Source: Oscillospiraceae bacterium
GTDB lineage: Bacteria; Bacillota; Clostridia; Oscillospirales; Ruminococcaceae
Assembly (NCBI GenBank): GCA_015067025.1
Contig: SVNC01000001.1
Span: forward strand, 124,001-188,000
Direction of reading: 5' to 3'
DNA length: 64,000 nt
A program made the position numbers and the translations under genes. The notes below the pieces were generated by a model that worked only from the letters and a program-made list of their open reading frames with translations, did not search any database and was not told where the DNA came from. Below are positions 1-64,000 of this stretch, piece by piece; the first letter of the stretch is position 1; every line of letters begins with the position of its first letter.

Positions 1-111
1 AACCGTTACCTTTTCTCCTTTTGCCGCAAGCTCTAAAGCCATATTGACGGAAATATTTGTTTTTCCTGAGCCGTAATGACCCGTTACTATAGTAACTTTT
101 GAGTAATCCAT
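1..111 (-). CDS. P-loop ATPase (ParA/MinD-like), N-terminal fragment
   Basis: The first 37 codons of a minus-strand gene whose remainder lies beyond the left edge. The start is ATG at 109-111. The protein opens with a short beta strand (VTIVTG) followed by HYGSGKTN, a Walker A nucleotide-binding loop, and then VNMALELAAKGEKV. This arrangement is typical of ParA/MinD/CooC-type deviant P-loop ATPases, which bind ATP and move cargo or insert metals. Too little is visible to choose a subfamily. It lies downstream of ftsH on the same strand, separated by a hairpin (138-166) and with its own promoter-like sequence (169-197). Confidence 0.6.
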   Translation of the reverse strand, partial: MDYSKVTIVTGHYGSGKTNISVNMALELAAKGEKVTV

Positions 112-137
112 CTTTACTGTCCTTGAAATAAAAAGTA

Positions 138-166
138 AAAGTGCTATATCATAAATATAGCACTTT
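138..166 (-). terminator. Hairpin downstream of ftsH, probable terminator
   Basis: A perfect 12-bp stem (AAAGTGCTATAT with its complement, 5-nt loop) is followed on the minus strand by a T-rich stretch (TTTTACTTTTTATTTC). It sits about 80 nt past the ftsH stop and just before the next gene. It overlaps the expected transcription start of the promoter at 169-197, so it might instead shape the 5' end of that transcript. Confidence 0.55.
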
Positions 167-168
167 AC

Positions 169-197
169 ATTATACCATTATTTTGCCGATTTGTAAA
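169..197 (-). promoter_or_regulatory. Promoter-like sequence for the P-loop ATPase gene
   Basis: Minus strand: TTTACA, 17-nt spacer, TATAAT, placed 58 nt upstream of the ATG at 111. The -10 matches consensus exactly and the -35 matches 5 of 6. Confidence 0.5.
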
Positions 198-247
198 TAC
201 TTTAACACTACAAATTACTACAGTAAAATGAGGTTTTTTTGTGTATT

Positions 248-2179
248 TTATTCGATATTATCGCCATTTTCGGTAGAATTTACATCTTCTTCGGCTTCTG
301 TTACTTCTTCATTAGCTTCTGAAACCACTGCTTCAGCTTCGATAAGCTCTCCTGCCATCAGCTTGTAGAAGTCGTCACCATCGATCTTTTCGTGCTTGAT
401 AAGGTATTCAGCAACCTTGATAAGCTGATCCTGATGATCTGTGAGTATCTTCTTACATTCATCATAAGCTTCAGTGATGATTCTCTTTACTTCGCTGTCA
501 ATGAGGTTTAATGTTTCCTCACTGTACTGAGCTGTATGACCGTAATCTCTGCCAAGGAATACCTCGTTTTGATCGCCACCGTAAAGCACAGGACCGAGCT
601 TTTCAGAGAAGCCGTACTGTGTAACCATAGCTCTTGCACGCTTTGTAGCCTGCTGGATATCTCCGCTTGCACCTGTGCATACATCCTCAAAGCTGATGCT
701 TTCAGCAACACGACCACCCATAGTCATTACTATGTTCTGGTACATTTTGCCCTTTGTAACATGGTTATCGTCATTGTCTGGACGGCATACTGTAAGACCT
801 GCCGCCTGACCTCTCTGAATTGTTGTAACCTGATGAACTCTTTCACATTCAGGCAGATAGTATGCAGCAACTGCGTGACCTGCCTCGTGATATGCTGTGA
901 TCTTTCTGTCACGCTCTGTAACGATATGTGATTTCTTTTCAGGACCTGCAATAACCTTTAAGGTTGCTTCTTCGATATCGGTTTCTGTGATAGCGTGTCT
1001 GTTTTCACGTGCAGCAAGTAAAGCTGCTTCGTTAAGAAGATTTTCAAGATCAGCACCGGTAAAGTACTGAGTTGTTTTAGCAATTACGTTAAGATCAACG
1101 TCCGGAGCTAAAGGCTTGTTTCTTGCGTGTACCTTTAATATTTCCTCTCTTCCCTTTACGTCGGGGTAGTTTACCATAATTTCACGGTCAAATCTGCCTG
1201 GACGGAGCAGAGCAGGGTCGAGGATATCTCTTCTGTTAGTAGCCGCCATAACGATAATACCCTGATTATCGCCGAAGCCGTCCATTTCAACGAGCAACTG
1301 GTTTAAGGTCTGCTCACGCTCATCGTGACCTCCACCGAGACCTGTACCTCTCTGTCTTCCGACAGCGTCGATTTCGTCTATAAAGATGATTGAAGGAGTA
1401 TTCTTCTTTGCCTGATCGAAAAGGTCTCTTACACGGGAAGCACCAACGCCGACAAACATTTCAACGAAGTCGGAACCGCTTATTGAGAAGAAGGGGACGT
1501 TTGCTTCGCCTGCAACAGCCTTTGCAAGTAACGTTTTACCTGTGCCGGGAGGTCCGATAAGCAGTACGCCCTTGGGAATTCGAGCACCCAGTGTCTGATA
1601 CTTCTTGGGGTTCTTCATATAATCCACTATTTCTTCAAGCTCTTGCTTTTCCTCATCTGCACCGGCAACATCCTTGAAGGTGACTTTCTTGCCGTTTGAC
1701 GGCTGGTTTCTTGTGTTAGCCTTTGAGAACTGTGACATCTTTCCGCCACCGCCGGCCTGACGCATGATAACGAAGGTAAAGCCTATCATTAATGCAATCA
1801 TTAAAAGGTAAGGCAGGAAGCTGAGCAGGAAGGAATTATCAGAGATAGGATAGAAGTCCTCGATAAGTGTAGCACCGGGATTTTTCTCGTTATAATTCTT
1901 TCTGTATTCAAGTGTATCCTGTAAAAACAGATTTACGTTAGGTACAGTATATTTTTCCTGTTTGCCGTCCTTTGTCTTGTAGATAAGCTCACCTGAGCCT
2001 AAGTCAAGAGTATATTCGGTAACGTTGTAATTATCAAACTGGGATATAACATCCGAATATCTTTTGGGGACTGCTCCGGGTGTCGACATTCTGAGCATTG
2101 TAACCATACCTATGACAAGCAGTAAAATGACTGCTACATAGATAAATACACCCTTGAATTTGTTGTTGCTATGATTCAT
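248..2179 (-). CDS. ftsH: ATP-dependent zinc metalloprotease FtsH
   Basis: Membrane-bound AAA+ protease that unfolds and degrades misfolded or short-lived membrane and cytosolic proteins. The 643 residues show two membrane segments (about 11-28 and 117-139) around a small extracytoplasmic domain, a Walker A loop GPPGTGKT at 209-216, Walker B IIFIDEID at 264-271, the second region of homology (ATNR...LRPGRFD) near 313-331, and the zinc site HEAGH at 431-435. The C-terminal tail is acidic ([13 protein letters not shown]...). Length is normal for the family. A ribosome site (AAAGGAAA) precedes the ATG. It is the last gene of a tilS-hpt-ftsH run, a conserved Firmicutes order. Confidence 0.97.
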
Positions 2180-2237
2180 ACTTTGGTTGTTTCCTTTCGT
2201 CTGTTTAAGTGTTCTTCACATTTATACCAAAAGCTTA

Positions 2238-2765
2238 TTATATAGCTTCTTCTTTAATAACACCTATGTAAGGGAGATTTCTGTATTTCTGTGAGTGGTC
2301 AAGACCGTAGCCTACTACGAATACGTTATCTACCTCAAAGCCTACGTACTGTGCCTTGACATCCTCTGATTTTTCAATCTTCTTGTCAAGCAACGTGCAT
2401 ATACTGATGCTTTTGGGATTTCTCTTTGCAAGCTCTCTTTTGATGAAAGCAAGAGTTTTTCCCGTATCAAGAATATCCTCAACAAGTATAATATTCTTAC
2501 CTGAAATATCTTCAGATAGATCCTTAGTGATAGTAAGCTCCTTTGATACCGTACCGTCATAGGATTTTACACCCATAAAGTCTATTTTGCAGTCAAGATC
2601 AATATTTCTCATTACATCTGCAAAGAACAATACAGAGCCTCTTAAAATACCGACAAGCAGTATCTCTTCGCCCTCAAAATCCTTTGTTATCTGCTCACCG
2701 ATCTCCTTTGACCTTTTGATAAGCTGTTCTTCGGAAAAGATGATCTCTTTTATATCCTTATGCAT
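2238..2765 (-). CDS. hpt: Hypoxanthine phosphoribosyltransferase
   Basis: Purine salvage enzyme joining hypoxanthine or guanine to PRPP to give IMP or GMP. The PRPP-binding loop is visible as ILVEDILDTGKTL, preceded by the substrate-hood region (GVKSYDGT), and the family signature LRGSVLFFADV lies near the N-terminus. I chose the ATG at 2765 (MHKDIKEI..., 175 residues) over an in-frame ATG 18 nt upstream because AAGGAAG lies six nt before the inner ATG; the longer form would place that sequence inside the gene. It lies between tilS and ftsH, and a good promoter (2858-2886) precedes it. Salvage here complements the de novo purine genes at 46-57 kb. Confidence 0.94.
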   Translation of the reverse strand: MHKDIKEIIFSEEQLIKRSKEIGEQITKDFEGEEILLVGILRGSVLFFADVMRNIDLDCKIDFMGVKSYDGTVSKELTITKDLSEDISGKNIILVEDILDTGKTLAFIKRELAKRNPKSISICTLLDKKIEKSEDVKAQYVGFEVDNVFVVGYGLDHSQKYRNLPYIGVIKEEAI

Positions 2766-2857
2766 TTTTTGCTTCCTTATCATATCATATTTTATTTTTA
2801 TGAATTAAATATAAATAAACAGAAAATATTTCACTGATTTCCAGATTAGCCCAATAT

Positions 2858-2886
2858 AGTATATCATAAATTGATTTTAATTGCAA
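2858..2886 (-). promoter_or_regulatory. Sigma-A-type promoter for hpt-ftsH
   Basis: Minus strand: TTGCAA, 17-nt spacer, TATACT. It would start transcription about 85 nt before the hpt start and could drive hpt and ftsH independently of the upstream rnj-tilS run. Confidence 0.6.
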
Positions 2887-2937
2887 CTAAAAACAGGTTA
2901 ATTTCAGATTATATTCACCGTTTCAACATATTTACTG

Positions 2938-3909
2938 TCAGTTTCTCCTGAATTTCTCCGTATCTGTAATTACAGACAGATATTTTTTTCTTATCTGCAG
3001 GAATTTATACTGGCACGGATTTATTTTACCCTTTCCGTCCCTTATTATTTGTACTGCGTTTGCAAGGGCAAGTGAGCCTATTGGGATGTCGTTCTCATCA
3101 AAAATCATCGCCACTGCTCGTCTTAATATACATTCGTCAAGGCTTTGTAAAGCTAAGACACTGTATTTTCCGTCTTTTCTTGCTTTTTCAAGTTCTCTTT
3201 TTGCTATATCATCAAGATATAGATCATCAAGAGCTACTGACTGACTCATTCTGCTGATAGATGTCACAAGTGACGGATTTATTTTTTTAAGCTCGGGTAT
3301 TATATTTATCCTCAGCTTGTTTCTTGTATAGTCGGTAGAAAGGTTTGTGCTGTCGGTAACGTAGGGTAACGAATATTCCTTGCAGAAATTTTCAATATCC
3401 TCTCTTGTACAGTCAATAAGCGGTCTTATGATATTGTCTCTCTTGGGTGGAATACCACACATACCCGACAGAGCCGTACCTCTTATAAGATTTATCAGTA
3501 CCGTTTCACAGTTATCAGATGCCGTATGTGCAGTAGCAATAAGTCTGTCTGCCCCAAGCTCTGAGAAGAAATCGTATCTTATCTTTCTTGCCACAAGCTC
3601 AACACTTTCATGCTTTGAAACGTAGTCCAGCACCTTTATATTTCTTACGTAAAGCGGAATATCGAGAAGTCTGCACATTCTTCTTACAAACATCTCGTCG
3701 CCATCGCTTTCGTCGCCTCGTAAATTGTGGTTTACGTGGCAGGCAGAAAGCTCTATCTGCAGTTCATCCTTTAAAAACCACAGAGAATAAAGCAACGCTA
3801 CGCTGTCAGCACCGCCGCTTAATGCAACGGTTATTTTGCAGGGAAGTTCTTTTATCATACCGAATTTAAGAACAGCGTTTTTAACTTTGTCTTTCATCTT
3901 TATGAACAT
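2938..3909 (-). CDS. tilS: tRNA(Ile)-lysidine synthase, short form
   Basis: Adds lysine to C34 of the CAU-anticodon isoleucine tRNA so that it reads AUA; essential in bacteria. The PP-loop motif SGGADS is at about 31-36, followed by the N-type ATP pyrophosphatase fold (HVNHNLRGDESDGDE, ATAHTASDN). At 323 residues it is near the size of short TilS proteins and lacks most of the C-terminal substrate-binding domains seen in longer homologues (around 430-470 residues). The start at 3909 overlaps the end of dnaB by 29 nt; an in-frame ATG at 3897 is an alternative with better spacing from GGAG. Translational coupling to dnaB is likely. Confidence 0.93.
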   Translation of the reverse strand: MFIKMKDKVKNAVLKFGMIKELPCKITVALSGGADSVALLYSLWFLKDELQIELSACHVNHNLRGDESDGDEMFVRRMCRLLDIPLYVRNIKVLDYVSKHESVELVARKIRYDFFSELGADRLIATAHTASDNCETVLINLIRGTALSGMCGIPPKRDNIIRPLIDCTREDIENFCKEYSLPYVTDSTNLSTDYTRNKLRINIIPELKKINPSLVTSISRMSQSVALDDLYLDDIAKRELEKARKDGKYSVLALQSLDECILRRAVAMIFDENDIPIGSLALANAVQIIRDGKGKINPCQYKFLQIRKKYLSVITDTEKFRRN

Positions 3910-5260
3910 ACTCCACGTCGGTAAATCTTGTAAACTGTCCGTCCCACATCATATTGATATCTCTTGTTTCACCGTGACGGTTTTTTGCAATGATACATTT
4001 GCAGGCACGCTGGTCTTCCTTGTCTTTTTCATAATAGCCGTCTCTGTATAAGAACAGTACGATATCTGCGTCCTGCTCGATAGAACCCGAGTCACGAAGG
4101 TCTGACAGCATAGGTGTTTTATCTTCCTTCTTTTCGGCTGAACGGGCGAGCTGTGAAAGGCAGATAACGGGGACGTTAAGCTCTTTTGCTAAGATCTTAA
4201 GATTTCTTGTGATTTCAGAAACCTCGTTTACTCGGTTCAGATCCTTTCTGCCTGAAGACATAAGCTGAAGGTAGTCGATTACCACGAGTCCTAAATTATC
4301 TATTCTTCTCAGCTTTGCCTTCATTTCGTTTACTGTACTTACAGAGCTGTCGTCTATATACATATTGAAATTTGACAGAATTGCCGCAGTATCCGCAAGA
4401 TTTTTCCACTGTGCACTTGTAAGTCTGCCTGTCTTCATTACTTCACTGGGCAGTCTGCCTTCGCTGGACAGCATTCTTGTAACCAGCTGTTCCTTCGACA
4501 TTTCGAGAGAGAAGGTACATACAGCCTTTTCGGGATGATATTTTGCCGTATTTGACGCAATATTCATTGCAAATGACGTCTTACCCATACCGGGGCGGGC
4601 AGCGATGATGATAAGGTCAGATTTATTAAGACCGTAGATGTACTTATCGAGAGTAGGAAAGCCTGATTTAAGACCTTTACCATTTTGTCTTTCCGGGTCA
4701 GCGGCAAGAGCTGAAAGATCATTCAGAATGTCTACGATAACACCGTTTATCTTTACAAGACCTCTCACCTGATTTTCGTTTCTTATCTCATATACTCGTC
4801 TTTCGGCAAGCTCTAAAAGATTAGAGGTGGAAGCACCGCTGTCCGCAGATTCGTTTAATATTTCTTCAGCTATTTCAATAAGCTGTCTTCTTGTGTACTT
4901 TTCTTCAATTATTTCGATATATCTGTCAATGCTTGAAATACTCGGAACTGATTCCATAAGCTTTACAAGATATACCTTACCTTCTTCGGGAGTGTCAAAG
5001 ACCGCCTTTTTTGTGCGTTCATCCTTTTTGTTGCAGGCTTCAAGCACCGTTACTATATCAATGGTTTCGCTTGCGGCGAACATCTGTGACATAACGGTGT
5101 AGATTTCACTATGTAATTTTATATAGAAATGCTCAGGGTGCAGCTTTGCTGACGCCTTGGGCATATTATTCTGACTATCCAGCAGAATTGCACCAAGCAC
5201 TGATTGTTCGGCGTCAAGATTGTAGGGCTTATTTATACCCGAAAGTTCAAGCTCTGCCAC
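3881..5260 (-). CDS. dnaB: Replicative DNA helicase DnaB
   Basis: Hexameric helicase that unwinds DNA at the replication fork. The N-terminal DnaB domain (NLDAEQSVLGAILLD) binds primase; a linker follows; the RecA-like motor carries the Walker A loop ARPGMGKTS at 221-229 and the Walker B region LVVIDYLQLM, then the family signature SQLARSAEKK and LSDLRDSGSIEQDAD. Its 459 residues match the family. It starts with GTG at 5260, eight nt after AAGGAAG. It follows rplI closely (20-nt gap), a widely conserved rplI-dnaB pairing, and overlaps tilS. Confidence 0.97.
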   Translation of the reverse strand: MAELELSGINKPYNLDAEQSVLGAILLDSQNNMPKASAKLHPEHFYIKLHSEIYTVMSQMFAASETIDIVTVLEACNKKDERTKKAVFDTPEEGKVYLVKLMESVPSISSIDRYIEIIEEKYTRRQLIEIAEEILNESADSGASTSNLLELAERRVYEIRNENQVRGLVKINGVIVDILNDLSALAADPERQNGKGLKSGFPTLDKYIYGLNKSDLIIIAARPGMGKTSFAMNIASNTAKYHPEKAVCTFSLEMSKEQLVTRMLSSEGRLPSEVMKTGRLTSAQWKNLADTAAILSNFNMYIDDSSVSTVNEMKAKLRRIDNLGLVVIDYLQLMSSGRKDLNRVNEVSEITRNLKILAKELNVPVICLSQLARSAEKKEDKTPMLSDLRDSGSIEQDADIVLFLYRDGYYEKDKEDQRACKCIIAKNRHGETRDINMMWDGQFTRFTDVEYVHKDERQS

Positions 5261-5280
5261 TTATGCCACTTCCTTTTTTA

Positions 5281-5727
5281 TTATTCTTCAACTACGTTTA
5301 CGTTAAATTTTGCAACGATACCTGTGAAAAGCTTAGCTTCTGCTTCAAAAGTACCAAAGGACTTGATATCTGTTCTTGTGCTTATCTTTCTCTTGTCAAC
5401 GTCAAAGCCGAATTCCTTTTTGATAAGAGCACTGATGTCCTTGCCTGTAACAGAGCCGAAGAGCTTTCCACCCTGACCTGCCTTGGCAGTGATCTTAAGA
5501 GTCTTACCGTCAATTGTATCCTTTATCTTCTGAGCGTGAGCAGCTTCAACGTCAAGCTTGTGCTGAGCAGAAGCCTTCTGTCCCTCAAGGTGGTTTAAGT
5601 TTTCATTTGTAGCTTCAACTGCAAGCTTTTTCTTTATAAGGCAGTTTCTTGCATAGCTGTCCTTAACTTCCTTTATTTCGCCTTTTTTACCTGTGCCGGC
5701 AATATCCTGTAATAAAATGATCTTCAT
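5281..5727 (-). CDS. rplI: 50S ribosomal protein L9
   Basis: Large-subunit protein that binds 23S rRNA near the L1 stalk base and helps keep reading frame. The 148 residues begin [18 protein letters not shown], the L9 signature, then a central charged helix (residues about 45-75) connecting to a C-terminal domain. ATG at 5727 is preceded by AAAGGAAG. It sits between gdpP and dnaB, as in Bacillus and many Clostridia. Confidence 0.97.
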
Positions 5728-5745
5728 AATAAATCTTCCTTTCTT

Positions 5746-7749
5746 TTATTTAGACGTATTTTCGCTTGAATTTACTTTTACTATATTGATGTAATAATCA
5801 TCAATAGCTGATTTAAGCTGTTCTTCAGCTTGCTTTATATTGTTCACCTTAAGCTGTGTACCTGCCATTGTCTGATGACCGCCGCCGCCTAAAGCCTCCA
5901 TAATGAGCTGAACGTTAAGTGCACCCATACTTCTTGCACTTATAGATACTTCGTTTGACATAGTCTTGTAAAGTACGAAGGATGCATCTACGTTGTTTAT
6001 TGTCAGCAGATCGTCTGCCGCCTGAGGAGCAGTTATTCTCATATCCTCTGCATAGAAATCGCAGGGAGCAATAGCACATTTGCGGTATATCTCAGCGTCT
6101 GCAACAATCTGTGTTTTTCTCTTGTAGCTGTCTATTGAGCTTGCAAAAAGCTTCTTTACCGTAACGGTATCAGCACCGAGTTTTCTTAAATAGGCGGCCG
6201 CTTCAAATGTGCGGGCACCTGTTTTCATAATAAAATTCTTTGTGTCAAGCATAATACCCGCCAGCAGACATTCTGCCTGTACGGCTCTCAGCTTTCCTGC
6301 CTCACCGAAATACTGGATAAGCTCTGTTACCATTTCTGAAGCAGAAGATGCATAAGGCTCGTGGTGGAATATTATAGCATTATCTATATGATTTACCATT
6401 CTTCTGTGATGGTCAATTACTACTACCTTTTCAGCCGCTTCGTGCAGTTCTTCACTTTCAATTATCTGAGGATTATGAGTATCACAGATTATAAGCAGTG
6501 ACTCTGACGTGATATCTTCAAGAGCCTTTGCAGGAGAGATGAATACAGGGTCTTCGTTTTCTGTTTCAGGGAACATATCAATAAGATTTCTTGCAAGCGA
6601 AGTTTCTACGTCGCATACCGCATAGGCTTCTTTGCCTAAATTTCTTATTGCACAGGTAAGACCTACCGATGAACCGACACTGTCAAGATCGCTGTGCTTG
6701 TGTCCCATTATGTAGACCTTATCAGAGCCTGCAACTAAGTCAAGCAGAGAGTTTGCAATAATTCTTGTTTTAACCTGAGTATGACGCTCAACGCCCTTAG
6801 AAACACCGCCGTAAAATTCAAAACCGCTTTCAGTCTTGATAGCCGCCTGGTCGCCACCACGTCCCAAAGCCATTTCAAGTGCCTGCTGTGCTAACTGTTC
6901 GCTTTCGCGGAGTGTCTTACCGGTTCTGCCGATTCCGATGGAAAGAGAAACTGTGATTCTGTCATCGATTGCTATTTCTCTTGCCTTGTCGAGTATTTCA
7001 AATTTGCTTTCAATAAGCTTTGCAATGTGTCTTTCTTCAAGTACTGCAATAAATCTGTTGGAAGAATTTTTTCTCAGTATACCTGAAGTCTGTGATACGA
7101 AGTCTTCGAGGAGCTTATCTATCTGTACGGATACGTGTGCCTTTTCACTTTCAAGTGCACCGCTTATAATTTCTTCATATCCGTCTACCATTATAAGAAC
7201 TACAACGGGGTGAGATAACTTTTTCTCAGTCTGCAGAGCCTTGAACTCCGTTATATTTCTGAAGAACAGAAGTGATAACTCGCCCTTTTCGTCTTCATCT
7301 ATCTTTCTTGCGTGCACGCTGTATATACTTGAATTGTAGCTTATCGTAATGCCGTCTTTTTTGAAAAATTCTTCTACCGAAATATCGGTTATCATACTCA
7401 AGGGATTGCCATATTCACAACTACCTCGGAATTCCTCGGAGAATTTCTCGTTGCACCATACGATGTTGCTCTTGGTATCTACAACTACCGCTGACATAGG
7501 AAAGGTCTGGACGCTTAAATGCTTTTTTGAGTCCAACTCTTCTTCTACTCTTGCATAATACTGAAAGGTCTTTCGAGTGACCTGAATAAGCTTGCCAATG
7601 GCAAATCCGCCGATAAGCACTATAAAGGGTGCAGACAGCCAGAATATTTTTACATTACAGGTGTAGGTGTACACAAGTAATGCGGCAAGGGATACAATGA
7701 GTGCGGTGATTGATATTACAAGACCGCCGTCACGGTAGAAGTTTTTCAA
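5746..7749 (-). CDS. gdpP: Cyclic-di-AMP phosphodiesterase GdpP
   Basis: Membrane phosphodiesterase that linearises c-di-AMP to pApA. Domains in order: two membrane helices (about 11-30 and 35-55), a PAS-like sensor (about 80-165), a degenerate GGDEF domain (about 175-315, with RGGD instead of an active GGDEF loop), and a DHH/DHHA1 hydrolase with GHKHSDLDS at 349-357, DHH at 446-448 and a C-terminal GGGGHQ. All expected metal ligands of the DHH domain appear present. Translation starts at TTG (7749), eight nt after AAGGAGG. It lies directly upstream of rplI. CdaA (15428-16333), the opposing cyclase, is in the same window. Confidence 0.95.
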   Translation of the reverse strand: MKNFYRDGGLVISITALIVSLAALLVYTYTCNVKIFWLSAPFIVLIGGFAIGKLIQVTRKTFQYYARVEEELDSKKHLSVQTFPMSAVVVDTKSNIVWCNEKFSEEFRGSCEYGNPLSMITDISVEEFFKKDGITISYNSSIYSVHARKIDEDEKGELSLLFFRNITEFKALQTEKKLSHPVVVLIMVDGYEEIISGALESEKAHVSVQIDKLLEDFVSQTSGILRKNSSNRFIAVLEERHIAKLIESKFEILDKAREIAIDDRITVSLSIGIGRTGKTLRESEQLAQQALEMALGRGGDQAAIKTESGFEFYGGVSKGVERHTQVKTRIIANSLLDLVAGSDKVYIMGHKHSDLDSVGSSVGLTCAIRNLGKEAYAVCDVETSLARNLIDMFPETENEDPVFISPAKALEDITSESLLIICDTHNPQIIESEELHEAAEKVVVIDHHRRMVNHIDNAIIFHHEPYASSASEMVTELIQYFGEAGKLRAVQAECLLAGIMLDTKNFIMKTGARTFEAAAYLRKLGADTVTVKKLFASSIDSYKRKTQIVADAEIYRKCAIAPCDFYAEDMRITAPQAADDLLTINNVDASFVLYKTMSNEVSISARSMGALNVQLIMEALGGGGHQTMAGTQLKVNNIKQAEEQLKSAIDDYYINIVKVNSSENTSK

Positions 7750-7772
7750 GGCTGTCGCCTCCTTTCAGGATG

Positions 7773-9722
7773 TCATATTTCCATAATTATAGGAAGTATC
7801 ATAGGACTTCTCTTTGTCTTCTGATAAATATAATCTCCAAGATCGTCCCTTACTGCCGACTTTATATTACCCCATTCACGGATATTTCTGTCAGCACATT
7901 TCTTAAAGCTCTTTGCTACTACCTGTTTCGCATTGTCGATAAGCTCTTCAGATTCTTTTACGTATACAAAGCCTCTTGATATTACGTCAGGGCCTGCTAC
8001 AACAGTGCCGTTTTCACGGTTCATCGTTGCAACGACGATAATAAGTCCGTCTTCTGCAAGATGCTTTCTGTCACGAAGCACTACAGAGCCTACGTCACCG
8101 ACGCTAAGACCGTCAACAAGTACCTTGCCTGCCTGAACCTGCTCGGTTATCTTCATTTCGATACTGTCTGTAGTAACTACCTGACCCAAATTCAGCAGGA
8201 AGATATTTTCTTCAGGAATCCCCATCTGCATAGCAAGTGATTTATGCTTCATAAGGTGCTTGAATTCGCCGTGTATAGGAATAAAGAACTTAGGCTTTGT
8301 AAGAGCAAGCATCATTTTAAGCTCATCCTGGCAAGCGTGACCTGAAACGTGTACCTCGTACATTGCTTCGTATACGACTTCCGCACCCTGCTTCATAAGT
8401 TCGTTTACGAGCTTGCCGACAAATTTTTCGTTGCCGGGAATAGGAGTAGCAGAAATGATAATAAGATCGTTAGGGGTGATAGACACCTGTCTGTGATCTC
8501 CTGATGACATACGGGAAAGGGCGGACAATGGCTCGCCCTGGCTACCAGTAGTGATAATAACCACCTTTTCGGGAGGATAATTATTTACGTTTTCAATATC
8601 TATAAGCATACCTTCAGGAATTTTGATGTAATTCAGTTCCTTTGCAGTATTCATTACGTTGAGCATACTTCTGCCTGATACAGCAACCTTTCTGTCCCAG
8701 AGCTTTGCACTGTTTATTATCTGCTGTATTCTGTGAATGTTACTGGAGAAGGTCGCAACGATGATTCGCTTTCCTTCACCGCTGGCAAACAGACTGCGGA
8801 AGCTTTCGCCCACCTTACGCTCTGTTGCGGTATAGCCCGGACGCTCTGCATTTGTACTTTCGGATAAAAGGGCAAGAACGCCCTTGTTACCAAGCTCGCC
8901 AAAGCGTGCTAAATCTATAATTCCACCTTCGATAGGGGTGTAGTCTACCTTAAAGTCACCTGTATGAACGATAATACCTGCAGGAGTATGGATAGCCATA
9001 GCACAGGCATCGGGGATAGAGTGATTGACTCTGATAAATTCAACTGCCATACAGCCCATTTTTACATTCTGTCTGGGTTCTACCACGTTCAGCTTGCAAT
9101 CGGCAAGCATACCATGTTCCTTCAGTTTTCCTTCTACTAAACCTAAGGTCAGCCTTGTACCGTATACGGGTACGTTTACCTTCTTTAAAAGATAGGGGAG
9201 TGCACCGATATGATCCTCGTGTCCGTGAGTCAGAACAACGCCACGGAATTTTTCTCTGTTCTTTTCAAGATAAGCAAAGTCGGGTATAACAAGATCGACA
9301 CCCAGCATATCCTCATCAGGAAAGGCAAGACCGCAGTCTATAATGAACATATCGTTTGAACATTCATAAACGTAGAGGTTTTTACCTATCTCGTTTATAC
9401 CGCCGAGTGCCATAATACGCACGGGAGTTTTTTTCTGGGGTACAGCGGGCTGTGCAGGTACAGCAGCTTTCTTTGCCGTATTGTTTTTTAATACGGGTGT
9501 GCCCTGGGGCTTAGCTGCGGATGCAGCCTTCTTCTGTGTTTTCTCTGCAGAATTATTTGGCGGAGTATCACTTACAGTCTTTTTTCTGTCTGTCAGCTTG
9601 AACTGACCGCCAAGCTTAGTTATTTTCTTTGTTCCTTTACTTTTGACGTTCTGCTTTGCTTTGCCTTTCTGTTTTGACTGTTCAGGTGAAGTAAGCAGAT
9701 TTTTTGAGTCTAATATTCCCAT
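7773..9722 (-). CDS. rnj: Ribonuclease J with a long basic N-terminal extension
   Basis: Metallo-beta-lactamase/beta-CASP ribonuclease with 5'-3' exonuclease and endonuclease activity in mRNA decay and RNA maturation. The core begins around residue 100 (RIMALGGINEIGKN); the zinc motif HGHEDH is at 166-171; the beta-CASP and C-terminal domains follow, with SGHA and PIHGEFKHL signatures. About 100 residues rich in Lys, Ala, Pro and Gln precede the core and are not part of the usual ~555-residue enzyme. I chose ATG 9722 because AGAAAGGAAA lies just upstream; an in-frame ATG at 9749 lacks such a site. A promoter about 200 nt upstream (9923-9951) implies a long 5' leader. Confidence 0.94.
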   Translation of the reverse strand: MGILDSKNLLTSPEQSKQKGKAKQNVKSKGTKKITKLGGQFKLTDRKKTVSDTPPNNSAEKTQKKAASAAKPQGTPVLKNNTAKKAAVPAQPAVPQKKTPVRIMALGGINEIGKNLYVYECSNDMFIIDCGLAFPDEDMLGVDLVIPDFAYLEKNREKFRGVVLTHGHEDHIGALPYLLKKVNVPVYGTRLTLGLVEGKLKEHGMLADCKLNVVEPRQNVKMGCMAVEFIRVNHSIPDACAMAIHTPAGIIVHTGDFKVDYTPIEGGIIDLARFGELGNKGVLALLSESTNAERPGYTATERKVGESFRSLFASGEGKRIIVATFSSNIHRIQQIINSAKLWDRKVAVSGRSMLNVMNTAKELNYIKIPEGMLIDIENVNNYPPEKVVIITTGSQGEPLSALSRMSSGDHRQVSITPNDLIIISATPIPGNEKFVGKLVNELMKQGAEVVYEAMYEVHVSGHACQDELKMMLALTKPKFFIPIHGEFKHLMKHKSLAMQMGIPEENIFLLNLGQVVTTDSIEMKITEQVQAGKVLVDGLSVGDVGSVVLRDRKHLAEDGLIIVVATMNRENGTVVAGPDVISRGFVYVKESEELIDNAKQVVAKSFKKCADRNIREWGNIKSAVRDDLGDYIYQKTKRSPMILPIIMEI

Positions 9723-9922
9723 ATAATTTCCTTTCTTTTTGTGGGGCAAAAGTGATTTATGTACAGCTATAGCATATATACGAGATTTTAATCAAAGCTC
9801 AGGCGTAATTACAATACACAAATCCCGTTTCACTTCTGCTATTTTTTTGATTATATTATAGAGCGTATCTGCAAATTTTTGTAAGCAGATATTCGCTTAA
9901 AGCACATAAAGATACATAATAT

Positions 9923-9951
9923 ATTGTAACCCAAAATGACCTCGTTGTCAA
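9923..9951 (-). promoter_or_regulatory. Consensus promoter with long leader for rnj
   Basis: Minus strand: TTGACA, 17-nt spacer, TACAAT. The transcript would carry roughly 190 nt of leader before the rnj start. In this gene-free stretch (9723-10100) I see no other clear feature: a TATAAT-like run is present at about 9850-9860, and no convincing hairpin or promoter for the plus-strand DUF3343 gene was found. Confidence 0.7.
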
Positions 9952-10100
9952 GTAAAACGGAAAATAAACACCACACAAAATTCCATCTCAGTGAAGATAT
10001 TATTGACAGGTGTACAGCCTTTATTACTTTCACTTACATAACTTCTGCGGCATATACTGCTAAAAAAGACCGATTGCGACATACAGAAGGGAGAACTCAA

Positions 10101-10319
10101 ATGAAATATTTTATAATGATGAAATCCTCAACCCTTGCAATGAGAGCCCAGCGTGTGGCAAAGGGTATGAAAATAAATACGGTATACACAAAAAGAACTG
10201 ACAAGCAGGGCTGTCATTTCGGACTCGATACTGATTATGATGCAGAAAAGCTTTGCAGAATGCTTTCACTTCACGGAATTGAATGTGTACGGATACAAAG
10301 GACAGGTGATAAGAGATGA
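10101..10319 (+). CDS. DUF3343 protein, putative sulfur/selenium carrier
   Basis: A 72-residue protein (MKYFIMMKSSTLAMRAQRVA...) matching the small DUF3343 family: an N-terminal beta-alpha unit with 'A-M-(R)A-(E/Q)' helix, then a central cysteine (QGCHFGLD) and a second (GIECVRI). Family members are predicted to carry sulfur or selenium alongside cysteine desulfurases; no reaction is proven here. ATG 10101 follows GAAGGGAG. Its TGA overlaps the ATG of the desulfurase gene (ATGA, 4 nt), so the two are translationally coupled. A longer reading frame begins at 9936 but has no ribosome site. Confidence 0.8.
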   Translation: MKYFIMMKSSTLAMRAQRVAKGMKINTVYTKRTDKQGCHFGLDTDYDAEKLCRMLSLHGIECVRIQRTGDKR

Positions 10320-11446
10320 TCTATTTTGATAATGCGGCAACTACCTATCCCAAGCCCTTAGCAGTAGTGAAAGCGGCAGAAACCGCTCTTCTTGATTACG
10401 GAGCAAATCCGGGCAGAGCAGGGCACAGACTCTCTGCTATGACCTCTCTTAAGGTATATGAAACGAGAGAAAAGTGTGCTGATTTTTTTGGAGCAGACGC
10501 AGAAAATACAATATTCACCCTTAACTGCACCGAGGCTATTAATTTCGCACTTAAAGGGGTAGTAGAAAAGACAGGCTTCTGTCACGTGATAACTACGGAT
10601 CTAGAGCATAATTCCGTTATACGTCCGCTTGAAAGACTTGCTCTTCAGCGTAAGGTAGTTTACAGTGTTGCAGATTCCGGTAACAGTGACGAAGAGCTTA
10701 TACGTTCGGTATCTTCGCTCATCCGTAAGAACACAAAGGTTATAATTATGACCGCCGGCTGTAACGTAAACGGTAGGATCACTCCCGTTAAAAGCATAGC
10801 TTCTGTTGCAAAAAGATACGGCGTCTGCCTTATAGTAGATATGGCACAGGCAGCAGGAATATTGCCGCTTACTCTTCAGGATGGCATAAATATTATATGT
10901 GCACCGGGACACAAGGGATTATACGGTCCTATGGGTACAGGTATACTCTGTACGGATGGTAAATATCCGCTTACATCACTTATAGAAGGCGGAACAGGCA
11001 GTAACAGTCTTGAAATAAACCAGCCATCCTTTCTTCCTGATATGCTCGAAAGCGGAACTATAAACACATCAGGCGTAATAGCTTTATCAAAGGGTATAGA
11101 TTTCATCAAATCAAAGGGGATGGATAATATCCGTCGCCATGAGGATATGCTGTGTGATACGTTTATAAAATTGGCATCACGACTTTCGGATATCGTTATA
11201 TACCGCAATGAAAAGCAAAGCTATCTTCCCGTTGTTGCTTTCAACGTGAAGGGAAGGGATTCTTCTGAGGTCGCCCGGTTCCTTTCTGATAAAGGAATAT
11301 ATTTAAGGGCAGGATATCATTGTAATTTCCTTGCTCACAGAAAGCTTGGAACCGATAAAAGCGGAGCGTTGCGCTTTGCACCCTCCGCGTTTAATACCAA
11401 AAATGATGTTATAAGATTTGTAAAAGTTCTTTCAGAATACAGATAA
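10316..11446 (+). CDS. Cysteine desulfurase-like class V aminotransferase
   Basis: PLP-dependent enzyme predicted to release sulfur (or selenium) from cysteine (or selenocysteine). The 376 residues begin MIYFDNAATTYPKP, the class V N-terminus; VDMAQAAGI carries the PLP-binding Asp and Gln, and CAPGHKGLYGPMGTG carries the Schiff-base Lys. A cysteine in the C-terminal loop (LRAGYHCNFLAH) is the likely persulfide-forming residue. It is of the family commonly found next to DUF3343 and not beside the SUF or ISC scaffold genes, none of which are in this window, so a role in a dedicated sulfur or selenium transfer path is more likely than general Fe-S assembly (inference). Confidence 0.88.
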   Translation: MIYFDNAATTYPKPLAVVKAAETALLDYGANPGRAGHRLSAMTSLKVYETREKCADFFGADAENTIFTLNCTEAINFALKGVVEKTGFCHVITTDLEHNSVIRPLERLALQRKVVYSVADSGNSDEELIRSVSSLIRKNTKVIIMTAGCNVNGRITPVKSIASVAKRYGVCLIVDMAQAAGILPLTLQDGINIICAPGHKGLYGPMGTGILCTDGKYPLTSLIEGGTGSNSLEINQPSFLPDMLESGTINTSGVIALSKGIDFIKSKGMDNIRRHEDMLCDTFIKLASRLSDIVIYRNEKQSYLPVVAFNVKGRDSSEVARFLSDKGIYLRAGYHCNFLAHRKLGTDKSGALRFAPSAFNTKNDVIRFVKVLSEYR

Positions 11447-11531
11447 TATGTAAAATTTTAATGTAAATTTAAGTTTACAAAGCTATAATTCTATGGTATA
11501 ATCGGGTTAGTTGCTTTGGGAGACTATGCAT

Positions 11532-13055
11532 ATGAATATGTTCATTTTAAAAAGGAATATATCACGGGTTATAGCGGTATCATCTGTTATAGCCCTTGCT
11601 TTCGTATGTACAGCCTGCAATTTTGAAATAATCCGCTTAGATGATAAAACAAGCGGTACAGTTACCGATAAATTGAATAACGGCGATGTGATACCGCCTT
11701 CGGATGAAGTAACGATACCGCCTGCCCTCGATCCGCCTGATGCGGAAGAATTAATCCCGCCTGATGATGAAGAATATGTTGAGGCTGTCAATAACACCTT
11801 TATCTCATCAGAACTTTCCGAAATAAGACCTCAGGCTATGACGGAGCTTCCCGATATCAAGATAGCGTCAAGCCTTGTTAATAATACGGAGCTTGAAATA
11901 CCGAAAGAAGTAGAAAAGCTGATTTTGAACTACCATACCGACCGATATGCAGCTCTTGGCGGACTAAAATTCCTTTCAACCTCTCAGTATTTTGATAACA
12001 GTACAGTACGTGGAAAGCTTTATTCCGTCTTTAACGATACGGTTATCGAGTATCTTATATTTGTACGAAAAAACAGGACAGCCGACTTATCATATGACAA
12101 GGCAATGTTCCGTATTTCAGTGAACGAGGCGGAAGAAACCGCCAAAGGCTATAAACTGACCTATATGATAAACGACGCCATAAACTTTGCCTTTTCTGAC
12201 GTTACCTCCTATTCGGCGTATATGGAAGCGGAGGTTGTAATAGAAAAGAGTAGCGATGGGACTTATCGTTTTACCCAGTATGCTGAAGACACCGACGTAA
12301 ATCTTCTTTTTGAAGAGCAGGTAATGAATTATCTCGGCTATGATTACGAGGAACTTTATCTAAAGGATATGACGATACCCGCATCCTTGCAGAGCAATCG
12401 TATGATGTTATCACTTCTGAAAAAGCAGAAATATCTCGCTAATAAGGATATAGAGCTCCAGAAAAAGATATTGGAGCAGGTAAACGAAGATCCTGAAAAA
12501 TTTGCTATCACCGCTTCAGCAAAGAATAAATATGATGCTGAGAAAGCGGTAGCTTATTCTTATGAATGGGTAGACAGAACGGAAATTATAAGAAACCCTT
12601 ATTATTCCGACTACTCGATTTATGGCGGTAATTGTCAGAACTATGTTTCCCAGTGCCTTTTAGCAGGCGGTATACCGATGGATACTGAAGGAAGTTATGA
12701 ACAGCAATGGAAGTGGTATTCCGATTATTCAAACCACTATCAGACCGCCTGGGGAAGAGTGCCTTCCTGGGCAGGTACAGAAGCCTTCTATGAATATACC
12801 AAATCAAATACAGGTAACGGGCTTGTGGCAAAGAATACAAAATATATCTACACCGCAAAACCGGGTGACGTAATGCAATACGTGGTGGATGATTGGGCAA
12901 GCCACAGCGTTATTGTTTCAAAGGTTATTTATGACGATGAAGGAAAAATCGTTGAAATACTCGTAAACAGTAACACAACAGACCACGTTGATTTTCCCCT
13001 TACCGCCTACGGATACACAAATATCAGACTTATCCGTATAGCAGGATATAACTAA
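11532..13055 (+). CDS. Lipoprotein with C-terminal amidase-like domain
   Basis: A predicted surface lipoprotein. The signal helix (VIAVSSVIALAFVCTAC) ends in a lipobox with the acylated Cys. A Pro/Asp/Glu-rich linker follows, then a mixed domain of about 250 residues, and a C-terminal domain with GGNCQNYVSQ (nucleophile Cys), AWGRVPSWAGTEAFYEY, and a His in WASHSVIVS, matching amidase_6-type NlpC/P60-like folds. It may hydrolyse cell-wall peptides; substrate unknown. I prefer ATG 11532 (507 residues), eight nt after GGGAGA; TTG 11511 and ATG 11526/11538 are alternatives. It is monocistronic, with a terminator at 13058-13090. Confidence 0.8.
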   Translation: MNMFILKRNISRVIAVSSVIALAFVCTACNFEIIRLDDKTSGTVTDKLNNGDVIPPSDEVTIPPALDPPDAEELIPPDDEEYVEAVNNTFISSELSEIRPQAMTELPDIKIASSLVNNTELEIPKEVEKLILNYHTDRYAALGGLKFLSTSQYFDNSTVRGKLYSVFNDTVIEYLIFVRKNRTADLSYDKAMFRISVNEAEETAKGYKLTYMINDAINFAFSDVTSYSAYMEAEVVIEKSSDGTYRFTQYAEDTDVNLLFEEQVMNYLGYDYEELYLKDMTIPASLQSNRMMLSLLKKQKYLANKDIELQKKILEQVNEDPEKFAITASAKNKYDAEKAVAYSYEWVDRTEIIRNPYYSDYSIYGGNCQNYVSQCLLAGGIPMDTEGSYEQQWKWYSDYSNHYQTAWGRVPSWAGTEAFYEYTKSNTGNGLVAKNTKYIYTAKPGDVMQYVVDDWASHSVIVSKVIYDDEGKIVEILVNSNTTDHVDFPLTAYGYTNIRLIRIAGYN

Positions 13056-13057
13056 AA

Positions 13058-13090
13058 AAGACTGTAAGTTCAGATGAAGCTTACAGTCTT
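13058..13090. terminator. Bidirectional terminator between the amidase lipoprotein gene and mscS
   Basis: An 11-bp perfect stem (AAGACTGTAAG and its complement, 11-nt loop) with A-run on the left and T-run on the right (AATTTTTATTT). It fits both converging genes. Confidence 0.85.
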
Positions 13091-13095
13091 AATTT

Positions 13096-13968
13096 TTATT
13101 TCATATGGATGTCGAGTTGTCTGTAGGGTATTTCAATGCCGTTTTCATCAAAGGCATCCTTTACCTGAGCAGTGATATCATAGTATACATCCCAGTAATC
13201 ATCGCTGTTTACCCAGGGCTTGCAGACGATATCGAGAGAGCTTTCCGACTGAGAGAACAGCCTTACGGTAGCTTCAGGCTCTTTCAGTACCTTCTTGTGT
13301 CTGCTTATTATATCGGTAATGATCTGCTCAGCCTTTTTGTAATCATTGTCATAGGATATCTGAAAGGTCATATCCACTCTTCTTGTCTTTTTCAGAGTGT
13401 AATTTATGATCTTTGATGCTACTATCTGACCATTGGGAATAAATATCGTCTTGTTATCAGGAGTCAGTATTCTTGTATACCAGATGCTGATAAGTTCAAC
13501 CGTACCCTCGGCACTGTCTATCATAACGTAGTCGCCTATCACAAATGGCTTCGTGATAAGTATGTTGAATCCCCCTGCTACATTCGAGAGACTATCCTTT
13601 AACGCAAGACCGATAGTAACACCTGCGGTACCTATTACCGCAATCATAGATGACATCGGTACACCAAGCACAGCAAGTACGATGGTTGCCACCAGTACGT
13701 AAAGTAATATCTTTACAAGCGAATAGGAAAAGCGAGATACGGTCTTATCTATGTAGCCTTTTTCAAAGCCTTTTTTCATTAATCGCAGTATCAGCTTTGA
13801 TATTACGAGTCCTACTATAAGTATAATTACAGCGGTGATGATAGAGGGGATAGCGTCAACAAAATTTTTCCCGAGTGTTCCGAAAAAATCACCGGGGGTC
13901 ACATTTGTGCTTTCACCGATTACAGGAGCATTTTCTGTCAGCTCTTTTATAAACAGATTTTCAGTCAT
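13096..13968 (-). CDS. mscS: Small-conductance mechanosensitive channel MscS family
   Basis: Membrane channel that opens under tension and protects from osmotic down-shock. Three membrane helices are visible (about 35-60, 75-100, 105-130); the pore helix is Gly/Ala-rich (IGTAGVTIGLALKDSLSNVAGGF), followed by the cytoplasmic beta domain (FVIGDYV...GTVELISIWYTRI) and a C-terminal alpha/beta domain. ATG 13968 is chosen because AAGGAAA lies five nt upstream; an in-frame ATG at 13983 lacks a good site. A 69-nt interspersed repeat lies just upstream (14019-14087). Position next to the c-di-AMP genes is suggestive because both concern osmotic balance, but that is inference. Confidence 0.92.
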   Translation of the reverse strand: MTENLFIKELTENAPVIGESTNVTPGDFFGTLGKNFVDAIPSIITAVIILIVGLVISKLILRLMKKGFEKGYIDKTVSRFSYSLVKILLYVLVATIVLAVLGVPMSSMIAVIGTAGVTIGLALKDSLSNVAGGFNILITKPFVIGDYVMIDSAEGTVELISIWYTRILTPDNKTIFIPNGQIVASKIINYTLKKTRRVDMTFQISYDNDYKKAEQIITDIISRHKKVLKEPEATVRLFSQSESSLDIVCKPWVNSDDYWDVYYDITAQVKDAFDENGIEIPYRQLDIHMK

Positions 13969-14018
13969 TTGTTTCCTTACCATTGTTCTTTATTTCAGGG
14001 TATAACGGCCACTTGTGG

Positions 14019-14087
14019 TTATTATACATTTATTTCAAATGTCCTCGCAGATACGCAAATCAAAGATTTGCTCCCTGCGTATCGGAC
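14019..14087. repeat. 69-nt interspersed repeat, copy 1
   Basis: Identical in length to 37346-37414 and differing at only 4 of 69 positions. It starts TTATTATACATTTATTTCAA and contains GTCC...GGAC ends around a hairpin GCAAATC-AAA-GATTTGC; GATACGCA and TGCGTATC can form an alternative outer stem. Outside it, GGTATAAC (about 14000) and GTTATACC (about 14089) form an extra inverted pair. The right flank encodes the last codons and stop of cdaR. No coding potential is seen. Confidence 0.8.
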
Positions 14088-14108
14088 GGTTATACCATAA
14101 CCGTAAGG

Positions 14109-15428
14109 TTACGGTATAACAGGCTCACTTGGTGTATTTCTTTCTGTTTTTTCTGTAGCCTGCAGGGTTATTTTATATTCGCCGGTTACCCAGCACTTTA
14201 CGTTTGAACCTCTTATAATAAATTCAGGGGTAACATCCTTAAGTCCTTCTGTAAGGGTCGTACCCATAAGGTCTATTGTCGCATAGATATCCTTTGATGC
14301 AAGTGCTGAGATTTCAGATTCAGGACCTGTAACGTTTACAGAGAGTTCATTTGTAAGCACTTCTACGTCAAAATTTTCGGGGGCGTTTACAATTCTGATA
14401 TTTTCCTTCTGCACAGTGAAGTTTAAGAATGTAAACTCATCTGCGTTTTCAAAGGTTACCATTGCATAACTGTTACCGCTTACATTCTTGAAGCCTTCAG
14501 GAAGTGTTATCGGTAACGTGACCTTCTGAAGATACTTTGTTGTAAGCTGACTTAAGTCGATTATACCAACTTCAAACTTTTCCTGAGCATCAACTGAGTC
14601 GTCAGGAGAAGAGATAGTAAGCGTTTCGGGGTAAATACTGTACTTAAGACTGCTTAAATCAAAGTTCGCAGGAACGTTTGTAAACTGTACTGTGAGAGGC
14701 AGAGTCTTCTGCTTGAATAGGGTCACATCTACGGTAAAGTTGTTGTTGTCAGCCTTTATCTCAGGATTTTCTACAGGCTTGCCGCTTGCATTCAGCAGTA
14801 TTACCTGTCCCTTTGTGCTTATAGACGTATTTGTTTTGCCTGCAAAGTTAGAACGGATTTCAACCTTTTTAATTGCTTCGATATCAGCCGCATCACCTGT
14901 AAGTGTAATGGTTGCAGGATTTACAGTAATACTGTCGATCTTCATATTTTCAGCGGCGATAACGTCATCCGCAGTCACTATCATACTTCCGTCCGTTATG
15001 CTGAAGGTTTTGGAGATTATCTTTTCTACCTTTATTTTTACCGTGATATCGTCGCCTATAACTTTACAGTTTACATTGCTTTTGGGTGTTACGTTGACGT
15101 TTACAACATACTCTCCAACTCCCGTTACACCTGAGAGGTCAAGAGTTGCAGTGAAGTCTTCTGCACTTAAATTACCGATATCGTATCTCTTACCGCTTAT
15201 TCTCGCAGATACAACATCCTCGTATCCTTCTGCAATACTCAGACTGTTTTCAGTCATATATTCAGTAGGGGAGGCGGATACCTTGATATCACTTATATGT
15301 GATGAGATATCAGGGAATATCTGCATCGAAATTGCAAACCAGGCTACAATAGCCACTAAAACTGCAATTATGATATTTTTAAGTTCCTTAACAAAATTGT
15401 TAAGAGTTCTCTTTAAAAATTTACCCAT
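14109..15428 (-). CDS. cdaR: YbbR-domain protein CdaR, regulator of diadenylate cyclase
   Basis: Membrane-anchored partner that modulates CdaA activity. The 439 residues have one N-terminal membrane helix (IIIAVLVAIVAWFAISMQIF, about 18-38) and then repeated YbbR domains, recognised as alternating beta segments such as SISEGYEDVVSARISGKRYDIGNLS-like and ITLTGDAADIEAIKKVEI stretches, exposed outside the membrane. Its start overlaps the stop of cdaA by one nt (TAATG), the standard cdaA-cdaR arrangement. The final residues (EPVIP) and the stop come from sequence belonging to the flank of the repeat at 14019-14087, so its C-terminus may have been altered by that element. Confidence 0.92.
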   Translation of the reverse strand: MGKFLKRTLNNFVKELKNIIIAVLVAIVAWFAISMQIFPDISSHISDIKVSASPTEYMTENSLSIAEGYEDVVSARISGKRYDIGNLSAEDFTATLDLSGVTGVGEYVVNVNVTPKSNVNCKVIGDDITVKIKVEKIISKTFSITDGSMIVTADDVIAAENMKIDSITVNPATITLTGDAADIEAIKKVEIRSNFAGKTNTSISTKGQVILLNASGKPVENPEIKADNNNFTVDVTLFKQKTLPLTVQFTNVPANFDLSSLKYSIYPETLTISSPDDSVDAQEKFEVGIIDLSQLTTKYLQKVTLPITLPEGFKNVSGNSYAMVTFENADEFTFLNFTVQKENIRIVNAPENFDVEVLTNELSVNVTGPESEISALASKDIYATIDLMGTTLTEGLKDVTPEFIIRGSNVKCWVTGEYKITLQATEKTERNTPSEPVIP

Positions 15429-16333
15429 TATTCAGTCGCCCCCTTATCGTTATTTTCCGCAGGAGCGTTCTTCTTTATTTTCTTCTTTTTCTTATCTCTT
15501 TTCTTACCCTCGGGCTTTTCAGGGATAAGTCTTTCAGTCAGCAATTTACGCAGTGTATCCTTTGTATAAAAACGGGTTAGACTGCCGTTTTCTGCGATTG
15601 AAATAGTACCCGTTTCCTCAGAAACGATAATTACGACAGAATCCGATACCTCACTCATACCGATAGCGGCTCTGTGTCGTGAGCCGAGTGCCTTTGAAAT
15701 AAGCTCTTCTTTCTGAGGCTTTGGTAAAAAGCAACCTGCCGCATATATCTTACTGTCACGGATGATCATAGCACCATCGTGCAAAGGAGTGTTCGGGAAG
15801 AAGATATTGCCTATCATTTCCGTACTCGGTACGGCGTTCAGAATAGTACCTGTATCAATCTGTTCGCCGAGCTTTGTCTCTCTTTCAAATACGATAAGTG
15901 CACCCGTTGCAGTCTGAGAAAGCTGTTCGCAGGCTGAGCATACCGCTTCTATACAGTTTACAACGTCTGTATTTGTGGAGTCGTTCCTGTTATCAAAGCC
16001 GAGTGCGATACCCTTTACCTTTGTTCTGCCAACACGCTCTAAGATACGGCGTAATTCAGGCTGGAACACGATAAGTATAGCTACGATACCCACGTTTATG
16101 AAGGTCTCCATGATAACTCCCATCGCTTTCAGCTGCAACTGATTTACTACAAAGAAAAGCACGACGATAACAACGATACCCTTTACAAGCTGTACCGCTC
16201 TCGTTTCCTTTACGATCTTTATGCCCTTGTATATAAGATAAGCAAGCAACAGTATGTCAATATAGTCGATGATGCCCATCGTACGCCATACGCTGATGAG
16301 ATTTTCCCATATATCCGTCAGATACTGTATCAC
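15428..16333 (-). CDS. cdaA: Diadenylate cyclase CdaA
   Basis: Makes c-di-AMP from two ATP. Three membrane helices (about 25-40, 50-65, 75-95) precede the DAC domain, which shows LHDGAMII (DGA at 186-188) and SRHRAAIG (RHR at 219-221), the two catalytic signatures. The tail is highly Lys-rich (EGKKRDKKKKKIKKN). It starts with GTG at 16333, seven nt after AGGAGG. A near-consensus promoter lies at 16373-16401. With cdaR downstream and gdpP in the same window, the complete core c-di-AMP cycle is visible. Confidence 0.96.
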   Translation of the reverse strand: MIQYLTDIWENLISVWRTMGIIDYIDILLLAYLIYKGIKIVKETRAVQLVKGIVVIVVLFFVVNQLQLKAMGVIMETFINVGIVAILIVFQPELRRILERVGRTKVKGIALGFDNRNDSTNTDVVNCIEAVCSACEQLSQTATGALIVFERETKLGEQIDTGTILNAVPSTEMIGNIFFPNTPLHDGAMIIRDSKIYAAGCFLPKPQKEELISKALGSRHRAAIGMSEVSDSVVIIVSEETGTISIAENGSLTRFYTKDTLRKLLTERLIPEKPEGKKRDKKKKKIKKNAPAENNDKGATE

Positions 16334-16372
16334 AGACAGACCTCCTTTTTATATTACTCCATAACTATTTAT

Positions 16373-16401
16373 ATTGTACCATTTAATCGATTTAATTTCA
16401 A
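16373..16401 (-). promoter_or_regulatory. Sigma-A-type promoter for cdaA-cdaR
   Basis: Minus strand: TTGAAA, 17-nt spacer, TACAAT, 40 nt before the GTG start of cdaA. Confidence 0.7.
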
Positions 16402-16504
16402 TAGCTAAATTTCAAAAAAATGTGATTTTTTGCGGAAAATCAGGTGAACATATTATACAAATCTTTTTTCGTTCAAAAAATATGCGAAGGCAATATAAAA
16501 GATG

Positions 16505-16533
16505 TTGACAAATAATAGATTTTGCATTATAAT
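16505..16533 (+). promoter_or_regulatory. Consensus promoter for the C39-like protein gene
   Basis: TTGACA, 17-nt spacer, TATAAT; both hexamers are perfect. It is divergent from the cdaA promoter and 47 nt before the start codon. Confidence 0.8.
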
Positions 16534-16579
16534 GAAAGTGCAGAAATTCTCTGTAAACAAATAAAACAGGAGGTTAAAA

Positions 16580-17512
16580 ATGAAAAGAATTTTAGGTATT
16601 ACCTTGTCAATTGCAATTATTGCAGGCAGTATATATATGCCTGCATCAGCGGAAGAAACCATTTCCTTAAACAGTTATGGAGAAACCATAAAGGAGGTGT
16701 ATATAAGCAGATATCCGAAATACGATGAAGAGATTACTGACATAGTTGATCAGTTAATTGTTTCAGATGTTATATATGAATGCTTTGAGATAGACGGAGA
16801 ATCTTCGTTAAGGATTATTGAGGATGCTATTTTAGATGCAGTGACACCTACGGTATCCGAACTTTTTTATTTAAGAGATGGTGGTGATGCTCGTTCCTAT
16901 GCGTATAACCCATCAAATAATTTGTTTTACGCACCATATACTGTTCCTGTTTTACGCCAAATGACCAGTTATTTTTGTGGACCGGCAGCAACAGCTCAAG
17001 CCCTTGTGGGTAATGGAGGATTAAGTATAGAGGATTACTCGACTACAATGCAGTATTGGATAGCTGATGCACTTGGAACAACAAGTGGAGGTACAGAAAT
17101 TGTCAGCATAAGAGACTATCTTAATCAGGAAATGGGATATAACAATTCATCAAATAGATACGCGGTAAAAGCGTTCACTCAACATTCATATGATAAAGCG
17201 CTTTATTATATCCGCAATAGCCTTTATTATGATGCTTGTCCCATTTTCAGAATGGCGGATACATCTTATTTTAATTATTACAATGGAACATCGCAAACCC
17301 ATTATATTACTATATCTGAATATATTACATCAGCGTCAATAGTCAAATTTGTTGATCCGAATTACGATGTGAGCTACCGTGGTTATCACGAAATCACCTT
17401 TGATGATTTAGAAACAGCTATTTATGAAATGTCATATTACGAAAACTTGGATTCTTTTTTTGTTGTCAGAACATCCGACTATAATACAGATGCATATGAT
17501 TATATTTACTAA
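16580..17512 (+). CDS. Secreted C39-like papain-fold protein
   Basis: A 310-residue exported protein. A signal peptide is clear (MKRILGITLSIAIIAGSIYMPASA, likely cut before EETI). The mature protein has TVPVLRQMTSYFCGPAATAQALVG, the cysteine-containing start of a C39_2-type peptidase fold, then a His in QTHYITISEY and FVDPNYD, consistent with a Cys-His-Asp/Asn triad. Substrate is unknown; family members include secreted peptidases and non-catalytic relatives. AGGAGG lies six nt before the ATG. The leader is nearly identical to that of the next gene (17536), suggesting a shared origin or co-translation at matched rates. Confidence 0.75.
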   Translation: MKRILGITLSIAIIAGSIYMPASAEETISLNSYGETIKEVYISRYPKYDEEITDIVDQLIVSDVIYECFEIDGESSLRIIEDAILDAVTPTVSELFYLRDGGDARSYAYNPSNNLFYAPYTVPVLRQMTSYFCGPAATAQALVGNGGLSIEDYSTTMQYWIADALGTTSGGTEIVSIRDYLNQEMGYNNSSNRYAVKAFTQHSYDKALYYIRNSLYYDACPIFRMADTSYFNYYNGTSQTHYITISEYITSASIVKFVDPNYDVSYRGYHEITFDDLETAIYEMSYYENLDSFFVVRTSDYNTDAYDYIY

Positions 17513-17530
17513 ACAAATAAAACAGGAGGT
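17510..17530 (+). repeat. Duplicated ribosome-binding leader
   Basis: Twenty-one nt here, including AAACAAATAAAACAGGAGG, are identical to 16554-16574. Both copies end in the ribosome binding site a few nt before a start codon. The first base triplet of this copy is the stop of the preceding gene. Confidence 0.75.
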
Positions 17531-17535
17531 ATAAA

Positions 17536-18309
17536 ATGAAAAAAATCAGAATATCAGCATTGTTACTCACAGCCGTAATTGCTTTATGTTCCTGTTCAAC
17601 CGCACCGCAAAACAGTGAGCAGTCATCAGATGTTACACAGGTTTCGTCGGAGGGGAACAATAAGGAAAATGCATCCTCTGAAGAGAAGCCCTCATCAGAT
17701 TCATTAAACCCTTCAACAGAAATAATTTATGTAGAGCTTAATGAGGAAAATGTTCCTTATGATGAGAACGCCTCATTTATGAATGACTCAAAGAAATATT
17801 ACGCCAGAACACAGGCAAAATCAGTTCTTGGATATGATTTTGCAGTCGGCGGCAAGTTTATAAATAATAACAAGGATTATTTCAGCGGAAACGCAGGAGT
17901 CCATATATTCAAGGACGGAAAAGAAATAAAGGGCGGCGGCGGATTCCCCAGTGATGGAGGACAGTCGGGCATGAGATTCGACAAGAAAGACCCTGCCGCA
18001 GGACTTAAAGTTTATGAAATGAACCAAAACGGCAAAAAATACCCCCTTGCAATAGCTACCGCAACATCATATAATACCACCGATGAAGAAATATCCGGCA
18101 CATATACAAGGTTTACCACAGTAATTGACGGTGAAGGTTATTTCTTTAACAGTACAAGAAAAAGAGGTATAGATGGCATAAGTCCCGAAAGTGTCAGAAA
18201 TTTCACCGACAACCCCGTAATTTCTGAAAACACAATAACAGATAACGATAATGGAATAAAATATACCTTTGATTTTGAAACAGGAGAGATACTGATAGAA
18301 AGAATATAA
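17536..18309 (+). CDS. Lipoprotein of unknown function
   Basis: A 257-residue predicted lipoprotein: signal helix ISALLLTAVIALCSC with the lipobox Cys, then a low-complexity Ser/Glu/Asn linker to about residue 65. The globular part has repeated Lys/Gly-rich strands (GVHIFKDGKEIKGGGGF, KKYPLAIATATSYNT, EGYFFNSTRKRG) and ends in a beta-hairpin (GIKYTFDFETGEILIERI). I do not recognise the family. It follows the C39-like gene by 23 nt with a duplicated leader, so the two are probably co-transcribed. Confidence 0.8.
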   Translation: MKKIRISALLLTAVIALCSCSTAPQNSEQSSDVTQVSSEGNNKENASSEEKPSSDSLNPSTEIIYVELNEENVPYDENASFMNDSKKYYARTQAKSVLGYDFAVGGKFINNNKDYFSGNAGVHIFKDGKEIKGGGGFPSDGGQSGMRFDKKDPAAGLKVYEMNQNGKKYPLAIATATSYNTTDEEISGTYTRFTTVIDGEGYFFNSTRKRGIDGISPESVRNFTDNPVISENTITDNDNGIKYTFDFETGEILIERI

Positions 18310-18342
18310 GCTTTTGCTAAAATTAAAGTGAATAAAATTAAA

Positions 18343-18371
18343 CCCTGATTACCTTGTAACAGTAATCAGGG
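18343..18371. terminator. Bidirectional terminator
   Basis: Perfect 10-bp stem CCCTGATTAC/GTAATCAGGG with a 9-nt loop; A-rich upstream and T-rich downstream (TAATTTCTT) flanks. It serves the lipoprotein gene and the converging flavodoxin-like gene. Confidence 0.85.
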
Positions 18372-18378
18372 TAATTTC

Positions 18379-18996
18379 TTATCTTATAAATCCCATCTTT
18401 ATTTTATCTTCAAGAACGGGTTTTTCAAGACTTTCCGCGGCTTCTTTCATTTTAAGGATATAAGCCATATTATTGCCTATATTTCTTGCTATCTGCATAC
18501 CTTCTTCGTCCTTAGCCGCTTCACCGGGTGCGCCACCGTGAATAACGCTCCAGTATCTTGTGGGAGTGATTATCATTTCAGAGAAGAGAAAGTATCTGTT
18601 TATCTCTTCAAGTGCCGCTACACCGCCGCTTCTTCTGAGAGCAACGAGCGCCGCCGCCGCTTTAAATCTCATAGATGCGGAGGATGTAAAGAAAAGTCTG
18701 TCAAGAAAGCTCTTTACAGTACCGTTGATACCTGCATAGTAAACGGGAGAGCCTACTATAAGACCATCAGCCGCTTTTACCTTTTCAGCTATTTCGTTAA
18801 GTCCATCGTTAAATACACATTTACCACCGTTTTTGCCGCAGTAGCCGCAGGCTTTACAGCCGGTAAGATTCATATTACCAATCTGAATAATTTCTGTTTC
18901 AATTCCGTTTTTGTTAAGCTCTTCGCATACTACAGCAAGAGAAGAGTATGTATTGCCCTTTGCTTTAGGACTTCCGTTGATTGCAATTACCTTCAT
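18379..18996 (-). CDS. Flavodoxin-like NAD(P)H-dependent FMN reductase
   Basis: A 205-residue flavoprotein of the multimeric flavodoxin/iron-sulfur flavoprotein group. It begins MKVIAINGSPKAKGNTYSSL, the FMN-phosphate loop; LTGCKACGYCGKNGGKCVFND carries four clustered cysteines that could bind an Fe-S cluster or be redox active; ADGLIVGSPVYYAGINGTVKSFLDR is the second FMN-binding stretch. The role is probably electron transfer or quinone/nitro reduction in the cytoplasm; substrate cannot be read from sequence. Single gene with its own promoter (19036-19064). Confidence 0.85.
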   Translation of the reverse strand: MKVIAINGSPKAKGNTYSSLAVVCEELNKNGIETEIIQIGNMNLTGCKACGYCGKNGGKCVFNDGLNEIAEKVKAADGLIVGSPVYYAGINGTVKSFLDRLFFTSSASMRFKAAAALVALRRSGGVAALEEINRYFLFSEMIITPTRYWSVIHGGAPGEAAKDEEGMQIARNIGNNMAYILKMKEAAESLEKPVLEDKIKMGFIR

Positions 18997-19035
18997 AATG
19001 TTCCCTTTCGTTGTGTAAGTAGAAATTTACTTTAT

Positions 19036-19064
19036 ATTATACTATAACTTTTACCGATTATCAA
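19036..19064 (-). promoter_or_regulatory. Promoter for the flavodoxin-like gene
   Basis: Minus strand: TTGATA, 17-nt spacer, TATAAT, 40 nt upstream of the start. In the rest of the spacer to 19284 only a weak plus-strand promoter is seen (TTGACT, 15 nt, TATAAT at 19114-19140) for the next gene. Confidence 0.65.
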
Positions 19065-19284
19065 CAATAATGCTCTGTTTTTTGTAATTTATTACAAAAA
19101 AACTGTTTCAGAATTGACTTTTGTGATATATTGATATAATTTTTAAAAAAAATAGCACAAAATCGCTTTAGCGTATTGAAACATTATTAATAATGTGTTA
19201 GAATACGATACGAGGATTTTACTGAAAATCTTTTTTAAATAACGGATTTCCCGTATTAAATTTATGTGAAAGGAAATATGCAAA

Positions 19285-21006
19285 ATGGAAAATAACAACC
19301 AGAACGCAAACTGGCAGGAAGCGATCAACGAAATGTCACAGACAGCTTCCGAACAGGTTAATCAGACGGTAGAAAACGTTCAGCAGGCAGCACAGCCTGT
19401 TCAGCCTGAACAGCCTGCACAGCCCCATGCAGAGGCAAACGGATGGTTCACCGCTCCTGACAATCAGAATGTATACGATGCAGGTGACTTTGCAGTATTA
19501 CCTGCAAAGAAAAAGTCAAACAAGACTCTTATCATTGTTCTTGTTATCGTAGCAGCAGCTATCCTTATCGGTGGCGGTATATTCCTGCTTCTCACTATGA
19601 ACAAGTCTTCAGGCTATGAAACACTTGAAAGAAACTACTTCTCAGGTCTTACAGAACAGATTGGCACAGTAACAACACAGACAAAAACCGGTGCAGATAT
19701 GAAGATAACTCTTACTCCCGGTTCTTCAATGACAGGCGGTATGGAGGTTGCTCCTACTGTTCTTAAGGGTAAGGCTTACGCAGATGCTGAAAGTCTAAAG
19801 ACATACGCTGAGCTTACATACGCTGCCGGCGAAGAAGATATTGCTAATTTAAAAACATGGATCGAAAACGAAGTTATCTATGTTCAGATTCCCGAATTAA
19901 CTGATATTATCGTAAAGCTGGATATGAATGAGCTTGCATCAATGATGAACGATCTTCAGGCTGGTGTAGGTAGCTTAGATACTTTTGCTCCTATGATGGA
20001 AAATACTATTGTTCCTTCAAATCCTCTTGCTGGTTATCAGGATATGTTAAACGGTATTGACGAAAAGACTGCTGAAAAGGTGCTCAACATCTTAGCAGAT
20101 GCTTATTTTGACGCAGCAAAGAATTGCACAAAGACAACTTCAGGCACATTACAGTGTGGTGAAGTTTCTATGAACTGTGATATCAACACAATCACATTTA
20201 CAATGAAGGATGCTATGAATTTTATTCTTGCTATCTTAAATAAGGCTGAAGCTGATGCAGATATTATGGAGCTTCTTTCCGCTCTCGGTCTTGATAAGGC
20301 TATGCTTTCAAGTGCAAAGACATACGTTGAAGAAGCCGTAAAGGAAATGCCTGAGGAAACCGCAAAGCAGGTTCTTTTTACAATGACAGTTTACTCAAAG
20401 GGTAAGGATATCGTAGGCAGAATTATCAACGTTGCTGATTCCGCTGAAATAAGACTTATCACAGTAAACGATGGTTCAAAGTTCGCTGTAGAATTTGCTA
20501 TGTCTTCTGACGGTGTTGACAATGTGAAGTTTGTTGCAAGCGGTACTGCAGCAGGTGATAAGTACGATGGTACAGCTACATTGGTTGCAAATGATGAAGC
20601 AGTTATAAATGCTGACTACTCTCTTACAGTGAATGAGTATGTAAATGGTACAATCAATATTACCGGTGTTACAGGCGACGCTTCTTCCGTCTCAAAAATT
20701 GCGATAACAATTGAAGATAGCAAGGACTCAGGTAAGATCGGTATTGACCTTCTCTCAGGTAGTGAATCAATGATGAAACTTGATATCGAAGGTAGCACTA
20801 TCGACTATGTTGACGTTCCTGCTCCCACAGGTACTATTGCGGATATCACAAATCCTGATGATCCCAGTGCCGAAAAGTTCAATGCAGATGTTGAAAACGG
20901 CCTTACAAATATTATGAACAAGCTTTCCGGTCTTGAAAAACCTGACCTCATCGGAGCACTTATCGGTTCTATGGCAGGTGGTATGGGCGGAGCAGATGCC
21001 GCTTAA
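19285..21006 (+). CDS. Single-pass membrane protein of unknown function
   Basis: A 573-residue protein with a disordered Gln/Asn/Pro-rich N-terminus (QPVQPEQPAQP), a positively charged stretch (PAKKKSNK) and one membrane helix (TLIIVLVIVAAAILIGGGIFLLL, about 86-108). With lysines on the N-side, the N-terminus should be cytoplasmic and the remaining 460 residues outside. The outer part is Thr/Asp-rich with alternating beta strands (ADAESLKTYAELTYAAG, GTATLVANDEAVINADYSL). No catalytic motif was recognised. It resembles a class of anchored extracytoplasmic proteins in Ruminococcaceae, but I cannot name its family. Monocistronic; terminator at 21048-21079. Confidence 0.85.
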   Translation: MENNNQNANWQEAINEMSQTASEQVNQTVENVQQAAQPVQPEQPAQPHAEANGWFTAPDNQNVYDAGDFAVLPAKKKSNKTLIIVLVIVAAAILIGGGIFLLLTMNKSSGYETLERNYFSGLTEQIGTVTTQTKTGADMKITLTPGSSMTGGMEVAPTVLKGKAYADAESLKTYAELTYAAGEEDIANLKTWIENEVIYVQIPELTDIIVKLDMNELASMMNDLQAGVGSLDTFAPMMENTIVPSNPLAGYQDMLNGIDEKTAEKVLNILADAYFDAAKNCTKTTSGTLQCGEVSMNCDINTITFTMKDAMNFILAILNKAEADADIMELLSALGLDKAMLSSAKTYVEEAVKEMPEETAKQVLFTMTVYSKGKDIVGRIINVADSAEIRLITVNDGSKFAVEFAMSSDGVDNVKFVASGTAAGDKYDGTATLVANDEAVINADYSLTVNEYVNGTINITGVTGDASSVSKIAITIEDSKDSGKIGIDLLSGSESMMKLDIEGSTIDYVDVPAPTGTIADITNPDDPSAEKFNADVENGLTNIMNKLSGLEKPDLIGALIGSMAGGMGGADAA

Positions 21007-21047
21007 TTGCAAGTGAAGTTTGGACACAATTGAATTCCATATAATCA

Positions 21048-21079
21048 AACGCCATCTTCGGATTTCCGAAGATGGCGTT
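21048..21079 (+). terminator. Strong intrinsic terminator
   Basis: Perfect 14-bp stem AACGCCATCTTCGG/CCGAAGATGGCGTT with loop ATTT, followed by ATTTTGTTG. Confidence 0.9.
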
Positions 21080-21100
21080 ATTTTGTTGTAATTTAAATTG

Positions 21101-21223
21101 TTGTTTGCGGTGTGCCATTGAACTAAAGATCGTCGCAGTCTGTTGGACTACTGCCGCAAAGGCGGAACCGCCAACGGTGGCACACCGCCAACAACGCCGC
21201 TGCGGAAAAATTCCACAACGGCG
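21101..21223. repeat. GC-rich structured intergenic element
   Basis: A 17-nt arm (TTGTTTGCGGTGTGCCA) at 21101-21117 pairs with 21178-21194 with one mismatch. Between them, GGCGGAACCGCC forms a self-complementary core. A second, imperfect hairpin (13 positions, two mismatches, loop AAA) spans about 21194-21223. The GC content is visibly higher than in the flanking sequence. It could be a REP/MITE-like repeat or a transcript 3' structure; only one copy is in this window. Confidence 0.55.
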
Positions 21224-21258
21224 ATGTCGGTGTATTAAGATATGAGGTATATCAGAAG

Positions 21259-23001
21259 TTAGCTTATGTACTTTTCACGATATTCATTGTAAAGACGGTC
21301 AAAGTGTTTATTGTCCTGCTTTACTGTTCTTAAGGATTCGTGAAGGTTGAGGTTATTTGCCGCTGAGTCGATCAAGCATCCTGCAATGTTGGAGCAATGG
21401 TCGGATATTCTTTCAAGGTTTGTAAGAATGTCTGACCATACAAAGCCCATTTCTATACTGCAAGAGCCCTGCTGTAAACGGAGGATATGTTCTGAACGCA
21501 TATTTTCCTTCATTTCATCAATAACCTCTTCGAGGGGTTCTATAGCAATTGCTGATTTAACATCATTGTCTACAAACGCTTTTATCGACAGATCAAGTAT
21601 ATCAGATACAGCTTCAGTAAGCTTTCTCAGTTCGCTTGTAGCATTTTCTGAGAACGCAAGCTCCTTGTCGGACATTTCTTTTGCGGAGTCTGCGAGATTT
21701 GTTGCATGGTCAGAAATTCTCTCAAAGTCGCCGATTGCTTTAAGTAGCATCGCCGCTTCAGCACTGTCAGCGGCGTTTATCTGAACTGTACTGAGCTTTA
21801 CAAGATAAGTTGCTACAATATCTTCATAGTGGTCGGTCTTGTCCTCAAGCTCTCTTACCGCATTTTCTGTTTCTGCTGAGTAATGCCACAGACAATTAAA
21901 GCTTTCCTTGACAGAATCGACTGCGTGTTTTGCCATTTCCTGTACAACGTTGTGACATCTTTCAAGAGCAACAGCAGGAGTAGTGATAAGTCTTTCGTCA
22001 AGCTCAACGATCTTTTCGGGAACCTTCGTTTCAGGGATAAGCTTGTATGCTAACTTCTCCAGTAATGACGCCATAGGGAGAAGAAGTAGTGTACAAAGTA
22101 TATTGAATGCAGAGTGGGCTATCGCTATACCGGCCATATCCGCGGACTTATCGAAAAGAGCAGGAGCAAATATAAAATCTACTATAGTGAAAACAGAAAG
22201 CCATACAACAGCACCGATTACGTTAAATGATAAATGTACCAAAGCCGCACGCTTTGCGTTTCTGTTTGTTCCGAAGGAGGAAAGTATTGCTGTGATACAA
22301 GTACCTATGTTCTGACCCATTATGATCGGTATTGCCGCACCAAAGGAAACCTGACCTGTAACTGCAAGAGCCTGTAAGATACCGACAGAAGCAGAGGATG
22401 ACTGAATAACAGCAGTTAGTAAAGCACCTGCTAAAACTCCGAGAACAGGATTTTTAAACATTATAAAAAGCTGCTGGAATTCGGGGACGTTCGCAAGCCC
22501 TGAAACCGCATCTGTCATTATGCTCATACCGAACATCAGCACTGCAAATCCAAGGAGAATTGTGCCTATGTCCTTTTTTTTCGTGTCCTTGCAGAACATA
22601 TAAAGTGCAATACCGAATAACGCAAGCACGGGTGTAAAGGACATCGGTTTTAAAAGCTGTAAAACAATGTTGTCGTCTGAAATTCCGCCAAGGCTCAATA
22701 TCCAGGCCGTAACCGTAGTACCGATATTGGCACCCATAATTACGCCGATAGCCTGCTTTAAGGTCATCAGATTTGAATTTACAAAGCCTACTACCATAAC
22801 CGTAGTAGCTGATGAGCTCTGAATGATCGAGGTAACGCCAAGACCTGTAAGAAGTCCCTTGAGTCTGTTGCCTGTGAGCTTTCCAAGAAGGGATTTAAGC
22901 TTTCCGCCTGCTCTTCTTTCAAGAGCATCTCCCATAACGCTCATACCGAAGAGGAAAAGACATAATCCCCCGATGAGAGTAAGCACGTCAAAAATAGTCA
23001 T
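21259..23001 (-). CDS. Na/Pi cotransporter family protein with PhoU-like tail
   Basis: Predicted sodium-dependent phosphate transporter (NptA/YjbB-like). The N-terminal ~310 residues hold eight or so membrane segments and two copies of the Na/Pi signature (GLGVTSIIQSSSATTVMVVGFVN; ALLTAVIQSSSASVGILQAL), each with the QSSSA motif. The C-terminal 230 residues are a cytoplasmic helical PhoU-like domain (LEDKTDHYEDIVATYLVKL, DFERISDHATNLADSAKEM, LERISDHCSNIAG). Length of 580 is usual for this fused form. It has no phosphate-specific neighbours here. The stop lies just beyond the structured element 21101-21223. Confidence 0.92.
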   Translation of the reverse strand: MTIFDVLTLIGGLCLFLFGMSVMGDALERRAGGKLKSLLGKLTGNRLKGLLTGLGVTSIIQSSSATTVMVVGFVNSNLMTLKQAIGVIMGANIGTTVTAWILSLGGISDDNIVLQLLKPMSFTPVLALFGIALYMFCKDTKKKDIGTILLGFAVLMFGMSIMTDAVSGLANVPEFQQLFIMFKNPVLGVLAGALLTAVIQSSSASVGILQALAVTGQVSFGAAIPIIMGQNIGTCITAILSSFGTNRNAKRAALVHLSFNVIGAVVWLSVFTIVDFIFAPALFDKSADMAGIAIAHSAFNILCTLLLLPMASLLEKLAYKLIPETKVPEKIVELDERLITTPAVALERCHNVVQEMAKHAVDSVKESFNCLWHYSAETENAVRELEDKTDHYEDIVATYLVKLSTVQINAADSAEAAMLLKAIGDFERISDHATNLADSAKEMSDKELAFSENATSELRKLTEAVSDILDLSIKAFVDNDVKSAIAIEPLEEVIDEMKENMRSEHILRLQQGSCSIEMGFVWSDILTNLERISDHCSNIAGCLIDSAANNLNLHESLRTVKQDNKHFDRLYNEYREKYIS

Positions 23002-23102
23002 ATACTTTTCTTTCCTTTTTTACTTTTCTTTTTCATCACTTTGTGTCCATAATGATTATAACATTTTTTCGGCAAAGACGGGGTTAAGAAAAAAATAAAC
23101 GA

Positions 23103-23132
23103 CCGTTGCAAAGATAATAATCTTTACAACGG
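23103..23132 (-). terminator. Terminator of the KdpDE-like pair
   Basis: Thirteen-position stem with one mismatch (CCGTTGTAAAGAT on the minus strand, loop of four), followed by TCGTTTATTTTTTTC. Confidence 0.8.
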
Positions 23133-23138
23133 CTTATG

Positions 23139-23849
23139 TCAGTTCTTATCACTATTCATACGATATCCTACTCCAAGCTCGTTTATGATGTAGCTTTTAT
23201 CTCCCGGCTTTATACCGAATTTCTTACGGATATTAGCCATATTTACCTGCAATTTTTTTATACTACCTTCATCGGGATATCCCCATATAGTCTTTATTAT
23301 TGCACTATAGGTCATCATCTTGCCCGAATATTCGGATAATAATGCCACTATGTTGTATTCTGTCTGTGTGAGTTTTATCTCGTTGCCGCCTATGAATATC
23401 TGTCTTGCGTCATAGTCGATTACCATGTCACCCAGAATGAATTTGCCTCCGGGCAATTTGCCTTCCTCTGAACAATGACGATTGTTGCGAAGTGCAGAAC
23501 GTACTCTTGCAAGAAGTTCTGCAGAACCGAAGGGCTTTGTTATATAGTCGTTTGCACCCATATCAAGAGCTTCAACCTTATCATGCTCGTCAGTTCGTGC
23601 AGATAATATGATTATCGGAGTAAGTGATTCGTTTCTTACATAATTTAAAAGCTCCAGCCCGTTTTTATCAGGCAACCCCAGATCAAGTATTATAAGATCG
23701 GGCATGTGAGAAGCAAACATAGTTTCTGCCTCTTTGCAGGTGGTGGCTGTTATTACTCGGTATTCTGAAGCTTCAAGCATCGTGCTGACAAGATTTCTGA
23801 TGTTGCTTTCATCTTCTACTAAAAGGATTTTATATTTGTTGTTGTTCAT
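23139..23849 (-). CDS. OmpR/KdpE-type response regulator
   Basis: A 236-residue transcription regulator. The receiver domain carries the acidic pair (LLVEDE), the phospho-acceptor Asp in LIILDLGLPD, the Thr/Ser site (IILSARTDEHD) and Lys (ITKPFG). A C-terminal winged helix follows (RQIFIGGNEIKLTQTEYNIVALLSEYSGKMMTYSAIIKTIWG). It is closest in style to KdpE, which controls potassium uptake. It follows the sensor kinase gene by 12 nt. No kdpFABC genes lie in the window, so its targets are not visible. Confidence 0.9.
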   Translation of the reverse strand: MNNNKYKILLVEDESNIRNLVSTMLEASEYRVITATTCKEAETMFASHMPDLIILDLGLPDKNGLELLNYVRNESLTPIIILSARTDEHDKVEALDMGANDYITKPFGSAELLARVRSALRNNRHCSEEGKLPGGKFILGDMVIDYDARQIFIGGNEIKLTQTEYNIVALLSEYSGKMMTYSAIIKTIWGYPDEGSIKKLQVNMANIRKKFGIKPGDKSYIINELGVGYRMNSDKN

Positions 23850-23861
23850 AGCAAGCCTTTC

Positions 23862-24920
23862 TTACATATTCCCGGTATTATCTTCAATATCAAGTGAGAA
23901 GCGGAATACCGCACCGCCTGATTTTAAATTTTCTGCCTTTATATCTCCGCCGTGTGCCTTTATGATAGTGGCACATACCGAAAGTCCTATCCCTGCATTT
24001 CGTTTCTGGCTGTCAACCATTTCAGGTTTCGTGTTGTAAAGCCCGGTAAATATCTTATCGAGTTTTTCGTGACTTATTCCACATCCGTTGTCCTTTATTT
24101 CAAATATAGCGTTGTTTCCCAGTATAAATACTTTTAAAGCAAGCTCAGTCATACCCTTAGCGTGCTGAACGGCATTTTCAAGTATATTCACAAGTACCTG
24201 TTCTATAAGCATCGAATCCATTGGGATTATAACGATATCGTCAGGTATATCTATATTTATATTCTGATCGGGGTATCGCTTTTTAAATTTCTGTATGACT
24301 GAATCTATCAGCTCGTCCAATACTGTAGGAGCTTTTATTATTTCTACGTTTCCGCTGTCGATTTTAGTGATAGAAAGCAGATTTTCCACCATTCTTACAA
24401 GCCATTCAGAGTCTTCTTTTACGCCTTTAAGCATATTTTCCTTCTGTTCATCAGAAAGATTTTTTTCTTCAAGCAGGGCAGAGGTGGAGCTATAGATAGT
24501 GGTCAGTGGTGTACGCAGATCATGAGATACCGCTCTTAAAAGATTTGCTCTCATTCGTTCCTTTTCGCTTTCTGCCTTTATCATTTCATGACGTCTTACC
24601 TTTGTGGTGAGAGCACTTGTCAGTATAGATATTGTTATCATTACAATACCTGAAACTAAGTTTTTAAAAATCAGAAAGTTTACCTCGAAGAAAGGGAAGG
24701 TGAAAGCGTAGTTTACAGCCACAGTGCCTATCACTGATGCGATGATACCATAGACGTAACCGTTAGTGGTAAGAGAGATAAGAAATACGGCAAATACGAA
24801 AATTGTAGTTATATGTTCTTCAATCTGCAGAAGATTGTGTATCACAAGACATAAAGCAAAGCATAATACCAACGTTGATACAGTTATAAGTATGTCCTTG
24901 ATGATCTGTTTCGATTTCAC
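23862..24920 (-). CDS. Short KdpD-like sensor histidine kinase
   Basis: A 352-residue kinase. The N-terminal third has four membrane helices (about 10-30, 35-60, 60-85, 90-110) of the DUF4118 type found in KdpD. Then come HisKA with the phospho-acceptor (RAVSHDLRTPLTTIYSS), and HATPase motifs (ILENAVQHAKG, IKDNGCGI, GIGLSVCATIIKAHGG). Full KdpD is about 900 residues and begins with KdpD and USP domains; both are absent here, so c-di-AMP or K+ sensing through those parts is not possible. It starts with GTG at 24920 after AAGGGGG. Confidence 0.9.
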   Translation of the reverse strand: MKSKQIIKDILITVSTLVLCFALCLVIHNLLQIEEHITTIFVFAVFLISLTTNGYVYGIIASVIGTVAVNYAFTFPFFEVNFLIFKNLVSGIVMITISILTSALTTKVRRHEMIKAESEKERMRANLLRAVSHDLRTPLTTIYSSTSALLEEKNLSDEQKENMLKGVKEDSEWLVRMVENLLSITKIDSGNVEIIKAPTVLDELIDSVIQKFKKRYPDQNINIDIPDDIVIIPMDSMLIEQVLVNILENAVQHAKGMTELALKVFILGNNAIFEIKDNGCGISHEKLDKIFTGLYNTKPEMVDSQKRNAGIGLSVCATIIKAHGGDIKAENLKSGGAVFRFSLDIEDNTGNM

Positions 24921-24991
24921 GATAATTCCCCCTTTGTGTGTCTATTTTATAATTATATCATAATTGGGGTTAAGATGCAGTAAATAATAAA

Positions 24992-25016
24992 AAATTCCGC
25001 CGAAAAGGCGGAATTT
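24992..25016 (-). terminator. Terminator of the obg-mrnC-yitT-yebC run
   Basis: Perfect 10-bp stem AAATTCCGCC/GGCGGAATTT, loop of five; on the minus strand the stem runs into TTTTTTATTATT. Confidence 0.88.
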
Positions 25017-25021
25017 CAATA

Positions 25022-25756
25022 TTATTCATTCATTTCCCAGTTATGCCATACGTTCTGTACGTCATCGTTATCCTCTAACATATCAAGAAGCAGACCCATC
25101 TTCTTGATGTGATCTTCATCAGTAAGAACCGTATATGTAGAAGGCACCTGTTCAGCTTCAGCGGATACTACCTTGTAGCCCATATCTGTAAGAGCCTTTG
25201 CTACCTCGCCTACAGTCTTGGGGTCGGTTGTGATTTCTACACAGCCATCTTCAAAGCTGAAATCGTCGCCGCCTGCTTCGAGAATATCTTCCATTGCCTT
25301 GTCTTCGTCAATGTCGCCATCCTCGTTGTCAAGTACGATGATACCCTGAAGGGAGAACATAAAGGATACGCAACCACTTGTACCCATATTGCCACCGAAC
25401 TTGTCGAAATAGTGACGGATTTCGCCGGCAGTTCTGTTTCTGTTATCTGTGAGGCAGTCAACGATAACTGCTACACCGTTAGGACCGTAGCCTTCATATA
25501 CACAGTTTTCGTAGTCGCTCTTTTCGCCTTCACCGGCAGCCTTCTTGATAAGTCTGTCAATGTTGTCGTTGGGGATGTTGTTTGACTTTGCCTTCTGAAT
25601 AAGTGTAGCAAGCTTTGAGTTGTTGTCGGGGTCGGGACCGCCTTCCTTTATAGCAACGATGATCTCACGGCTTATCTTTGTGAATATCTTTGCTCTTGCA
25701 CCGTCCTTTTCACCCTTTTTTCTCTTAATGGTACTCCATTTTGAATGTCCTGACAT
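25022..25756 (-). CDS. yebC: YebC/PmpR family protein
   Basis: A 244-residue member of the widespread YebC/TACO1 family, acting as transcription regulators or, as shown for some members, in translation of proline-rich stretches. The N-terminus MSGHSKWSTIKRKKGEKDGARAKIFTKI is the family signature, followed by GGPDPDNNSKLATLIQKAKSNNIPNDNIDR and GYGPNGVAVIVD. Length is typical. It is the last gene of a run with yitT, mrnC and obg, and is followed by a terminator. Confidence 0.95.
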   Translation of the reverse strand: MSGHSKWSTIKRKKGEKDGARAKIFTKISREIIVAIKEGGPDPDNNSKLATLIQKAKSNNIPNDNIDRLIKKAAGEGEKSDYENCVYEGYGPNGVAVIVDCLTDNRNRTAGEIRHYFDKFGGNMGTSGCVSFMFSLQGIIVLDNEDGDIDEDKAMEDILEAGGDDFSFEDGCVEITTDPKTVGEVAKALTDMGYKVVSAEAEQVPSTYTVLTDEDHIKKMGLLLDMLEDNDDVQNVWHNWEMNE

Positions 25757-25774
25757 GATTATTTCTCCTTTTAA

Positions 25775-26632
25775 TTATTGCTTGTTTAAATCTATAAATC
25801 CATTACCAAGTACCTCTTTGGCACTGGCTATAATCATAAATGATGAGCTGTCAATTTCCTTTACAAAGCGTCTGAACTTTGCATATTCGTTCTTTCTTAC
25901 TGCACAGCATATTACCTTTGTAGCCTTACCGCTGAAACCTCCTTCAGCGTCAAGGAAGGTAACACCTCTGCCGTTTTCGATAAATTTCTTTGCAATCTCT
26001 TCATGCTTATCAGAGAATACCAGCAGCATTTTTCCTTCCATACCGCCATAGATAATAACGTCCATCACCCTCGATGAGATGAATATGGCGATAATTGCGT
26101 AAAGACCTGCTTCAATTTCTCTGAACACAAGCATTGATGCACCTATTACAATGCAGTCGGTGATAAAGGTGATAACGCCAAGGCTTGCTGATTGCAGTTT
26201 CTTGTTTATCAGCTTGTTTACAATATCCGAGCCGCCTGAGGTAGCTTCTCTTGAATAGGTAAGTCCAAGTCCTGTACCCATAAGCAGACCGCCGAATATT
26301 GCGGCAAGAATTCTGTCGCCCTCATAGTGAGGAAGGTTTGCAAATATAAAGTCAACCGCCAAGGTAACGGTAACAACAGATATCAACGTTTTACCGATAA
26401 GCTTCTTTCCGAGGAAGATAAATCCTAATATCAGTAGCGGTATGTTAAGACCTAAATAGAAAATACCTTCGTTAAGCCCCGTAAGATAAGATAATGCAAC
26501 CGAAATGCCTGAAACGCCACCGGGTGCAATATTATTAGGTGATACAAAGCTTTCAAGTCCGCAGGCGAATATGATGCCTGCAACTATTATTATAAGAAAA
26601 TCGACTATAGTCCGCATTACTTTGGATCTCAT
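25775..26632 (-). CDS. YitT family membrane protein
   Basis: A 285-residue protein with five membrane helices (about 10-28, 45-70, 80-105, 110-130, 150-175) and a C-terminal soluble DUF2179 domain (about 215-280: MLLVFSDKHEEIAKKFIENGRGVTFLDAEGGFSGKATKVICCAVRKNEYAKFRRFVKEID). It fits the YitT/DUF161 family, whose transport role is not settled. AGGAGC precedes the ATG. It lies between mrnC and yebC with short gaps. Confidence 0.9.
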   Translation of the reverse strand: MRSKVMRTIVDFLIIIVAGIIFACGLESFVSPNNIAPGGVSGISVALSYLTGLNEGIFYLGLNIPLLILGFIFLGKKLIGKTLISVVTVTLAVDFIFANLPHYEGDRILAAIFGGLLMGTGLGLTYSREATSGGSDIVNKLINKKLQSASLGVITFITDCIVIGASMLVFREIEAGLYAIIAIFISSRVMDVIIYGGMEGKMLLVFSDKHEEIAKKFIENGRGVTFLDAEGGFSGKATKVICCAVRKNEYAKFRRFVKEIDSSSFMIIASAKEVLGNGFIDLNKQ

Positions 26633-26665
26633 AAAAAAGCTCCTTTTTTTGTTTATGTAGCTGTT

Positions 26666-28341
<1,676 letters not shown>

Positions 28342-28390
28342 CTAATATCATCCTTTCTTTTAAACAGCAGTGCTTAAAATTCATTAATTT

Positions 28391-28420
28391 ATTGTATGCG
28401 GAAAATATCCCGTCATACAA
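28391..28420 (-). promoter_or_regulatory. Promoter-like palindrome upstream of obg
   Basis: Minus strand: TTGTAT, 18-nt spacer, TACAAT. The site is itself a palindrome: TTGTATG and CATACAA arms 15 nt apart, so a regulator could bind over the promoter. Confidence 0.45.
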
Positions 28421-28427
28421 CAAAAAA

Positions 28428-28445
28428 GGCGAGTATATACCCGCC
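28428..28445 (-). terminator. Terminator after rpmA
   Basis: Minus strand GGCGGGTATATACTCGCC (one G-T pair) followed by TTTTTTGTTG. Confidence 0.8.
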
Positions 28446-28460
28446 TTGATTTCGTATAGA

Positions 28461-28739
28461 TTAGTCAGCGTATACGCTAACCTGCTTGCGGTCCTTACCA
28501 CGACGCTCAAACTTAACCTTACCGCTTGTTAAAGCAAATAGTGTATCATCAGAGCCACGGCCAACGTTGTTACCGGGGTGGATGTGTGTACCTCTCTGGC
28601 GAACGAGGATGTTGCCTGCTAAAACATACTGACCGTCTGCACGCTTAACGCCAAGTCTCTTGGACTCGCTGTCACGGCCGTTCTTTGTTGAACCCATACC
28701 TTTTTTATGAGCAAAGTGCTGTAAGCTGATTTTAATCAT
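28461..28739 (-). CDS. rpmA: 50S ribosomal protein L27 with cleavable N-terminus
   Basis: Large-subunit protein near the peptidyl-transferase centre. The sequence starts [24 protein letters not shown]. In Firmicutes the segment before Ala-(Ser/His)-Lys-Lys-Gly is removed by the Prp protease; here cleavage is expected between Phe9 and Ala10. The rest ([25 protein letters not shown]) is standard L27. It sits directly after prp, its processing enzyme, and before a terminator. Confidence 0.96.
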
Positions 28740-28766
28740 AGTAATTTTCCTTTCTGATCGTAACGA

Positions 28767-29087
28767 TCACTGTACTGTGCGGACCATTATATGTCCATAA
28801 TCTTCTTCAAGAAGTGTAAGATGTGCACGAAATGAATCTAACATAATGCAGGCGTCCTTGTTATAAGGTTCTTTAAGCTCTAAATATGCATATCCGATAT
28901 TCTTGTGATTGATATCCACGTCAGCCTGTGCCTTTATAAAATCTGTTATCGTGTTTACTGTAAGCATTATCGCACTTGATACACCTGCACAGATTATATC
29001 CTGTCCATTGTCGGCATATCCTGCGTGACCCTTTATAGTAAAACCGATTATGTCATTTCCGCACTTTCTGAAATCTGCTTTGATCAT
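28767..29087 (-). CDS. prp: Ribosomal-processing cysteine protease Prp
   Basis: A 106-residue cysteine protease that removes the N-terminal extension of L27. The catalytic His lies in IKGHAGYADNGQD and the Cys in DIICAGVSSAIMLTVNT, matching the family H-x(11)-C pattern. It is placed between rplU and rpmA, the conserved location, seven nt after rplU. Presence of both enzyme and extended substrate supports active processing. Confidence 0.93.
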   Translation of the reverse strand: MIKADFRKCGNDIIGFTIKGHAGYADNGQDIICAGVSSAIMLTVNTITDFIKAQADVDINHKNIGYAYLELKEPYNKDACIMLDSFRAHLTLLEEDYGHIMVRTVQ

Positions 29088-29093
29088 AAAGAC

Positions 29094-29399
29094 TTAAGCG
29101 TTGATAGCTTCGATCTTTACCTTGCTGTAGGGCTGTCTGTGACCCATTGTTCTCTTAACGCTCTTCTTGGGCTTGTATGTGAAGACTGTAATCTTCTTAG
29201 CCTTGCCGTTCTTTAAGAGTGTAGCCTTGACAGTTGCACCATCAACGTAAGGAGCACCTACAACAACGCCGTCTTCCTTACCTACCATGATAACCTTGTC
29301 AAAAGTGATTTCGCCTTCAGCGTCCAGCTTTTCGATGAAGATCTCGTCGCCTTCTCTTACCTGGTACTGCTTACCGCCTGTTTCGATAATTGCGTACAT
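29094..29399 (-). CDS. rplU: 50S ribosomal protein L21
   Basis: Early-assembly 23S rRNA-binding protein. The 101 residues begin [25 protein letters not shown] and end with the basic segment [24 protein letters not shown], both typical. I start it at ATG 29399 as in other L21 proteins; a TTG four codons upstream would add MVKL. It heads the rplU-prp-rpmA operon with a promoter at 29514-29542. Confidence 0.95.
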
Positions 29400-29507
29400 T
29401 AGTTTTACCAACCTTTCTTAGTTTCGACCACTTGGTCTTTGTCTTAAAAATCTCGCTGCTTTAAGGTGAAACTTACGTTTACTTATAGTTACCCTATCGC
29501 ATGCGGC
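29400..29507 (-). ncRNA. Candidate ribosomal protein L21 leader RNA
   Basis: About 108 nt of 5' leader between the promoter and rplU. It contains a small hairpin GACCA-AG-TGGTC just before the ribosome site region (AGAAAGGTTGG) and other short helices. An L21 leader is known in Firmicutes at this position; I assign it by position and the terminal hairpin, not by a covariance match. Confidence 0.45.
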
Positions 29508-29513
29508 CTTATT

Positions 29514-29542
29514 ATTATATCAAACCCCATTCAGCTTGTCAA
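29514..29542 (-). promoter_or_regulatory. Consensus promoter for rplU-prp-rpmA
   Basis: Minus strand: TTGACA, 17-nt spacer, TATAAT; perfect hexamers, as expected for ribosomal genes. Confidence 0.8.
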
Positions 29543-29602
29543 GTAGATTTTTTCTTTTTTACCTCAAAATTTTAAAAATTAAAGCAATTATCGGAAAAAT
29601 TA

Positions 29603-29635
29603 CCGCATACGCTGTAATTTCTACATTGTATGCGG
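29603..29635 (-). terminator. Terminator of the hydrogenase-like transducer gene
   Basis: Eight-bp stem CCGCATAC/GTATGCGG with a 17-nt loop, followed on the minus strand by TAATTTTTCCG. It lies seven nt past the stop. Confidence 0.65.
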
Positions 29636-29642
29636 TGAAATT

Positions 29643-31514
29643 TTAATTATTTGCAACAAGCTGAGCTACAAGGGTGTTGAGCTGGTCGATAACGTTTCTG
29701 ATTTCTTCTGTGCTTGAATTGATAAGTGAAGAACTATTGTTAAGCTCGTCTACAGCCTTGTTCGTGTTGGCAACGTTCGCCTTTGTATTGGATACCTGAG
29801 CAACGATCACATCAGAATCGCCTTTTATCTTTTCGATAGTTGAAAGCATTGAATCTGTATGTATCTTAGCTTCACTGAGTGTATCTGCTGATTTAACTGC
29901 AAGATTTCTTACCTCATCAGCTACGACAGCAAAGCCCTTGCCTGACTCGCCTGCCCTTGCAGCCTCAATAGAAGCGTTTATAGCAAGGATATTGGTCTGC
30001 TCGGATATATCTGCAATTCTTCTTAGGATTCTGTTATATGCATCAATATCGTCACCAATCTTTTCAACATGTTCTGCAATGCCGTTTGTACCATTAATAA
30101 CGGTGTCGATGTCACTGCTCAGAACATCCATATCGTTTTTGATGCTTTCGTTCATAGATGCATTTTCAACTGTGTGCTGTGCAATAGGCTGAACCTTGCT
30201 TGCAAGTACTTCAAGTGATTCGTTTATGCTTATTACCGCACTCTGAAGTTCGTTGTGCTGGGACTGAATATCTTCTGCAAGCTTTGCAATTCTCTTCTTT
30301 TCGCAAGCTACACAGTTTTCGGGAAGGTTAAGACCGATGTGAATGGTGGTTGCCATATCATAGCAGGTTTTGTAACCGCAAGCGTGACAGTCAATGTGCT
30401 TTTCTTCGTCAGTATACTTACCCATACTTGCAAATACTGCGTCAAGTTCGCTTTCAGTGGGAAGAGTATAGCTCATTCTGTTCTTATATTTACGGATAAA
30501 GTCGTTAAGATCAAGACTCTTGAAGGCTTTCTTATGGAAGCGTTCAGTACTCTTGCGTTTTTTGGACCAATCCTTAACCTTAACCATTATATTGTAGGAA
30601 TTGAACATATCAAATTCGCCTGTCGCACCTGCACCTGAGTTACAACCGAATTCACAGGAGAGAACATCATATACAGCAGGAAGCTTTGACTTGTCTGTTT
30701 TCAGATACTCGTCAAGGTCTGCATATACCTTCTGTACACCTTCTGAGGTTGCAACTGCAAGGTCGGGACAGTAAACAGAAAGACATTCCTTAAGACCGCC
30801 GGGGATGGGATAGAAACCTCCGTCAAAACCACGCATAGCAGAGAATTCAAATTCGCTGTAGCCTGTGGGAAGTGTTATATTGTTTTTCTTCAGATATTCG
30901 TCAAGATATTTGAAGGTTACGTTTCCGCTTACAAATCCAGCGTTTCTGAATTCATCAGTTTTTGCAAGACAAGGTGTAAGTCCGTAGATGATATCGTTGT
31001 TACCAAGATAGTTCTTTACGTATATAGCAGTACACATAAGAGGTGACTGTATGGGTGAAAATCTTGATAAAAGCTCAGGCTTGTGCTTTTCAGCATAGTT
31101 TACGATAGCTGCACAGGGCTGAGATACGATCTTTGCACCGGGATTTTTCTTTACATATTCAATGTGAAGATATGTACAGATATCTGCACCGAATGAAGCG
31201 TCGTATATTTCGTGGATTCCCTGATTTTTAAGCCACTGCAGAACATGACGCCATCTGCCGTCCATAGCAGTTTTAATAGCAGGAGCTACAACGAGAGAAA
31301 CCTTCTTTGATTTTGCAAGCCTCAGCATCTCTTCAAGAGGATCGTCATAATATCTTGCACCATGCTGGCAGTTTTTTATACATTCGCCGCACTGTATGCA
31401 CTGGTCGTTGTTTACTCTTACAACTTTCCCGTCGTATTTATTCGCAAAGGGCACGGGACAGGCTCTTATACAGGCGTTACAGCCAATACATTTACTTTCG
31501 TTTACATGAATCAT
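29643..31514 (-). CDS. Soluble methyl-accepting transducer with [FeFe]-hydrogenase-like sensor domain
   Basis: A 623-residue cytoplasmic protein (no membrane helix). Domains in order: two 4Fe-4S ferredoxin motifs (Cys 9,12,15,19 and 39,42,45,49); an [FeFe]-hydrogenase large-subunit domain (about 60-320) with degenerate H-cluster motifs SQPC (Cys134), TPCLAK (Cys182) and LSCEFGC (Cys287, Cys291); a further Cys-rich Fe-S motif CHACGYKTC...CVAC (about 376-404); and a C-terminal MCP signalling domain (about 420-620) with core [26 protein letters not shown]. It is probably a redox or H2-sensing transducer feeding CheA-type signalling. ATG 31514 follows GAGGAAG; an upstream start adds 10 residues without a site. 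Monocistronic. Confidence 0.88.
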
Positions 31515-31566
31515 ATTAATCTTCCTCGGGTTATGAATTTGCAAATTTGGTTAAATTGCTACAAAC

Positions 31567-31595
31567 ATTATAACATAAAAAAATAAATTTGTCAA
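31567..31595 (-). promoter_or_regulatory. Consensus promoter for the hydrogenase-like transducer
   Basis: Minus strand: TTGACA, 17-nt spacer, TATAAT; perfect hexamers about 50 nt before the start codon. Confidence 0.8.
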
Positions 31596-31621
31596 ATTTT
31601 ACTTTTAAAAAATAAAAAATA

Positions 31622-31647
31622 TCGGATAAGCATAAAAACCTATCCGA
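31622..31647 (-). terminator. Terminator of ychF
   Basis: Seven-bp stem TCGGATA/TATCCGA with a 12-nt loop, running on the minus strand into TATTTTTTATTTTTT. Confidence 0.75.
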
Positions 31648-31665
31648 ATTTTATATAATATGATT

Positions 31666-32760
31666 TTAAACGTTAAATCTGAAAAGAACAACGTCACCGT
31701 CACGCATAACGTATTCTTTACCTTCAAGTCTTACGAGACCTTTCTCTTTAGCTGCCGCCATACTACCGCAAGCCATAAGGTCATCAAAGGAAACGATTTC
31801 GGCTCTGATAAAGCCCTTTTCAAAGTCGGTGTGAATCTTTCCTGCCGCCTGAGGAGCTTTTGTGCCGTTTGTGATAGTCCACGCTCTTACTTCAGGAGCG
31901 CCTGCTGTAAGGTAGGAGATGAGTCCTAAAAGGCTGTAGCCCTGCTTTATTATACGGTTGAGACCTGATTCTGTGAGTCCTAAATCTGATAAGAACATCT
32001 CCTTATCTTCTGCATCCATATCTGAAATCTCAGCTTCGATCTGAGCACAGATAGGAAGTACAAGGCTGTTTTCTTCTTTAGCAATTTCACAAACTGCCTT
32101 ATACTGCTCGTTTGACTCAATGTCACCCTTGAAATCAGCTTCCGACATATTTGCCGCATAGATTACAGGCTTATTTGAAAGCAGGGGAGATGTTTTTATC
32201 ATTTCCGCTTCGCTTTCTGTAAAGTCAAAACCTCTTGCGGATTTACCTTCTTCAAGGTGACTGAGCAGTCTTTCGAGGAATTCAACCTCTGCCGCCATAC
32301 TCTTATCCCCCTTCATCTGCTTTTTTGCTCTGTCAATTCTTCTCTGCACGATTTCAATATCGGAGAATACAAGCTCTAAGTTTATAGTTTCAATATCTCT
32401 TGCCGCACCTATCTTGCCGTCAACGTGAATAATGTTGTCATCCTCAAAGCAACGTACGACGTGAACGATAGCGTCAACCTCACGGATATTGGATAAGAAC
32501 TTGTTGCCAAGTCCTTCACCCTTTGATGCACCCTTTACAAGACCTGCAATGTCCACAAATTCAAGAGTTGCAGGAGTGAACTTTTCGGGGTTGTACATCT
32601 TTGCAAGAGCGTCAAGACGCTCATCAGGGACTGATACTATACCGACGTTCGGCTCAATTGTGCAGAAGGGGTAGTTCGCAGATTCTGCACCTGCATTTGT
32701 AAGTGCGTTGAATAATGTACTTTTGCCTACGTTGGGTAAGCCTACCATGCCTAATTTCAT
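31666..32760 (-). CDS. ychF: Redox-regulated ATPase/GTPase YchF
   Basis: A 364-residue Obg-like P-loop NTPase that prefers ATP; linked to ribosomes and oxidative-stress responses. GLPNVGKST (about 7-15) is the P-loop, DIAGLVKGASKGEGLGNKF the switch II region, then a coiled-coil insertion (about 130-160) and a C-terminal TGS domain (YLTAGAPEVRAWTITNGTKAPQAAGKIHTDFEKGFIRAEIV). ATG 32760 follows AGGTGAT. Sequences beyond its 5' end hold a terminator and one of the direct repeats that bound the accessory segment. Confidence 0.96.
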   Translation of the reverse strand: MKLGMVGLPNVGKSTLFNALTNAGAESANYPFCTIEPNVGIVSVPDERLDALAKMYNPEKFTPATLEFVDIAGLVKGASKGEGLGNKFLSNIREVDAIVHVVRCFEDDNIIHVDGKIGAARDIETINLELVFSDIEIVQRRIDRAKKQMKGDKSMAAEVEFLERLLSHLEEGKSARGFDFTESEAEMIKTSPLLSNKPVIYAANMSEADFKGDIESNEQYKAVCEIAKEENSLVLPICAQIEAEISDMDAEDKEMFLSDLGLTESGLNRIIKQGYSLLGLISYLTAGAPEVRAWTITNGTKAPQAAGKIHTDFEKGFIRAEIVSFDDLMACGSMAAAKEKGLVRLEGKEYVMRDGDVVLFRFNV

Positions 32761-32777
32761 TTTTTATCACCTATTCC

Positions 32778-32804
32778 AAAAACCCTCTGTTTTCAAGGGT
32801 TTTT
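32778..32804. terminator. Terminator of the metallophosphoesterase gene
   Basis: Nine-bp perfect stem AAAAACCCT/AGGGTTTTT with a 9-nt loop. On the minus strand the stem ends in TTTTT and lies 60 nt past the stop of the 32868-35738 gene. It also lies just ahead of ychF. Confidence 0.75.
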
Positions 32805-32822
32805 CGCCTTTCTCATTTTTTT

Positions 32823-32842
32823 TACTACACAATTACTACACA
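32823..32842. repeat. Direct repeat bounding the accessory segment, left copy
   Basis: Two TACTACACA units in a row (20 nt). The same sequence with one extra T occurs at 35977-35997. The pair encloses 3.1 kb holding the repeat/metallophosphoesterase gene and a small reading frame. Confidence 0.7.
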
Positions 32843-32867
32843 TTTTATTATATAATATGGTGTAAAT

Positions 32868-35738
32868 TCAACCCTTTTTTTCAAGTTTGTTTCTTTCTTT
32901 TGGGCGAAGTACATCTTCATTCCATACCCGAATAACATTTTGACTCCATATGTACTGAACTGATTTCATAATTCTGGACGGTGCATACATTTCTGTTCCT
33001 AATACCCACCGTGGAACAGTTGCAATTTCTGTTCCTTTCTGCTTTGAATTATTCATAATGTGCGTACCTATTATCGGCAATGCTTGCTTATTATATTCGA
33101 GCATAAAATTTTCTGCCAAAGTCGGTTCTCGTGCTTCAAGAAGTAATTGCAGATTATCATACACCACTCTTGAACATATATCCAATGCCCAATATGGAGT
33201 TACCTTACCATCAAAAGGATTGATGTATATATGGCTGAACCAACTGACATCCACAATACAACCGTGAATTTTTCCGCTTCCTCCAAAACTTTTCACTTCT
33301 TTAGAAATGGCTTCTACAAATTGTTGATATGGCTTGATAGCATCACGAACAGCCTGTCCATATCTCGCCATATTATCATAATAATATTTTACATTAAATT
33401 CTTCAAGCGTTTTTCGTTGCCCACCACTTAACAAACACAAACTTCGCATTGAATCAAGTAAAAACATATACAACCCATCTCGTTTAAGCATATATATTTG
33501 CCCCTGATAATTACAACCTTTACTGCTAATTCCTCTTCCAATATTAAAATCTTTGTATTGTTCGGAATTTATCTTGTAAATACCATCCTGATAGTTTTCA
33601 AAGGGGTCATACCAGCCAAAGGAAGAAAACGCATTCAGTTTCCACTTTCGTGGTTTATATCCAATTTGATTGTCAGACAAAATTGCAGCACCATTTTCTT
33701 CAATCTCCATTTGGTTGTGATGTGTATGTCCATTCACATAAATCCAATTTGGATTACAAGGCTCATTTGTCCAATCAAATACAGGTGTATGTGTAAGTAC
33801 AATTACTTGTTTATTTCCTGCACATTGCTTCATTTTGTCATATATTTTGTAGAATCGTTTTGATAATTCTCTATCTGCTTCCAATGAAGCAACCGTAGAC
33901 CGATATAATCCCATTTCAGCGTTATACTGCGGATTCAGACCCGAAAACCCTACACCACCCAATATTATTGTTGATGCTTTCTCAAATAACTCCGACAGTT
34001 CCTCAATACTTGCATCAAGAATCTGATTTTCTCTGATTACTCTTTCGCCATTGAAGGACTTGTTTTTATATACAATATAAACATCATTTTCCAACATATA
34101 TGTTTGGGTTAGCCATTCGCTAATATGTCTCTCTCGGTCATTAACTCTCTCTCTGTATTCATTTACAATTTCATCAACACTTCTTACGCCATCAGTTGTA
34201 ACTGCACCTGCTTTTCCATCCCATAACTCGTGATTTCCAAGAATAAAAACAACATTGCCTTTCCAATGAGCTTTCAACAGTCTGTAAAACAATATAGTTA
34301 ATTCTTTACATCCAGCAACATCGCCACCTACGAGCAAAGTGGATTCATTGTCCTTGGCAGTAGAAATCATCTCTTGAATTTTTGAATCCAAAAATTCAAT
34401 AACCTCTGGTACAAGTATCTTATTTTCCTTAATGGCACATTCAACCACATTTTTGAGTTGATGCTCTAAATGAATATCTGTTACATAATAAAATGTTTTT
34501 GCTGAATTTTCTCCTGATGCCAAATCGTGAAATATTTTTACATTCTCCAAACAAGCTGGCAATGTTTCTACACTCTTTGTCTCCAACGGAACTAACAACT
34601 TTTCATTATCCAAATTCGATAATTCATACATTTTTCTACCGACAGGAGATAAATTTTGTCTTTCTTGTCTCCTCGCAATTTCTTCTTCGTACTTTGCCTT
34701 AATGTAGACTTCTATTTCTTTGTCTAAAGGTTCATTCTTTTCGTCTTTGCTATCAGCTACATTTTCTTCACGATTTTTTTCATTCCATTCCAACAACAAT
34801 GATGCTCCATTATCAAACTTACTTACTATCGCATCAATTATTCTTTTTTCATTACGCATATTATGAGGAATATCATCAAAAAACACCTTGTCTTCAGCTT
34901 TAAATACTCTATATGACACTTGAAAGCACTCTTCGCTTATTACTTTCAAGCACATATCAATCGTTTTGAATTCTTCTGGTATATATTTGAATGCCAAAAA
35001 GTTTCTTGCAAATACCGTTTCACAAATCTCAGCATCCAAAAACTCATATGGTATATATCTGATTGTCAAAGGCTCTCTTTCTAAACATTCAAGACACATA
35101 TCTCTTTTGATTCTGTTTTTCGTTATAAACTCTATGGCGAAAGGATTATTTGCAAGTGCTGCATCAATTATTTTCTTATTTACTATTCTCTTAGGTGCAT
35201 AGCAAAGTGCTGTTCCATCTTTTAATACCGCTTCAAGCACGAGTTCCTGATTCATATTTTTTTGTGGAATATCTCTCAAACTATGTGGTGAGTATTTAAC
35301 AGACTCAACTAATAAGCTGGCACTTATCTTTTTAGTTGGCACATATGCAATTGGATATTTTTCATAATTCAGTATTCCGCAATCATACCGCACTGCTTTT
35401 TTCGCCAAAGCAGATGTCCTCATTTTCTCAGGAACATATTCAAATGCTAAACCATTTCTGCTGATTGCCAAATCGCACAATTCGCTCGTCATCAAGGAAT
35501 TCGGCACATATCTAAGTGCCAAACCGTTTTCTTGAACAGCGATTCTGCATAGTTCTTCTGTAATCAACTTCTTTGATGCGTACTTCAGTGCATTTCCATC
35601 ATTTGATACAACAAATTTTACCAATTCATAAGTTTGTTGTGCTTTCGGCACTTGTTTCAATCTATGTCCTGTCGGTTCTCTATAAGCCATTTCGACAGGT
35701 GAGACTTCAACCAAATTCAGTTCTTGTTCCAACCTCAT
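32868..35738 (-). CDS. DUF4116-like repeat protein with metallophosphoesterase domain
   Basis: A 956-residue cytoplasmic protein. Residues about 35-310 hold roughly ten degenerate repeats of 22-25 residues of the form (N-G-x-A-L-x-Y-V-P-x-x-x-x-T-x-E-L-C-x-x-A-V), like DUF4116. A charged linker (320-365) leads to a calcineurin-like phosphoesterase with complete metal motifs: DIH at 421-423, GGD at 471-473, GNHE at 501-504, H650 and GHTH at 670-673. About 280 further residues follow that I cannot assign. No signal or membrane segment. GGGGTG lies six nt before ATG 35738. AT-rich codon use, lack of neighbours and bounding direct repeats suggest acquisition. Substrate (nucleic acid, nucleotide or protein) is unknown. 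Confidence 0.85.
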   Translation of the reverse strand: MRLEQELNLVEVSPVEMAYREPTGHRLKQVPKAQQTYELVKFVVSNDGNALKYASKKLITEELCRIAVQENGLALRYVPNSLMTSELCDLAISRNGLAFEYVPEKMRTSALAKKAVRYDCGILNYEKYPIAYVPTKKISASLLVESVKYSPHSLRDIPQKNMNQELVLEAVLKDGTALCYAPKRIVNKKIIDAALANNPFAIEFITKNRIKRDMCLECLEREPLTIRYIPYEFLDAEICETVFARNFLAFKYIPEEFKTIDMCLKVISEECFQVSYRVFKAEDKVFFDDIPHNMRNEKRIIDAIVSKFDNGASLLLEWNEKNREENVADSKDEKNEPLDKEIEVYIKAKYEEEIARRQERQNLSPVGRKMYELSNLDNEKLLVPLETKSVETLPACLENVKIFHDLASGENSAKTFYYVTDIHLEHQLKNVVECAIKENKILVPEVIEFLDSKIQEMISTAKDNESTLLVGGDVAGCKELTILFYRLLKAHWKGNVVFILGNHELWDGKAGAVTTDGVRSVDEIVNEYRERVNDRERHISEWLTQTYMLENDVYIVYKNKSFNGERVIRENQILDASIEELSELFEKASTIILGGVGFSGLNPQYNAEMGLYRSTVASLEADRELSKRFYKIYDKMKQCAGNKQVIVLTHTPVFDWTNEPCNPNWIYVNGHTHHNQMEIEENGAAILSDNQIGYKPRKWKLNAFSSFGWYDPFENYQDGIYKINSEQYKDFNIGRGISSKGCNYQGQIYMLKRDGLYMFLLDSMRSLCLLSGGQRKTLEEFNVKYYYDNMARYGQAVRDAIKPYQQFVEAISKEVKSFGGSGKIHGCIVDVSWFSHIYINPFDGKVTPYWALDICSRVVYDNLQLLLEAREPTLAENFMLEYNKQALPIIGTHIMNNSKQKGTEIATVPRWVLGTEMYAPSRIMKSVQYIWSQNVIRVWNEDVLRPKERNKLEKKG

Positions 35739-35763
35739 ACATTACACCCCTTGCTTTTGGGTT

Positions 35764-35937
35764 TTAACGAGCATAAACTCTATATTTATTATATCTTATA
35801 TAGGTATCGTTATCAATAAGAGCAACACGACTTTGTATGAATAAACAAAAGTCAACAGGATGTTGCATTGATTTTTGTAGATACTGTAATTCTCCCAATA
35901 AAAAATCTCGGTAATGCCGAGATTTTTCTAACATCAT
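35764..35937 (-). CDS. Hypothetical small protein ahead of the metallophosphoesterase gene
   Basis: A possible 57-residue protein (MMLEKSRHYRDFLLGELQYLQK...) ending 25 nt before the phosphoesterase start. It is helical and charged at the N-terminus and basic at the end. AGGAG lies 18 nt upstream of the ATG, too far for a normal site, and the frame can be extended with TTG to 36009 through the direct repeat (giving CVVNCVV). I cannot tell whether it is expressed or a gene remnant. Confidence 0.3.
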   Translation of the reverse strand: MMLEKSRHYRDFLLGELQYLQKSMQHPVDFCLFIQSRVALIDNDTYIRYNKYRVYAR

Positions 35938-35976
35938 ATCTTTTTTTGTATCAGACTCCTTTATTTCAGATGCTTC

Positions 35977-35997
35977 TACTACACAATTTACTACACA
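35977..35997. repeat. Direct repeat bounding the accessory segment, right copy
   Basis: Two TACTACACA units separated by one more T than in the left copy (32823-32842); a third partial unit, ACTACACA, follows at 36001-36008. These short directly repeated units fit an attachment site or insertion footprint. The following stretch to 36247 shows no gene or clear structure. Confidence 0.65.
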
Positions 35998-36247
35998 ACC
36001 ACTACACAAAATAGCTGTTTTTTTATATAAAGTTGCATAGAGCTATATGAAGCAGAAACTCCAAAAAACCTTTATTTTATCAGGGTTAGCGAGGTTTTAA
36101 GGAGATATGCAAAAATATATGAAAATGGTACTGAAATTACGATTCCAAGCCTCATAATTTATATTATCCTTTCAGAAAATTTAAAATAAGTCCAAATAAG
36201 TATAGCATTATTTCAGGAATTTTTCAAGAGCTTATGTTACAAATTTG

Positions 36248-36276
36248 TTGACTTGATAAAAATAATATTGTATAAT
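36248..36276 (+). promoter_or_regulatory. Promoter for the NERD protein gene
   Basis: TTGACT, 17-nt spacer, TATAAT, 32 nt before the start codon. Confidence 0.75.
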
Positions 36277-36308
36277 ATACCCGATAGGCTTTTTCAGGAG
36301 GTGGTGTA

Positions 36309-37046
36309 ATGCCCGATATTTATAAGCACGGTTATGATAATTTCAAGAAGATGTCGGTTCTTTTTGTTCTACAGATAATTCTTGGAATATTACCGGTTAT
36401 ACTCCTTCTTATATATATAGGCTTTGATTTATTCCAGTATCCTGTTATCGGATATGTGTTTATAGCGATAATACTTGCAGGTGCTATCACAAATATCACG
36501 GTAGCAAAAAGATATAACGTACTCCTGTCAGGCTTCAGGGGTGAAAAATCCCTTATGAAGACTGTCAAGAAATTAGGCAGCGAGTATATGGTGTTTTCAA
36601 ATATCCCTGTAAGATATAAGAAAAACCGTTCAGAGATAGACCTGCTTATAATAAGTCCCACCTACGTACTTATTATAGAAGTAAAAAATCATTCAGGATA
36701 TATCAGCGGAAAGCACAAGGATGAAAAATGGATCCAACGTAAGGTATACAAGGACGGCAAGACAACCGAAACAGAAATGCAAAATCCTCTTAAACAGCTC
36801 CGCCGTCAGCGTGATATAATAAAGAGCATACTTCAGTCAAACGATCTTGACCAGTGGATAGAAACGGTACTTTATTTTTCTTCAAACTCAGTTCATCTCT
36901 ATCTTGATCTTTTTGACAGTGACAATGTCTGCTCCAGTGAAAAGGAGCTTTTGGAATTTTTACGTACCTACAAGCCGCCTAAAAAGGCAGACCCTGAAAA
37001 GTTGGAAAAAATAAAGCAATTATTCAAGGAAATGTGTCAGAATTAA
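36309..37046 (+). CDS. Membrane-anchored NERD-domain protein
   Basis: A 245-residue protein with two N-terminal membrane helices (about 14-38 and 44-65) and a cytoplasmic NERD (nuclease-related) domain. NRSEIDLLIISPTYVLIIEVKNHSGYISG shows the Asp and Glu-x-Lys residues of the PD-(D/E)xK-like core. The C-terminus is Lys/Pro-rich. NERD proteins are inferred nucleases or DNA-processing factors; activity is not proven for most. AGGAGG precedes ATG 36309. It stands alone between the accessory segment and a non-coding module, which raises the possibility of a defence-type role (inference). Confidence 0.82.
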   Translation: MPDIYKHGYDNFKKMSVLFVLQIILGILPVILLLIYIGFDLFQYPVIGYVFIAIILAGAITNITVAKRYNVLLSGFRGEKSLMKTVKKLGSEYMVFSNIPVRYKKNRSEIDLLIISPTYVLIIEVKNHSGYISGKHKDEKWIQRKVYKDGKTTETEMQNPLKQLRRQRDIIKSILQSNDLDQWIETVLYFSSNSVHLYLDLFDSDNVCSSEKELLEFLRTYKPPKKADPEKLEKIKQLFKEMCQN

Positions 37047-37172
37047 CGGTAAGATCGTTAAATTATTTACAAATATTAGAATTTTTTTGTGTGAATTAAC
37101 TATTTAACAATCTTAATTATTGGAATATCTGCACAAATTTTTCTGTTTTGTCAAAAACTTTTGTATAATTTA

Positions 37173-37201
37173 TTGACAATTTGGTAAAATTGCGGTATAA
37201 T
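37173..37201 (+). promoter_or_regulatory. Consensus promoter in front of the duplicated non-coding module
   Basis: TTGACA, 17-nt spacer, TATAAT; both hexamers perfect. No open reading frame with a ribosome site follows before a terminator at 37295-37321. Confidence 0.75.
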
Positions 37202-37203
37202 AA

Positions 37204-37331
37204 AACCATCGTAAGACAGATAAGTTTTACGATGGTTTAGTTTTTTAGTTGTCTCCTTTCTTTTGTTCTACACATTATACATTATTTGATTTCAGAGCGT
37301 GAGTACACGCTCAATTTTTTTGCCCTGATTT
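37204..37331 (+). repeat. 128-nt direct repeat, copy 1 (hairpin plus terminator)
   Basis: Identical to 37451-37578 over 128 nt. It contains a 12-bp hairpin (AAACCATCGTAA at 37203-37214 with 37227-37238) and an intrinsic terminator (GAGCGTG-AGTA-CACGCTC at 37295-37312, then AATTTTTTT). Confidence 0.9.
37208..37321 (+). ncRNA. Candidate small RNA of about 113 nt
   Basis: A perfect promoter (37173-37201) is followed about 7 nt later by this stretch, which begins in a hairpin and ends at an intrinsic terminator. It has pyrimidine-rich single-stranded middle sequence (GTCTCCTTTCTTTTG) that could pair with AAAGGAG-type ribosome binding sites. No protein is visible. This may be a small RNA; it could also be the terminator region of an untranslated transcript. 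Confidence 0.5.
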
Positions 37332-37345
37332 ATCTAACGATGGCT

Positions 37346-37414
37346 TTATTATACTTTTATTTCAACTGTCCTCGCAGATACGCAAATCAGAGATTTGCTC
37401 CCTGCGGATCGGAC
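37346..37414. repeat. 69-nt interspersed repeat, copy 2
   Basis: Same length as 14019-14087 with 65 of 69 identical. It sits between the two 128-nt repeats. Immediately right of it, AATCTGTCAT (37416-37425) and ATGACAGATT (37438-37447) form a perfect 10-bp hairpin whose sequence is different from the flank of copy 1. Confidence 0.8.
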
Positions 37415-37450
37415 AAATCTGTCATAGACTTGCGTCCATGACAGATTAAA

Positions 37451-37578
37451 AACCATCGTAAGACAGATAAGTTTTACGATGGTTTAGTTTTTTAGTTGTC
37501 TCCTTTCTTTTGTTCTACACATTATACATTATTTGATTTCAGAGCGTGAGTACACGCTCAATTTTTTTGCCCTGATTT
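37451..37578 (+). repeat. 128-nt direct repeat, copy 2 (no promoter)
   Basis: Exact copy of 37204-37331, offset by 247 nt, including the hairpin and the terminator (37542-37559 then T-run). The perfect promoter of copy 1 is not duplicated. From 37579 to 37669 there is a TATAAT (37622-37627) with only a weak -35, possibly the promoter of the M16 genes. Confidence 0.9.
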
Positions 37579-37669
37579 TGATTTTTTTGTGAAAACTATG
37601 GAATTTCTTTAATAAGTGTGGTATAATTAATAAGTATGTTTTATTATCACACAGAAAGGACAGCGTAAA

Positions 37670-38953
37670 ATGAGTAATATAATCGATCGCAGGGAGCTTG
37701 CCAAGGGTGTATACTTCAGCAGTATCACCGATGAAAGATACAAGAAGAATTACATTTCAGTATGCTTTTATCAACAGCTCAGCGAAGATACGGCAACAGA
37801 AAATGCAATAGTACCTTATATACTTGCAAACAGAAATGCCGTTTATCCAACCTATAAACAGCTTAAAAACCGACTTTCTACTCTTTATTCTTCAAGAATA
37901 GGCACATCCTCAGGCAGAAAGTACGATCTTAATTTCAATGGACTTACAGCATATTTTCTTGATGACGTATACGCGTTATCAGGAGAAAAGATAACAGACG
38001 AAATAACCGATATGCTTGTGGACTGTATCTTCAATCCTGTGCTTGAAGACGGTTGTTTTCCTGAAAAGGTGCTTAATTTAGAAAAGCCTCTTCTTATTGA
38101 TGATATTGAATCGGTTATCAATGATAAGCGTTCCTACGCTATAAACAATGCGGTAAAACTCCTTTGTGAGAACGAACCCTTCGGTGTAGCGGCAGAGGGT
38201 AATGCGGAAAAGGCAAAGTCACTTACTCCTGCAGATGCTTTCAGAGCTTACAAGAGAATGCTTCACAACACCCATTGCGAAATTATGTGTGTGGGCTGCA
38301 ATGATTTTGAAAAGGTTGCGACAAAATTTGCCGATGCTTTCAGCAAGGTTGAGAGAACAGACATCAGCGACTATTCACTTACCATAAGTCCTATTAAAGA
38401 GCAGGTAAGAGAATATACGGAAAGACTCAGCGTAAATCAGAGCAAGATGGTACTCGGTCTCAAGACTCACAGCGATGATATGGCGGCTATCGTAATGCTT
38501 CAGAAGATTTACGGCGGCACGACTACATCAAAGCTTTTTATGAACGTCCGTGAAAAGATGTCACTTTGCTATTACTGTGCGGCATCCTATAATGATGTAA
38601 AGGGTCTCATGCTGGTTGATTGCGGTGTTGAAAACGAAAACATCGAAAAGGCAAGAGCCGAGATATTGCATCAGCTTGATGAAATAAAGAACGGTAACAT
38701 TACTGATGAAGAATTAGAACATGCAAGAATGGCAGTACAGAACAGTTACAACAGTATAGGTGATAGTGCTCAGGGGGTTGCAGGCTGGTACATTGACCAT
38801 GTAATAAAGGATAATATCGAAACACCTGCAGACGCGTTAAAACGCTATCTTGCAGTAGATAAGGAAAGAATAATAGAAGCGGCAAAGAGCATGGTGCTTG
38901 ATACCGTTTACGTTCTTACTTCCCTTGAAGATGATGGAAAGGAGCAGGACTGA
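37670..38953 (+). CDS. M16 family peptidase-like protein, non-catalytic type (YmfF-like)
   Basis: A 427-residue M16/insulinase-fold protein. No HxxEH zinc motif is present near the N-terminus, where its partner has one, so it is probably the non-catalytic half of a heterodimer. RVNVREKMSLCYYC-like text (FMNVREKMSLCYYCAASYN) is the conserved C-terminal M16 segment with the substrate-binding Arg/Tyr. It is followed, after one nt, by the catalytic-type M16 gene. ATG 37670 follows AAAGGA. Such pairs process peptides in the cytoplasm; substrate unknown. Confidence 0.88.
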   Translation: MSNIIDRRELAKGVYFSSITDERYKKNYISVCFYQQLSEDTATENAIVPYILANRNAVYPTYKQLKNRLSTLYSSRIGTSSGRKYDLNFNGLTAYFLDDVYALSGEKITDEITDMLVDCIFNPVLEDGCFPEKVLNLEKPLLIDDIESVINDKRSYAINNAVKLLCENEPFGVAAEGNAEKAKSLTPADAFRAYKRMLHNTHCEIMCVGCNDFEKVATKFADAFSKVERTDISDYSLTISPIKEQVREYTERLSVNQSKMVLGLKTHSDDMAAIVMLQKIYGGTTTSKLFMNVREKMSLCYYCAASYNDVKGLMLVDCGVENENIEKARAEILHQLDEIKNGNITDEELEHARMAVQNSYNSIGDSAQGVAGWYIDHVIKDNIETPADALKRYLAVDKERIIEAAKSMVLDTVYVLTSLEDDGKEQD

Positions 38954-38954
38954 T

Positions 38955-40223
38955 ATGGAAAAGATAGTAAACGAAAGAGTCCGCGAGGAGTATTTCAGAT
39001 TAAAGCATAAAAGCGGTGCTACTATCCTGCTTTATCCTATGAAAAAGTATTCTACAGCCTACGCCCTTTTTGGCACAAAGTACGGCTCGGTTGATACCAC
39101 CTTCAAGACGAATGCAGATGAAGATTTTGTAACGGTACCCGAGGGTATCGCCCACTATCTTGAACACAAGCTCTTTGAAAATGACGAGTGCGACGCTTTC
39201 CAGCTTTACGCAAAGACGGGAGCAAGTGCAAATGCTTTTACAAGCTTTGACAAGACCGCATACCTTTTCTCTTGTTCTCAGAAGTTTGAAGAGAATTTAG
39301 AAATCCTTCTGAATTTTGTACAAGAGCCTTATTTTACAGATGAAACGGTAGCCAAGGAGCAGGGAATAATCGGTCAGGAGATCCGTATGTATGAGGATGA
39401 TCCGGGCTGGAGAGTATTTTTTAACTGCCTGCAGGCACTTTATCACAAAAACCCCGTAAGGATAGATATCGCAGGTACGATTGAAAGCATCGCACAGATA
39501 GACAAGGATCTGCTTTATCGTTGCTATAATACTTTCTATAATCTTAACAATATGGTTATCGCAATAGCAGGTAATTTCGACGTGGATAAGACTATTGAAA
39601 TATGTGACAGACTGTTGAAGCCTTCTGAAGATCCCGGTCTTCAGGTGATAGTTCCGGATGAACCTTCAACCGTTCGAGAAAAGAGAACAGTCCAGAAGCT
39701 TTCCTGTGCTATTCCGCTGTTCAATATCGGCTTTAAATTTCCCGCGTACGAGGGTAAGGAGCGTTACAGAAACTTCATTATTTATAATATCCTTATGGAA
39801 ATGTGTCTTGGTAAGAATTCTGACTTCTACAATACACAGCTTGAAAACGGCATTATAAACGATACCTTTAACGTTGGCGTATTCTGCGGAAGAGGATATT
39901 TTACAGTTATAGCAGACGGCGAATCAAGAAATCCTGACAAGGTGATGGAAGAAGTTACCAAGGAGCTTTACCGCATCAAGAAGGATGGACTTAAGGAAGA
40001 AGAATTCATAACCATCCGCAATATGACTTATGGAGATCTTGTTGCTTGCTTCAACAACGTAGAATCCGTCGCTACAAATATGCTGGACTACGAAATAAAC
40101 GGCATAGGAATTTACGACGGCATTGAAATAGCCGCCACGGTAACCTTTGACGATATAAAGAAAGCTCTTCAGGATTTTGATATTGAAAACAGTTCAATTT
40201 CAATAATCGAACCTGTAGAATAA
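38955..40223 (+). CDS. M16 family zinc metallopeptidase (YmfH-like)
   Basis: Catalytic partner of the preceding gene. GIAHYLEHKLFE holds the inverted zinc motif HxxEH, and the downstream Glu is in the expected helix (NLEILLNFVQEPYFTDETVAKEQGIIGQEIRMYEDDPGW). The C-terminal lobe repeats the fold. I start it at ATG 38955, just after GGAAAGGAGC and one nt past the previous stop; the frame is open further upstream but overlaps the partner gene. 422 residues. The pair resembles YmfF/YmfH of Bacillus. Confidence 0.92.
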   Translation: MEKIVNERVREEYFRLKHKSGATILLYPMKKYSTAYALFGTKYGSVDTTFKTNADEDFVTVPEGIAHYLEHKLFENDECDAFQLYAKTGASANAFTSFDKTAYLFSCSQKFEENLEILLNFVQEPYFTDETVAKEQGIIGQEIRMYEDDPGWRVFFNCLQALYHKNPVRIDIAGTIESIAQIDKDLLYRCYNTFYNLNNMVIAIAGNFDVDKTIEICDRLLKPSEDPGLQVIVPDEPSTVREKRTVQKLSCAIPLFNIGFKFPAYEGKERYRNFIIYNILMEMCLGKNSDFYNTQLENGIINDTFNVGVFCGRGYFTVIADGESRNPDKVMEEVTKELYRIKKDGLKEEEFITIRNMTYGDLVACFNNVESVATNMLDYEINGIGIYDGIEIAATVTFDDIKKALQDFDIENSSISIIEPVE

Positions 40224-40246
40224 GACAACAGAGAAAGGACACATCA

Positions 40247-41365
40247 ATGAACGGAATTTTAAATTTACTTGATGCTACGGAAAAATTTGTTGATAAGATA
40301 GAATTTCCCAATCTGTTCAGCGGATCAATAGCAATAAACAGAGTTGCATTCAATCTTTTTGGCGTAGACGTTTACTGGTATGGAATAATAATTGCTATCG
40401 GTGTTATTCTTGCATTTATCTATGCAATGAAGAGATCAAAGCAGTTCGGACTTATTGCAGACCACGTTTTCGATGTAGTATTCGTAGCGATAATTGCAGG
40501 CTTTATCGGAGCAAGAGCATACTACTGCATATTCATAAATGCAGAAATAAGCTTCTTTGATTTAAGACACGGTGGACTTGCCATCTACGGCGGTATAATC
40601 GGTGCGGCTATAGCGGCGGCAATTATGTGTGTTATCCGCAAAGTCAAGCTTCCTGCACTTTTTGATATGGGCGGCTTAGGACTGCTTCTCGGTCAGGCAA
40701 TAGGCAGATGGGGCAACTTTGTAAACCAGGAAGCCTATGGTGCTCCCACGGCAGGAACACTCCCCTGGGGTATGACGGGCACTATCATCATCGAAGACCC
40801 TCAGGTAATAGCAATGCAGAATCAGCTTGATGCGGCAGGAGAAGGGGTATACGCCCTCGTTCATCCCTGCTTCTTATATGAGAGCTTACTGTGCATCATC
40901 GGATTTGTGATATTACACTTCTGGTCAAAGAAGCTCCGCACCTTTGACGGCGAGATTTTCCTGCTTTACGTAATGTGGTACGGTGTCGGCAGAGGCTTAA
41001 TAGAGGGTCTCAGAACTGACAGCCTTATGATAGGAGATTTCAGAGTATCACAGCTCGTTGGATTTGCTACAGCGGCAGTTGCTCTTGTACTGTTTATCTT
41101 AGGAAAGATAAAGCTTTCAAAGAAAAACGGTTACGTTATTTATTGTGACAGTACAGCTTCAAAGGAAAAGCTTGAAGCTTATGAATTAAAGCAGCTTGTT
41201 CTTGAAGAAAAAGCAAAGGCTAAAAAGGCAATGAAGAAAGCAGAAGAAATTGCACCCAGTATTCTTGCTGATGGCACAGAGGATATAGCAATAGACAGCG
41301 ATTATGTCCCTGACGTTGAAAAGACTGAAACTGAAACAAAAGAAGCAGAAACCGAAAACGAATAA
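40247..41365 (+). CDS. lgt: Prolipoprotein diacylglyceryl transferase
   Basis: Membrane enzyme that attaches diacylglycerol to the lipobox cysteine of prolipoproteins, the first step in making the lipoproteins also seen in this window. Seven membrane segments are visible. Key motifs: HGGLAIYGGIIGA, GQAIGRWGNFVNQEAYG (the lgt signature) and HPCFLYES. The core ends around residue 290; about 80 extra charged residues (KEKLEAYELKQLVLEEKAKAKKAMKK...) form a predicted coiled and acidic tail that is unusual for Lgt. AGAAAGGA precedes the ATG. Confidence 0.95.
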   Translation: MNGILNLLDATEKFVDKIEFPNLFSGSIAINRVAFNLFGVDVYWYGIIIAIGVILAFIYAMKRSKQFGLIADHVFDVVFVAIIAGFIGARAYYCIFINAEISFFDLRHGGLAIYGGIIGAAIAAAIMCVIRKVKLPALFDMGGLGLLLGQAIGRWGNFVNQEAYGAPTAGTLPWGMTGTIIIEDPQVIAMQNQLDAAGEGVYALVHPCFLYESLLCIIGFVILHFWSKKLRTFDGEIFLLYVMWYGVGRGLIEGLRTDSLMIGDFRVSQLVGFATAAVALVLFILGKIKLSKKNGYVIYCDSTASKEKLEAYELKQLVLEEKAKAKKAMKKAEEIAPSILADGTEDIAIDSDYVPDVEKTETETKEAETENE

Positions 41366-41377
41366 GGAGAGAAAATT

Positions 41378-42220
41378 ATGAATATTATTGACGGAAAAGC
41401 AGTATCCGCAAAGGTTAAAGAGGATATCAGAGCAGAAATCGAAAGGGAAGGGCTTGAAGTAGGTCTTGCAGTTATTATAGTAGGTAACAATCAGGCAAGC
41501 CGCGTGTATGTAAACAATAAGAAAAAGGCTTGTGAAGTATGTGGAATGAAGTCCTTTGAGTACGCACTTTCTGAAGAAACTACAGAAGAACAGCTTTTAG
41601 AGCTTATTGACACACTTAACAACGACCCCAAGGTAAACGGCATACTCTGCCAGCTTCCCTTACCCCGTCATCTGAATGAGGAAAAGGTAATTGAAGCCAT
41701 CAGCCCCTTAAAGGACGTTGATGCTTTCCATGCTGTAAACGTTGGTAAGATAATGATAGGCAACTATGCGTTCTTACCCTGCACACCTGCCGGTGTAATG
41801 GAGCTTATCCACAGCACAGGTACAGACGTATCAGGTAAGGAATGTGTTGTTATCGGCCGTTCAAACATCGTTGGCAAGCCTATGGCTATGCTTTTACTTC
41901 ACGAAAACGCAACCGTTACTATCTGCCATTCAAGAACAAAGGACCTTGCAGAAGTTTGCAGAAGAGCAGATATTTTAGTCAGTGCAGTAGGTAAGGCTGA
42001 TTTCGTTACGGCTGATATGGTTAAGGACGGAGCAATCGTCATAGACGTCGGTATGAACAGAAACGCAGAAAACAAGCTCTGCGGTGACGTTAAGTATGAT
42101 GAAGTAGCACCTAAATGCTCTTACATAACTCCCGTACCGGGCGGAGTAGGACCTATGACAATTGCTATGCTTATGAAGAATACTCTTATGGCAAAGCGTC
42201 TTCAGATGAAGAATGAGTAA
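41378..42220 (+). CDS. folD: Methylenetetrahydrofolate dehydrogenase/cyclohydrolase FolD
   Basis: Bifunctional enzyme interconverting 5,10-methylene-THF and 10-formyl-THF, the formyl donor for PurN and the AICAR transformylase encoded further right. The catalytic Lys is in [19 protein letters not shown] and [10 protein letters not shown] are signatures, [18 protein letters not shown] binds NADP, and [16 protein letters not shown] is the C-terminal signature. At 280 residues it is full length. The small gene after it overlaps by 8 nt. Confidence 0.97.
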
Positions 42221-42434
42221 TCAGTTAAATAAGTATCAGAAAAAAGCGGCAAAAAAAGCGGCAAATGGCAGGGGAGGACAAAAGCGTTTTCTTATAAATG
42301 CAGCTGTGCTTGCAGGAGCCTGCCTGCTTCTTATTTTCCGTATGCCCTCCTGGGGTATCGCTCAGGTGGTAGTCCTCGTTTTACTTGCACTTATAGCGAT
42401 ATTTCAGCTTGTTCTTTATTTTAAGCTACGGTAA
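42213..42434 (+). CDS. Small two-helix membrane protein
   Basis: A 73-residue protein: strongly basic N-terminus ([19 protein letters not shown]) and two membrane helices (about 27-41 and 49-70) with a short turn containing PSW. It overlaps the end of folD by 8 nt, suggesting coupled translation. Function unknown. Confidence 0.65.
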
Positions 42435-42500
42435 CTAAAGGCAGCTTTTCTCTTATACTATAAATATAACAAAAAATCAGGAAATTTTTATAAATCCCTA

Positions 42501-42529
42501 TTGACAATCGTGCTTAATTGTGATACAAT
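42501..42529 (+). promoter_or_regulatory. Promoter and leader of the rpmG-secE-nusG-rplKA operon
   Basis: TTGACA, 17-nt spacer, TACAAT. The leader of about 130 nt includes the small hairpin GCCC-ATAA-GGGC (about 42631-42642) ahead of the AGGAGG at 42651; I see no known riboswitch. Confidence 0.75.
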
Positions 42530-42664
42530 TATAATACCTCATTAGGGGTTTATTTTTTTGTGCCCTTTTTTAAGACACGAAAATAGACCTTGGCAACGGC
42601 AAAAGGCGGTTGCATCGAGGGAGGCTAAAGCCCATAAGGGCAAAAAAATAGGAGGTGCCGAAAA

Positions 42665-42814
42665 GTGAGAGTTAAAATTACCCTTGCGTGTACAGAGTGC
42701 AAACAGCGCAACTACAACACCAAGAAGAACAAGAAGAACGACCCCGACAGACTTGAAATGACAAAGTATTGCAAGTTCTGCAGAAAGCATACTCCACACA
42801 AGGAAACTAAGTAA
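42665..42814 (+). CDS. rpmG: 50S ribosomal protein L33
   Basis: A 49-residue ribosomal protein, recognised from the raw sequence: GTG start at 42665 after AGGAGG (spacing about 8 nt), [17 protein letters not shown]..., with two CxxC pairs (TECKQ is preceded by Cys at 9 and followed by Cys at 12; Cys36 and Cys39), so it is the zinc-binding form. It heads the operon with secE and nusG, a common Firmicutes order. Confidence 0.95.
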
Positions 42815-42825
42815 GGAGGATTATG

Positions 42826-43116
42826 ATGGCAAACGAAAAGAGCCTGACAAAAGAACAGGCAAAGGAAAAGAAGGCCAACGAGTTAAGAAGCAAAAAAGCT
42901 GCATTAGCTAAAAAGCCCAAGAAATCCATCGTAAAATACTTCAAGGATCTCAGATCCGAGTTCAAAAAGGTTGTGTGGCCAAGCAAAAAGACTGTATTTA
43001 ACAACACAGTTGTAGTTCTTATTACACTGATCGTATCAGGCGTTTTTGTTTGGGGCATAGATACGCTCTTCGCTACATTATTAAGATTAGCGCTTGGTCT
43101 TAGTGTATCAGCCTAA
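42826..43116 (+). CDS. secE: Preprotein translocase subunit SecE
   Basis: Small membrane subunit that clamps SecY. The 96 residues have a Lys/Glu-rich cytoplasmic N-terminus and one C-terminal membrane helix (NNTVVVLITLIVSGVFVWGIDTLFATLLRLAL), with the conserved KYFKDLRSEFKKVVWPSKK ahead of it. Two consecutive ATG codons are available (42823, 42826); AAGGAGG favours the second. It lies between rpmG and nusG. Confidence 0.94.
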   Translation: MANEKSLTKEQAKEKKANELRSKKAALAKKPKKSIVKYFKDLRSEFKKVVWPSKKTVFNNTVVVLITLIVSGVFVWGIDTLFATLLRLALGLSVSA

Positions 43117-43145
43117 AAGTATTTAAGTAGGAGGGACTTTAAAGT

Positions 43146-43667
43146 ATGTCTGAGGCAAAATGGTATGTTCTCCATACCTATTCCGGTTATGAAAACAAGG
43201 TTGCCGGCAACATTATGAAGCTTGTCGAGAATAACAACCTGCACCATTTAATCGAAGAAGTAATGGTTCCTACAGAAACAGTGGTAGAGGAAAGAAACGG
43301 CAAGACTCACGAATACGAAAGCAAGCTCTTTCCGGGTTATGTTTACGTAAAGATGGTACACACGGATCAGTCCTGGTACATCTGCCGTAACACAAGAGGT
43401 GTTACAGGTTTCGTAGGTCCGGGGTCAGAACCTATTCCGCTGACAGATGCCGAAGTAGCAAACCTCGGTATCGCAAAGAAGACAGCATCCGTTTCATTCG
43501 CAGTAGGCGACACAGTAAAGATCGTAAGCGGTACGCTTAACGGTATGGAAGGCAGAGTAGATGAAATTGACGAAGCAAACAACACAGTTTCGCTCACAGT
43601 TTCAGTATTCGGACGCCAGACATCTGCGACAATCGAAATTTCAGCTGTACAGAAACTTGATATTTAA
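43146..43667 (+). CDS. nusG: Transcription termination/antitermination factor NusG
   Basis: A 173-residue elongation factor that binds RNA polymerase. The NGN domain begins KWYVLHTYSGYENKVAGNI; GYVYVKMVHTDQSWYICRNTRGVTGFVG is its signature; the KOW domain (FAVGDTVKIVSGTLNGMEGRVDEID) closes the C-terminus. It precedes rplK, as in most bacteria. Confidence 0.97.
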   Translation: MSEAKWYVLHTYSGYENKVAGNIMKLVENNNLHHLIEEVMVPTETVVEERNGKTHEYESKLFPGYVYVKMVHTDQSWYICRNTRGVTGFVGPGSEPIPLTDAEVANLGIAKKTASVSFAVGDTVKIVSGTLNGMEGRVDEIDEANNTVSLTVSVFGRQTSATIEISAVQKLDI

Positions 43668-43700
43668 GTTCTAATTGTTTTTATTGGAGGTAGAGTTAAA

Positions 43701-44126
43701 ATGGCTCAGAAGGTTACAGGATTTATTAAATTACAAATTCCTGCCGGTAAAGCAACACCGGCTCCACCTGTTGGTCCTGCTTTAGGTCAGCACGGTGTAA
43801 ATATTATGGCATTTACAAAGGAATTCAACGAAAGAACTAAGAACGATGCAGGTCTTATCATTCCCGTTGTAATCACAGTATATGCCGACAGAAGCTTTTC
43901 ATTTATTACAAAGACTCCGCCTGCTGCTGTTCTTATCAAGAAGGCATGCGGAATTGAAACAGCATCAGGAAAGCCCAACAAGGACAAGGTTGCTAAGATC
44001 ACTAAGGCTCAGGTTCAGCAGATCGCTGAAACAAAGATGCGTGACTTAAATGCAGGTTCTATTGAAGCTGCTATGTCTATGATCGCAGGTACAGCACGTT
44101 CAATGGGTATTACAGTAGTAGACTAA
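43701..44126 (+). CDS. rplK: 50S ribosomal protein L11
   Basis: Binds 23S rRNA at the GTPase-associated centre. The 141 residues start [36 protein letters not shown], a nearly invariant signature with the proline-rich hinge, and end in the rRNA-binding C-terminal domain ([28 protein letters not shown]). GGAGG lies upstream of the ATG. Confidence 0.98.
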
Positions 44127-44180
44127 TAAGACTAAGACAGTGGGAGGATTTAATCCGTTTGACCACAAGGAGGATAATGA

Positions 44181-44873
44181 ATGAAGCAAGGTAAAAAATA
44201 TGTTGATAGCGCAAAGCTCATCGACAGCACAAAAGCATATGATGCAAACGAAGCACTCGACTTAGTTTGCCAGACAGCAAAGGCAAAGTTTGACGAAACA
44301 GTTGAGCTTCACATAAGACTCGGCGTTGACTCACGTCACGCTGACCAGCAGGTAAGAGGTGCAGTAGTTCTTCCTAACGGTACAGGTAAGACAGTTCGCA
44401 CTCTCGTATTTGCTAAGGGCGACAAGATCCAGGCTGCTGTAGATGCAGGTTCTGATTTCGTTGCAGATGATGATACAGTAAAGAAGATTACAGACGGTTG
44501 GATGGATTTCGACGTTGTAATCGCTACACCCGATATGATGGGCGTTGTTGGTAGACTCGGTAAGGTTCTCGGTCCTCGTGGTCTTATGCCTAACCCCAAG
44601 GCTGGTACAGTTACTCCTGACGTTGCTAAGGCTGTTGCTGAAGCAAAGGCTGGTAAGATCGAATACCGTCTTGACAAGTCCAACATCATTCACTGCCCCA
44701 TCGGTAAGGCTTCCTTCGGTAAGGATAAGCTCGAAGAAAACTTCAATGCTCTTATGGATGCTGTAGTTAAGGCTAAGCCTGCTGCTGCTAAGGGTACTTA
44801 CCTCAAGAGCTGCACAGTTTCTTCTACAATGGGACCTGGCGTAAAGGTAAGCACAGTTAAGTTTGGTGTTTAA
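44181..44873 (+). CDS. rplA: 50S ribosomal protein L1
   Basis: Forms the mobile stalk that ejects deacylated tRNA; in many bacteria it also represses its own operon. The 230 residues include [33 protein letters not shown] and [26 protein letters not shown], the L1 signatures. It is followed by a terminator and not by rplJ-rplL, which usually come next. Confidence 0.98.
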
Positions 44874-44885
44874 TTACTAAATAAT

Positions 44886-44911
44886 AAAGCCTGAGCAAAA
44901 GCTCAGGCTTT
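44886..44911. terminator. Bidirectional terminator after rplA
   Basis: Perfect 11-bp stem AAAGCCTGAGC/GCTCAGGCTTT with loop AAAA, then TATTTTTGC. It also serves the converging gene. Confidence 0.92.
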
Positions 44912-44924
44912 TATTTTTGCATAT

Positions 44925-45482
44925 TTAGTTATAATAGCTTATCCTCTTCACCTTTTTAGCATCTATTATAATCGACACCATACCAAGCTTTTCTTCGCTG
45001 TTTCGTGTATCAAAACGGAAGGAACGACCTATCTTTCCGTCATTTTCATTCCAGTATTTATAATGGAAAACCCCGTTCTCGTCACAGTATTCAAGAAGCT
45101 CTACTTCAAATCCCGCCTGCTCAAATACCGATACAAGCGTTTTGTAGTCATATACTATCTTATGTGTAAAAGCAGGGTGGGAGGGGTCACCGTTGCCACC
45201 GACCTTTACTATATCCTGATACCACTCATTACGAAAATTTCTATCAGGCACGGCAACTCTTATATAGCCGCCATCCTCAAGATAGTCATAGCAGTTTTTA
45301 GCTGCTGTAATACCATCTGATAAGGTCATATGTTCCCACACGTGTTCAGCAAGAAATGCACAGGGCTTTTCTTTACCGAACATACTCTCAAAATCTTCTC
45401 TTTTAAGGATATCAAGCTCACTTTCCTGAGTGCTTATCCAGCCCACATAACTTGTTTTTCCTGCTCCTATTATAACTTTCAT
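44925..45482 (-). CDS. SAM-dependent methyltransferase-like protein
   Basis: A 185-residue protein. It lacks the usual glycine-rich motif I in full (begins MKVIIGAGKTSYVGWISTQ) but has the later class I features: AFLAEHVWEHMTLSDGITAAKNCYDYLEDGGYIRVAVPD (motif II/III type) and a C-terminal sheet. This pattern is seen in the Methyltransf_11-like group. Substrate unknown. I chose ATG 45482 because AAAGG lies seven nt upstream; a TTG five codons earlier is less likely. It is downstream of secG, separated by a terminator. Confidence 0.75.
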   Translation of the reverse strand: MKVIIGAGKTSYVGWISTQESELDILKREDFESMFGKEKPCAFLAEHVWEHMTLSDGITAAKNCYDYLEDGGYIRVAVPDRNFRNEWYQDIVKVGGNGDPSHPAFTHKIVYDYKTLVSVFEQAGFEVELLEYCDENGVFHYKYWNENDGKIGRSFRFDTRNSEEKLGMVSIIIDAKKVKRISYYN

Positions 45483-45510
45483 ATATCTACCTTTCAAGAT
45501 ATTAATAAAA

Positions 45511-45532
45511 ATCCCCGATTTGCATCGGGGAT
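45511..45532 (-). terminator. Terminator of secG
   Basis: Perfect 9-bp stem ATCCCCGAT/ATCGGGGAT with a 4-nt loop; on the minus strand it runs into TTTTTATTAAT. Confidence 0.9.
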
Positions 45533-45544
45533 TAAGCTTTTAAA

Positions 45545-45979
45545 TTATTCAGCAGAGCTTTCTGTAGAAGTTGTTGATGATGTAGCTTCTGTAGATGTTT
45601 CTGAAGAAGTAGCACTTGTATCAGAAGTTGTGCTGCTTGTTTCAGATGTTGTTGATGATGTGGAGCTGCTTGTTGTTGAGGATGTAACACTGCTTGTTGT
45701 AGAAGATGTATTGCCGAGGCTTGCAAAGTTACCGCTGTACATAACGATGAAGTTAGCTACGAGAGCAACGATAAAGAATGTGAAAGCAGCTGTCTTTGTA
45801 AGTCTGTTGAGCTTAGCTTCGTTAGATCTGCCTGCGTTCTTCTGATAGTAGTTATCAGCACTGCCACCTGTGATCGTCTGTGACATACCCTGCTTTGTAT
45901 CCTGCATAATTACAACGAATACGATAAATACGCAAGCTAAAATAAGTACAATAGCAGCGATTATCTCTATAATTCCCAT
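45545..45979 (-). CDS. secG: Preprotein translocase subunit SecG with Ser/Thr-rich tail
   Basis: A 144-residue protein whose first ~85 residues are SecG: two membrane helices (IIAAIVLILACVFIVFVVIMQ at about 5-25; TKTAAFTFFIVALVANFIVMY at about 61-81) with the QDTKQGMSQTITGGSADNYYQKN loop between. The last ~55 residues are almost entirely Ser, Thr and Glu, unlike standard 75-80-residue SecG. By topology this tail should be outside the membrane if both helices insert as usual, where it could be glycosylated or act as a spacer (inference). The DNA for the tail is a degenerate repeat of a few codons. Confidence 0.9.
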   Translation of the reverse strand: MGIIEIIAAIVLILACVFIVFVVIMQDTKQGMSQTITGGSADNYYQKNAGRSNEAKLNRLTKTAAFTFFIVALVANFIVMYSGNFASLGNTSSTTSSVTSSTTSSSTSSTTSETSSTTSDTSATSSETSTEATSSTTSTESSAE

Positions 45980-46042
45980 TTTTTAGTCCTCCTTATAGGA
46001 AATGGCTATAGCCAATTAATAATATTCTAACACGTACAAATT

Positions 46043-46071
46043 ATTATAACATAACTGAAAATAAATTGCAA
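46043..46071 (-). promoter_or_regulatory. Promoter for secG
   Basis: Minus strand: TTGCAA, 17-nt spacer, TATAAT. It lies about 65 nt upstream of the secG start, just after the purD stop. Confidence 0.7.
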
Positions 46072-46093
46072 GTCTTTTTTACGAATTTTGTGA

Positions 46094-47380
46094 TTATTTG
46101 AGGGCTTTTTTTCCTATATCCTTGCGATAGTGTGCTTTTTCAAAGGAAATTACCTCTACAGCCTTGTACGCCTTGTCAAGAGCAACCTTTAAATCGTCAC
46201 CGGTAGCAGTTACACCAAGAACTCTACCGCCTGCAGTAAGGAACTTGCCATCTTCATACTTTGTGCCTGCATGGTATACAAAAGTATCAGCCATACCGCA
46301 CTGACCCATTTCATCAAGACCTGACATAACCTTGCCCGTTTCATACTTTTCGGGGTATCCGCCGCTTGCCATAACAACGCAGGCACAAGCCTTTTCACTC
46401 CACTTTATATCAAGTGTATCAAGCTTTTCTTCCCAAACAGCTTCGATGATATCCATAATATCAGTTTCAAGTAAGGGGAGAACTACCTGAGTTTCAGGAT
46501 CGCCAAAACGGCAGTTATATTCGATAACCTTTGCACCCTTGGGAGTCAGCATAAGACCAAAGTATAAGCATCCCTTGAAGGGTCTGCCTTCAGTCTGCAT
46601 AGCCTTGATCGTGGGCATGAATATCTTTTCCATACATTCAGCCTTGATATCGTCTGTGTATAAGGGATTGGGAGCAATTGTACCCATACCGCCTGTGTTA
46701 AGACCTTCGTCATTGTCGTAAGCACGCTTGTGATCCATAGAGGAGATCATAGGCTTTACAGTTTTACCGTCTGTGAATGCAAGAACAGTAACCTCAGGAC
46801 CTGTTAAGAATTCTTCTATAACTATCTCACTACCCGATTTGCCGAATTTACCATCAAGGAGCATTGAGTTTACAGCGTCCTTAGCTTCGTCAAAATCCTT
46901 AGCGATGATAACACCCTTACCAAGAGCAAGACCGTCACACTTGATAACAGCAGGATAGCTGTTCTGTTCTTCAATGTACCTTATAGCCTTATCAGCGTCT
47001 GTAAATGTCTCGTACATAGCAGTAGGGATGTTGTACTTCTTCATAAGAGCCTTTGAGAATACCTTGCTGCCTTCTAATATAGCCGCATTTGCACGAGGAC
47101 CAAAGGTCTTGAAGCCTTCCTCGTTCAGTCTGTCAACCATACCAAGTACCAGCGGATCGTCAGGAGCTACAAATACGTAATCGGGATTTAACTTCTTTGC
47201 AAGTTCAACGCATCCGTCAATGTCAGTAGCCTTAACAGGGTAGCATTCAGCGTACTTGGAGATACCACCGTTGCCGGGTGCGGCATAAAGCTTTCCTACC
47301 TTTTCGGATTTTGCAAGAGCCATTACGATAGCGTGTTCACGTCCGCCACCGCCTATTACAAGTACATTCATCTTTTCCAT
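46094..47380 (-). CDS. purD: Phosphoribosylamine-glycine ligase
   Basis: ATP-grasp enzyme that makes glycinamide ribonucleotide in step 2 of purine synthesis. It starts MEKMNVLVIGGGGREHAIV (nucleotide-binding PreATP domain), followed by the ATP-grasp core (YPAVIKCDGLALGKGVIIAKD, EEFLTGPEVTVLAFTDG, RFGDPETQVVLPLL, the PurD signature) and the C-terminal domain. The 428 residues are full length. It is the last gene of the cluster that begins at purE. Confidence 0.97.
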   Translation of the reverse strand: MEKMNVLVIGGGGREHAIVMALAKSEKVGKLYAAPGNGGISKYAECYPVKATDIDGCVELAKKLNPDYVFVAPDDPLVLGMVDRLNEEGFKTFGPRANAAILEGSKVFSKALMKKYNIPTAMYETFTDADKAIRYIEEQNSYPAVIKCDGLALGKGVIIAKDFDEAKDAVNSMLLDGKFGKSGSEIVIEEFLTGPEVTVLAFTDGKTVKPMISSMDHKRAYDNDEGLNTGGMGTIAPNPLYTDDIKAECMEKIFMPTIKAMQTEGRPFKGCLYFGLMLTPKGAKVIEYNCRFGDPETQVVLPLLETDIMDIIEAVWEEKLDTLDIKWSEKACACVVMASGGYPEKYETGKVMSGLDEMGQCGMADTFVYHAGTKYEDGKFLTAGGRVLGVTATGDDLKVALDKAYKAVEVISFEKAHYRKDIGKKALK

Positions 47381-47415
47381 TTTTATTTTCCTTTCTGATT
47401 ACGGTTATCCGTATG

Positions 47416-48066
47416 TTATTCAATATTTAGACCAAGCAGCTTTGCAAACATTGCTGCCTGATAAACGTCCACGGTAGCACCTTTAAGCTCCGCACCGTTA
47501 TCCGAAACGACAAGTCCGTCAATTATGCAGTCGGTCAGGTTTATATCTTTTAACGGAGTTTTAAAGAAGACGCCGTTTATAAGCTTTACGTTTTTAAGCT
47601 CTATATTCTTTATTTCTGTTGAGCAGATCAATGCTGATGAAAAATCGCAATCGGTAAGCTGCACGTTTTTAAGCTTTGCCTCGTTATAATCAGTCAGCTC
47701 CGCATTGCAGTTTTCGTAAGCGGTTTCGATCTGTACCGTGTTTTTAAAACTGCTCCCCACAAGCTTTGAGGAAAGTATAAGGCAGTTTTTAAAATATGTA
47801 TTGTTAAAATTGCAGTTTGAAAGATCGCACCCTTTTATAACGACGTTTATAAAGGTGCAGTCTTTGAAATCGGAGTTTATCAGCCTGCAATTTTCTATTA
47901 TCGAATTTTTGATGTACGCACCGCCGAAGGAGACCCCTTCTTCATGTGCTTTTGATATTTTAACCAAATCAAGATCGGTTTCATATTCCGTAGCAAACTT
48001 AAGCTCAGCCTTTATATCTGAGATTTCCTTCAGGCTATCGGGTATTATCGGTCGTTTTATCTGCAT
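47416..48066 (-). CDS. Pentapeptide-repeat protein
   Basis: A 216-residue soluble protein. Residues about 45-200 form loose repeats of five (GAYIKNSIIENCRLINSDFKDCTFINVVIKGCDLSNCNFNNTYFKNC...), with the central Leu/Phe/Ile and polar turns of the right-handed quadrilateral beta-helix. No further domain is visible. Such proteins can mimic DNA or scaffold others; no role can be assigned. The start lies two nt after the stop of the upstream membrane protein gene, with a weak ribosome site, implying coupled translation. Confidence 0.85.
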   Translation of the reverse strand: MQIKRPIIPDSLKEISDIKAELKFATEYETDLDLVKISKAHEEGVSFGGAYIKNSIIENCRLINSDFKDCTFINVVIKGCDLSNCNFNNTYFKNCLILSSKLVGSSFKNTVQIETAYENCNAELTDYNEAKLKNVQLTDCDFSSALICSTEIKNIELKNVKLINGVFFKTPLKDINLTDCIIDGLVVSDNGAELKGATVDVYQAAMFAKLLGLNIE

Positions 48067-48068
48067 AG

Positions 48069-48617
48069 TTATCTTGTGAATTCTGAAAATCTGTCAAATT
48101 CTGGTTCAAGTTTTGGCGGATCGTTCAGAATATAAAAGGGAGTGCTCTGAGGAGTAATCTGTTCGCCTCTCAGTATCGAAATATACTTATACTTATCTGA
48201 AGTGTATTTTGTCTTTACAGATACGATAAAGCCTATTTTTCTTCTTGTTATCGGATGATGCAGAAATTCGTAGCTTACACCTTCCACATCCTTATATTTA
48301 TAATTTCTTGCCTGACCTTTTGTAACAAGGGAAAATTGCTTGTCTGTGATAGTATATGTCCATTCTTTACCTGCGTATTGCATTCTTACTGCAGGTATAC
48401 TGAAAATTAAAAGTGCTATAGCTATTGCGTCAAGAACAAGGGAAACAGTGCCGTTTATAGTTCTTCCTGACACGACGAGTAAAAGGATTATTACAACAGC
48501 AAAAATTGCAATTGTTGCTACAATTCTCAGCACTACGTTTTCAGGGACTACCCTGAATTTGCCTGTCCTTTTCTGATTAAATCTTCCGTATGCAATTTCA
48601 CTGTAATGTCTGTCCAT
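48069..48617 (-). CDS. Membrane protein of unknown function (paralogue-like pair, second)
   Basis: A 182-residue protein: basic N-terminus, two membrane helices (about 31-50 and 56-76), then a cytoplasmic beta-rich domain starting KEWTYTITDKQFSLVTKGQARNYKYKDVEGVSY, which resembles bacterial PH-like folds. The preceding gene (48621-49193) has the same plan, so the two may be distant paralogues. AAGGTGG, which overlaps the end of that gene, serves as its ribosome site. Confidence 0.75.
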   Translation of the reverse strand: MDRHYSEIAYGRFNQKRTGKFRVVPENVVLRIVATIAIFAVVIILLLVVSGRTINGTVSLVLDAIAIALLIFSIPAVRMQYAGKEWTYTITDKQFSLVTKGQARNYKYKDVEGVSYEFLHHPITRRKIGFIVSVKTKYTSDKYKYISILRGEQITPQSTPFYILNDPPKLEPEFDRFSEFTR

Positions 48618-48620
48618 TGC

Positions 48621-49193
48621 TTACCACCTTCTGCTTTTTGTCTCGCTTTTTAAAAGGTCGCTGTATTTTTTGTCTTCCTGTTGTTTTATAAATTCCATTC
48701 GTGCTTTCATCAGCCCAAAGGGAGTATCTTCTTCCTTTGCATTGATCGTAGGTTTAGGATAGAAAAAACGGATATTATGTATTTTTGTTTTGGTTGATAT
48801 ATGTGCGTCATATCCTACCTGTCTGCCAAAGGAAAGAATAGGAGTAACGCCGATAGATGTTATATCATCGTAGCATATGTATATTTCTTTGTCTTTACCT
48901 GAAAATCGGGCACCCTTATCGTCAATTTCGTATCTGCACTTTGTACCTGCACAGAATATTCTTGTGATAAATACAGCACCGAAAATCAGAAAAGCACTTA
49001 TGAAAATAATAATGCATAAAGCAAAGAAGTTTGTATCACTGTCATTACTTGGAAAATAGATAAAGACCCCTTTTATAGCCGCAAATATCAGAATCGCTGT
49101 AATTAAAGCAACTACAGCTCCGATAACTTTTGTATTAGGCTTATTATCAATGAATGACCCTGTTTGTCTGGATGTTCTGTGATCGATATACAT
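48621..49193 (-). CDS. Membrane protein of unknown function (paralogue-like pair, first)
   Basis: A 190-residue protein with two membrane helices (about 24-48 and 57-83) and a cytoplasmic domain with alternating strands (KCRYEIDDKGARFSGKDKEIYICYDDITSIGVTPI) similar in layout to a PH-like domain. The C-terminus is charged. AAAGGA precedes the ATG. It is followed three nt later by a similarly built gene. Function unknown. Confidence 0.75.
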   Translation of the reverse strand: MYIDHRTSRQTGSFIDNKPNTKVIGAVVALITAILIFAAIKGVFIYFPSNDSDTNFFALCIIIFISAFLIFGAVFITRIFCAGTKCRYEIDDKGARFSGKDKEIYICYDDITSIGVTPILSFGRQVGYDAHISTKTKIHNIRFFYPKPTINAKEEDTPFGLMKARMEFIKQQEDKKYSDLLKSETKSRRW

Positions 49194-49213
49194 AATAATT
49201 CCTTTAATATAAA

Positions 49214-49243
49214 GCGGTACAGAACCCTGATATTCTGTACCGC
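49214..49243 (-). terminator. Hairpin inside the purine cluster
   Basis: Perfect 11-bp stem GCGGTACAGAA/TTCTGTACCGC with an 8-nt loop. On the minus strand it is followed by TTTATATTAAAGG, a weak T-run, so it may be a partial terminator or an RNA stability element ahead of the 49193 gene. Confidence 0.5.
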
Positions 49244-49271
49244 ATTTATCTTTAGTAACACGGATTTGCTG

Positions 49272-49946
49272 TTAAGTGATACTTAAGCCCTCTAAAAGTC
49301 TGTCGATTGCCAGCTGTATGTGTTTAGCAGGTTCTTTATTCTGATAAATTATAGTTATAGGATAAAGATGTTCTTTTGTTTGTATATGCATCAGGCGTGA
49401 ATACAGCTGAGTTGTATCGTCAATATAAATCTCATAAAAGAGCTCTTTGTTTTTGTATCCTGCAAACGTTGATTCTTTTTCAGCGATCATTTTGTAATCT
49501 GCATCATTGACCTCTTTTACAATATCAACATATTCATCTAATTCTGTATATTCAGAACCGCCCTGATACGTGAAGAAAATTGATACGTAAACGGAACTTT
49601 CTTCATCTGTTTCAGGATCTGCAAACACGTAACTGCAACTATAATCATCTGAGTAGTCAATTTTCCATATGTCTGAAGCTTTTATAGAAAAGTAATCATT
49701 CTTGAAATTGTTGGTCGGATTTTGGCTACCATCGTCAGACACAGGAACGTCTTCGTTTCCTGTTACCGTTTCTACGATTTCAAAATCCTCTGTGCCTTCA
49801 TAGTTTTCATTGCTGTTAATGTTTGCTAAAAAGTCCTTCAGATTGACAGGAGCTTTTTTGAAATCAGGCTTATTTTGCTGTGTGCATCCGCTTAATGTGA
49901 GAATTGCTGAGATAATTGTTAAAACGTAGATAAATTTTTTTGTCAT
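49272..49946 (-). CDS. Lipoprotein of unknown function
   Basis: A 224-residue predicted lipoprotein: signal helix FIYVLTIISAILTLSGC with lipobox Cys. The mature part is acidic, with several strands and one helix near the end (HIQLAIDRLLEGLSIT). No family recognised. GGGAG precedes ATG 49946. It lies just after the AICAR transformylase gene, inside the purine cluster, and its export makes a direct metabolic role unlikely. Confidence 0.75.
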   Translation of the reverse strand: MTKKFIYVLTIISAILTLSGCTQQNKPDFKKAPVNLKDFLANINSNENYEGTEDFEIVETVTGNEDVPVSDDGSQNPTNNFKNDYFSIKASDIWKIDYSDDYSCSYVFADPETDEESSVYVSIFFTYQGGSEYTELDEYVDIVKEVNDADYKMIAEKESTFAGYKNKELFYEIYIDDTTQLYSRLMHIQTKEHLYPITIIYQNKEPAKHIQLAIDRLLEGLSIT

Positions 49947-49967
49947 AGCGTTCTCCCGTATTTTTAA

Positions 49968-51146
49968 TTAGTGGTGGAACAGTCTGATACCTGTAAACGC
50001 CATAGCGATACCGTACTTATTGCAGGTGTCGATAACGTTGTCGTCACGGATAGATCCGCCGGGCTGAGCGATATATTCTACACCGCTTCTGTGAGCTCTT
50101 TCGATGTTGTCACCGAAGGGGAAGAAGGCGTCAGAACCTAATGCTACACCCTTCATAGTGTCAAGCCAGGCTCTCTTTTCCTGGGCTGTAAATACTGCCG
50201 GCTTAACCTTGAAGATGTTCTGCCAAGCACCTTCAGCAAGTACGTCCATATAATCTTCACCGATGTAAAGATCAATAGCGTTATCTCTGTCAGCTCTTCT
50301 GATATCGTCAACGAACTGAAGCCCCATAACCTGAGGAGACTGTCTTAAGTACCAGTTATCAGCCTTTGTACCTGCAAGTCTTGTGCAGTGAATTCTTGAC
50401 TGCTGACCTGCACCGATACCGATAGCCTGACCGCCGCAAGCGTAAGCTACGGAGTTTGACTGTGTATACTTAAGTGTGATCATAGCGATGGCAAGGTCAA
50501 TTTTTGCACTTTCAGGAATTTCCTTGTTGTCTGTAACAACGTTTGCAAAGAAGTTATCGTCAATAACGAGCTCGTTTCTGCCCTGTTCAAAGGAGATACC
50601 GTACACCTGCTTTACTTCGAGTTCTTCAGGAACGTAGTTTTCGTCGATCTTGATTACGTTGTAAGTGCCCTTTCTCTTGGACTTTAATATCTCAAGAGCT
50701 TCATCTGTGTAGCCGGGAGCAATAACACCGTCAGAAACTTCTCTCTGGATCATCTTTGCTGTACAAGCGTCACATACGTCAGATAAAGCGATGAAGTCGC
50801 CGTAAGAAGACATTCTGTCAGCACCTCTTGCTCTTGCATAAGCACAAGCTAAAGGAGAAAGTTCGCCTAAATCATCTACCCAGTAGATCTTCTTTAATGT
50901 GTCAGAAAGGGGAAGACCGACAGCAGCACCTGCAGGAGATACGTGCTTGAAGGAGGTAGCAGCAGGAAGACCTGTAGCTTTCTTTAATTCCTTAACGAGC
51001 TGCCAGCCGTTGAAAGCGTCCATAAAGTTGATGTAACCGGGTCTGCCGTTTAATACTTCGATAGGAAGGTCAGCACCGTTAGCCATAAAAATTCTTGAGG
51101 GCTTCTGGTTGGGGTTACAACCATACTTGAGTTCTAATTCGTTCAT
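49968..51146 (-). CDS. Stand-alone AICAR transformylase (PurH C-terminal type)
   Basis: Adds the formyl group from 10-formyl-THF to AICAR to give FAICAR, the penultimate purine step. The 392 residues align in character with the transformylase half of PurH: MNELELKYGCNPNQKPSRI, SFKHVSPAGAAVG (Lys-His catalytic pair), YARARGADRMSSYGDFIALSDVCD and GGQAIGIGAGQQSRIHCTRLAG. The cyclohydrolase half (MGS-like domain) normally at the N-terminus of PurH is absent; a PurO-type cyclohydrolase is encoded directly upstream (30-nt gap). Confidence 0.93.
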   Translation of the reverse strand: MNELELKYGCNPNQKPSRIFMANGADLPIEVLNGRPGYINFMDAFNGWQLVKELKKATGLPAATSFKHVSPAGAAVGLPLSDTLKKIYWVDDLGELSPLACAYARARGADRMSSYGDFIALSDVCDACTAKMIQREVSDGVIAPGYTDEALEILKSKRKGTYNVIKIDENYVPEELEVKQVYGISFEQGRNELVIDDNFFANVVTDNKEIPESAKIDLAIAMITLKYTQSNSVAYACGGQAIGIGAGQQSRIHCTRLAGTKADNWYLRQSPQVMGLQFVDDIRRADRDNAIDLYIGEDYMDVLAEGAWQNIFKVKPAVFTAQEKRAWLDTMKGVALGSDAFFPFGDNIERAHRSGVEYIAQPGGSIRDDNVIDTCNKYGIAMAFTGIRLFHH

Positions 51147-51175
51147 TGTTATTAGTCCTTTCCTGTTATGTCAGA

Positions 51176-51898
51176 TTACTGATTCTTGTTTACTATTCTT
51201 GATTCCCACTTACCTGTTTCAATATCGATGTAACGAGTAAAGAGAGAAACTTTGTTGTCTTCGTTTAAGTTTTCCCATACAAGCTTTGTGAACGTATCAA
51301 TATCCACGTCGGGAAGTGTTACCTTCTTGGGTTCGCCCTCGAAGCTGGGGAGTCTGCCGTTTTCTTCATCTCTTGCATAAGTATGGATAAATCTGCCTAC
51401 ACCGTTTTCAGGGCTGCTGTAAGCGTATGTATTTCTTATGCAGCATTCAGCGTTGCCGTCATCGCTCTTTAAGATAGACATAGCGTAGTTCATACCATCA
51501 TTTTCAAGACGGATGATACCTGAAATACGAGGTGTGTAGTTAGGCTTGTCATCCTCAAATTCTCTTGTTCTGAGTGACTGCTCAAAGGTCATCTGCTTGT
51601 CCATAAGCTCGTAGATAGTGTCTGTTTGGTCGCCGTTTGTAACGATCGTCTTGTTACCGAGAACTCTTACAGGTGCGTAAATGATAAGATGGGGGTCTGT
51701 CATCTTGGATTCATCAAAGGCCTGAGTTCTGATTCCGTCGCCATCTTCGATAAATACTCTATTACGGCTGTTTTCGCTTCTGCCCATAATGAAGTAAGCG
51801 ATCATTGCCTTCTTGCCGTCAGCAGATTTGCCGAGCATAATTCCTCTTCCGTGGTAGGGAAGGGTGTTTAATTCTTTTTCAAAAGCTATTGTTTCCAT
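51176..51898 (-). CDS. purO: IMP cyclohydrolase, archaeal PurO type
   Basis: Closes FAICAR to IMP in the last purine step. The 240 residues show the PurO-family pattern: HGRGIMLGKSADGKKAMIAYFIMGRSENSRNR, then GNKTIVTNGDQTDTI, EDDKPNYTPRISGII, and a C-terminal threonine/aspartate-rich strand region. PurO was first described in archaea and is unrelated to the PurH cyclohydrolase. AGGAGGC precedes the ATG. It is directly upstream of the stand-alone transformylase, so the two together replace bifunctional PurH. Confidence 0.88.
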   Translation of the reverse strand: METIAFEKELNTLPYHGRGIMLGKSADGKKAMIAYFIMGRSENSRNRVFIEDGDGIRTQAFDESKMTDPHLIIYAPVRVLGNKTIVTNGDQTDTIYELMDKQMTFEQSLRTREFEDDKPNYTPRISGIIRLENDGMNYAMSILKSDDGNAECCIRNTYAYSSPENGVGRFIHTYARDEENGRLPSFEGEPKKVTLPDVDIDTFTKLVWENLNEDNKVSLFTRYIDIETGKWESRIVNKNQ

Positions 51899-51953
51899 AA
51901 AGCCTCCTGAGTTTTTTAAGCATATTTTATTGTACGGTCACCATGACCGTAAG

Positions 51954-52580
51954 TTACTGATTAATAACAGCCTTTCCATCGACAATGCTTATCTTGTCAT
52001 CACAGAAAAGTCTTACCGATTCGGGAAGTATCTTCCATTCAGCCTCTTCCATAATTCTCTTCTGAAGAGTTTCAGGGGTATCGCCGTTTTTAACTTCCAC
52101 TGCCTTTTGCATAATGATAGGGCCGCCGTCACATTCCTCTGTAACAAAATGTACCGTAGCACCGCTTAATTTTACACCCTTCTTAAGTGCCGCTTCATGA
52201 ACATGAAGTCCGTAAAAACCCTTTCCGCAGAAAGAAGGGATAAGTGCAGGATGTACGTTCATCATCTTGTAGGGGAAAGCACTGCATACCTGCTCATCAA
52301 GTATTGTCATAAAGCCTGCATAAACGACTAAATCTGCCTTTTCTTCCTTTAAAGCTTCAGTCATCGCCTTGCTGTATGCGGCAACGTCGTCGTATTCTTT
52401 TCTGACAAGCACTCTGGTTTTTATACCGTTGTTTTCTGCTCTTGTAAGAGCGTATGCGTCAGCCTTTGAAGCTATAACGCAGGTGATTTTTCCGTTGCCC
52501 AGCATACCTTTCTTTTCAGCATCTATAAGAGCCTGAAGATTGGTGCCGCCACCGGAAACGAGAACTACTATGTTTTTCAT
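51954..52580 (-). CDS. purN: Phosphoribosylglycinamide formyltransferase
   Basis: Transfers the formyl group of 10-formyl-THF to GAR. Signature elements: VVLVSGGGTNLQALIDA at the start, MNVHPALIPSFCGKGFYGLHVHEAALKKGVKLSGATVHFVTEECDGGPII with the catalytic Asn, His and Asp. 208 residues, full length. GGAGG lies before the ATG. It depends on the product of folD at 41378-42220. Confidence 0.96.
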   Translation of the reverse strand: MKNIVVLVSGGGTNLQALIDAEKKGMLGNGKITCVIASKADAYALTRAENNGIKTRVLVRKEYDDVAAYSKAMTEALKEEKADLVVYAGFMTILDEQVCSAFPYKMMNVHPALIPSFCGKGFYGLHVHEAALKKGVKLSGATVHFVTEECDGGPIIMQKAVEVKNGDTPETLQKRIMEEAEWKILPESVRLFCDDKISIVDGKAVINQ

Positions 52581-52598
52581 ATATCCTCCGGAATATCT

Positions 52599-53156
52599 TT
52601 AAAGCTGGAACTCCACGGTGCTGTATTCGTAGTAATCCCGCTCTGTTATTTCCTCTGTTATTTCGGTAAATTCGCTGATAATCGAATATTTGCCGAGCGC
52701 AACGTATCTGTATGCTTCCACCTGATTTTCTTCTTCTCCCAGAAATATACCGTCACCATTTTTTACGCATTCATACCAATGATCGTCATTTATATTGAGT
52801 ATGCCTTGGTATTTCTTTTTGGGTGAGTTATTGGTATCAGGCTCACCGTGATTTAAAAGAAAGCCAATGGAAAATACGCTACCGATTTTTTCAGCGTAGC
52901 AATAGATTCCGTGTTTGTCCCAGGTATATCCCGTTATGTACGGCGCTTGTTTTTCTCTGACAGCCTTCGGGAAAAAGGTAGGTGCAAAGTTACCAATCTG
53001 GTAGATTCTTGCTTTGCCGAAAAGCTCCTCAAGTATATTGACAGAAATAGGCAAAAAGAATTTTCTGCCGTTTATTTCTATACCTTCAGCCGACAGATTG
53101 ATTTTGGTTTCAGAAGGAGCTATCTGCGGCTTTCTGAAAATATCTGACAAACCCAT
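52599..53156 (-). CDS. Hypothetical protein, paralogue of the next upstream gene
   Basis: A 185-residue soluble protein beginning MGLSDIFRKPQIAPSETKINLSAEGIEINGRKFFLP. It shares its layout with 53166-53651: an M-G-L-(S/F)-D-(I/L)-F start, a hydrophilic strand, '(K)F(F/A)(L/V)P', then ELFGKAR/IFGKAR, a YCYA/YCYV segment, and a repeated IL-I-GE-W-like core. The family is unknown to me. It sits nine nt after its relative, between purN and purM. Confidence 0.75.
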   Translation of the reverse strand: MGLSDIFRKPQIAPSETKINLSAEGIEINGRKFFLPISVNILEELFGKARIYQIGNFAPTFFPKAVREKQAPYITGYTWDKHGIYCYAEKIGSVFSIGFLLNHGEPDTNNSPKKKYQGILNINDDHWYECVKNGDGIFLGEEENQVEAYRYVALGKYSIISEFTEITEEITERDYYEYSTVEFQL

Positions 53157-53165
53157 ACCTTCTCC

Positions 53166-53651
53166 TTAAATAAGCTTTATTTCAATTCCTGTATAAGCAT
53201 TACTGCTTCCGTTTTTGTCGCCGTATTCAAAGTCCACGTATTCAGCAAACAAGGAAAGTCCGTCAATCGTGCGTTCTCTTGCAATTTCAAGATCATTGCC
53301 CTTTGACATAACGTCCTCCCAGTTTTCGCCGCCTATAGTAAGTACGCCTTTAAACGTTCCCGATGCCTCAAAGGGCATAGGCTGTGCACTTCTGTGCTTC
53401 TTTATTGCAATGCAGTAAACCTTAAGCTGTGCCGTTACGTAGCAGTATATACCAAGCTCGTCCCAGACGTAGTTAATATTTCCTGCACCGCCCTCAAAAC
53501 GTCTTGCCTTGCCGAATATTTTTGTAAGCTCGTCAAGCCGGCAGGGGACGGCAAACTTCTTTTCGTTTATCGTGGCTATGTGATTTGTGATATCAATATT
53601 TATATCAGCAGAATTTAGCTTCTGCTTTTTGAAAAGATCAAAAAGTCCCAT
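53166..53651 (-). CDS. Hypothetical protein, paralogue of the next downstream gene
   Basis: A 161-residue soluble protein starting MGLFDLFKKQKLNSADINIDITNHIATINEKKFAVP. Shared features with 52599-53156 include DELTKIFGKARRF, ELGIYCYVTA and the LTIGGENWEDV segment, so the two arose by tandem duplication. Its ATG overlaps the stop of purM by one nt (TAATG), so it is co-translated with it. Role unknown. Confidence 0.75.
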   Translation of the reverse strand: MGLFDLFKKQKLNSADINIDITNHIATINEKKFAVPCRLDELTKIFGKARRFEGGAGNINYVWDELGIYCYVTAQLKVYCIAIKKHRSAQPMPFEASGTFKGVLTIGGENWEDVMSKGNDLEIARERTIDGLSLFAEYVDFEYGDKNGSSNAYTGIEIKLI

Positions 53652-54688
53652 TATTCTATGATAATGCCCTCTTCACCCTTGATGATCTCACCGATGCAGT
53701 AGCTTTCAACACCCTGCTCCTTAAGAAGAGCAACGGCATCATTTGCGTTATCCTTGTCAACAACAACGATCATACCGATACCCATATTGAAAGTATTGTA
53801 CATATCGTGTTCGGAAATACCGCCGACTTCCTGCATATGCTTGAAGATAAAGGGGACGTCATAGCTGCCCTTTGTGATCTTTGCAGTAAAGCCGTCAGGG
53901 AGTGAACGGGGTACGTTTTCGTTAAATCCGCCGCCTGTAATGTGAGAAATTGCCTTTACTTCCATCTTGTCTATAAGAGCAAGAACAGGCTTTACATAGA
54001 TCTTTGTAGGAGCAAGAAGAGTTTCGCCTAAAGTCTTACCTGTGGGGAGAACTTCTTCAAGGACTTCAACTGAGTTGATATCAAAAATCTTTCTTACAAG
54101 TGAGAAGCCGTTGGAGTGAACGCCTGTGGAAGCAAGACCGATAATGATATCGCCTTCCTTAACCTTTGTATTGTCAATAATCTTTGACTTGTCAACAACA
54201 CCTGTGGAATAACCTGCAATATCGTATTCGTCTTCAGGCATCATACCGGGATGCTCTGCAGTTTCACCGCCGATAAGAGCACAGCCTGCCTGTACACAAC
54301 CATCAGCAACGCCCTTAACGATTTCTGCAACCTTTTCAGGTACGTTCTTGCCTATAGCAATATAGTCAAGGAAATAAAGGGGCTTTGCACCGCAGCAGAT
54401 AATGTCGTTTACACACATAGCAACTGCGTCAATACCAATAGTATCGTGCTTGTCCATAAGCATAGCAAGCTTTAATTTTGTACCTACACCGTCTGTACCT
54501 GAAACAAGTACAGGCTCCTTTATATCTGTAAGATCAAGCTGAAAAAGTCCGCCGAAACCACCGATACCTGTCAGCACACCGGGGATGTTTGTTCTTTCAA
54601 CATCCTTCTTCATAAGACGAACGCCCTCGTAACCTGCAGTTACGTCAACGCCTGCCGCCTTGTAGCTTTCTGAAAAACTGTTCTTCAT
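53651..54688 (-). CDS. purM: Phosphoribosylformylglycinamidine cyclo-ligase
   Basis: AIR synthetase, step 5 of purine synthesis. The 345 residues contain SYKAAGVDVTAGYEGVRLMK, LVSGTDGVGTKLKLAMLM, CALIGGETAEHPGM and GIGMIVVVD, all PurM signatures. It is between the PurF homologue and a pair of hypotheticals. GAGG lies upstream of the ATG. Confidence 0.97.
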   Translation of the reverse strand: MKNSFSESYKAAGVDVTAGYEGVRLMKKDVERTNIPGVLTGIGGFGGLFQLDLTDIKEPVLVSGTDGVGTKLKLAMLMDKHDTIGIDAVAMCVNDIICCGAKPLYFLDYIAIGKNVPEKVAEIVKGVADGCVQAGCALIGGETAEHPGMMPEDEYDIAGYSTGVVDKSKIIDNTKVKEGDIIIGLASTGVHSNGFSLVRKIFDINSVEVLEEVLPTGKTLGETLLAPTKIYVKPVLALIDKMEVKAISHITGGGFNENVPRSLPDGFTAKITKGSYDVPFIFKHMQEVGGISEHDMYNTFNMGIGMIVVVDKDNANDAVALLKEQGVESYCIGEIIKGEEGIIIE

Positions 54689-54754
54689 AATCTTTTACCG
54701 TCCTCTTGCATTTTAACTTGGTTTATTTTTTTCGGTAACCCGAATGATTTACTT

Positions 54755-56176
54755 TTAGCCTTCTCCGTTCCAGCAGTGTGTACAAAGCTTGCAGGAGGGG
54801 AGTCCTATAGCTTCTACCGTGCCGGGGAGTGTCTGGAATTCAAGAGATGTCAGCTTTAATCTTCTGCATATCTCATCTCTGAGCTTCTTTCCTCTTTCTG
54901 TTGAAGAATCGCTGTATTCGTTAATGAACTTAACGCCCTCTGCACCTTCGAATTCGTCTATTATCTGTCTTGCAATAAGTTCCATTTCTGATTTACTCCT
55001 TGTGAAGTTAAGGAACTTACAGCCGTACATAATAGGCGGACAAGCGCTTCTCATATGCACTTCTTTAGCACCGTTTTCATAGAGGAATTCTACAGTTTCT
55101 CTCATCTGGGTGCCTCTTACGATACTGTCATCCACAAATAAGAGCTTCTTACCCTCGATAAGCTCGTGTACAGGTACCATCTTCATTTTTGCAACCTGAT
55201 TTCTCATTGCCTGACTTGTAGGAGTAAAGCTTCTGGGCCAGGTAGGAGTATATTTGATAAAGGACCTTGCAAAGGGGATACCGCTTCTGTTTGCATAGCC
55301 TATAGCATGGGGAACACCCGAATCGGGGATACCGCATACGTAGTCAACGTCAGGCAAAGTACCGTTTCTGATATCATTTTCAGCCATTATCTGACCGTTT
55401 CTTGTTCTCATTGTTTCAACTGTGACGTTTTCGTATACAGCGTTGGGATAACCGTAATACGTCCAGAGGAAGGCACATATCCTCATATCATCATGACCCT
55501 CGCTCAGCACTTCGCAACTGTCTGCTGTCAGCTTTACTATCTCGCCGGGAGCAAGCTCTTTATAGCTTTGATAACCAAGCTTCATCATTGCAAAGGATTC
55601 CTGTGATATGCAGAAGCCATCGCTTCTTTTACCGACAACGATAGGCAGTCTGCCCTTGTCGTCTCTTGCGGCGATTATGCCGTCTTCTGTAAGGATAAGC
55701 AGTGACATCGTACCTTCGATCTTTTGCTGAGCATATTTGATACCATCGCAGAAATTTTCCTTCTGTGCTATAAGAGCACCGATAAGTGCACCCGAATTTA
55801 TAAGTCCGCTGCTCATTACCTCAAAGTTTGCACAGCCTGAGTCCAGTAGCTCTCTTGATAATTCCTCTGCATTTCTGATAATACCGATACTGCATATAGC
55901 ATACAGTCCCATTTTTGAACGAACCATAATAGGCTGAGGATCTGTATCACTGATACATCCGATACAGAGATTACCTCTCATACCTGTAGCATCAGCCTCA
56001 AATTTTGTTCTGAATGGCGAGTTTTCAATACTATGGATAGAACGCTGAAAGCCTCTGTCCTTTGAATAAGAGGTCATACCGCCTCTTCTTGTACCTAAAT
56101 GTGAGTGATAATCCGTACCGAAGAATACGTCAGTTATGCAATCGTTACTTGATGCAACACCGAAAAATCCGCCCAT
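54755..56176 (-). CDS. PurF homologue without glutaminase nucleophile
   Basis: Homologue of glutamine PRPP amidotransferase, which normally uses glutamine ammonia to make phosphoribosylamine. The 473 residues start MGGFFGV where active enzymes have Met-Cys-Gly or a propeptide then Cys; an in-frame TAG sits two codons upstream, so no Cys start exists. Other glutamine-site residues also differ (THLGTRRGGM, CIGCISDTDPQP, ICSIGIIRN, SSGLINS). The phosphoribosyltransferase half is intact: LLFVDDSIVRGTQ at 345-357. Cysteines at 234, 379/386 and 462, 465, 468 could hold an Fe-S cluster. Placed after purE. It may use free ammonia, act with another PurF, or be regulatory. Confidence 0.88.
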   Translation of the reverse strand: MGGFFGVASSNDCITDVFFGTDYHSHLGTRRGGMTSYSKDRGFQRSIHSIENSPFRTKFEADATGMRGNLCIGCISDTDPQPIMVRSKMGLYAICSIGIIRNAEELSRELLDSGCANFEVMSSGLINSGALIGALIAQKENFCDGIKYAQQKIEGTMSLLILTEDGIIAARDDKGRLPIVVGKRSDGFCISQESFAMMKLGYQSYKELAPGEIVKLTADSCEVLSEGHDDMRICAFLWTYYGYPNAVYENVTVETMRTRNGQIMAENDIRNGTLPDVDYVCGIPDSGVPHAIGYANRSGIPFARSFIKYTPTWPRSFTPTSQAMRNQVAKMKMVPVHELIEGKKLLFVDDSIVRGTQMRETVEFLYENGAKEVHMRSACPPIMYGCKFLNFTRSKSEMELIARQIIDEFEGAEGVKFINEYSDSSTERGKKLRDEICRRLKLTSLEFQTLPGTVEAIGLPSCKLCTHCWNGEG

Positions 56177-56279
56177 ATACTAATCATTTCCTTTCCGTTG
56201 CAGAAAAAAGTTCTCTTCTGCAGAGTTAAAAATTCTTTACTTTTATATATTATAATAGTATACCCTGATTTTTTGTGGT

Positions 56280-56774
56280 TCAGAAGCTGTATTCTTCTCT
56301 TATCTTCTTATCAGCTTCAAGCACCTTTGCAGTCTGTGCTGCACGGTATTCCTTCATCTTTGTCATAAGAGAGTCATCACCTACAGCGAGAATTTGCACA
56401 GCAAGATATGCAGCGTTTGCAGCACCGTCAATTGCAACTGTCGCAACGGGTACGCCTGCAGGCATCTGAACAGTTGATAATAAAGCGTCGATGCCTTCAA
56501 GGGCACTTGCCTTAATGGGAATACCTATAACGGGCAGGGGAGTTTGTCCTGCAATAGCACCGGCAAGGTGAGCTGCCTTACCTGCTGCCGCAATGATTAC
56601 ACCAAAGCCGTTTTCCTCTGCCTTAGTCGCAAAAGCTGACACGTCAGCGGCACAACGGTGTGCAGAGAGAACACGCATTTCAACAGGCACACCGAAATTC
56701 TTAAGCACTTCTGCAGCTTTTTTTACGATAGGGAGATCAGAGTCACTGCCCATAATGATAGCTACTTTTTTCAT
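56280..56774 (-). CDS. purE: N5-carboxyaminoimidazole ribonucleotide mutase
   Basis: Class I PurE; moves the carboxylate of N5-CAIR to give CAIR. The 164 residues include KVAIIMGSDSDLPIVKKA, RVLSAHR and AAGKAAHLAGAIAGQTPLPVIGIP, the three active-site segments. purK, which makes its substrate, is not in the window. It heads the purine run; its leader carries a promoter (56973-57001) and attenuator-like structure. Confidence 0.97.
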   Translation of the reverse strand: MKKVAIIMGSDSDLPIVKKAAEVLKNFGVPVEMRVLSAHRCAADVSAFATKAEENGFGVIIAAAGKAAHLAGAIAGQTPLPVIGIPIKASALEGIDALLSTVQMPAGVPVATVAIDGAANAAYLAVQILAVGDDSLMTKMKEYRAAQTAKVLEADKKIREEYSF

Positions 56775-56809
56775 AAGTTTACTTTCCTTTCAAGATAAAA
56801 ATAAAGAAA

Positions 56810-56835
56810 GCTGTGTAATCAAAAAATCCCACAGC
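56810..56835 (-). terminator. Attenuator-like hairpin just upstream of purE
   Basis: On the minus strand GCTGTG and CACAGC flank a 14-nt loop rich in T, and the stem is followed by TTTCTTTATTTTTATC. It ends about 35 nt before the purE start, so it could stop transcription before the purine genes when formed. Confidence 0.45.
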
Positions 56836-56879
56836 CTAAAAATTATACACTTATTCTGATAAAGGGTGCTGAAATACTC

Positions 56880-56904
56880 ATACGACAAATAAATGATGTC
56901 GTAT
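56880..56904 (-). promoter_or_regulatory. Leader hairpin of the purE operon
   Basis: Perfect 8-bp stem ATACGACA/TGTCGTAT, 9-nt loop, within the ~190-nt purE leader between the promoter and the attenuator-like hairpin. The pieces resemble a regulated leader. I could not match the known purine, ZTP or PRPP riboswitch patterns (AGTTTCTACC, CCGTAAA and similar are missing). Confidence 0.4.
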
Positions 56905-56972
56905 AACCGTTTATGTTATGTCTTGATACTGTTTTCACGGCATAGTTCCCCCTTCGATATCAGTCTATATTT

Positions 56973-57001
56973 ATTGTACCTTATTTTAATATTAAATTCA
57001 A
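56973..57001 (-). promoter_or_regulatory. Promoter of the purine cluster
   Basis: Minus strand: TTGAAT, 17-nt spacer, TACAAT. Transcription would start about 190 nt before purE. The rest of 57002-57112 shows no further clear feature. Confidence 0.7.
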
Positions 57002-57112
57002 GGGCTAAAGCGGAAAATCTATTAAATTATCGTTTTTTACTATTTTCTACAGAAAGTTTTTGTATGTTTTGTACATTTGTAACTTTATAAGCTATTTTTA
57101 AGCTCTAAAATG

Positions 57113-57128
57113 TGTAAAATCGTTTACA
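57113..57128. promoter_or_regulatory. Palindrome, possible operator
   Basis: TGTAAAATCGTTTACA: TGTAAA and TTTACA arms around ATCG. Resembles LacI/CcpA-type operators with a central CG. It sits between the divergent purE and ABC-importer promoters. Confidence 0.4.
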
Positions 57129-57202
57129 TAAGTTTGTAACTACGCTAAAACCTTTTGTAGAGCGGGTTTGCATAAGTTTTGTAAAAATTTCGATGTCTTT
57201 TT

Positions 57203-57220
57203 TGTTACAAAATTGTAACA
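57203..57220. promoter_or_regulatory. Palindrome, operator or weak terminator
   Basis: TGTTACAAAATTGTAACA: perfect 8-bp arms with AA between, followed by CTTTTTTG. Could be an operator for the importer genes or a minor terminator. Confidence 0.35.
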
Positions 57221-57264
57221 CTTTTTTGTGCATATTAACGAAAAAGCCTCAAAAAAACAAAAAA

Positions 57265-57278
57265 TGTAATCGATTACA
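57265..57278. promoter_or_regulatory. LacI-type operator palindrome upstream of the ABC importer
   Basis: TGTAATCGATTACA, a perfect 14-nt palindrome with central CG, 32 nt upstream of the importer -35. Position upstream of the promoter is compatible with a repressor that loops or an activator. The regulator gene is not in the window. Confidence 0.5.
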
Positions 57279-57309
57279 GTAAAAAAACGAGTTTTCCGCT
57301 TTAAAATGC

Positions 57310-57338
57310 TTGCAAATTCGGACTTTTTATGATATCAT
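57310..57338 (+). promoter_or_regulatory. Promoter of the sugar-type ABC importer operon
   Basis: TTGCAA, 17-nt spacer, TATCAT. The leader of about 135 nt includes the hairpin GACC-GAAA-GGTC (57416-57427). Confidence 0.55.
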
Positions 57339-57433
57339 ATTGTCAACGGAGGAAAATATGCCAAAACAATTTCCCTTGTGAAAAAGTTTTTGTATATTTT
57401 ACTTCAAAAGTAAGCGACCGAAAGGTCAGGACG

Positions 57434-57450
57434 TGTTACCAACGGTAACA
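57434..57450 (+). promoter_or_regulatory. Leader palindrome before the solute-binding protein
   Basis: TGTTACC-AAC-GGTAACA, perfect 7-bp arms, 13 nt before the ribosome site of the solute-binding protein gene. It may be an operator or an RNA hairpin. Confidence 0.4.
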
Positions 57451-57479
57451 TGAAAAATTAATTCTGGAGGAATTTACCA

Positions 57480-58931
57480 ATGAAGAAAAGAATTTTAGCA
57501 GCTGTATTAGCAACTGCATCAATTCTCGGAACAGTAGCTGGCTGTGCAAGCGAGACTACAAGTTCAACAGCTCCCACAGATTCTTCTACAACTTCTTCTA
57601 CAACAGAAGATAGCAAGACAGACGAATCTAGCAAGGAAGACGAAAAGAAGGAAGAAGGCAAGGTTCTCAACATCTATGCATGGAATGAAGAATTCAAGGG
57701 CTTCTTCGAAGCTTACTATCAGGGTCTTGAATACGAAGTACAGGATGCTGAAGGTAACAAGTCTAAGACAAAGTATGAAAATGCTCCCGGTCTCAAGACA
57801 TTAGAAGGTATCACAGTTAACTGGATCATCAACCCCTCTGACGGTGGTGTTTACCAGCAGAAGCTCGACGCTGCTCTCCAGGGTCAGGCTGACGCTGCAG
57901 CTGATGACAAGGTTGACCTCTTCCTCGCTGAAGCTGACTACATCTTAAAGTACACAGGTTCTGACTACACAATGGACGTTTCTACAATCGGTGTTGAAAC
58001 ACTCGATACACAGTACGGCTATACAGTACAGGCTGCTTCTGACGCTAACGGCAAGGTTAAGGGTGTATCCTTCCAGTGCTGCCCTTCAGCTCTTATCTAC
58101 AGACGTTCTATCGCTAAGGATGTTCTTGGTACAGATGATCCCGCTGAAGTTCAGAAGAAGCTCGGCACATGGGAAGACTTCGATAAGGTAGCAGCTCAGG
58201 CTAAGGAAAAGGGCTACTACATGACAGCTTCTTATGTTGAAACATTCAGAACATTCTCTAACAACACATCTTCTGCTTGGGTAGAAAACGGCGCTCTCAA
58301 CATCGACGCTGCTATCGAACAGTGGACAACACAGGCTAAGAACTACTTAGATAACTGCTACACACTTCCTGATGGCGTTTGGGGCGACGAAAAGAACGCT
58401 CAGATGTTCGAGGAAGGTAAGACAATGTGCTTCTTCGGTCCTGCTTGGTACTTCAACTTCTCAATGGGTAACGCACAGGATCCCGATAAGGGTTGCTTCG
58501 GTGACTGGGCTATCACAACAGGTCCTCAGGAACACTTCTGGGGTGGTACATGGATCCTCGCAGCTACAGGCACAGACAACGGCACACTCGTTGCTGACAT
58601 TATGAAGGCATTCACAGCTAACGAAGAAATCTGCTCTAAGCTCGTTGAAGAACAGAAGCAGTTCACAAACAACATGACAGTTAACCAGAAGTATGCTACA
58701 GACGCTAACTTTGGTAACGCATTCTTAGGCGGCCAGAACGATATCGCTCTCTTCGTTGAACTCGCAAAGGGCATAAAGTTCGAACACAAGACAGTATACG
58801 ATCAGCTCCTCAGCGAAAAGTATCCTGAATATATGCTCGACTACTTCCAGGGCAAGGTTGACAAGGACACAGCTTTAGCTAACTTCTACAAGTACGTTAA
58901 GGAAACATACGCAGATATCAAGACTCCGTAA
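57480..58931 (+). CDS. Carbohydrate ABC transporter substrate-binding lipoprotein
   Basis: A 483-residue lipoprotein that captures a sugar or oligosaccharide outside the membrane. Signal helix ILAAVLATASILGTVAGC with lipobox Cys; Ser/Thr/Asp linker (about 25-60); then a family-1 extracellular solute-binding fold (VLNIYAWNEEFKGFFEAYY, VDLFLAEADYILKYTG, FFGPAWYFNFSMG). Aromatic residues are frequent, as in sugar-binding proteins. GGAGG lies 7 nt before the ATG. The terminator after it (58974-58998) would give more of this protein than of the permeases. Confidence 0.92.
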   Translation: MKKRILAAVLATASILGTVAGCASETTSSTAPTDSSTTSSTTEDSKTDESSKEDEKKEEGKVLNIYAWNEEFKGFFEAYYQGLEYEVQDAEGNKSKTKYENAPGLKTLEGITVNWIINPSDGGVYQQKLDAALQGQADAAADDKVDLFLAEADYILKYTGSDYTMDVSTIGVETLDTQYGYTVQAASDANGKVKGVSFQCCPSALIYRRSIAKDVLGTDDPAEVQKKLGTWEDFDKVAAQAKEKGYYMTASYVETFRTFSNNTSSAWVENGALNIDAAIEQWTTQAKNYLDNCYTLPDGVWGDEKNAQMFEEGKTMCFFGPAWYFNFSMGNAQDPDKGCFGDWAITTGPQEHFWGGTWILAATGTDNGTLVADIMKAFTANEEICSKLVEEQKQFTNNMTVNQKYATDANFGNAFLGGQNDIALFVELAKGIKFEHKTVYDQLLSEKYPEYMLDYFQGKVDKDTALANFYKYVKETYADIKTP

Positions 58932-58973
58932 GTTTTGCTACTTGAAATTTTAAATTTAACCTAATCGAAAAGG

Positions 58974-58998
58974 GGCGAGGCAAGTTTCTTGCTTCGCC
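58974..58998 (+). terminator. Intra-operon terminator/attenuator
   Basis: Eleven-bp stem GGCGAGGCAAG/CTTGCTTCGCC with a 3-nt loop and one G-T pair, then TTTTTTGAGG. It lies between the binding-protein gene and the permeases. Confidence 0.85.
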
Positions 58999-59044
58999 TT
59001 TTTTGAGGTTATTATTGCATTTTGGATGAGAGGATTTCTGCATT

Positions 59045-59992
59045 ATGGGAAAAAAGCATAAATCAATCAGCTATGCAAAGTGGGGTTACATATTTATACT
59101 TCCTTTCTTTCTGGTGTATTTTGTATGTACACTTATACCTCTGTTCTCTACGTTCCTCTATAGTTTCTTTGATTACTATACAACTCAGAGCTTCCAGACG
59201 GTAGGTCCTAACTTTGTAGGGTTTGATAACTACATTGCATTATTTACACCTGACTCTACAGGTGCAATCGACCTGTTAAACTACACAGGTAATACATTAC
59301 TCATGTGGGTAATGGGTGCTGTTCCTCAGGTATTATTCGCTCTTATACTTGCACTTATCTTTACAGGTATCAGACTCAGAATAAAGGGACAGGCGTTCTT
59401 TAAAACCGTAATCTATATGCCTAACCTTATCATGGCGTCGGCATTTTCTATGTTATTCTTTACATTATTCAGCCCTGTTGGTCCTGTAAACCAGATTATT
59501 GAAATGTTTGGAGGAGAAGCTTTCCGTTTCTTCAGTGATATCTGGGCAACAAGATCAATTATCGCATTCATCAACTTCCTTATGTGGTTCGGTAATACCA
59601 CTATTCTTCTTATGGCTGGTATTATGGGTATCGACCAGAGCCTTTTCGAAGCGTCTTCTATTGACGGTGCAACATCAGCACAGACTTTCTTCAAGATCAC
59701 ACTTCCTCTGCTCGTTCCCATCATCGTTTATGTACTTGTTACAGCACTTATCGGTGGTCTTCAGATGTACGACGTACCTCAGATCATGACAAACGGTAAG
59801 GGCGGTGTTGACGGTACTGCTAAGACTCTTGTTATGCAGCTCAATAACTACATCGGCGGTGTAACTAAGAACTATGGTAAGGCTGGTGCTTTATCTGCTT
59901 ACATCTTTATTATTACAGGTGCTATGAGTATTCTCGTATTCAAGATCACAGGTAATAACAGTGGCAAAAAATCAAAAAAAGGAGGTAAGTAA
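59045..59992 (+). CDS. ABC sugar transporter permease, MalF/UgpA type
   Basis: A 315-residue membrane subunit with six helices (first about 13-35). The EAA loop that contacts the ATPase is visible as EASSIDGATSAQTFFKITLP. C-terminus is Lys-rich (GKKSKKGGK). It is followed by the second permease four nt after the stop. No ATPase gene is present. Confidence 0.93.
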   Translation: MGKKHKSISYAKWGYIFILPFFLVYFVCTLIPLFSTFLYSFFDYYTTQSFQTVGPNFVGFDNYIALFTPDSTGAIDLLNYTGNTLLMWVMGAVPQVLFALILALIFTGIRLRIKGQAFFKTVIYMPNLIMASAFSMLFFTLFSPVGPVNQIIEMFGGEAFRFFSDIWATRSIIAFINFLMWFGNTTILLMAGIMGIDQSLFEASSIDGATSAQTFFKITLPLLVPIIVYVLVTALIGGLQMYDVPQIMTNGKGGVDGTAKTLVMQLNNYIGGVTKNYGKAGALSAYIFIITGAMSILVFKITGNNSGKKSKKGGK

Positions 59993-59995
59993 GAT

Positions 59996-60907
59996 ATGGC
60001 TAAATTAAAAAACTTAGATGAACCTGCAAAGGTTAAAAACTACAGTGATTTCCAGAACGAAAAGGGTGCTGCATCTCTTTTAGCAGCAAGAATCGGTTCT
60101 TACGTATTCTTAGCTTTCGTTACATTGCTGTGTCTCTTCTCCTTCTACCTGCTTATCATTAACTCTACAAGATCTAATGCAGAGTTACAGTCAGGTTTCT
60201 CCCTTTTACCCAGAGAGCACTTTATAACAAACTTTATGAATGCAATTAAGAAGACAACCTTCTTCTTACCTCAGGGTCTTTTAAACAGTGCTATTATCGC
60301 TGCGTCCACAGCTATTCTTACAGTTTACTTCTCTGCAATGACAGCATACGGTATTTTCGTATATGACTTCAAGGGCAGAAAGTTTGCTGATAAGTTTATC
60401 CTGCTCGTAATGATGATTCCTACACAGGTTTCAGCCGTTGGTTTTGTACAGCTTATCAACCAGTTCAAGCTTGTAAACACATACTGGCCTCTCATCATTC
60501 CTGCTATCGCAGCTCCTGCAACATATTTCTATATGAAGCAATATATCGAGGGTGCATTACCTCTCGAAGTAGTTGAAGCGGCTCGTGTTGACGGTTCAAA
60601 CGAATTCAGAACCTTCAATACAATCTGTCTTCCTATGTTAAAGCCTGCTCTTGCAGTACAGATGATCTTCGCATTCGTTGGATCATGGAACAACTTCTTT
60701 ACTCCTGCCCTCGTTATTTCAAAGGCAGACTTAATGACAGTCCCGATCATGATTTCAATCGTAAACTCTGACCTGCATTCACAGGCTGGTGACTTAGGTA
60801 AACTGTATATGTACATTTTCATATCCATCATACCTGTAGTTATCGTTTATATTTGCTTATCCAAGTTCATCATCAAGGGTGTTACACTTGGTTCAGTAAA
60901 GGGTTAA
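59996..60907 (+). CDS. ABC sugar transporter permease, MalG/UgpE type
   Basis: A 303-residue permease with six helices. EAARVDGSNEFRTFNTICLPMLKP is the EAA loop. The last segment (FIIKGVTLGSVKG) is the usual C-terminus of MalG-type permeases. ATG 59996 follows AAAAGGAGG. The operon ends at a terminator (60938-60960) with no ATPase, so a shared MsmX-like ATPase elsewhere must power it (inference). Confidence 0.94.
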   Translation: MAKLKNLDEPAKVKNYSDFQNEKGAASLLAARIGSYVFLAFVTLLCLFSFYLLIINSTRSNAELQSGFSLLPREHFITNFMNAIKKTTFFLPQGLLNSAIIAASTAILTVYFSAMTAYGIFVYDFKGRKFADKFILLVMMIPTQVSAVGFVQLINQFKLVNTYWPLIIPAIAAPATYFYMKQYIEGALPLEVVEAARVDGSNEFRTFNTICLPMLKPALAVQMIFAFVGSWNNFFTPALVISKADLMTVPIMISIVNSDLHSQAGDLGKLYMYIFISIIPVVIVYICLSKFIIKGVTLGSVKG

Positions 60908-60937
60908 TTATTAACAGAATAACATTATATAAAAATC

Positions 60938-60960
60938 TCCCCTTTGTTTTACAAAGGGGA
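60938..60960. terminator. Terminator of the ABC importer operon
   Basis: Perfect 9-bp stem TCCCCTTTG/CAAAGGGGA with a 5-nt loop, flanked by AAAAA and ATTTTTATG. Confidence 0.9.
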
Positions 60961-61040
60961 ATTTTTATGAGGCGTGATGCCTCGTAATTTCCTGCACTTT
61001 ATAATAAACTGCTGTACATAGGTATGCAAAACGGCAAAAA

Positions 61041-61064
61041 AACCGCTTCCATACGGAAGCGGTT
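61041..61064 (-). terminator. Terminator of pckG
   Basis: Perfect 10-bp stem AACCGCTTCC/GGAAGCGGTT with a 4-nt loop; on the minus strand it continues TTTTTTGCC. Confidence 0.92.
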
Positions 61065-61091
61065 ACGTTTTGTGTTATCTGTAACTTAGAA

Positions 61092-62873
61092 TTAGCCAAG
61101 TCTTGCCTTAAGATTTGCAAGTTCCTGTGTAAGCTCAGCAGGGAGCTTATCACCAAACTGCTTGTAGAATTCTGTCATTTCATCAACTTCCTTGATCCAA
61201 AGATCTCTGTCAACTTCAAGGAGGAGATCCTCAACTTCAGAAGTAACTTCATCTTCGATACCTTCAAGGTTGATGTCACCCTTCTTAGGAAGATAACCGA
61301 TTGCTGTTTCTTCAGCGTCGATTGTACCTTCACATCTCTTGATGATCCAGTCGAGAACTCTCATATTGTCACCGAAACCGGGCCAGATGAAGTTGCCGTT
61401 TTCGTCCTGCTTGAACCAGTTTACGTTGAAGATCTTGGGAGCATTTTCACCGAGCTTTTTGCCCATAGCGAGCCAGTGTGCCCAGTAGTCAGCCATATGG
61501 TAACCGCAGAAAGGCTTCATTGCCATAGGATCGTGACGGAGTACGCCTACTGCACCTGTAGCAGCTGCTGTTGTTTCAGAAGAAACTGCAGAGCCGATGT
61601 ATGTGCCGTGCTGCCAGTTGAAGGACTGGTATACGAGAGGAGTTGTAGCTGCTCTTCTACCACCGAAGATGATAGCGGAAACAGGAACACCCTGAGGATT
61701 ATCAAATTCAGATGAAATGCAAGGACAATTCTTAGCGGGAGCTGTGAAACGTGAGTTGGGGTGAGCAAGCTTGTTACCTGCTGCTGTGTATTCCTTACCG
61801 TTTACCTTTGCACCCTTCCACTCTGTTGCATTTTCGGGAGGATTCTTGTCAAGACCTTCCCACCATACAGTCATATCATCGTTATTGATTGCAACGTTTG
61901 TGAAGATAGTGTTCTTCATTGTGGACTCTAAAGCATTGAAGTTTGACTTAGCGTTCGTACCGGGAGCAACACCGAAGAAGCCGTTTTCGGGGTTGATAGC
62001 GTAAAGTCTGCCGTCAGGACCCTGCTTCATCCAGGCAATGTCATCGCCTACTGTGAATACTTCATAGCCAGCCTTCTTATATCCCTCGGGAGGAATAAGC
62101 ATAGCGAGGTTTGTCTTACCGCAAGCAGAGGGGAATGCTGCTGTGATATACTTAACGTCGCCATCAGGCTTCTTAACGCCTAAGATGAGCATATGTTCAG
62201 CCATCCAGCCTTCCTTCCAGCCCTGGTAGGAAGCAATACGGAGAGCAAAACACTTCTTACCGAGAAGTACGTTACCGCCGTAAGCGGAGTTTATAGACCA
62301 GATTGCATTATCCTCAGGGAACTGAACGATGTATCTCTTTTCAGGATCAACGTCAGCCTTTGAGTGTAAGCATCTTACGAAATCGTTAGAATCATCGGGA
62401 AGATTTTCAAATGCCTGCTTACCCATTCTTGTCATGATGTCCATATTAAGAACAACATAAATAGAGTCTGTAAGCTCAACGCCAACCTTAGCGATAGGTG
62501 AGCCGATAGGACCCATTGAATAGGGGATTACATACATTGTACGGCCCTTCATTACGCCATCATAGAGCTTTGTGAGCTTTTCGTACATTTCTTTAGGGTC
62601 GCACCAGTTGTTTGTAGGACCTGCATTTTCCTTGTTCTTTGAGCAGATGAAGGTTCTGTCCTCTACACGTGCAACGTCGTTTTCAGCTGTTCTGTGGTAC
62701 AGACAGCCGGGAAGCTTTTCCTGGTTAAGCTTGATCATTTCGCCTGTAGCGATAGCTTCATCACGAAGAGCCTGGAGCTGTTCGTCACTACCATCGATCC
62801 ATACAACCTTTTCAGGCTTTGTGAGGGCTGTCATTTCTTCAACCCATTTTAACACGTTCTGGTTATTTGTCAT
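61092..62873 (-). CDS. pckG: Phosphoenolpyruvate carboxykinase (GTP)
   Basis: Interconverts oxaloacetate and PEP with GTP. The 593 residues show the GTP-type features: AAFPSACGKTNLAMLIPP (kinase-1a P-loop with the reactive Cys), VGDDIAWMKQG (metal site), FGVAPGTNAKSN and NWFKQDENGNFIWPGFGDNMRVLDWIIKRCEG. In anaerobic gut bacteria the enzyme often works towards oxaloacetate, conserving energy (inference). It has its own promoter (62958-62986) and terminator. Confidence 0.97.
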   Translation of the reverse strand: MTNNQNVLKWVEEMTALTKPEKVVWIDGSDEQLQALRDEAIATGEMIKLNQEKLPGCLYHRTAENDVARVEDRTFICSKNKENAGPTNNWCDPKEMYEKLTKLYDGVMKGRTMYVIPYSMGPIGSPIAKVGVELTDSIYVVLNMDIMTRMGKQAFENLPDDSNDFVRCLHSKADVDPEKRYIVQFPEDNAIWSINSAYGGNVLLGKKCFALRIASYQGWKEGWMAEHMLILGVKKPDGDVKYITAAFPSACGKTNLAMLIPPEGYKKAGYEVFTVGDDIAWMKQGPDGRLYAINPENGFFGVAPGTNAKSNFNALESTMKNTIFTNVAINNDDMTVWWEGLDKNPPENATEWKGAKVNGKEYTAAGNKLAHPNSRFTAPAKNCPCISSEFDNPQGVPVSAIIFGGRRAATTPLVYQSFNWQHGTYIGSAVSSETTAAATGAVGVLRHDPMAMKPFCGYHMADYWAHWLAMGKKLGENAPKIFNVNWFKQDENGNFIWPGFGDNMRVLDWIIKRCEGTIDAEETAIGYLPKKGDINLEGIEDEVTSEVEDLLLEVDRDLWIKEVDEMTEFYKQFGDKLPAELTQELANLKARLG

Positions 62874-62957
62874 AACTGTTGTGTTCTCCTTTACTTTTAT
62901 TTTATCAGCTTGGCTGATACAAATTCATTATTCGGAGTACATCGTACCCCTTTTAAT

Positions 62958-62986
62958 ATTATAAACTATTTTTGGCAATAGGTCAA
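62958..62986 (-). promoter_or_regulatory. Promoter of pckG
   Basis: Minus strand: TTGACC, 17-nt spacer, TATAAT. The leader contains a hairpin TATCAGC/GCTGATA (62903-62919). Confidence 0.75.
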
Positions 62987-63058
62987 TAGAAATTCTAATA
63001 TTTTGTGAAAGAATTATCGAATTTATTTAACTTTTTTCGGTACACTATTAATATCTGT

Positions 63059-64000
63059 TTATTTCTTTATTTCGTTTCTTAAAATTAACAGAGCGAGTAA
63101 ATTCGGAATGGCCATTAGCCCATTTAACAGATCAGAAAATTCCCATACGAACTCAGTTTTTGCAATTGCACCCACAAAGCACAAAAGAATAAATATATAA
63201 AAATAACATTTGCACCATTTTTCATTTAGCAGATATGACACACAGCTCTTTCCGTAAATATACCAACCTGAAACAGTCGATACAGCAAATACCATAATTG
63301 CAATCGATAAAAATAACGCTCCGTAATTTCCGAACACATTGGAAAAAGCGATATCAGCCATATTAATACCATCAGATGATATCTTATCTGCTCCTGATAC
63401 AAGTATAGCAAGAGCTGTCATAGTACACATTACAATTGTATCTATAAAAACCTGAAGCATCGCCCACATCCCTTGCTCGTGCGGAGTTTCACAGCTTGAA
63501 CCTGTATTGATGATTACTGAAGTGCCAAGACCTGCTTCGTTAGAAAACACTCCACGTTTTACCCCCCACATCATAGCGTTAAGCATTACACTGCCTGCAG
63601 TGCCTCCGACGATCGCCTCGGAAGAAAAAGCTTCACTTACTATACGATAAAAAACCTCAGGTAATTTATTTACATCTGATGCTATTACTATAATACAGCC
63701 GGCAATGTAAAGCACGGATATCATAGGTATAAGCCATATGGTAATATTCGCAAGATGTTTAAGACCTTTTCCCGCAAAATACACGACTAATATTGTACAA
63801 AAAATACCTGTTGTCCATAGCGGAACGTTGACACTTCTGTCAAGCACAGCACTTGCTGAATTTATCTGTGCCATATTGCCCATACCAAGACTTGCACCAA
63901 TACAAAGAAAAGCGAACAATTTTGCAATTAACGAACCTGCTTTTTTATCACCAAAAGCCTTTTTTATGTATCTGAAGGGGACACCCTCAAATCCCTTGTC
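63059..64000 (-). CDS. Alanine/glycine:cation symporter (AGCS), C-terminal part
   Basis: The gene runs past the right edge; 313 codons to the stop are visible. Reading from the edge: DKGFEGVPFRYIKKAFGDKKAG, then membrane segments (FAFLCIGASLGMGNMAQINSASAVL; TGIFCTILVVYFAG; ITIWLIPMISVLYIAGCIIVIA). The motif MLNAMMWGVKRGVFSNEAGLGTSVI is the AGCS family signature (G-x-R-G-x-F-S-N-E-A-G). It takes up alanine or glycine with Na+. The frame stays open from 63919 to the window end, so the TTG at 63919 is not its start. Confidence 0.93.
   Translation of the reverse strand, partial: DKGFEGVPFRYIKKAFGDKKAGSLIAKLFAFLCIGASLGMGNMAQINSASAVLDRSVNVPLWTTGIFCTILVVYFAGKGLKHLANITIWLIPMISVLYIAGCIIVIASDVNKLPEVFYRIVSEAFSSEAIVGGTAGSVMLNAMMWGVKRGVFSNEAGLGTSVIINTGSSCETPHEQGMWAMLQVFIDTIVMCTMTALAILVSGADKISSDGINMADIAFSNVFGNYGALFLSIAIMVFAVSTVSGWYIYGKSCVSYLLNEKWCKCYFYIFILLCFVGAIAKTEFVWEFSDLLNGLMAIPNLLALLILRNEIKK

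Follow-up and report, generated by a model that had tools for sequence, protein, structure and literature searches.

The 956-codon gene that separates ychF from a NERD gene in this Oscillospiraceae bacterium raises two questions: how it came to lie there, and what its product might do. We analyzed the surrounding 64,000 nucleotides, here called the window, together with related loci. The original prediction was that the gene is acquired cargo in a segment bounded by direct repeats. The acquisition is borne out by comparison with relatives, and the boundaries lie elsewhere (Table 1).

Evidence for an insertion in the first codons of ychF

Orthologues of ychF (E < 1e-40) were found in 61 of the 71 genomes of the genus, the other 10 having weaker, Obg-like matches alone. 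The loci of the best 30 of these 61 matches were compared, 29 when the bacterium's own is excluded. The three nearest relatives (G033, G023 and G025; ychF 97-99% identical) have an empty site, at which DNA alignment joins the ychF start directly to the NERD side. Of the 29 loci, 15 have a NERD gene adjoining ychF, at 64-89% identity in 7 and at 44-48% in 8. In the nearest empty sites, AATTTATATTATCCTTTC or a near-copy precedes the ychF start; in the window, a sequence of this type sits past the NERD-facing end of the insert, together with an orphan start codon at 36155 that opens 27 codons of a second ychF beginning (MRLGIV...). A promoter, TTGAAA-17-TATACT (36227-36199), is directed into the insert. 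The nearest 9 of the 29 relatives have the same pattern 5′ of ychF, and the other 20 lack it; because the promoter scan, taken overall, did not rise above shuffled sequences (16 sites versus 17.1), the assignment of this site rests on its conservation. The invariant intergenic core comprises 35 nt.

Measured from core to core, the insert is 3,395 bp long (32743-36146) and is bounded by the core TACNATNCC, which falls within codons 4-6 of ychF. The direct repeats previously taken as its limits are real: segments at 32821-32842 and 35987-36008, about 3.1 kb apart, are 91% identical, and 36008 is also the last position of a third unit, CACTACACA, which is degenerate. The true ends, however, are the cores outside them, at 32743-32751 and 36138-36146. 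The window holds four copies of the repeat unit TACTACACA; shuffled versions averaged 0.49, and 1 of the 100 had as many as four. Its doubled pattern was found in one of the 71 genus genomes, the bacterium's own, always at the ychF insert, with three forward matches, none in reverse and none for a backwards control; the latter had a single match among the genus genomes, in G029.

Table 1. Features of the ychF insert and its surroundings (positions in the window)
Feature	Position	Strand	Basis or remark
ychF, target gene with rebuilt 5′ end	31666..32760	-	Pfam YchF-GTPase_C and MMR_HSR1; orthologues in genus
Left core TACCATGCC (attL)	32743..32751	.	ychF codons 4-6
Element-borne first codons of ychF and leader	32752..32820	-	Differs from genus; resembles ychF-adjacent sequence in four Lachnospiraceae genomes
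Left TACTACACA unit pair	32821..32842	+	Putative integrase arm sites
Cargo gene, 956-aa DUF4116/metallophosphoesterase/C-terminal domain protein	32868..35738	-	ORF list and Pfam
Conserved C-terminal domain without Pfam family, residues 697-950	32889..33650	-	15 columns invariant among 15 sequences
Calcineurin-like phosphoesterase domain, residues 416-674	33717..34493	-	
DUF4116 helical repeats, residues 24-266	34941..35669	-	Pfam and AlphaFold model
81-aa ORF	35764..36009	-	Unsupported as gene; no noteworthy family match
Promoter-like site 5′ of cargo gene	35788..35816	-	11/12, consensus match alone; whole scan not above shuffles
Right TACTACACA units, two exact and one degenerate	35977..36008	+	Putative integrase arm sites
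Right core TACGATTCC (attR)	36138..36146	.	
Orphaned ancestral ychF start codon, ribosome site and promoter	36153..36227	-	Reads into insert
NERD gene, resident neighbour outside the element	36309..37046	+	Pfam; adjoins ychF in relatives

It had been anticipated that an empty site would retain a single repeat, but none of the 29 relatives' ychF loci holds a TACTACACA unit. Target-site duplication does not account for the repeats, which the empty sites lack and which lie internal to both ends of the insert. A transposon-like insertion with TACTACACA as its target duplication, to which near-identical direct repeats at this spacing would correspond, was thus rejected as extremely improbable, the junction and the orphaned 5′ end of ychF both falling outside the repeats. 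Similarly improbable is an ancestral cargo gene at ychF that relatives have lost: matches do occur in 3 of the 71 genus genomes, but beyond the bacterium's own they are two divergent homologues (36-40% identity) on contigs other than those of ychF, and a second, orphaned 5′ end of ychF requires an insertion.

The cargo gene has AT-rich codon use, as noted before, its GC3 being 28% where eight neighbouring genes have 38-44%. The GC content of the insert is 34.3%, that of the window 40.5%, and equally low values were reached in 20 of 607 overlapping windows of equal size.

Insertion is indicated by the comparison as a whole: empty sites, a core at each end, repeats internal to these, an element-borne 5′ end of ychF, and an orphaned promoter and start. 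A site-specific recombination event that placed the insert in the first codons of ychF is strongly supported, and we hold it to be very probable. A 3.4-kb integrative element would have entered the core site in codons 4-6; ychF would have restarted from the element-borne 5′ end, with its ancestral start, ribosome site and promoter left at the far end. The old promoter may now read into the cargo gene, and ychF may be transcribed from the element leader, by read-through, or both.

Integrase-bearing elements at ychF in Lachnospiraceae

The stretch that separates the left core from the repeats, made up of the 5′ end of ychF and its leader, is unlike that of the genus and like the ychF-adjacent sequence of four other genomes, G071 to G074, in which a similar leader and paired TACTACACA repeats lie beside ychF. 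They include Roseburia and Butyribacter, which we take to be Lachnospiraceae. An integrase adjoins the repeats in three of the four, one being that of R. hominis itself and the others 86% and 89% identical to it; G071 has integrase fragments alone and appears to carry a decaying element at the same ychF site. The R. hominis An869 element spans 8.6 kb between its cores, has repeats internal to both ends and encodes a tyrosine integrase; for the other three elements no right end was found. A leader of similar sequence, possibly left by an earlier element, flanks the R. hominis right end on its host side.

The R. hominis-type elements and the window element thus have target codons, leader and paired TACTACACA repeats in common, and both the 8.6-kb R. 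hominis element and the 3.4-kb window element have a core at each end. They differ in that the Lachnospiraceae elements encode an integrase beside attL (fragments in G071), whereas the window element has none. Its coding strand contains, in the ORF list, the cargo gene and the 81-aa ORF only; the ORF list and Pfam revealed no transfer genes in the insert, and tblastn with the R. hominis integrase revealed no relic there (best E 8.7). The rest of the genome has no integrase of the R. hominis type, only distant ones (36% and 30% identical over parts).

Scans for the TACTACACA pattern gave 30 viral loci and at least 80 genome loci (from at least 117 stretches). Among the 110 loci listed, 13 encode a related integrase, and in 10 of these no more than 200 nt separate it from a repeat; the other 97 lack one, as expected of a short pattern, and ychF is present at 4. 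We also considered whether the leader is the Lachnospiraceae family's own sequence upstream of ychF. This reading was dropped, as the repeat-less locus L247 does not have that leader; L247 was the sole such locus obtained, a strict threshold having returned 1 of 291 genomes.

Because the Lachnospiraceae elements that agree in target, leader and repeats have a tyrosine integrase beside ychF, we infer that such an enzyme carried out the insertion. The argument runs through other species since this genome lacks such an integrase and the insert retains no relic; the TACTACACA repeats would then be integrase-binding sites.

Retention of att sites at both ends with no integrase points to a remnant of the cis-mobilizable type or to a cassette dependent on an integrase supplied in trans. 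In the available text of PMC5704250, a CIME is defined as keeping attL and attR while the integration and transfer genes are missing. With both att sites and neither integrase nor transfer gene, the window element fits this definition, the likeness being one of gene content and its descent from a conjugative element hypothetical. Unlike a CIME, it consists of one cargo gene in 3.4 kb and rebuilds the protein gene whose 5′ codons it entered. A CIME-like element with att sites at both ends, no integrase and a cargo of a rare family is probably the best explanation of the whole.

Pneumococcal prophages and satellite prophages are reported to integrate upstream of ychF and to alter its promoter region (PMC8637289, PMC10383233, PMC6375853). 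They resemble the window element in lying beside ychF and exchanging part of its promoter; as far as the available parts of these reports describe them, they differ in having an integrase and an intergenic attB of 14-26 bp with another sequence. Full-text literature searches found no published description of this integration site in ychF codons. Through its empty sites and orphaned promoter, the locus is a resolved case of an integrative cassette that carries a single gene and lies at the 5′ end of a conserved coding sequence.

Domain organization of the cargo protein

The description of the product as a 956-residue protein joining about ten repeats to a phosphoesterase agrees with the ORF at 32868-35738 (minus strand), with Pfam and with an AlphaFold model. 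Pfam matched DUF4116 in four stretches (E 7.3e-29) and Metallophos over residues 416-674 (E 2.4e-7; 31.8 bits against a cut-off of 21.5). All of the metal ligands named earlier (D421/H423, D473, GNHE 501-504, H650 and G670-H671-x-H673) are present, and homologues that extend over these positions retain them. Residues 24-266 were modelled as some nine to ten helix-pair units, matching the alpha-solenoid as which DUF4116 has been modelled, to judge by the available text of PMC8078820.

The full-length model had a mean pLDDT of 53 with a poor C-terminal part, and in Foldseek gave low-scoring matches only, mainly to helical repeat proteins. For residues 406-956 (pLDDT 65.5), Foldseek returned no PDB match below E 0.001 and two among viral models, one of them named calcineurin-like phosphoesterase. 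VIA-align placed its matches on the phosphoesterase part, barely covering the C-terminal domain, with similar scores for PptH, Mre11/SbcD, purple acid phosphatases and nucleotidases; the modelled fold does not separate nucleases from phosphatases. The SbcD family model did not match the window protein up to E 1, and matched the homologue L222 below the cut-off (18 of 77.65 bits). All metal ligands and the modelled fold are common to the cargo and the calcineurin-like metallophosphoesterases (PF00149, including Mre11/SbcD and PptH), from which it differs by its additional DUF4116 and C-terminal domains.

The N-terminal part varies among homologues: DUF4116 in the window protein, pentapeptide repeats in L208, and no Pfam family before the phosphoesterase in L209 and L220. 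Scans of the cargo and its homologues gave no Pfam family above cut-off in the C-terminal domain. A profile of this domain weakly matched PARP-1 (E 0.014).

The same C-terminal domain is found on Limosilactobacillus reuteri plasmids (blastp E 1e-20) behind a different N-terminal domain, which has the motif GDxD-WDxKV-QxxxY with D172, D181, K183, Q197 and Y201 invariant in 7 sequences. From this motif, the L. reuteri domain is a putative PD-(D/E)XK nuclease; a Cas4 match fell below the cut-off, and neither a PDB profile search nor an hhalign comparison supported the assignment. The domain matches 26 other plasmid records and is a stand-alone gene in the six that were inspected.

Distribution and neighbours of the homologues

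Across the family, matches to the cargo were found in 6 of 396 genomes (one, G169, broken by stops). In the class, 7 of 391 genomes had the whole protein and 7 of 391 the C-terminal domain, and in the phylum 2 of 289 had a match, both already among the earlier ones; these counts include the bacterium's own genome and come from overlapping draws. Viral contigs gave five loci with alignment A2, one of which coincides in sequence with genome locus L219; alignment A1 gave none there, and A4, A6 and A7 gave the same contigs as A2. Ten plasmid records matched, eight through the N-terminal repeats and the two from L. reuteri through the C-terminal domain. Phage records had no match for the window protein or the homologue L226, and a single-protein search of genome contigs found no close relative in named genomes. 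Such rare and scattered homologues fit horizontal spread.

The neighbour set, drawn from 17 loci, comprised 121 ORFs of at least 150 aa lying no more than 8 kb from the gene. Defence-type genes lie beside the homologue at 5 or more of these loci (L040, L198, L206, L207 and L219), a lower bound and not a rate because 76 of the 121 ORFs were scanned. These 76 were 10 hand-chosen ORFs and 66 others, for which the best 25 of 71 matching families were listed, not assigned to proteins. The genes are Cas9 at L040 (placed by a separate scan), a type IIG restriction enzyme at L207, PDC-S39 at L206, PDC-S42 and PDC-S50 at L219, and a DNA methyltransferase at L198 (placed by annotation), the PDC families being candidate, not proven, defence systems. 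An Eco57I-type methylase is annotated at L199, which with L198 represents related plasmid copies, and one type III methyltransferase match occurred among the scanned neighbours. Mobility genes were also seen: a tyrosine integrase at L041 and, named by eye, a relaxase-like gene and a serine recombinase at L208 and phage structural genes near L225 and L226. No defence gene was recognized by eye, or placed by the PADLOC scans, at L209, L217, L218, L220, L221 and L222.

As a control at the same threshold, two to four of 49 window ORFs matched PADLOC, in families that by name are related to housekeeping-type proteins (IetA/TRIP13 matched member 1; DndA, SspA and PglW matched one member each, possibly a shared one). 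The window protein and two homologues matched no family of PADLOC-DB 2.0.0 up to E 1. The defence context thus lends support by association and is not an enrichment test. The cargo family is rare and uncharacterized, and its members are often found in mobile elements or near phage-defence genes.

Possible roles of the cargo

Context and domain swapping make a conflict-related nuclease plausible. The chance that the phosphoesterase domain acts as a nuclease seems to us evenly balanced. A defence or conflict role is a possibility that falls somewhat short of this, as does the combined reading of the cargo as a mobile single-gene nuclease effector acting in conflicts between elements or against phage. 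We favour a nuclease effector because a nuclease-like domain replaces the phosphoesterase in L. reuteri and because of the genomic context. The solenoid and the C-terminal domain might bind or sense, and the phosphoesterase domain might cut in a metal-dependent manner. The earlier statement that the function is not deducible from sequence was right in part: the swap to a PD-(D/E)XK-like domain gives a direction, not proof. A mycobacteriophage metallophosphoesterase, Gp48, is reported to disrupt host DNA (PMC12287305); going by its description in the available text, it is like the cargo a phosphoesterase of a mobile element and unlike it a phage counter-defence protein.

The cargo could instead be a phosphatase or phosphodiesterase of small molecules (nucleotides, cyclic nucleotides or metabolites), perhaps serving, as mobile cargo, in counter-defence against nucleotide signalling. 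We consider this rather unlikely: beside the same C-terminal domain, L. reuteri has exchanged the phosphoesterase for a nuclease-like domain, and the solenoid and C-terminal parts would be large for such an enzyme. Slightly less likely still is that a larger element decayed to leave the island as a dead relic, with the cargo as a neutral passenger. The missing integrase and transfer genes and the decaying element at the same site in G071 speak for decay, and against it stand an open frame of 956 codons with its metal ligands kept and att sites recognizable at both ends.

Extending the reading as a nuclease effector, we tentatively propose, as a scheme that is itself rather unlikely in full, that recognition or triggering is the task of the C-terminal domain, a new module in a defence family whose single-gene members are built modularly. 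The cutter would be interchangeable (calcineurin-type or PD-(D/E)XK) and the N-terminal scaffold variable (DUF4116, pentapeptide or none recognized). In the present case, an integrase-free cassette would carry the module into the start of a conserved gene and take the promoter of that gene, leaving the host gene dependent on the cassette leader. The uncharacterized C-terminal domain is of interest as a module joined to two different enzyme-like domains and often found near defence genes, and the TACNATNCC core with paired TACTACACA repeats at ychF offers a short signature with which further cargo can be searched for.

A paired intergenic unit beyond the NERD gene is a candidate small RNA or leader

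Beyond the NERD gene, the resident neighbour of the insert, an intergenic unit is present in two nearly identical copies. The unit was found in 18 of the 21 genus genomes searched, at a single place in each relative genome as opposed to two full copies in the window genome. Alignment of 13 copies, i.e., the 2 of the window and 11 from relatives, revealed a 35-nt core that is invariant in all of them, and hairpins are present in the unit (fold z -3.4). An Rfam search with the unit gave no match at the gathering score, the best sub-threshold hit having an E value of 0.23. We regard the unit as a candidate small RNA or leader.

Features of the window and of related loci
Feature	Location	Strand	Remark
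Intergenic unit, copy 1	window 37202-37335	-	near-identical to copy 2; beyond NERD gene
Intergenic unit, copy 2	window 37449-37578	-	near-identical to copy 1; beyond NERD gene
attL-like leader	L194 (R. hominis) 10564-10670		host side of right end
Region near ychF-site integrase	L195 (Butyribacter) 2333-18703		inspected by eye
DUF4379 protein	L206 4400-6541		713 aa; treble-clef repeats

Other ychF-site elements and relatives of the cargo

At the R. hominis ychF site, an attL-like leader is repeated on the host side of the element's right end, and this copy perhaps stems from an older element in the same position. For the Butyribacter element, no right end was found. By eye, genes beside its ychF-site integrase in L195 seem to encode a type I restriction-modification system as well as a further recombinase.

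In L206, which carries a homologue of the phosphoesterase, the DUF4379-repeat protein is encoded between that homologue and the candidate defence gene PDC-S39. A short protein after the homologue in L220 resembles the DUF4379-repeat protein by eye.

In the plasmid records opened (L237-L242), the stand-alone version of the N-terminal domain of the L. reuteri fusion forms a family of about 250-275 aa, annotated as 'hypothetical protein', that bears a PD-(D/E)XK-like motif.
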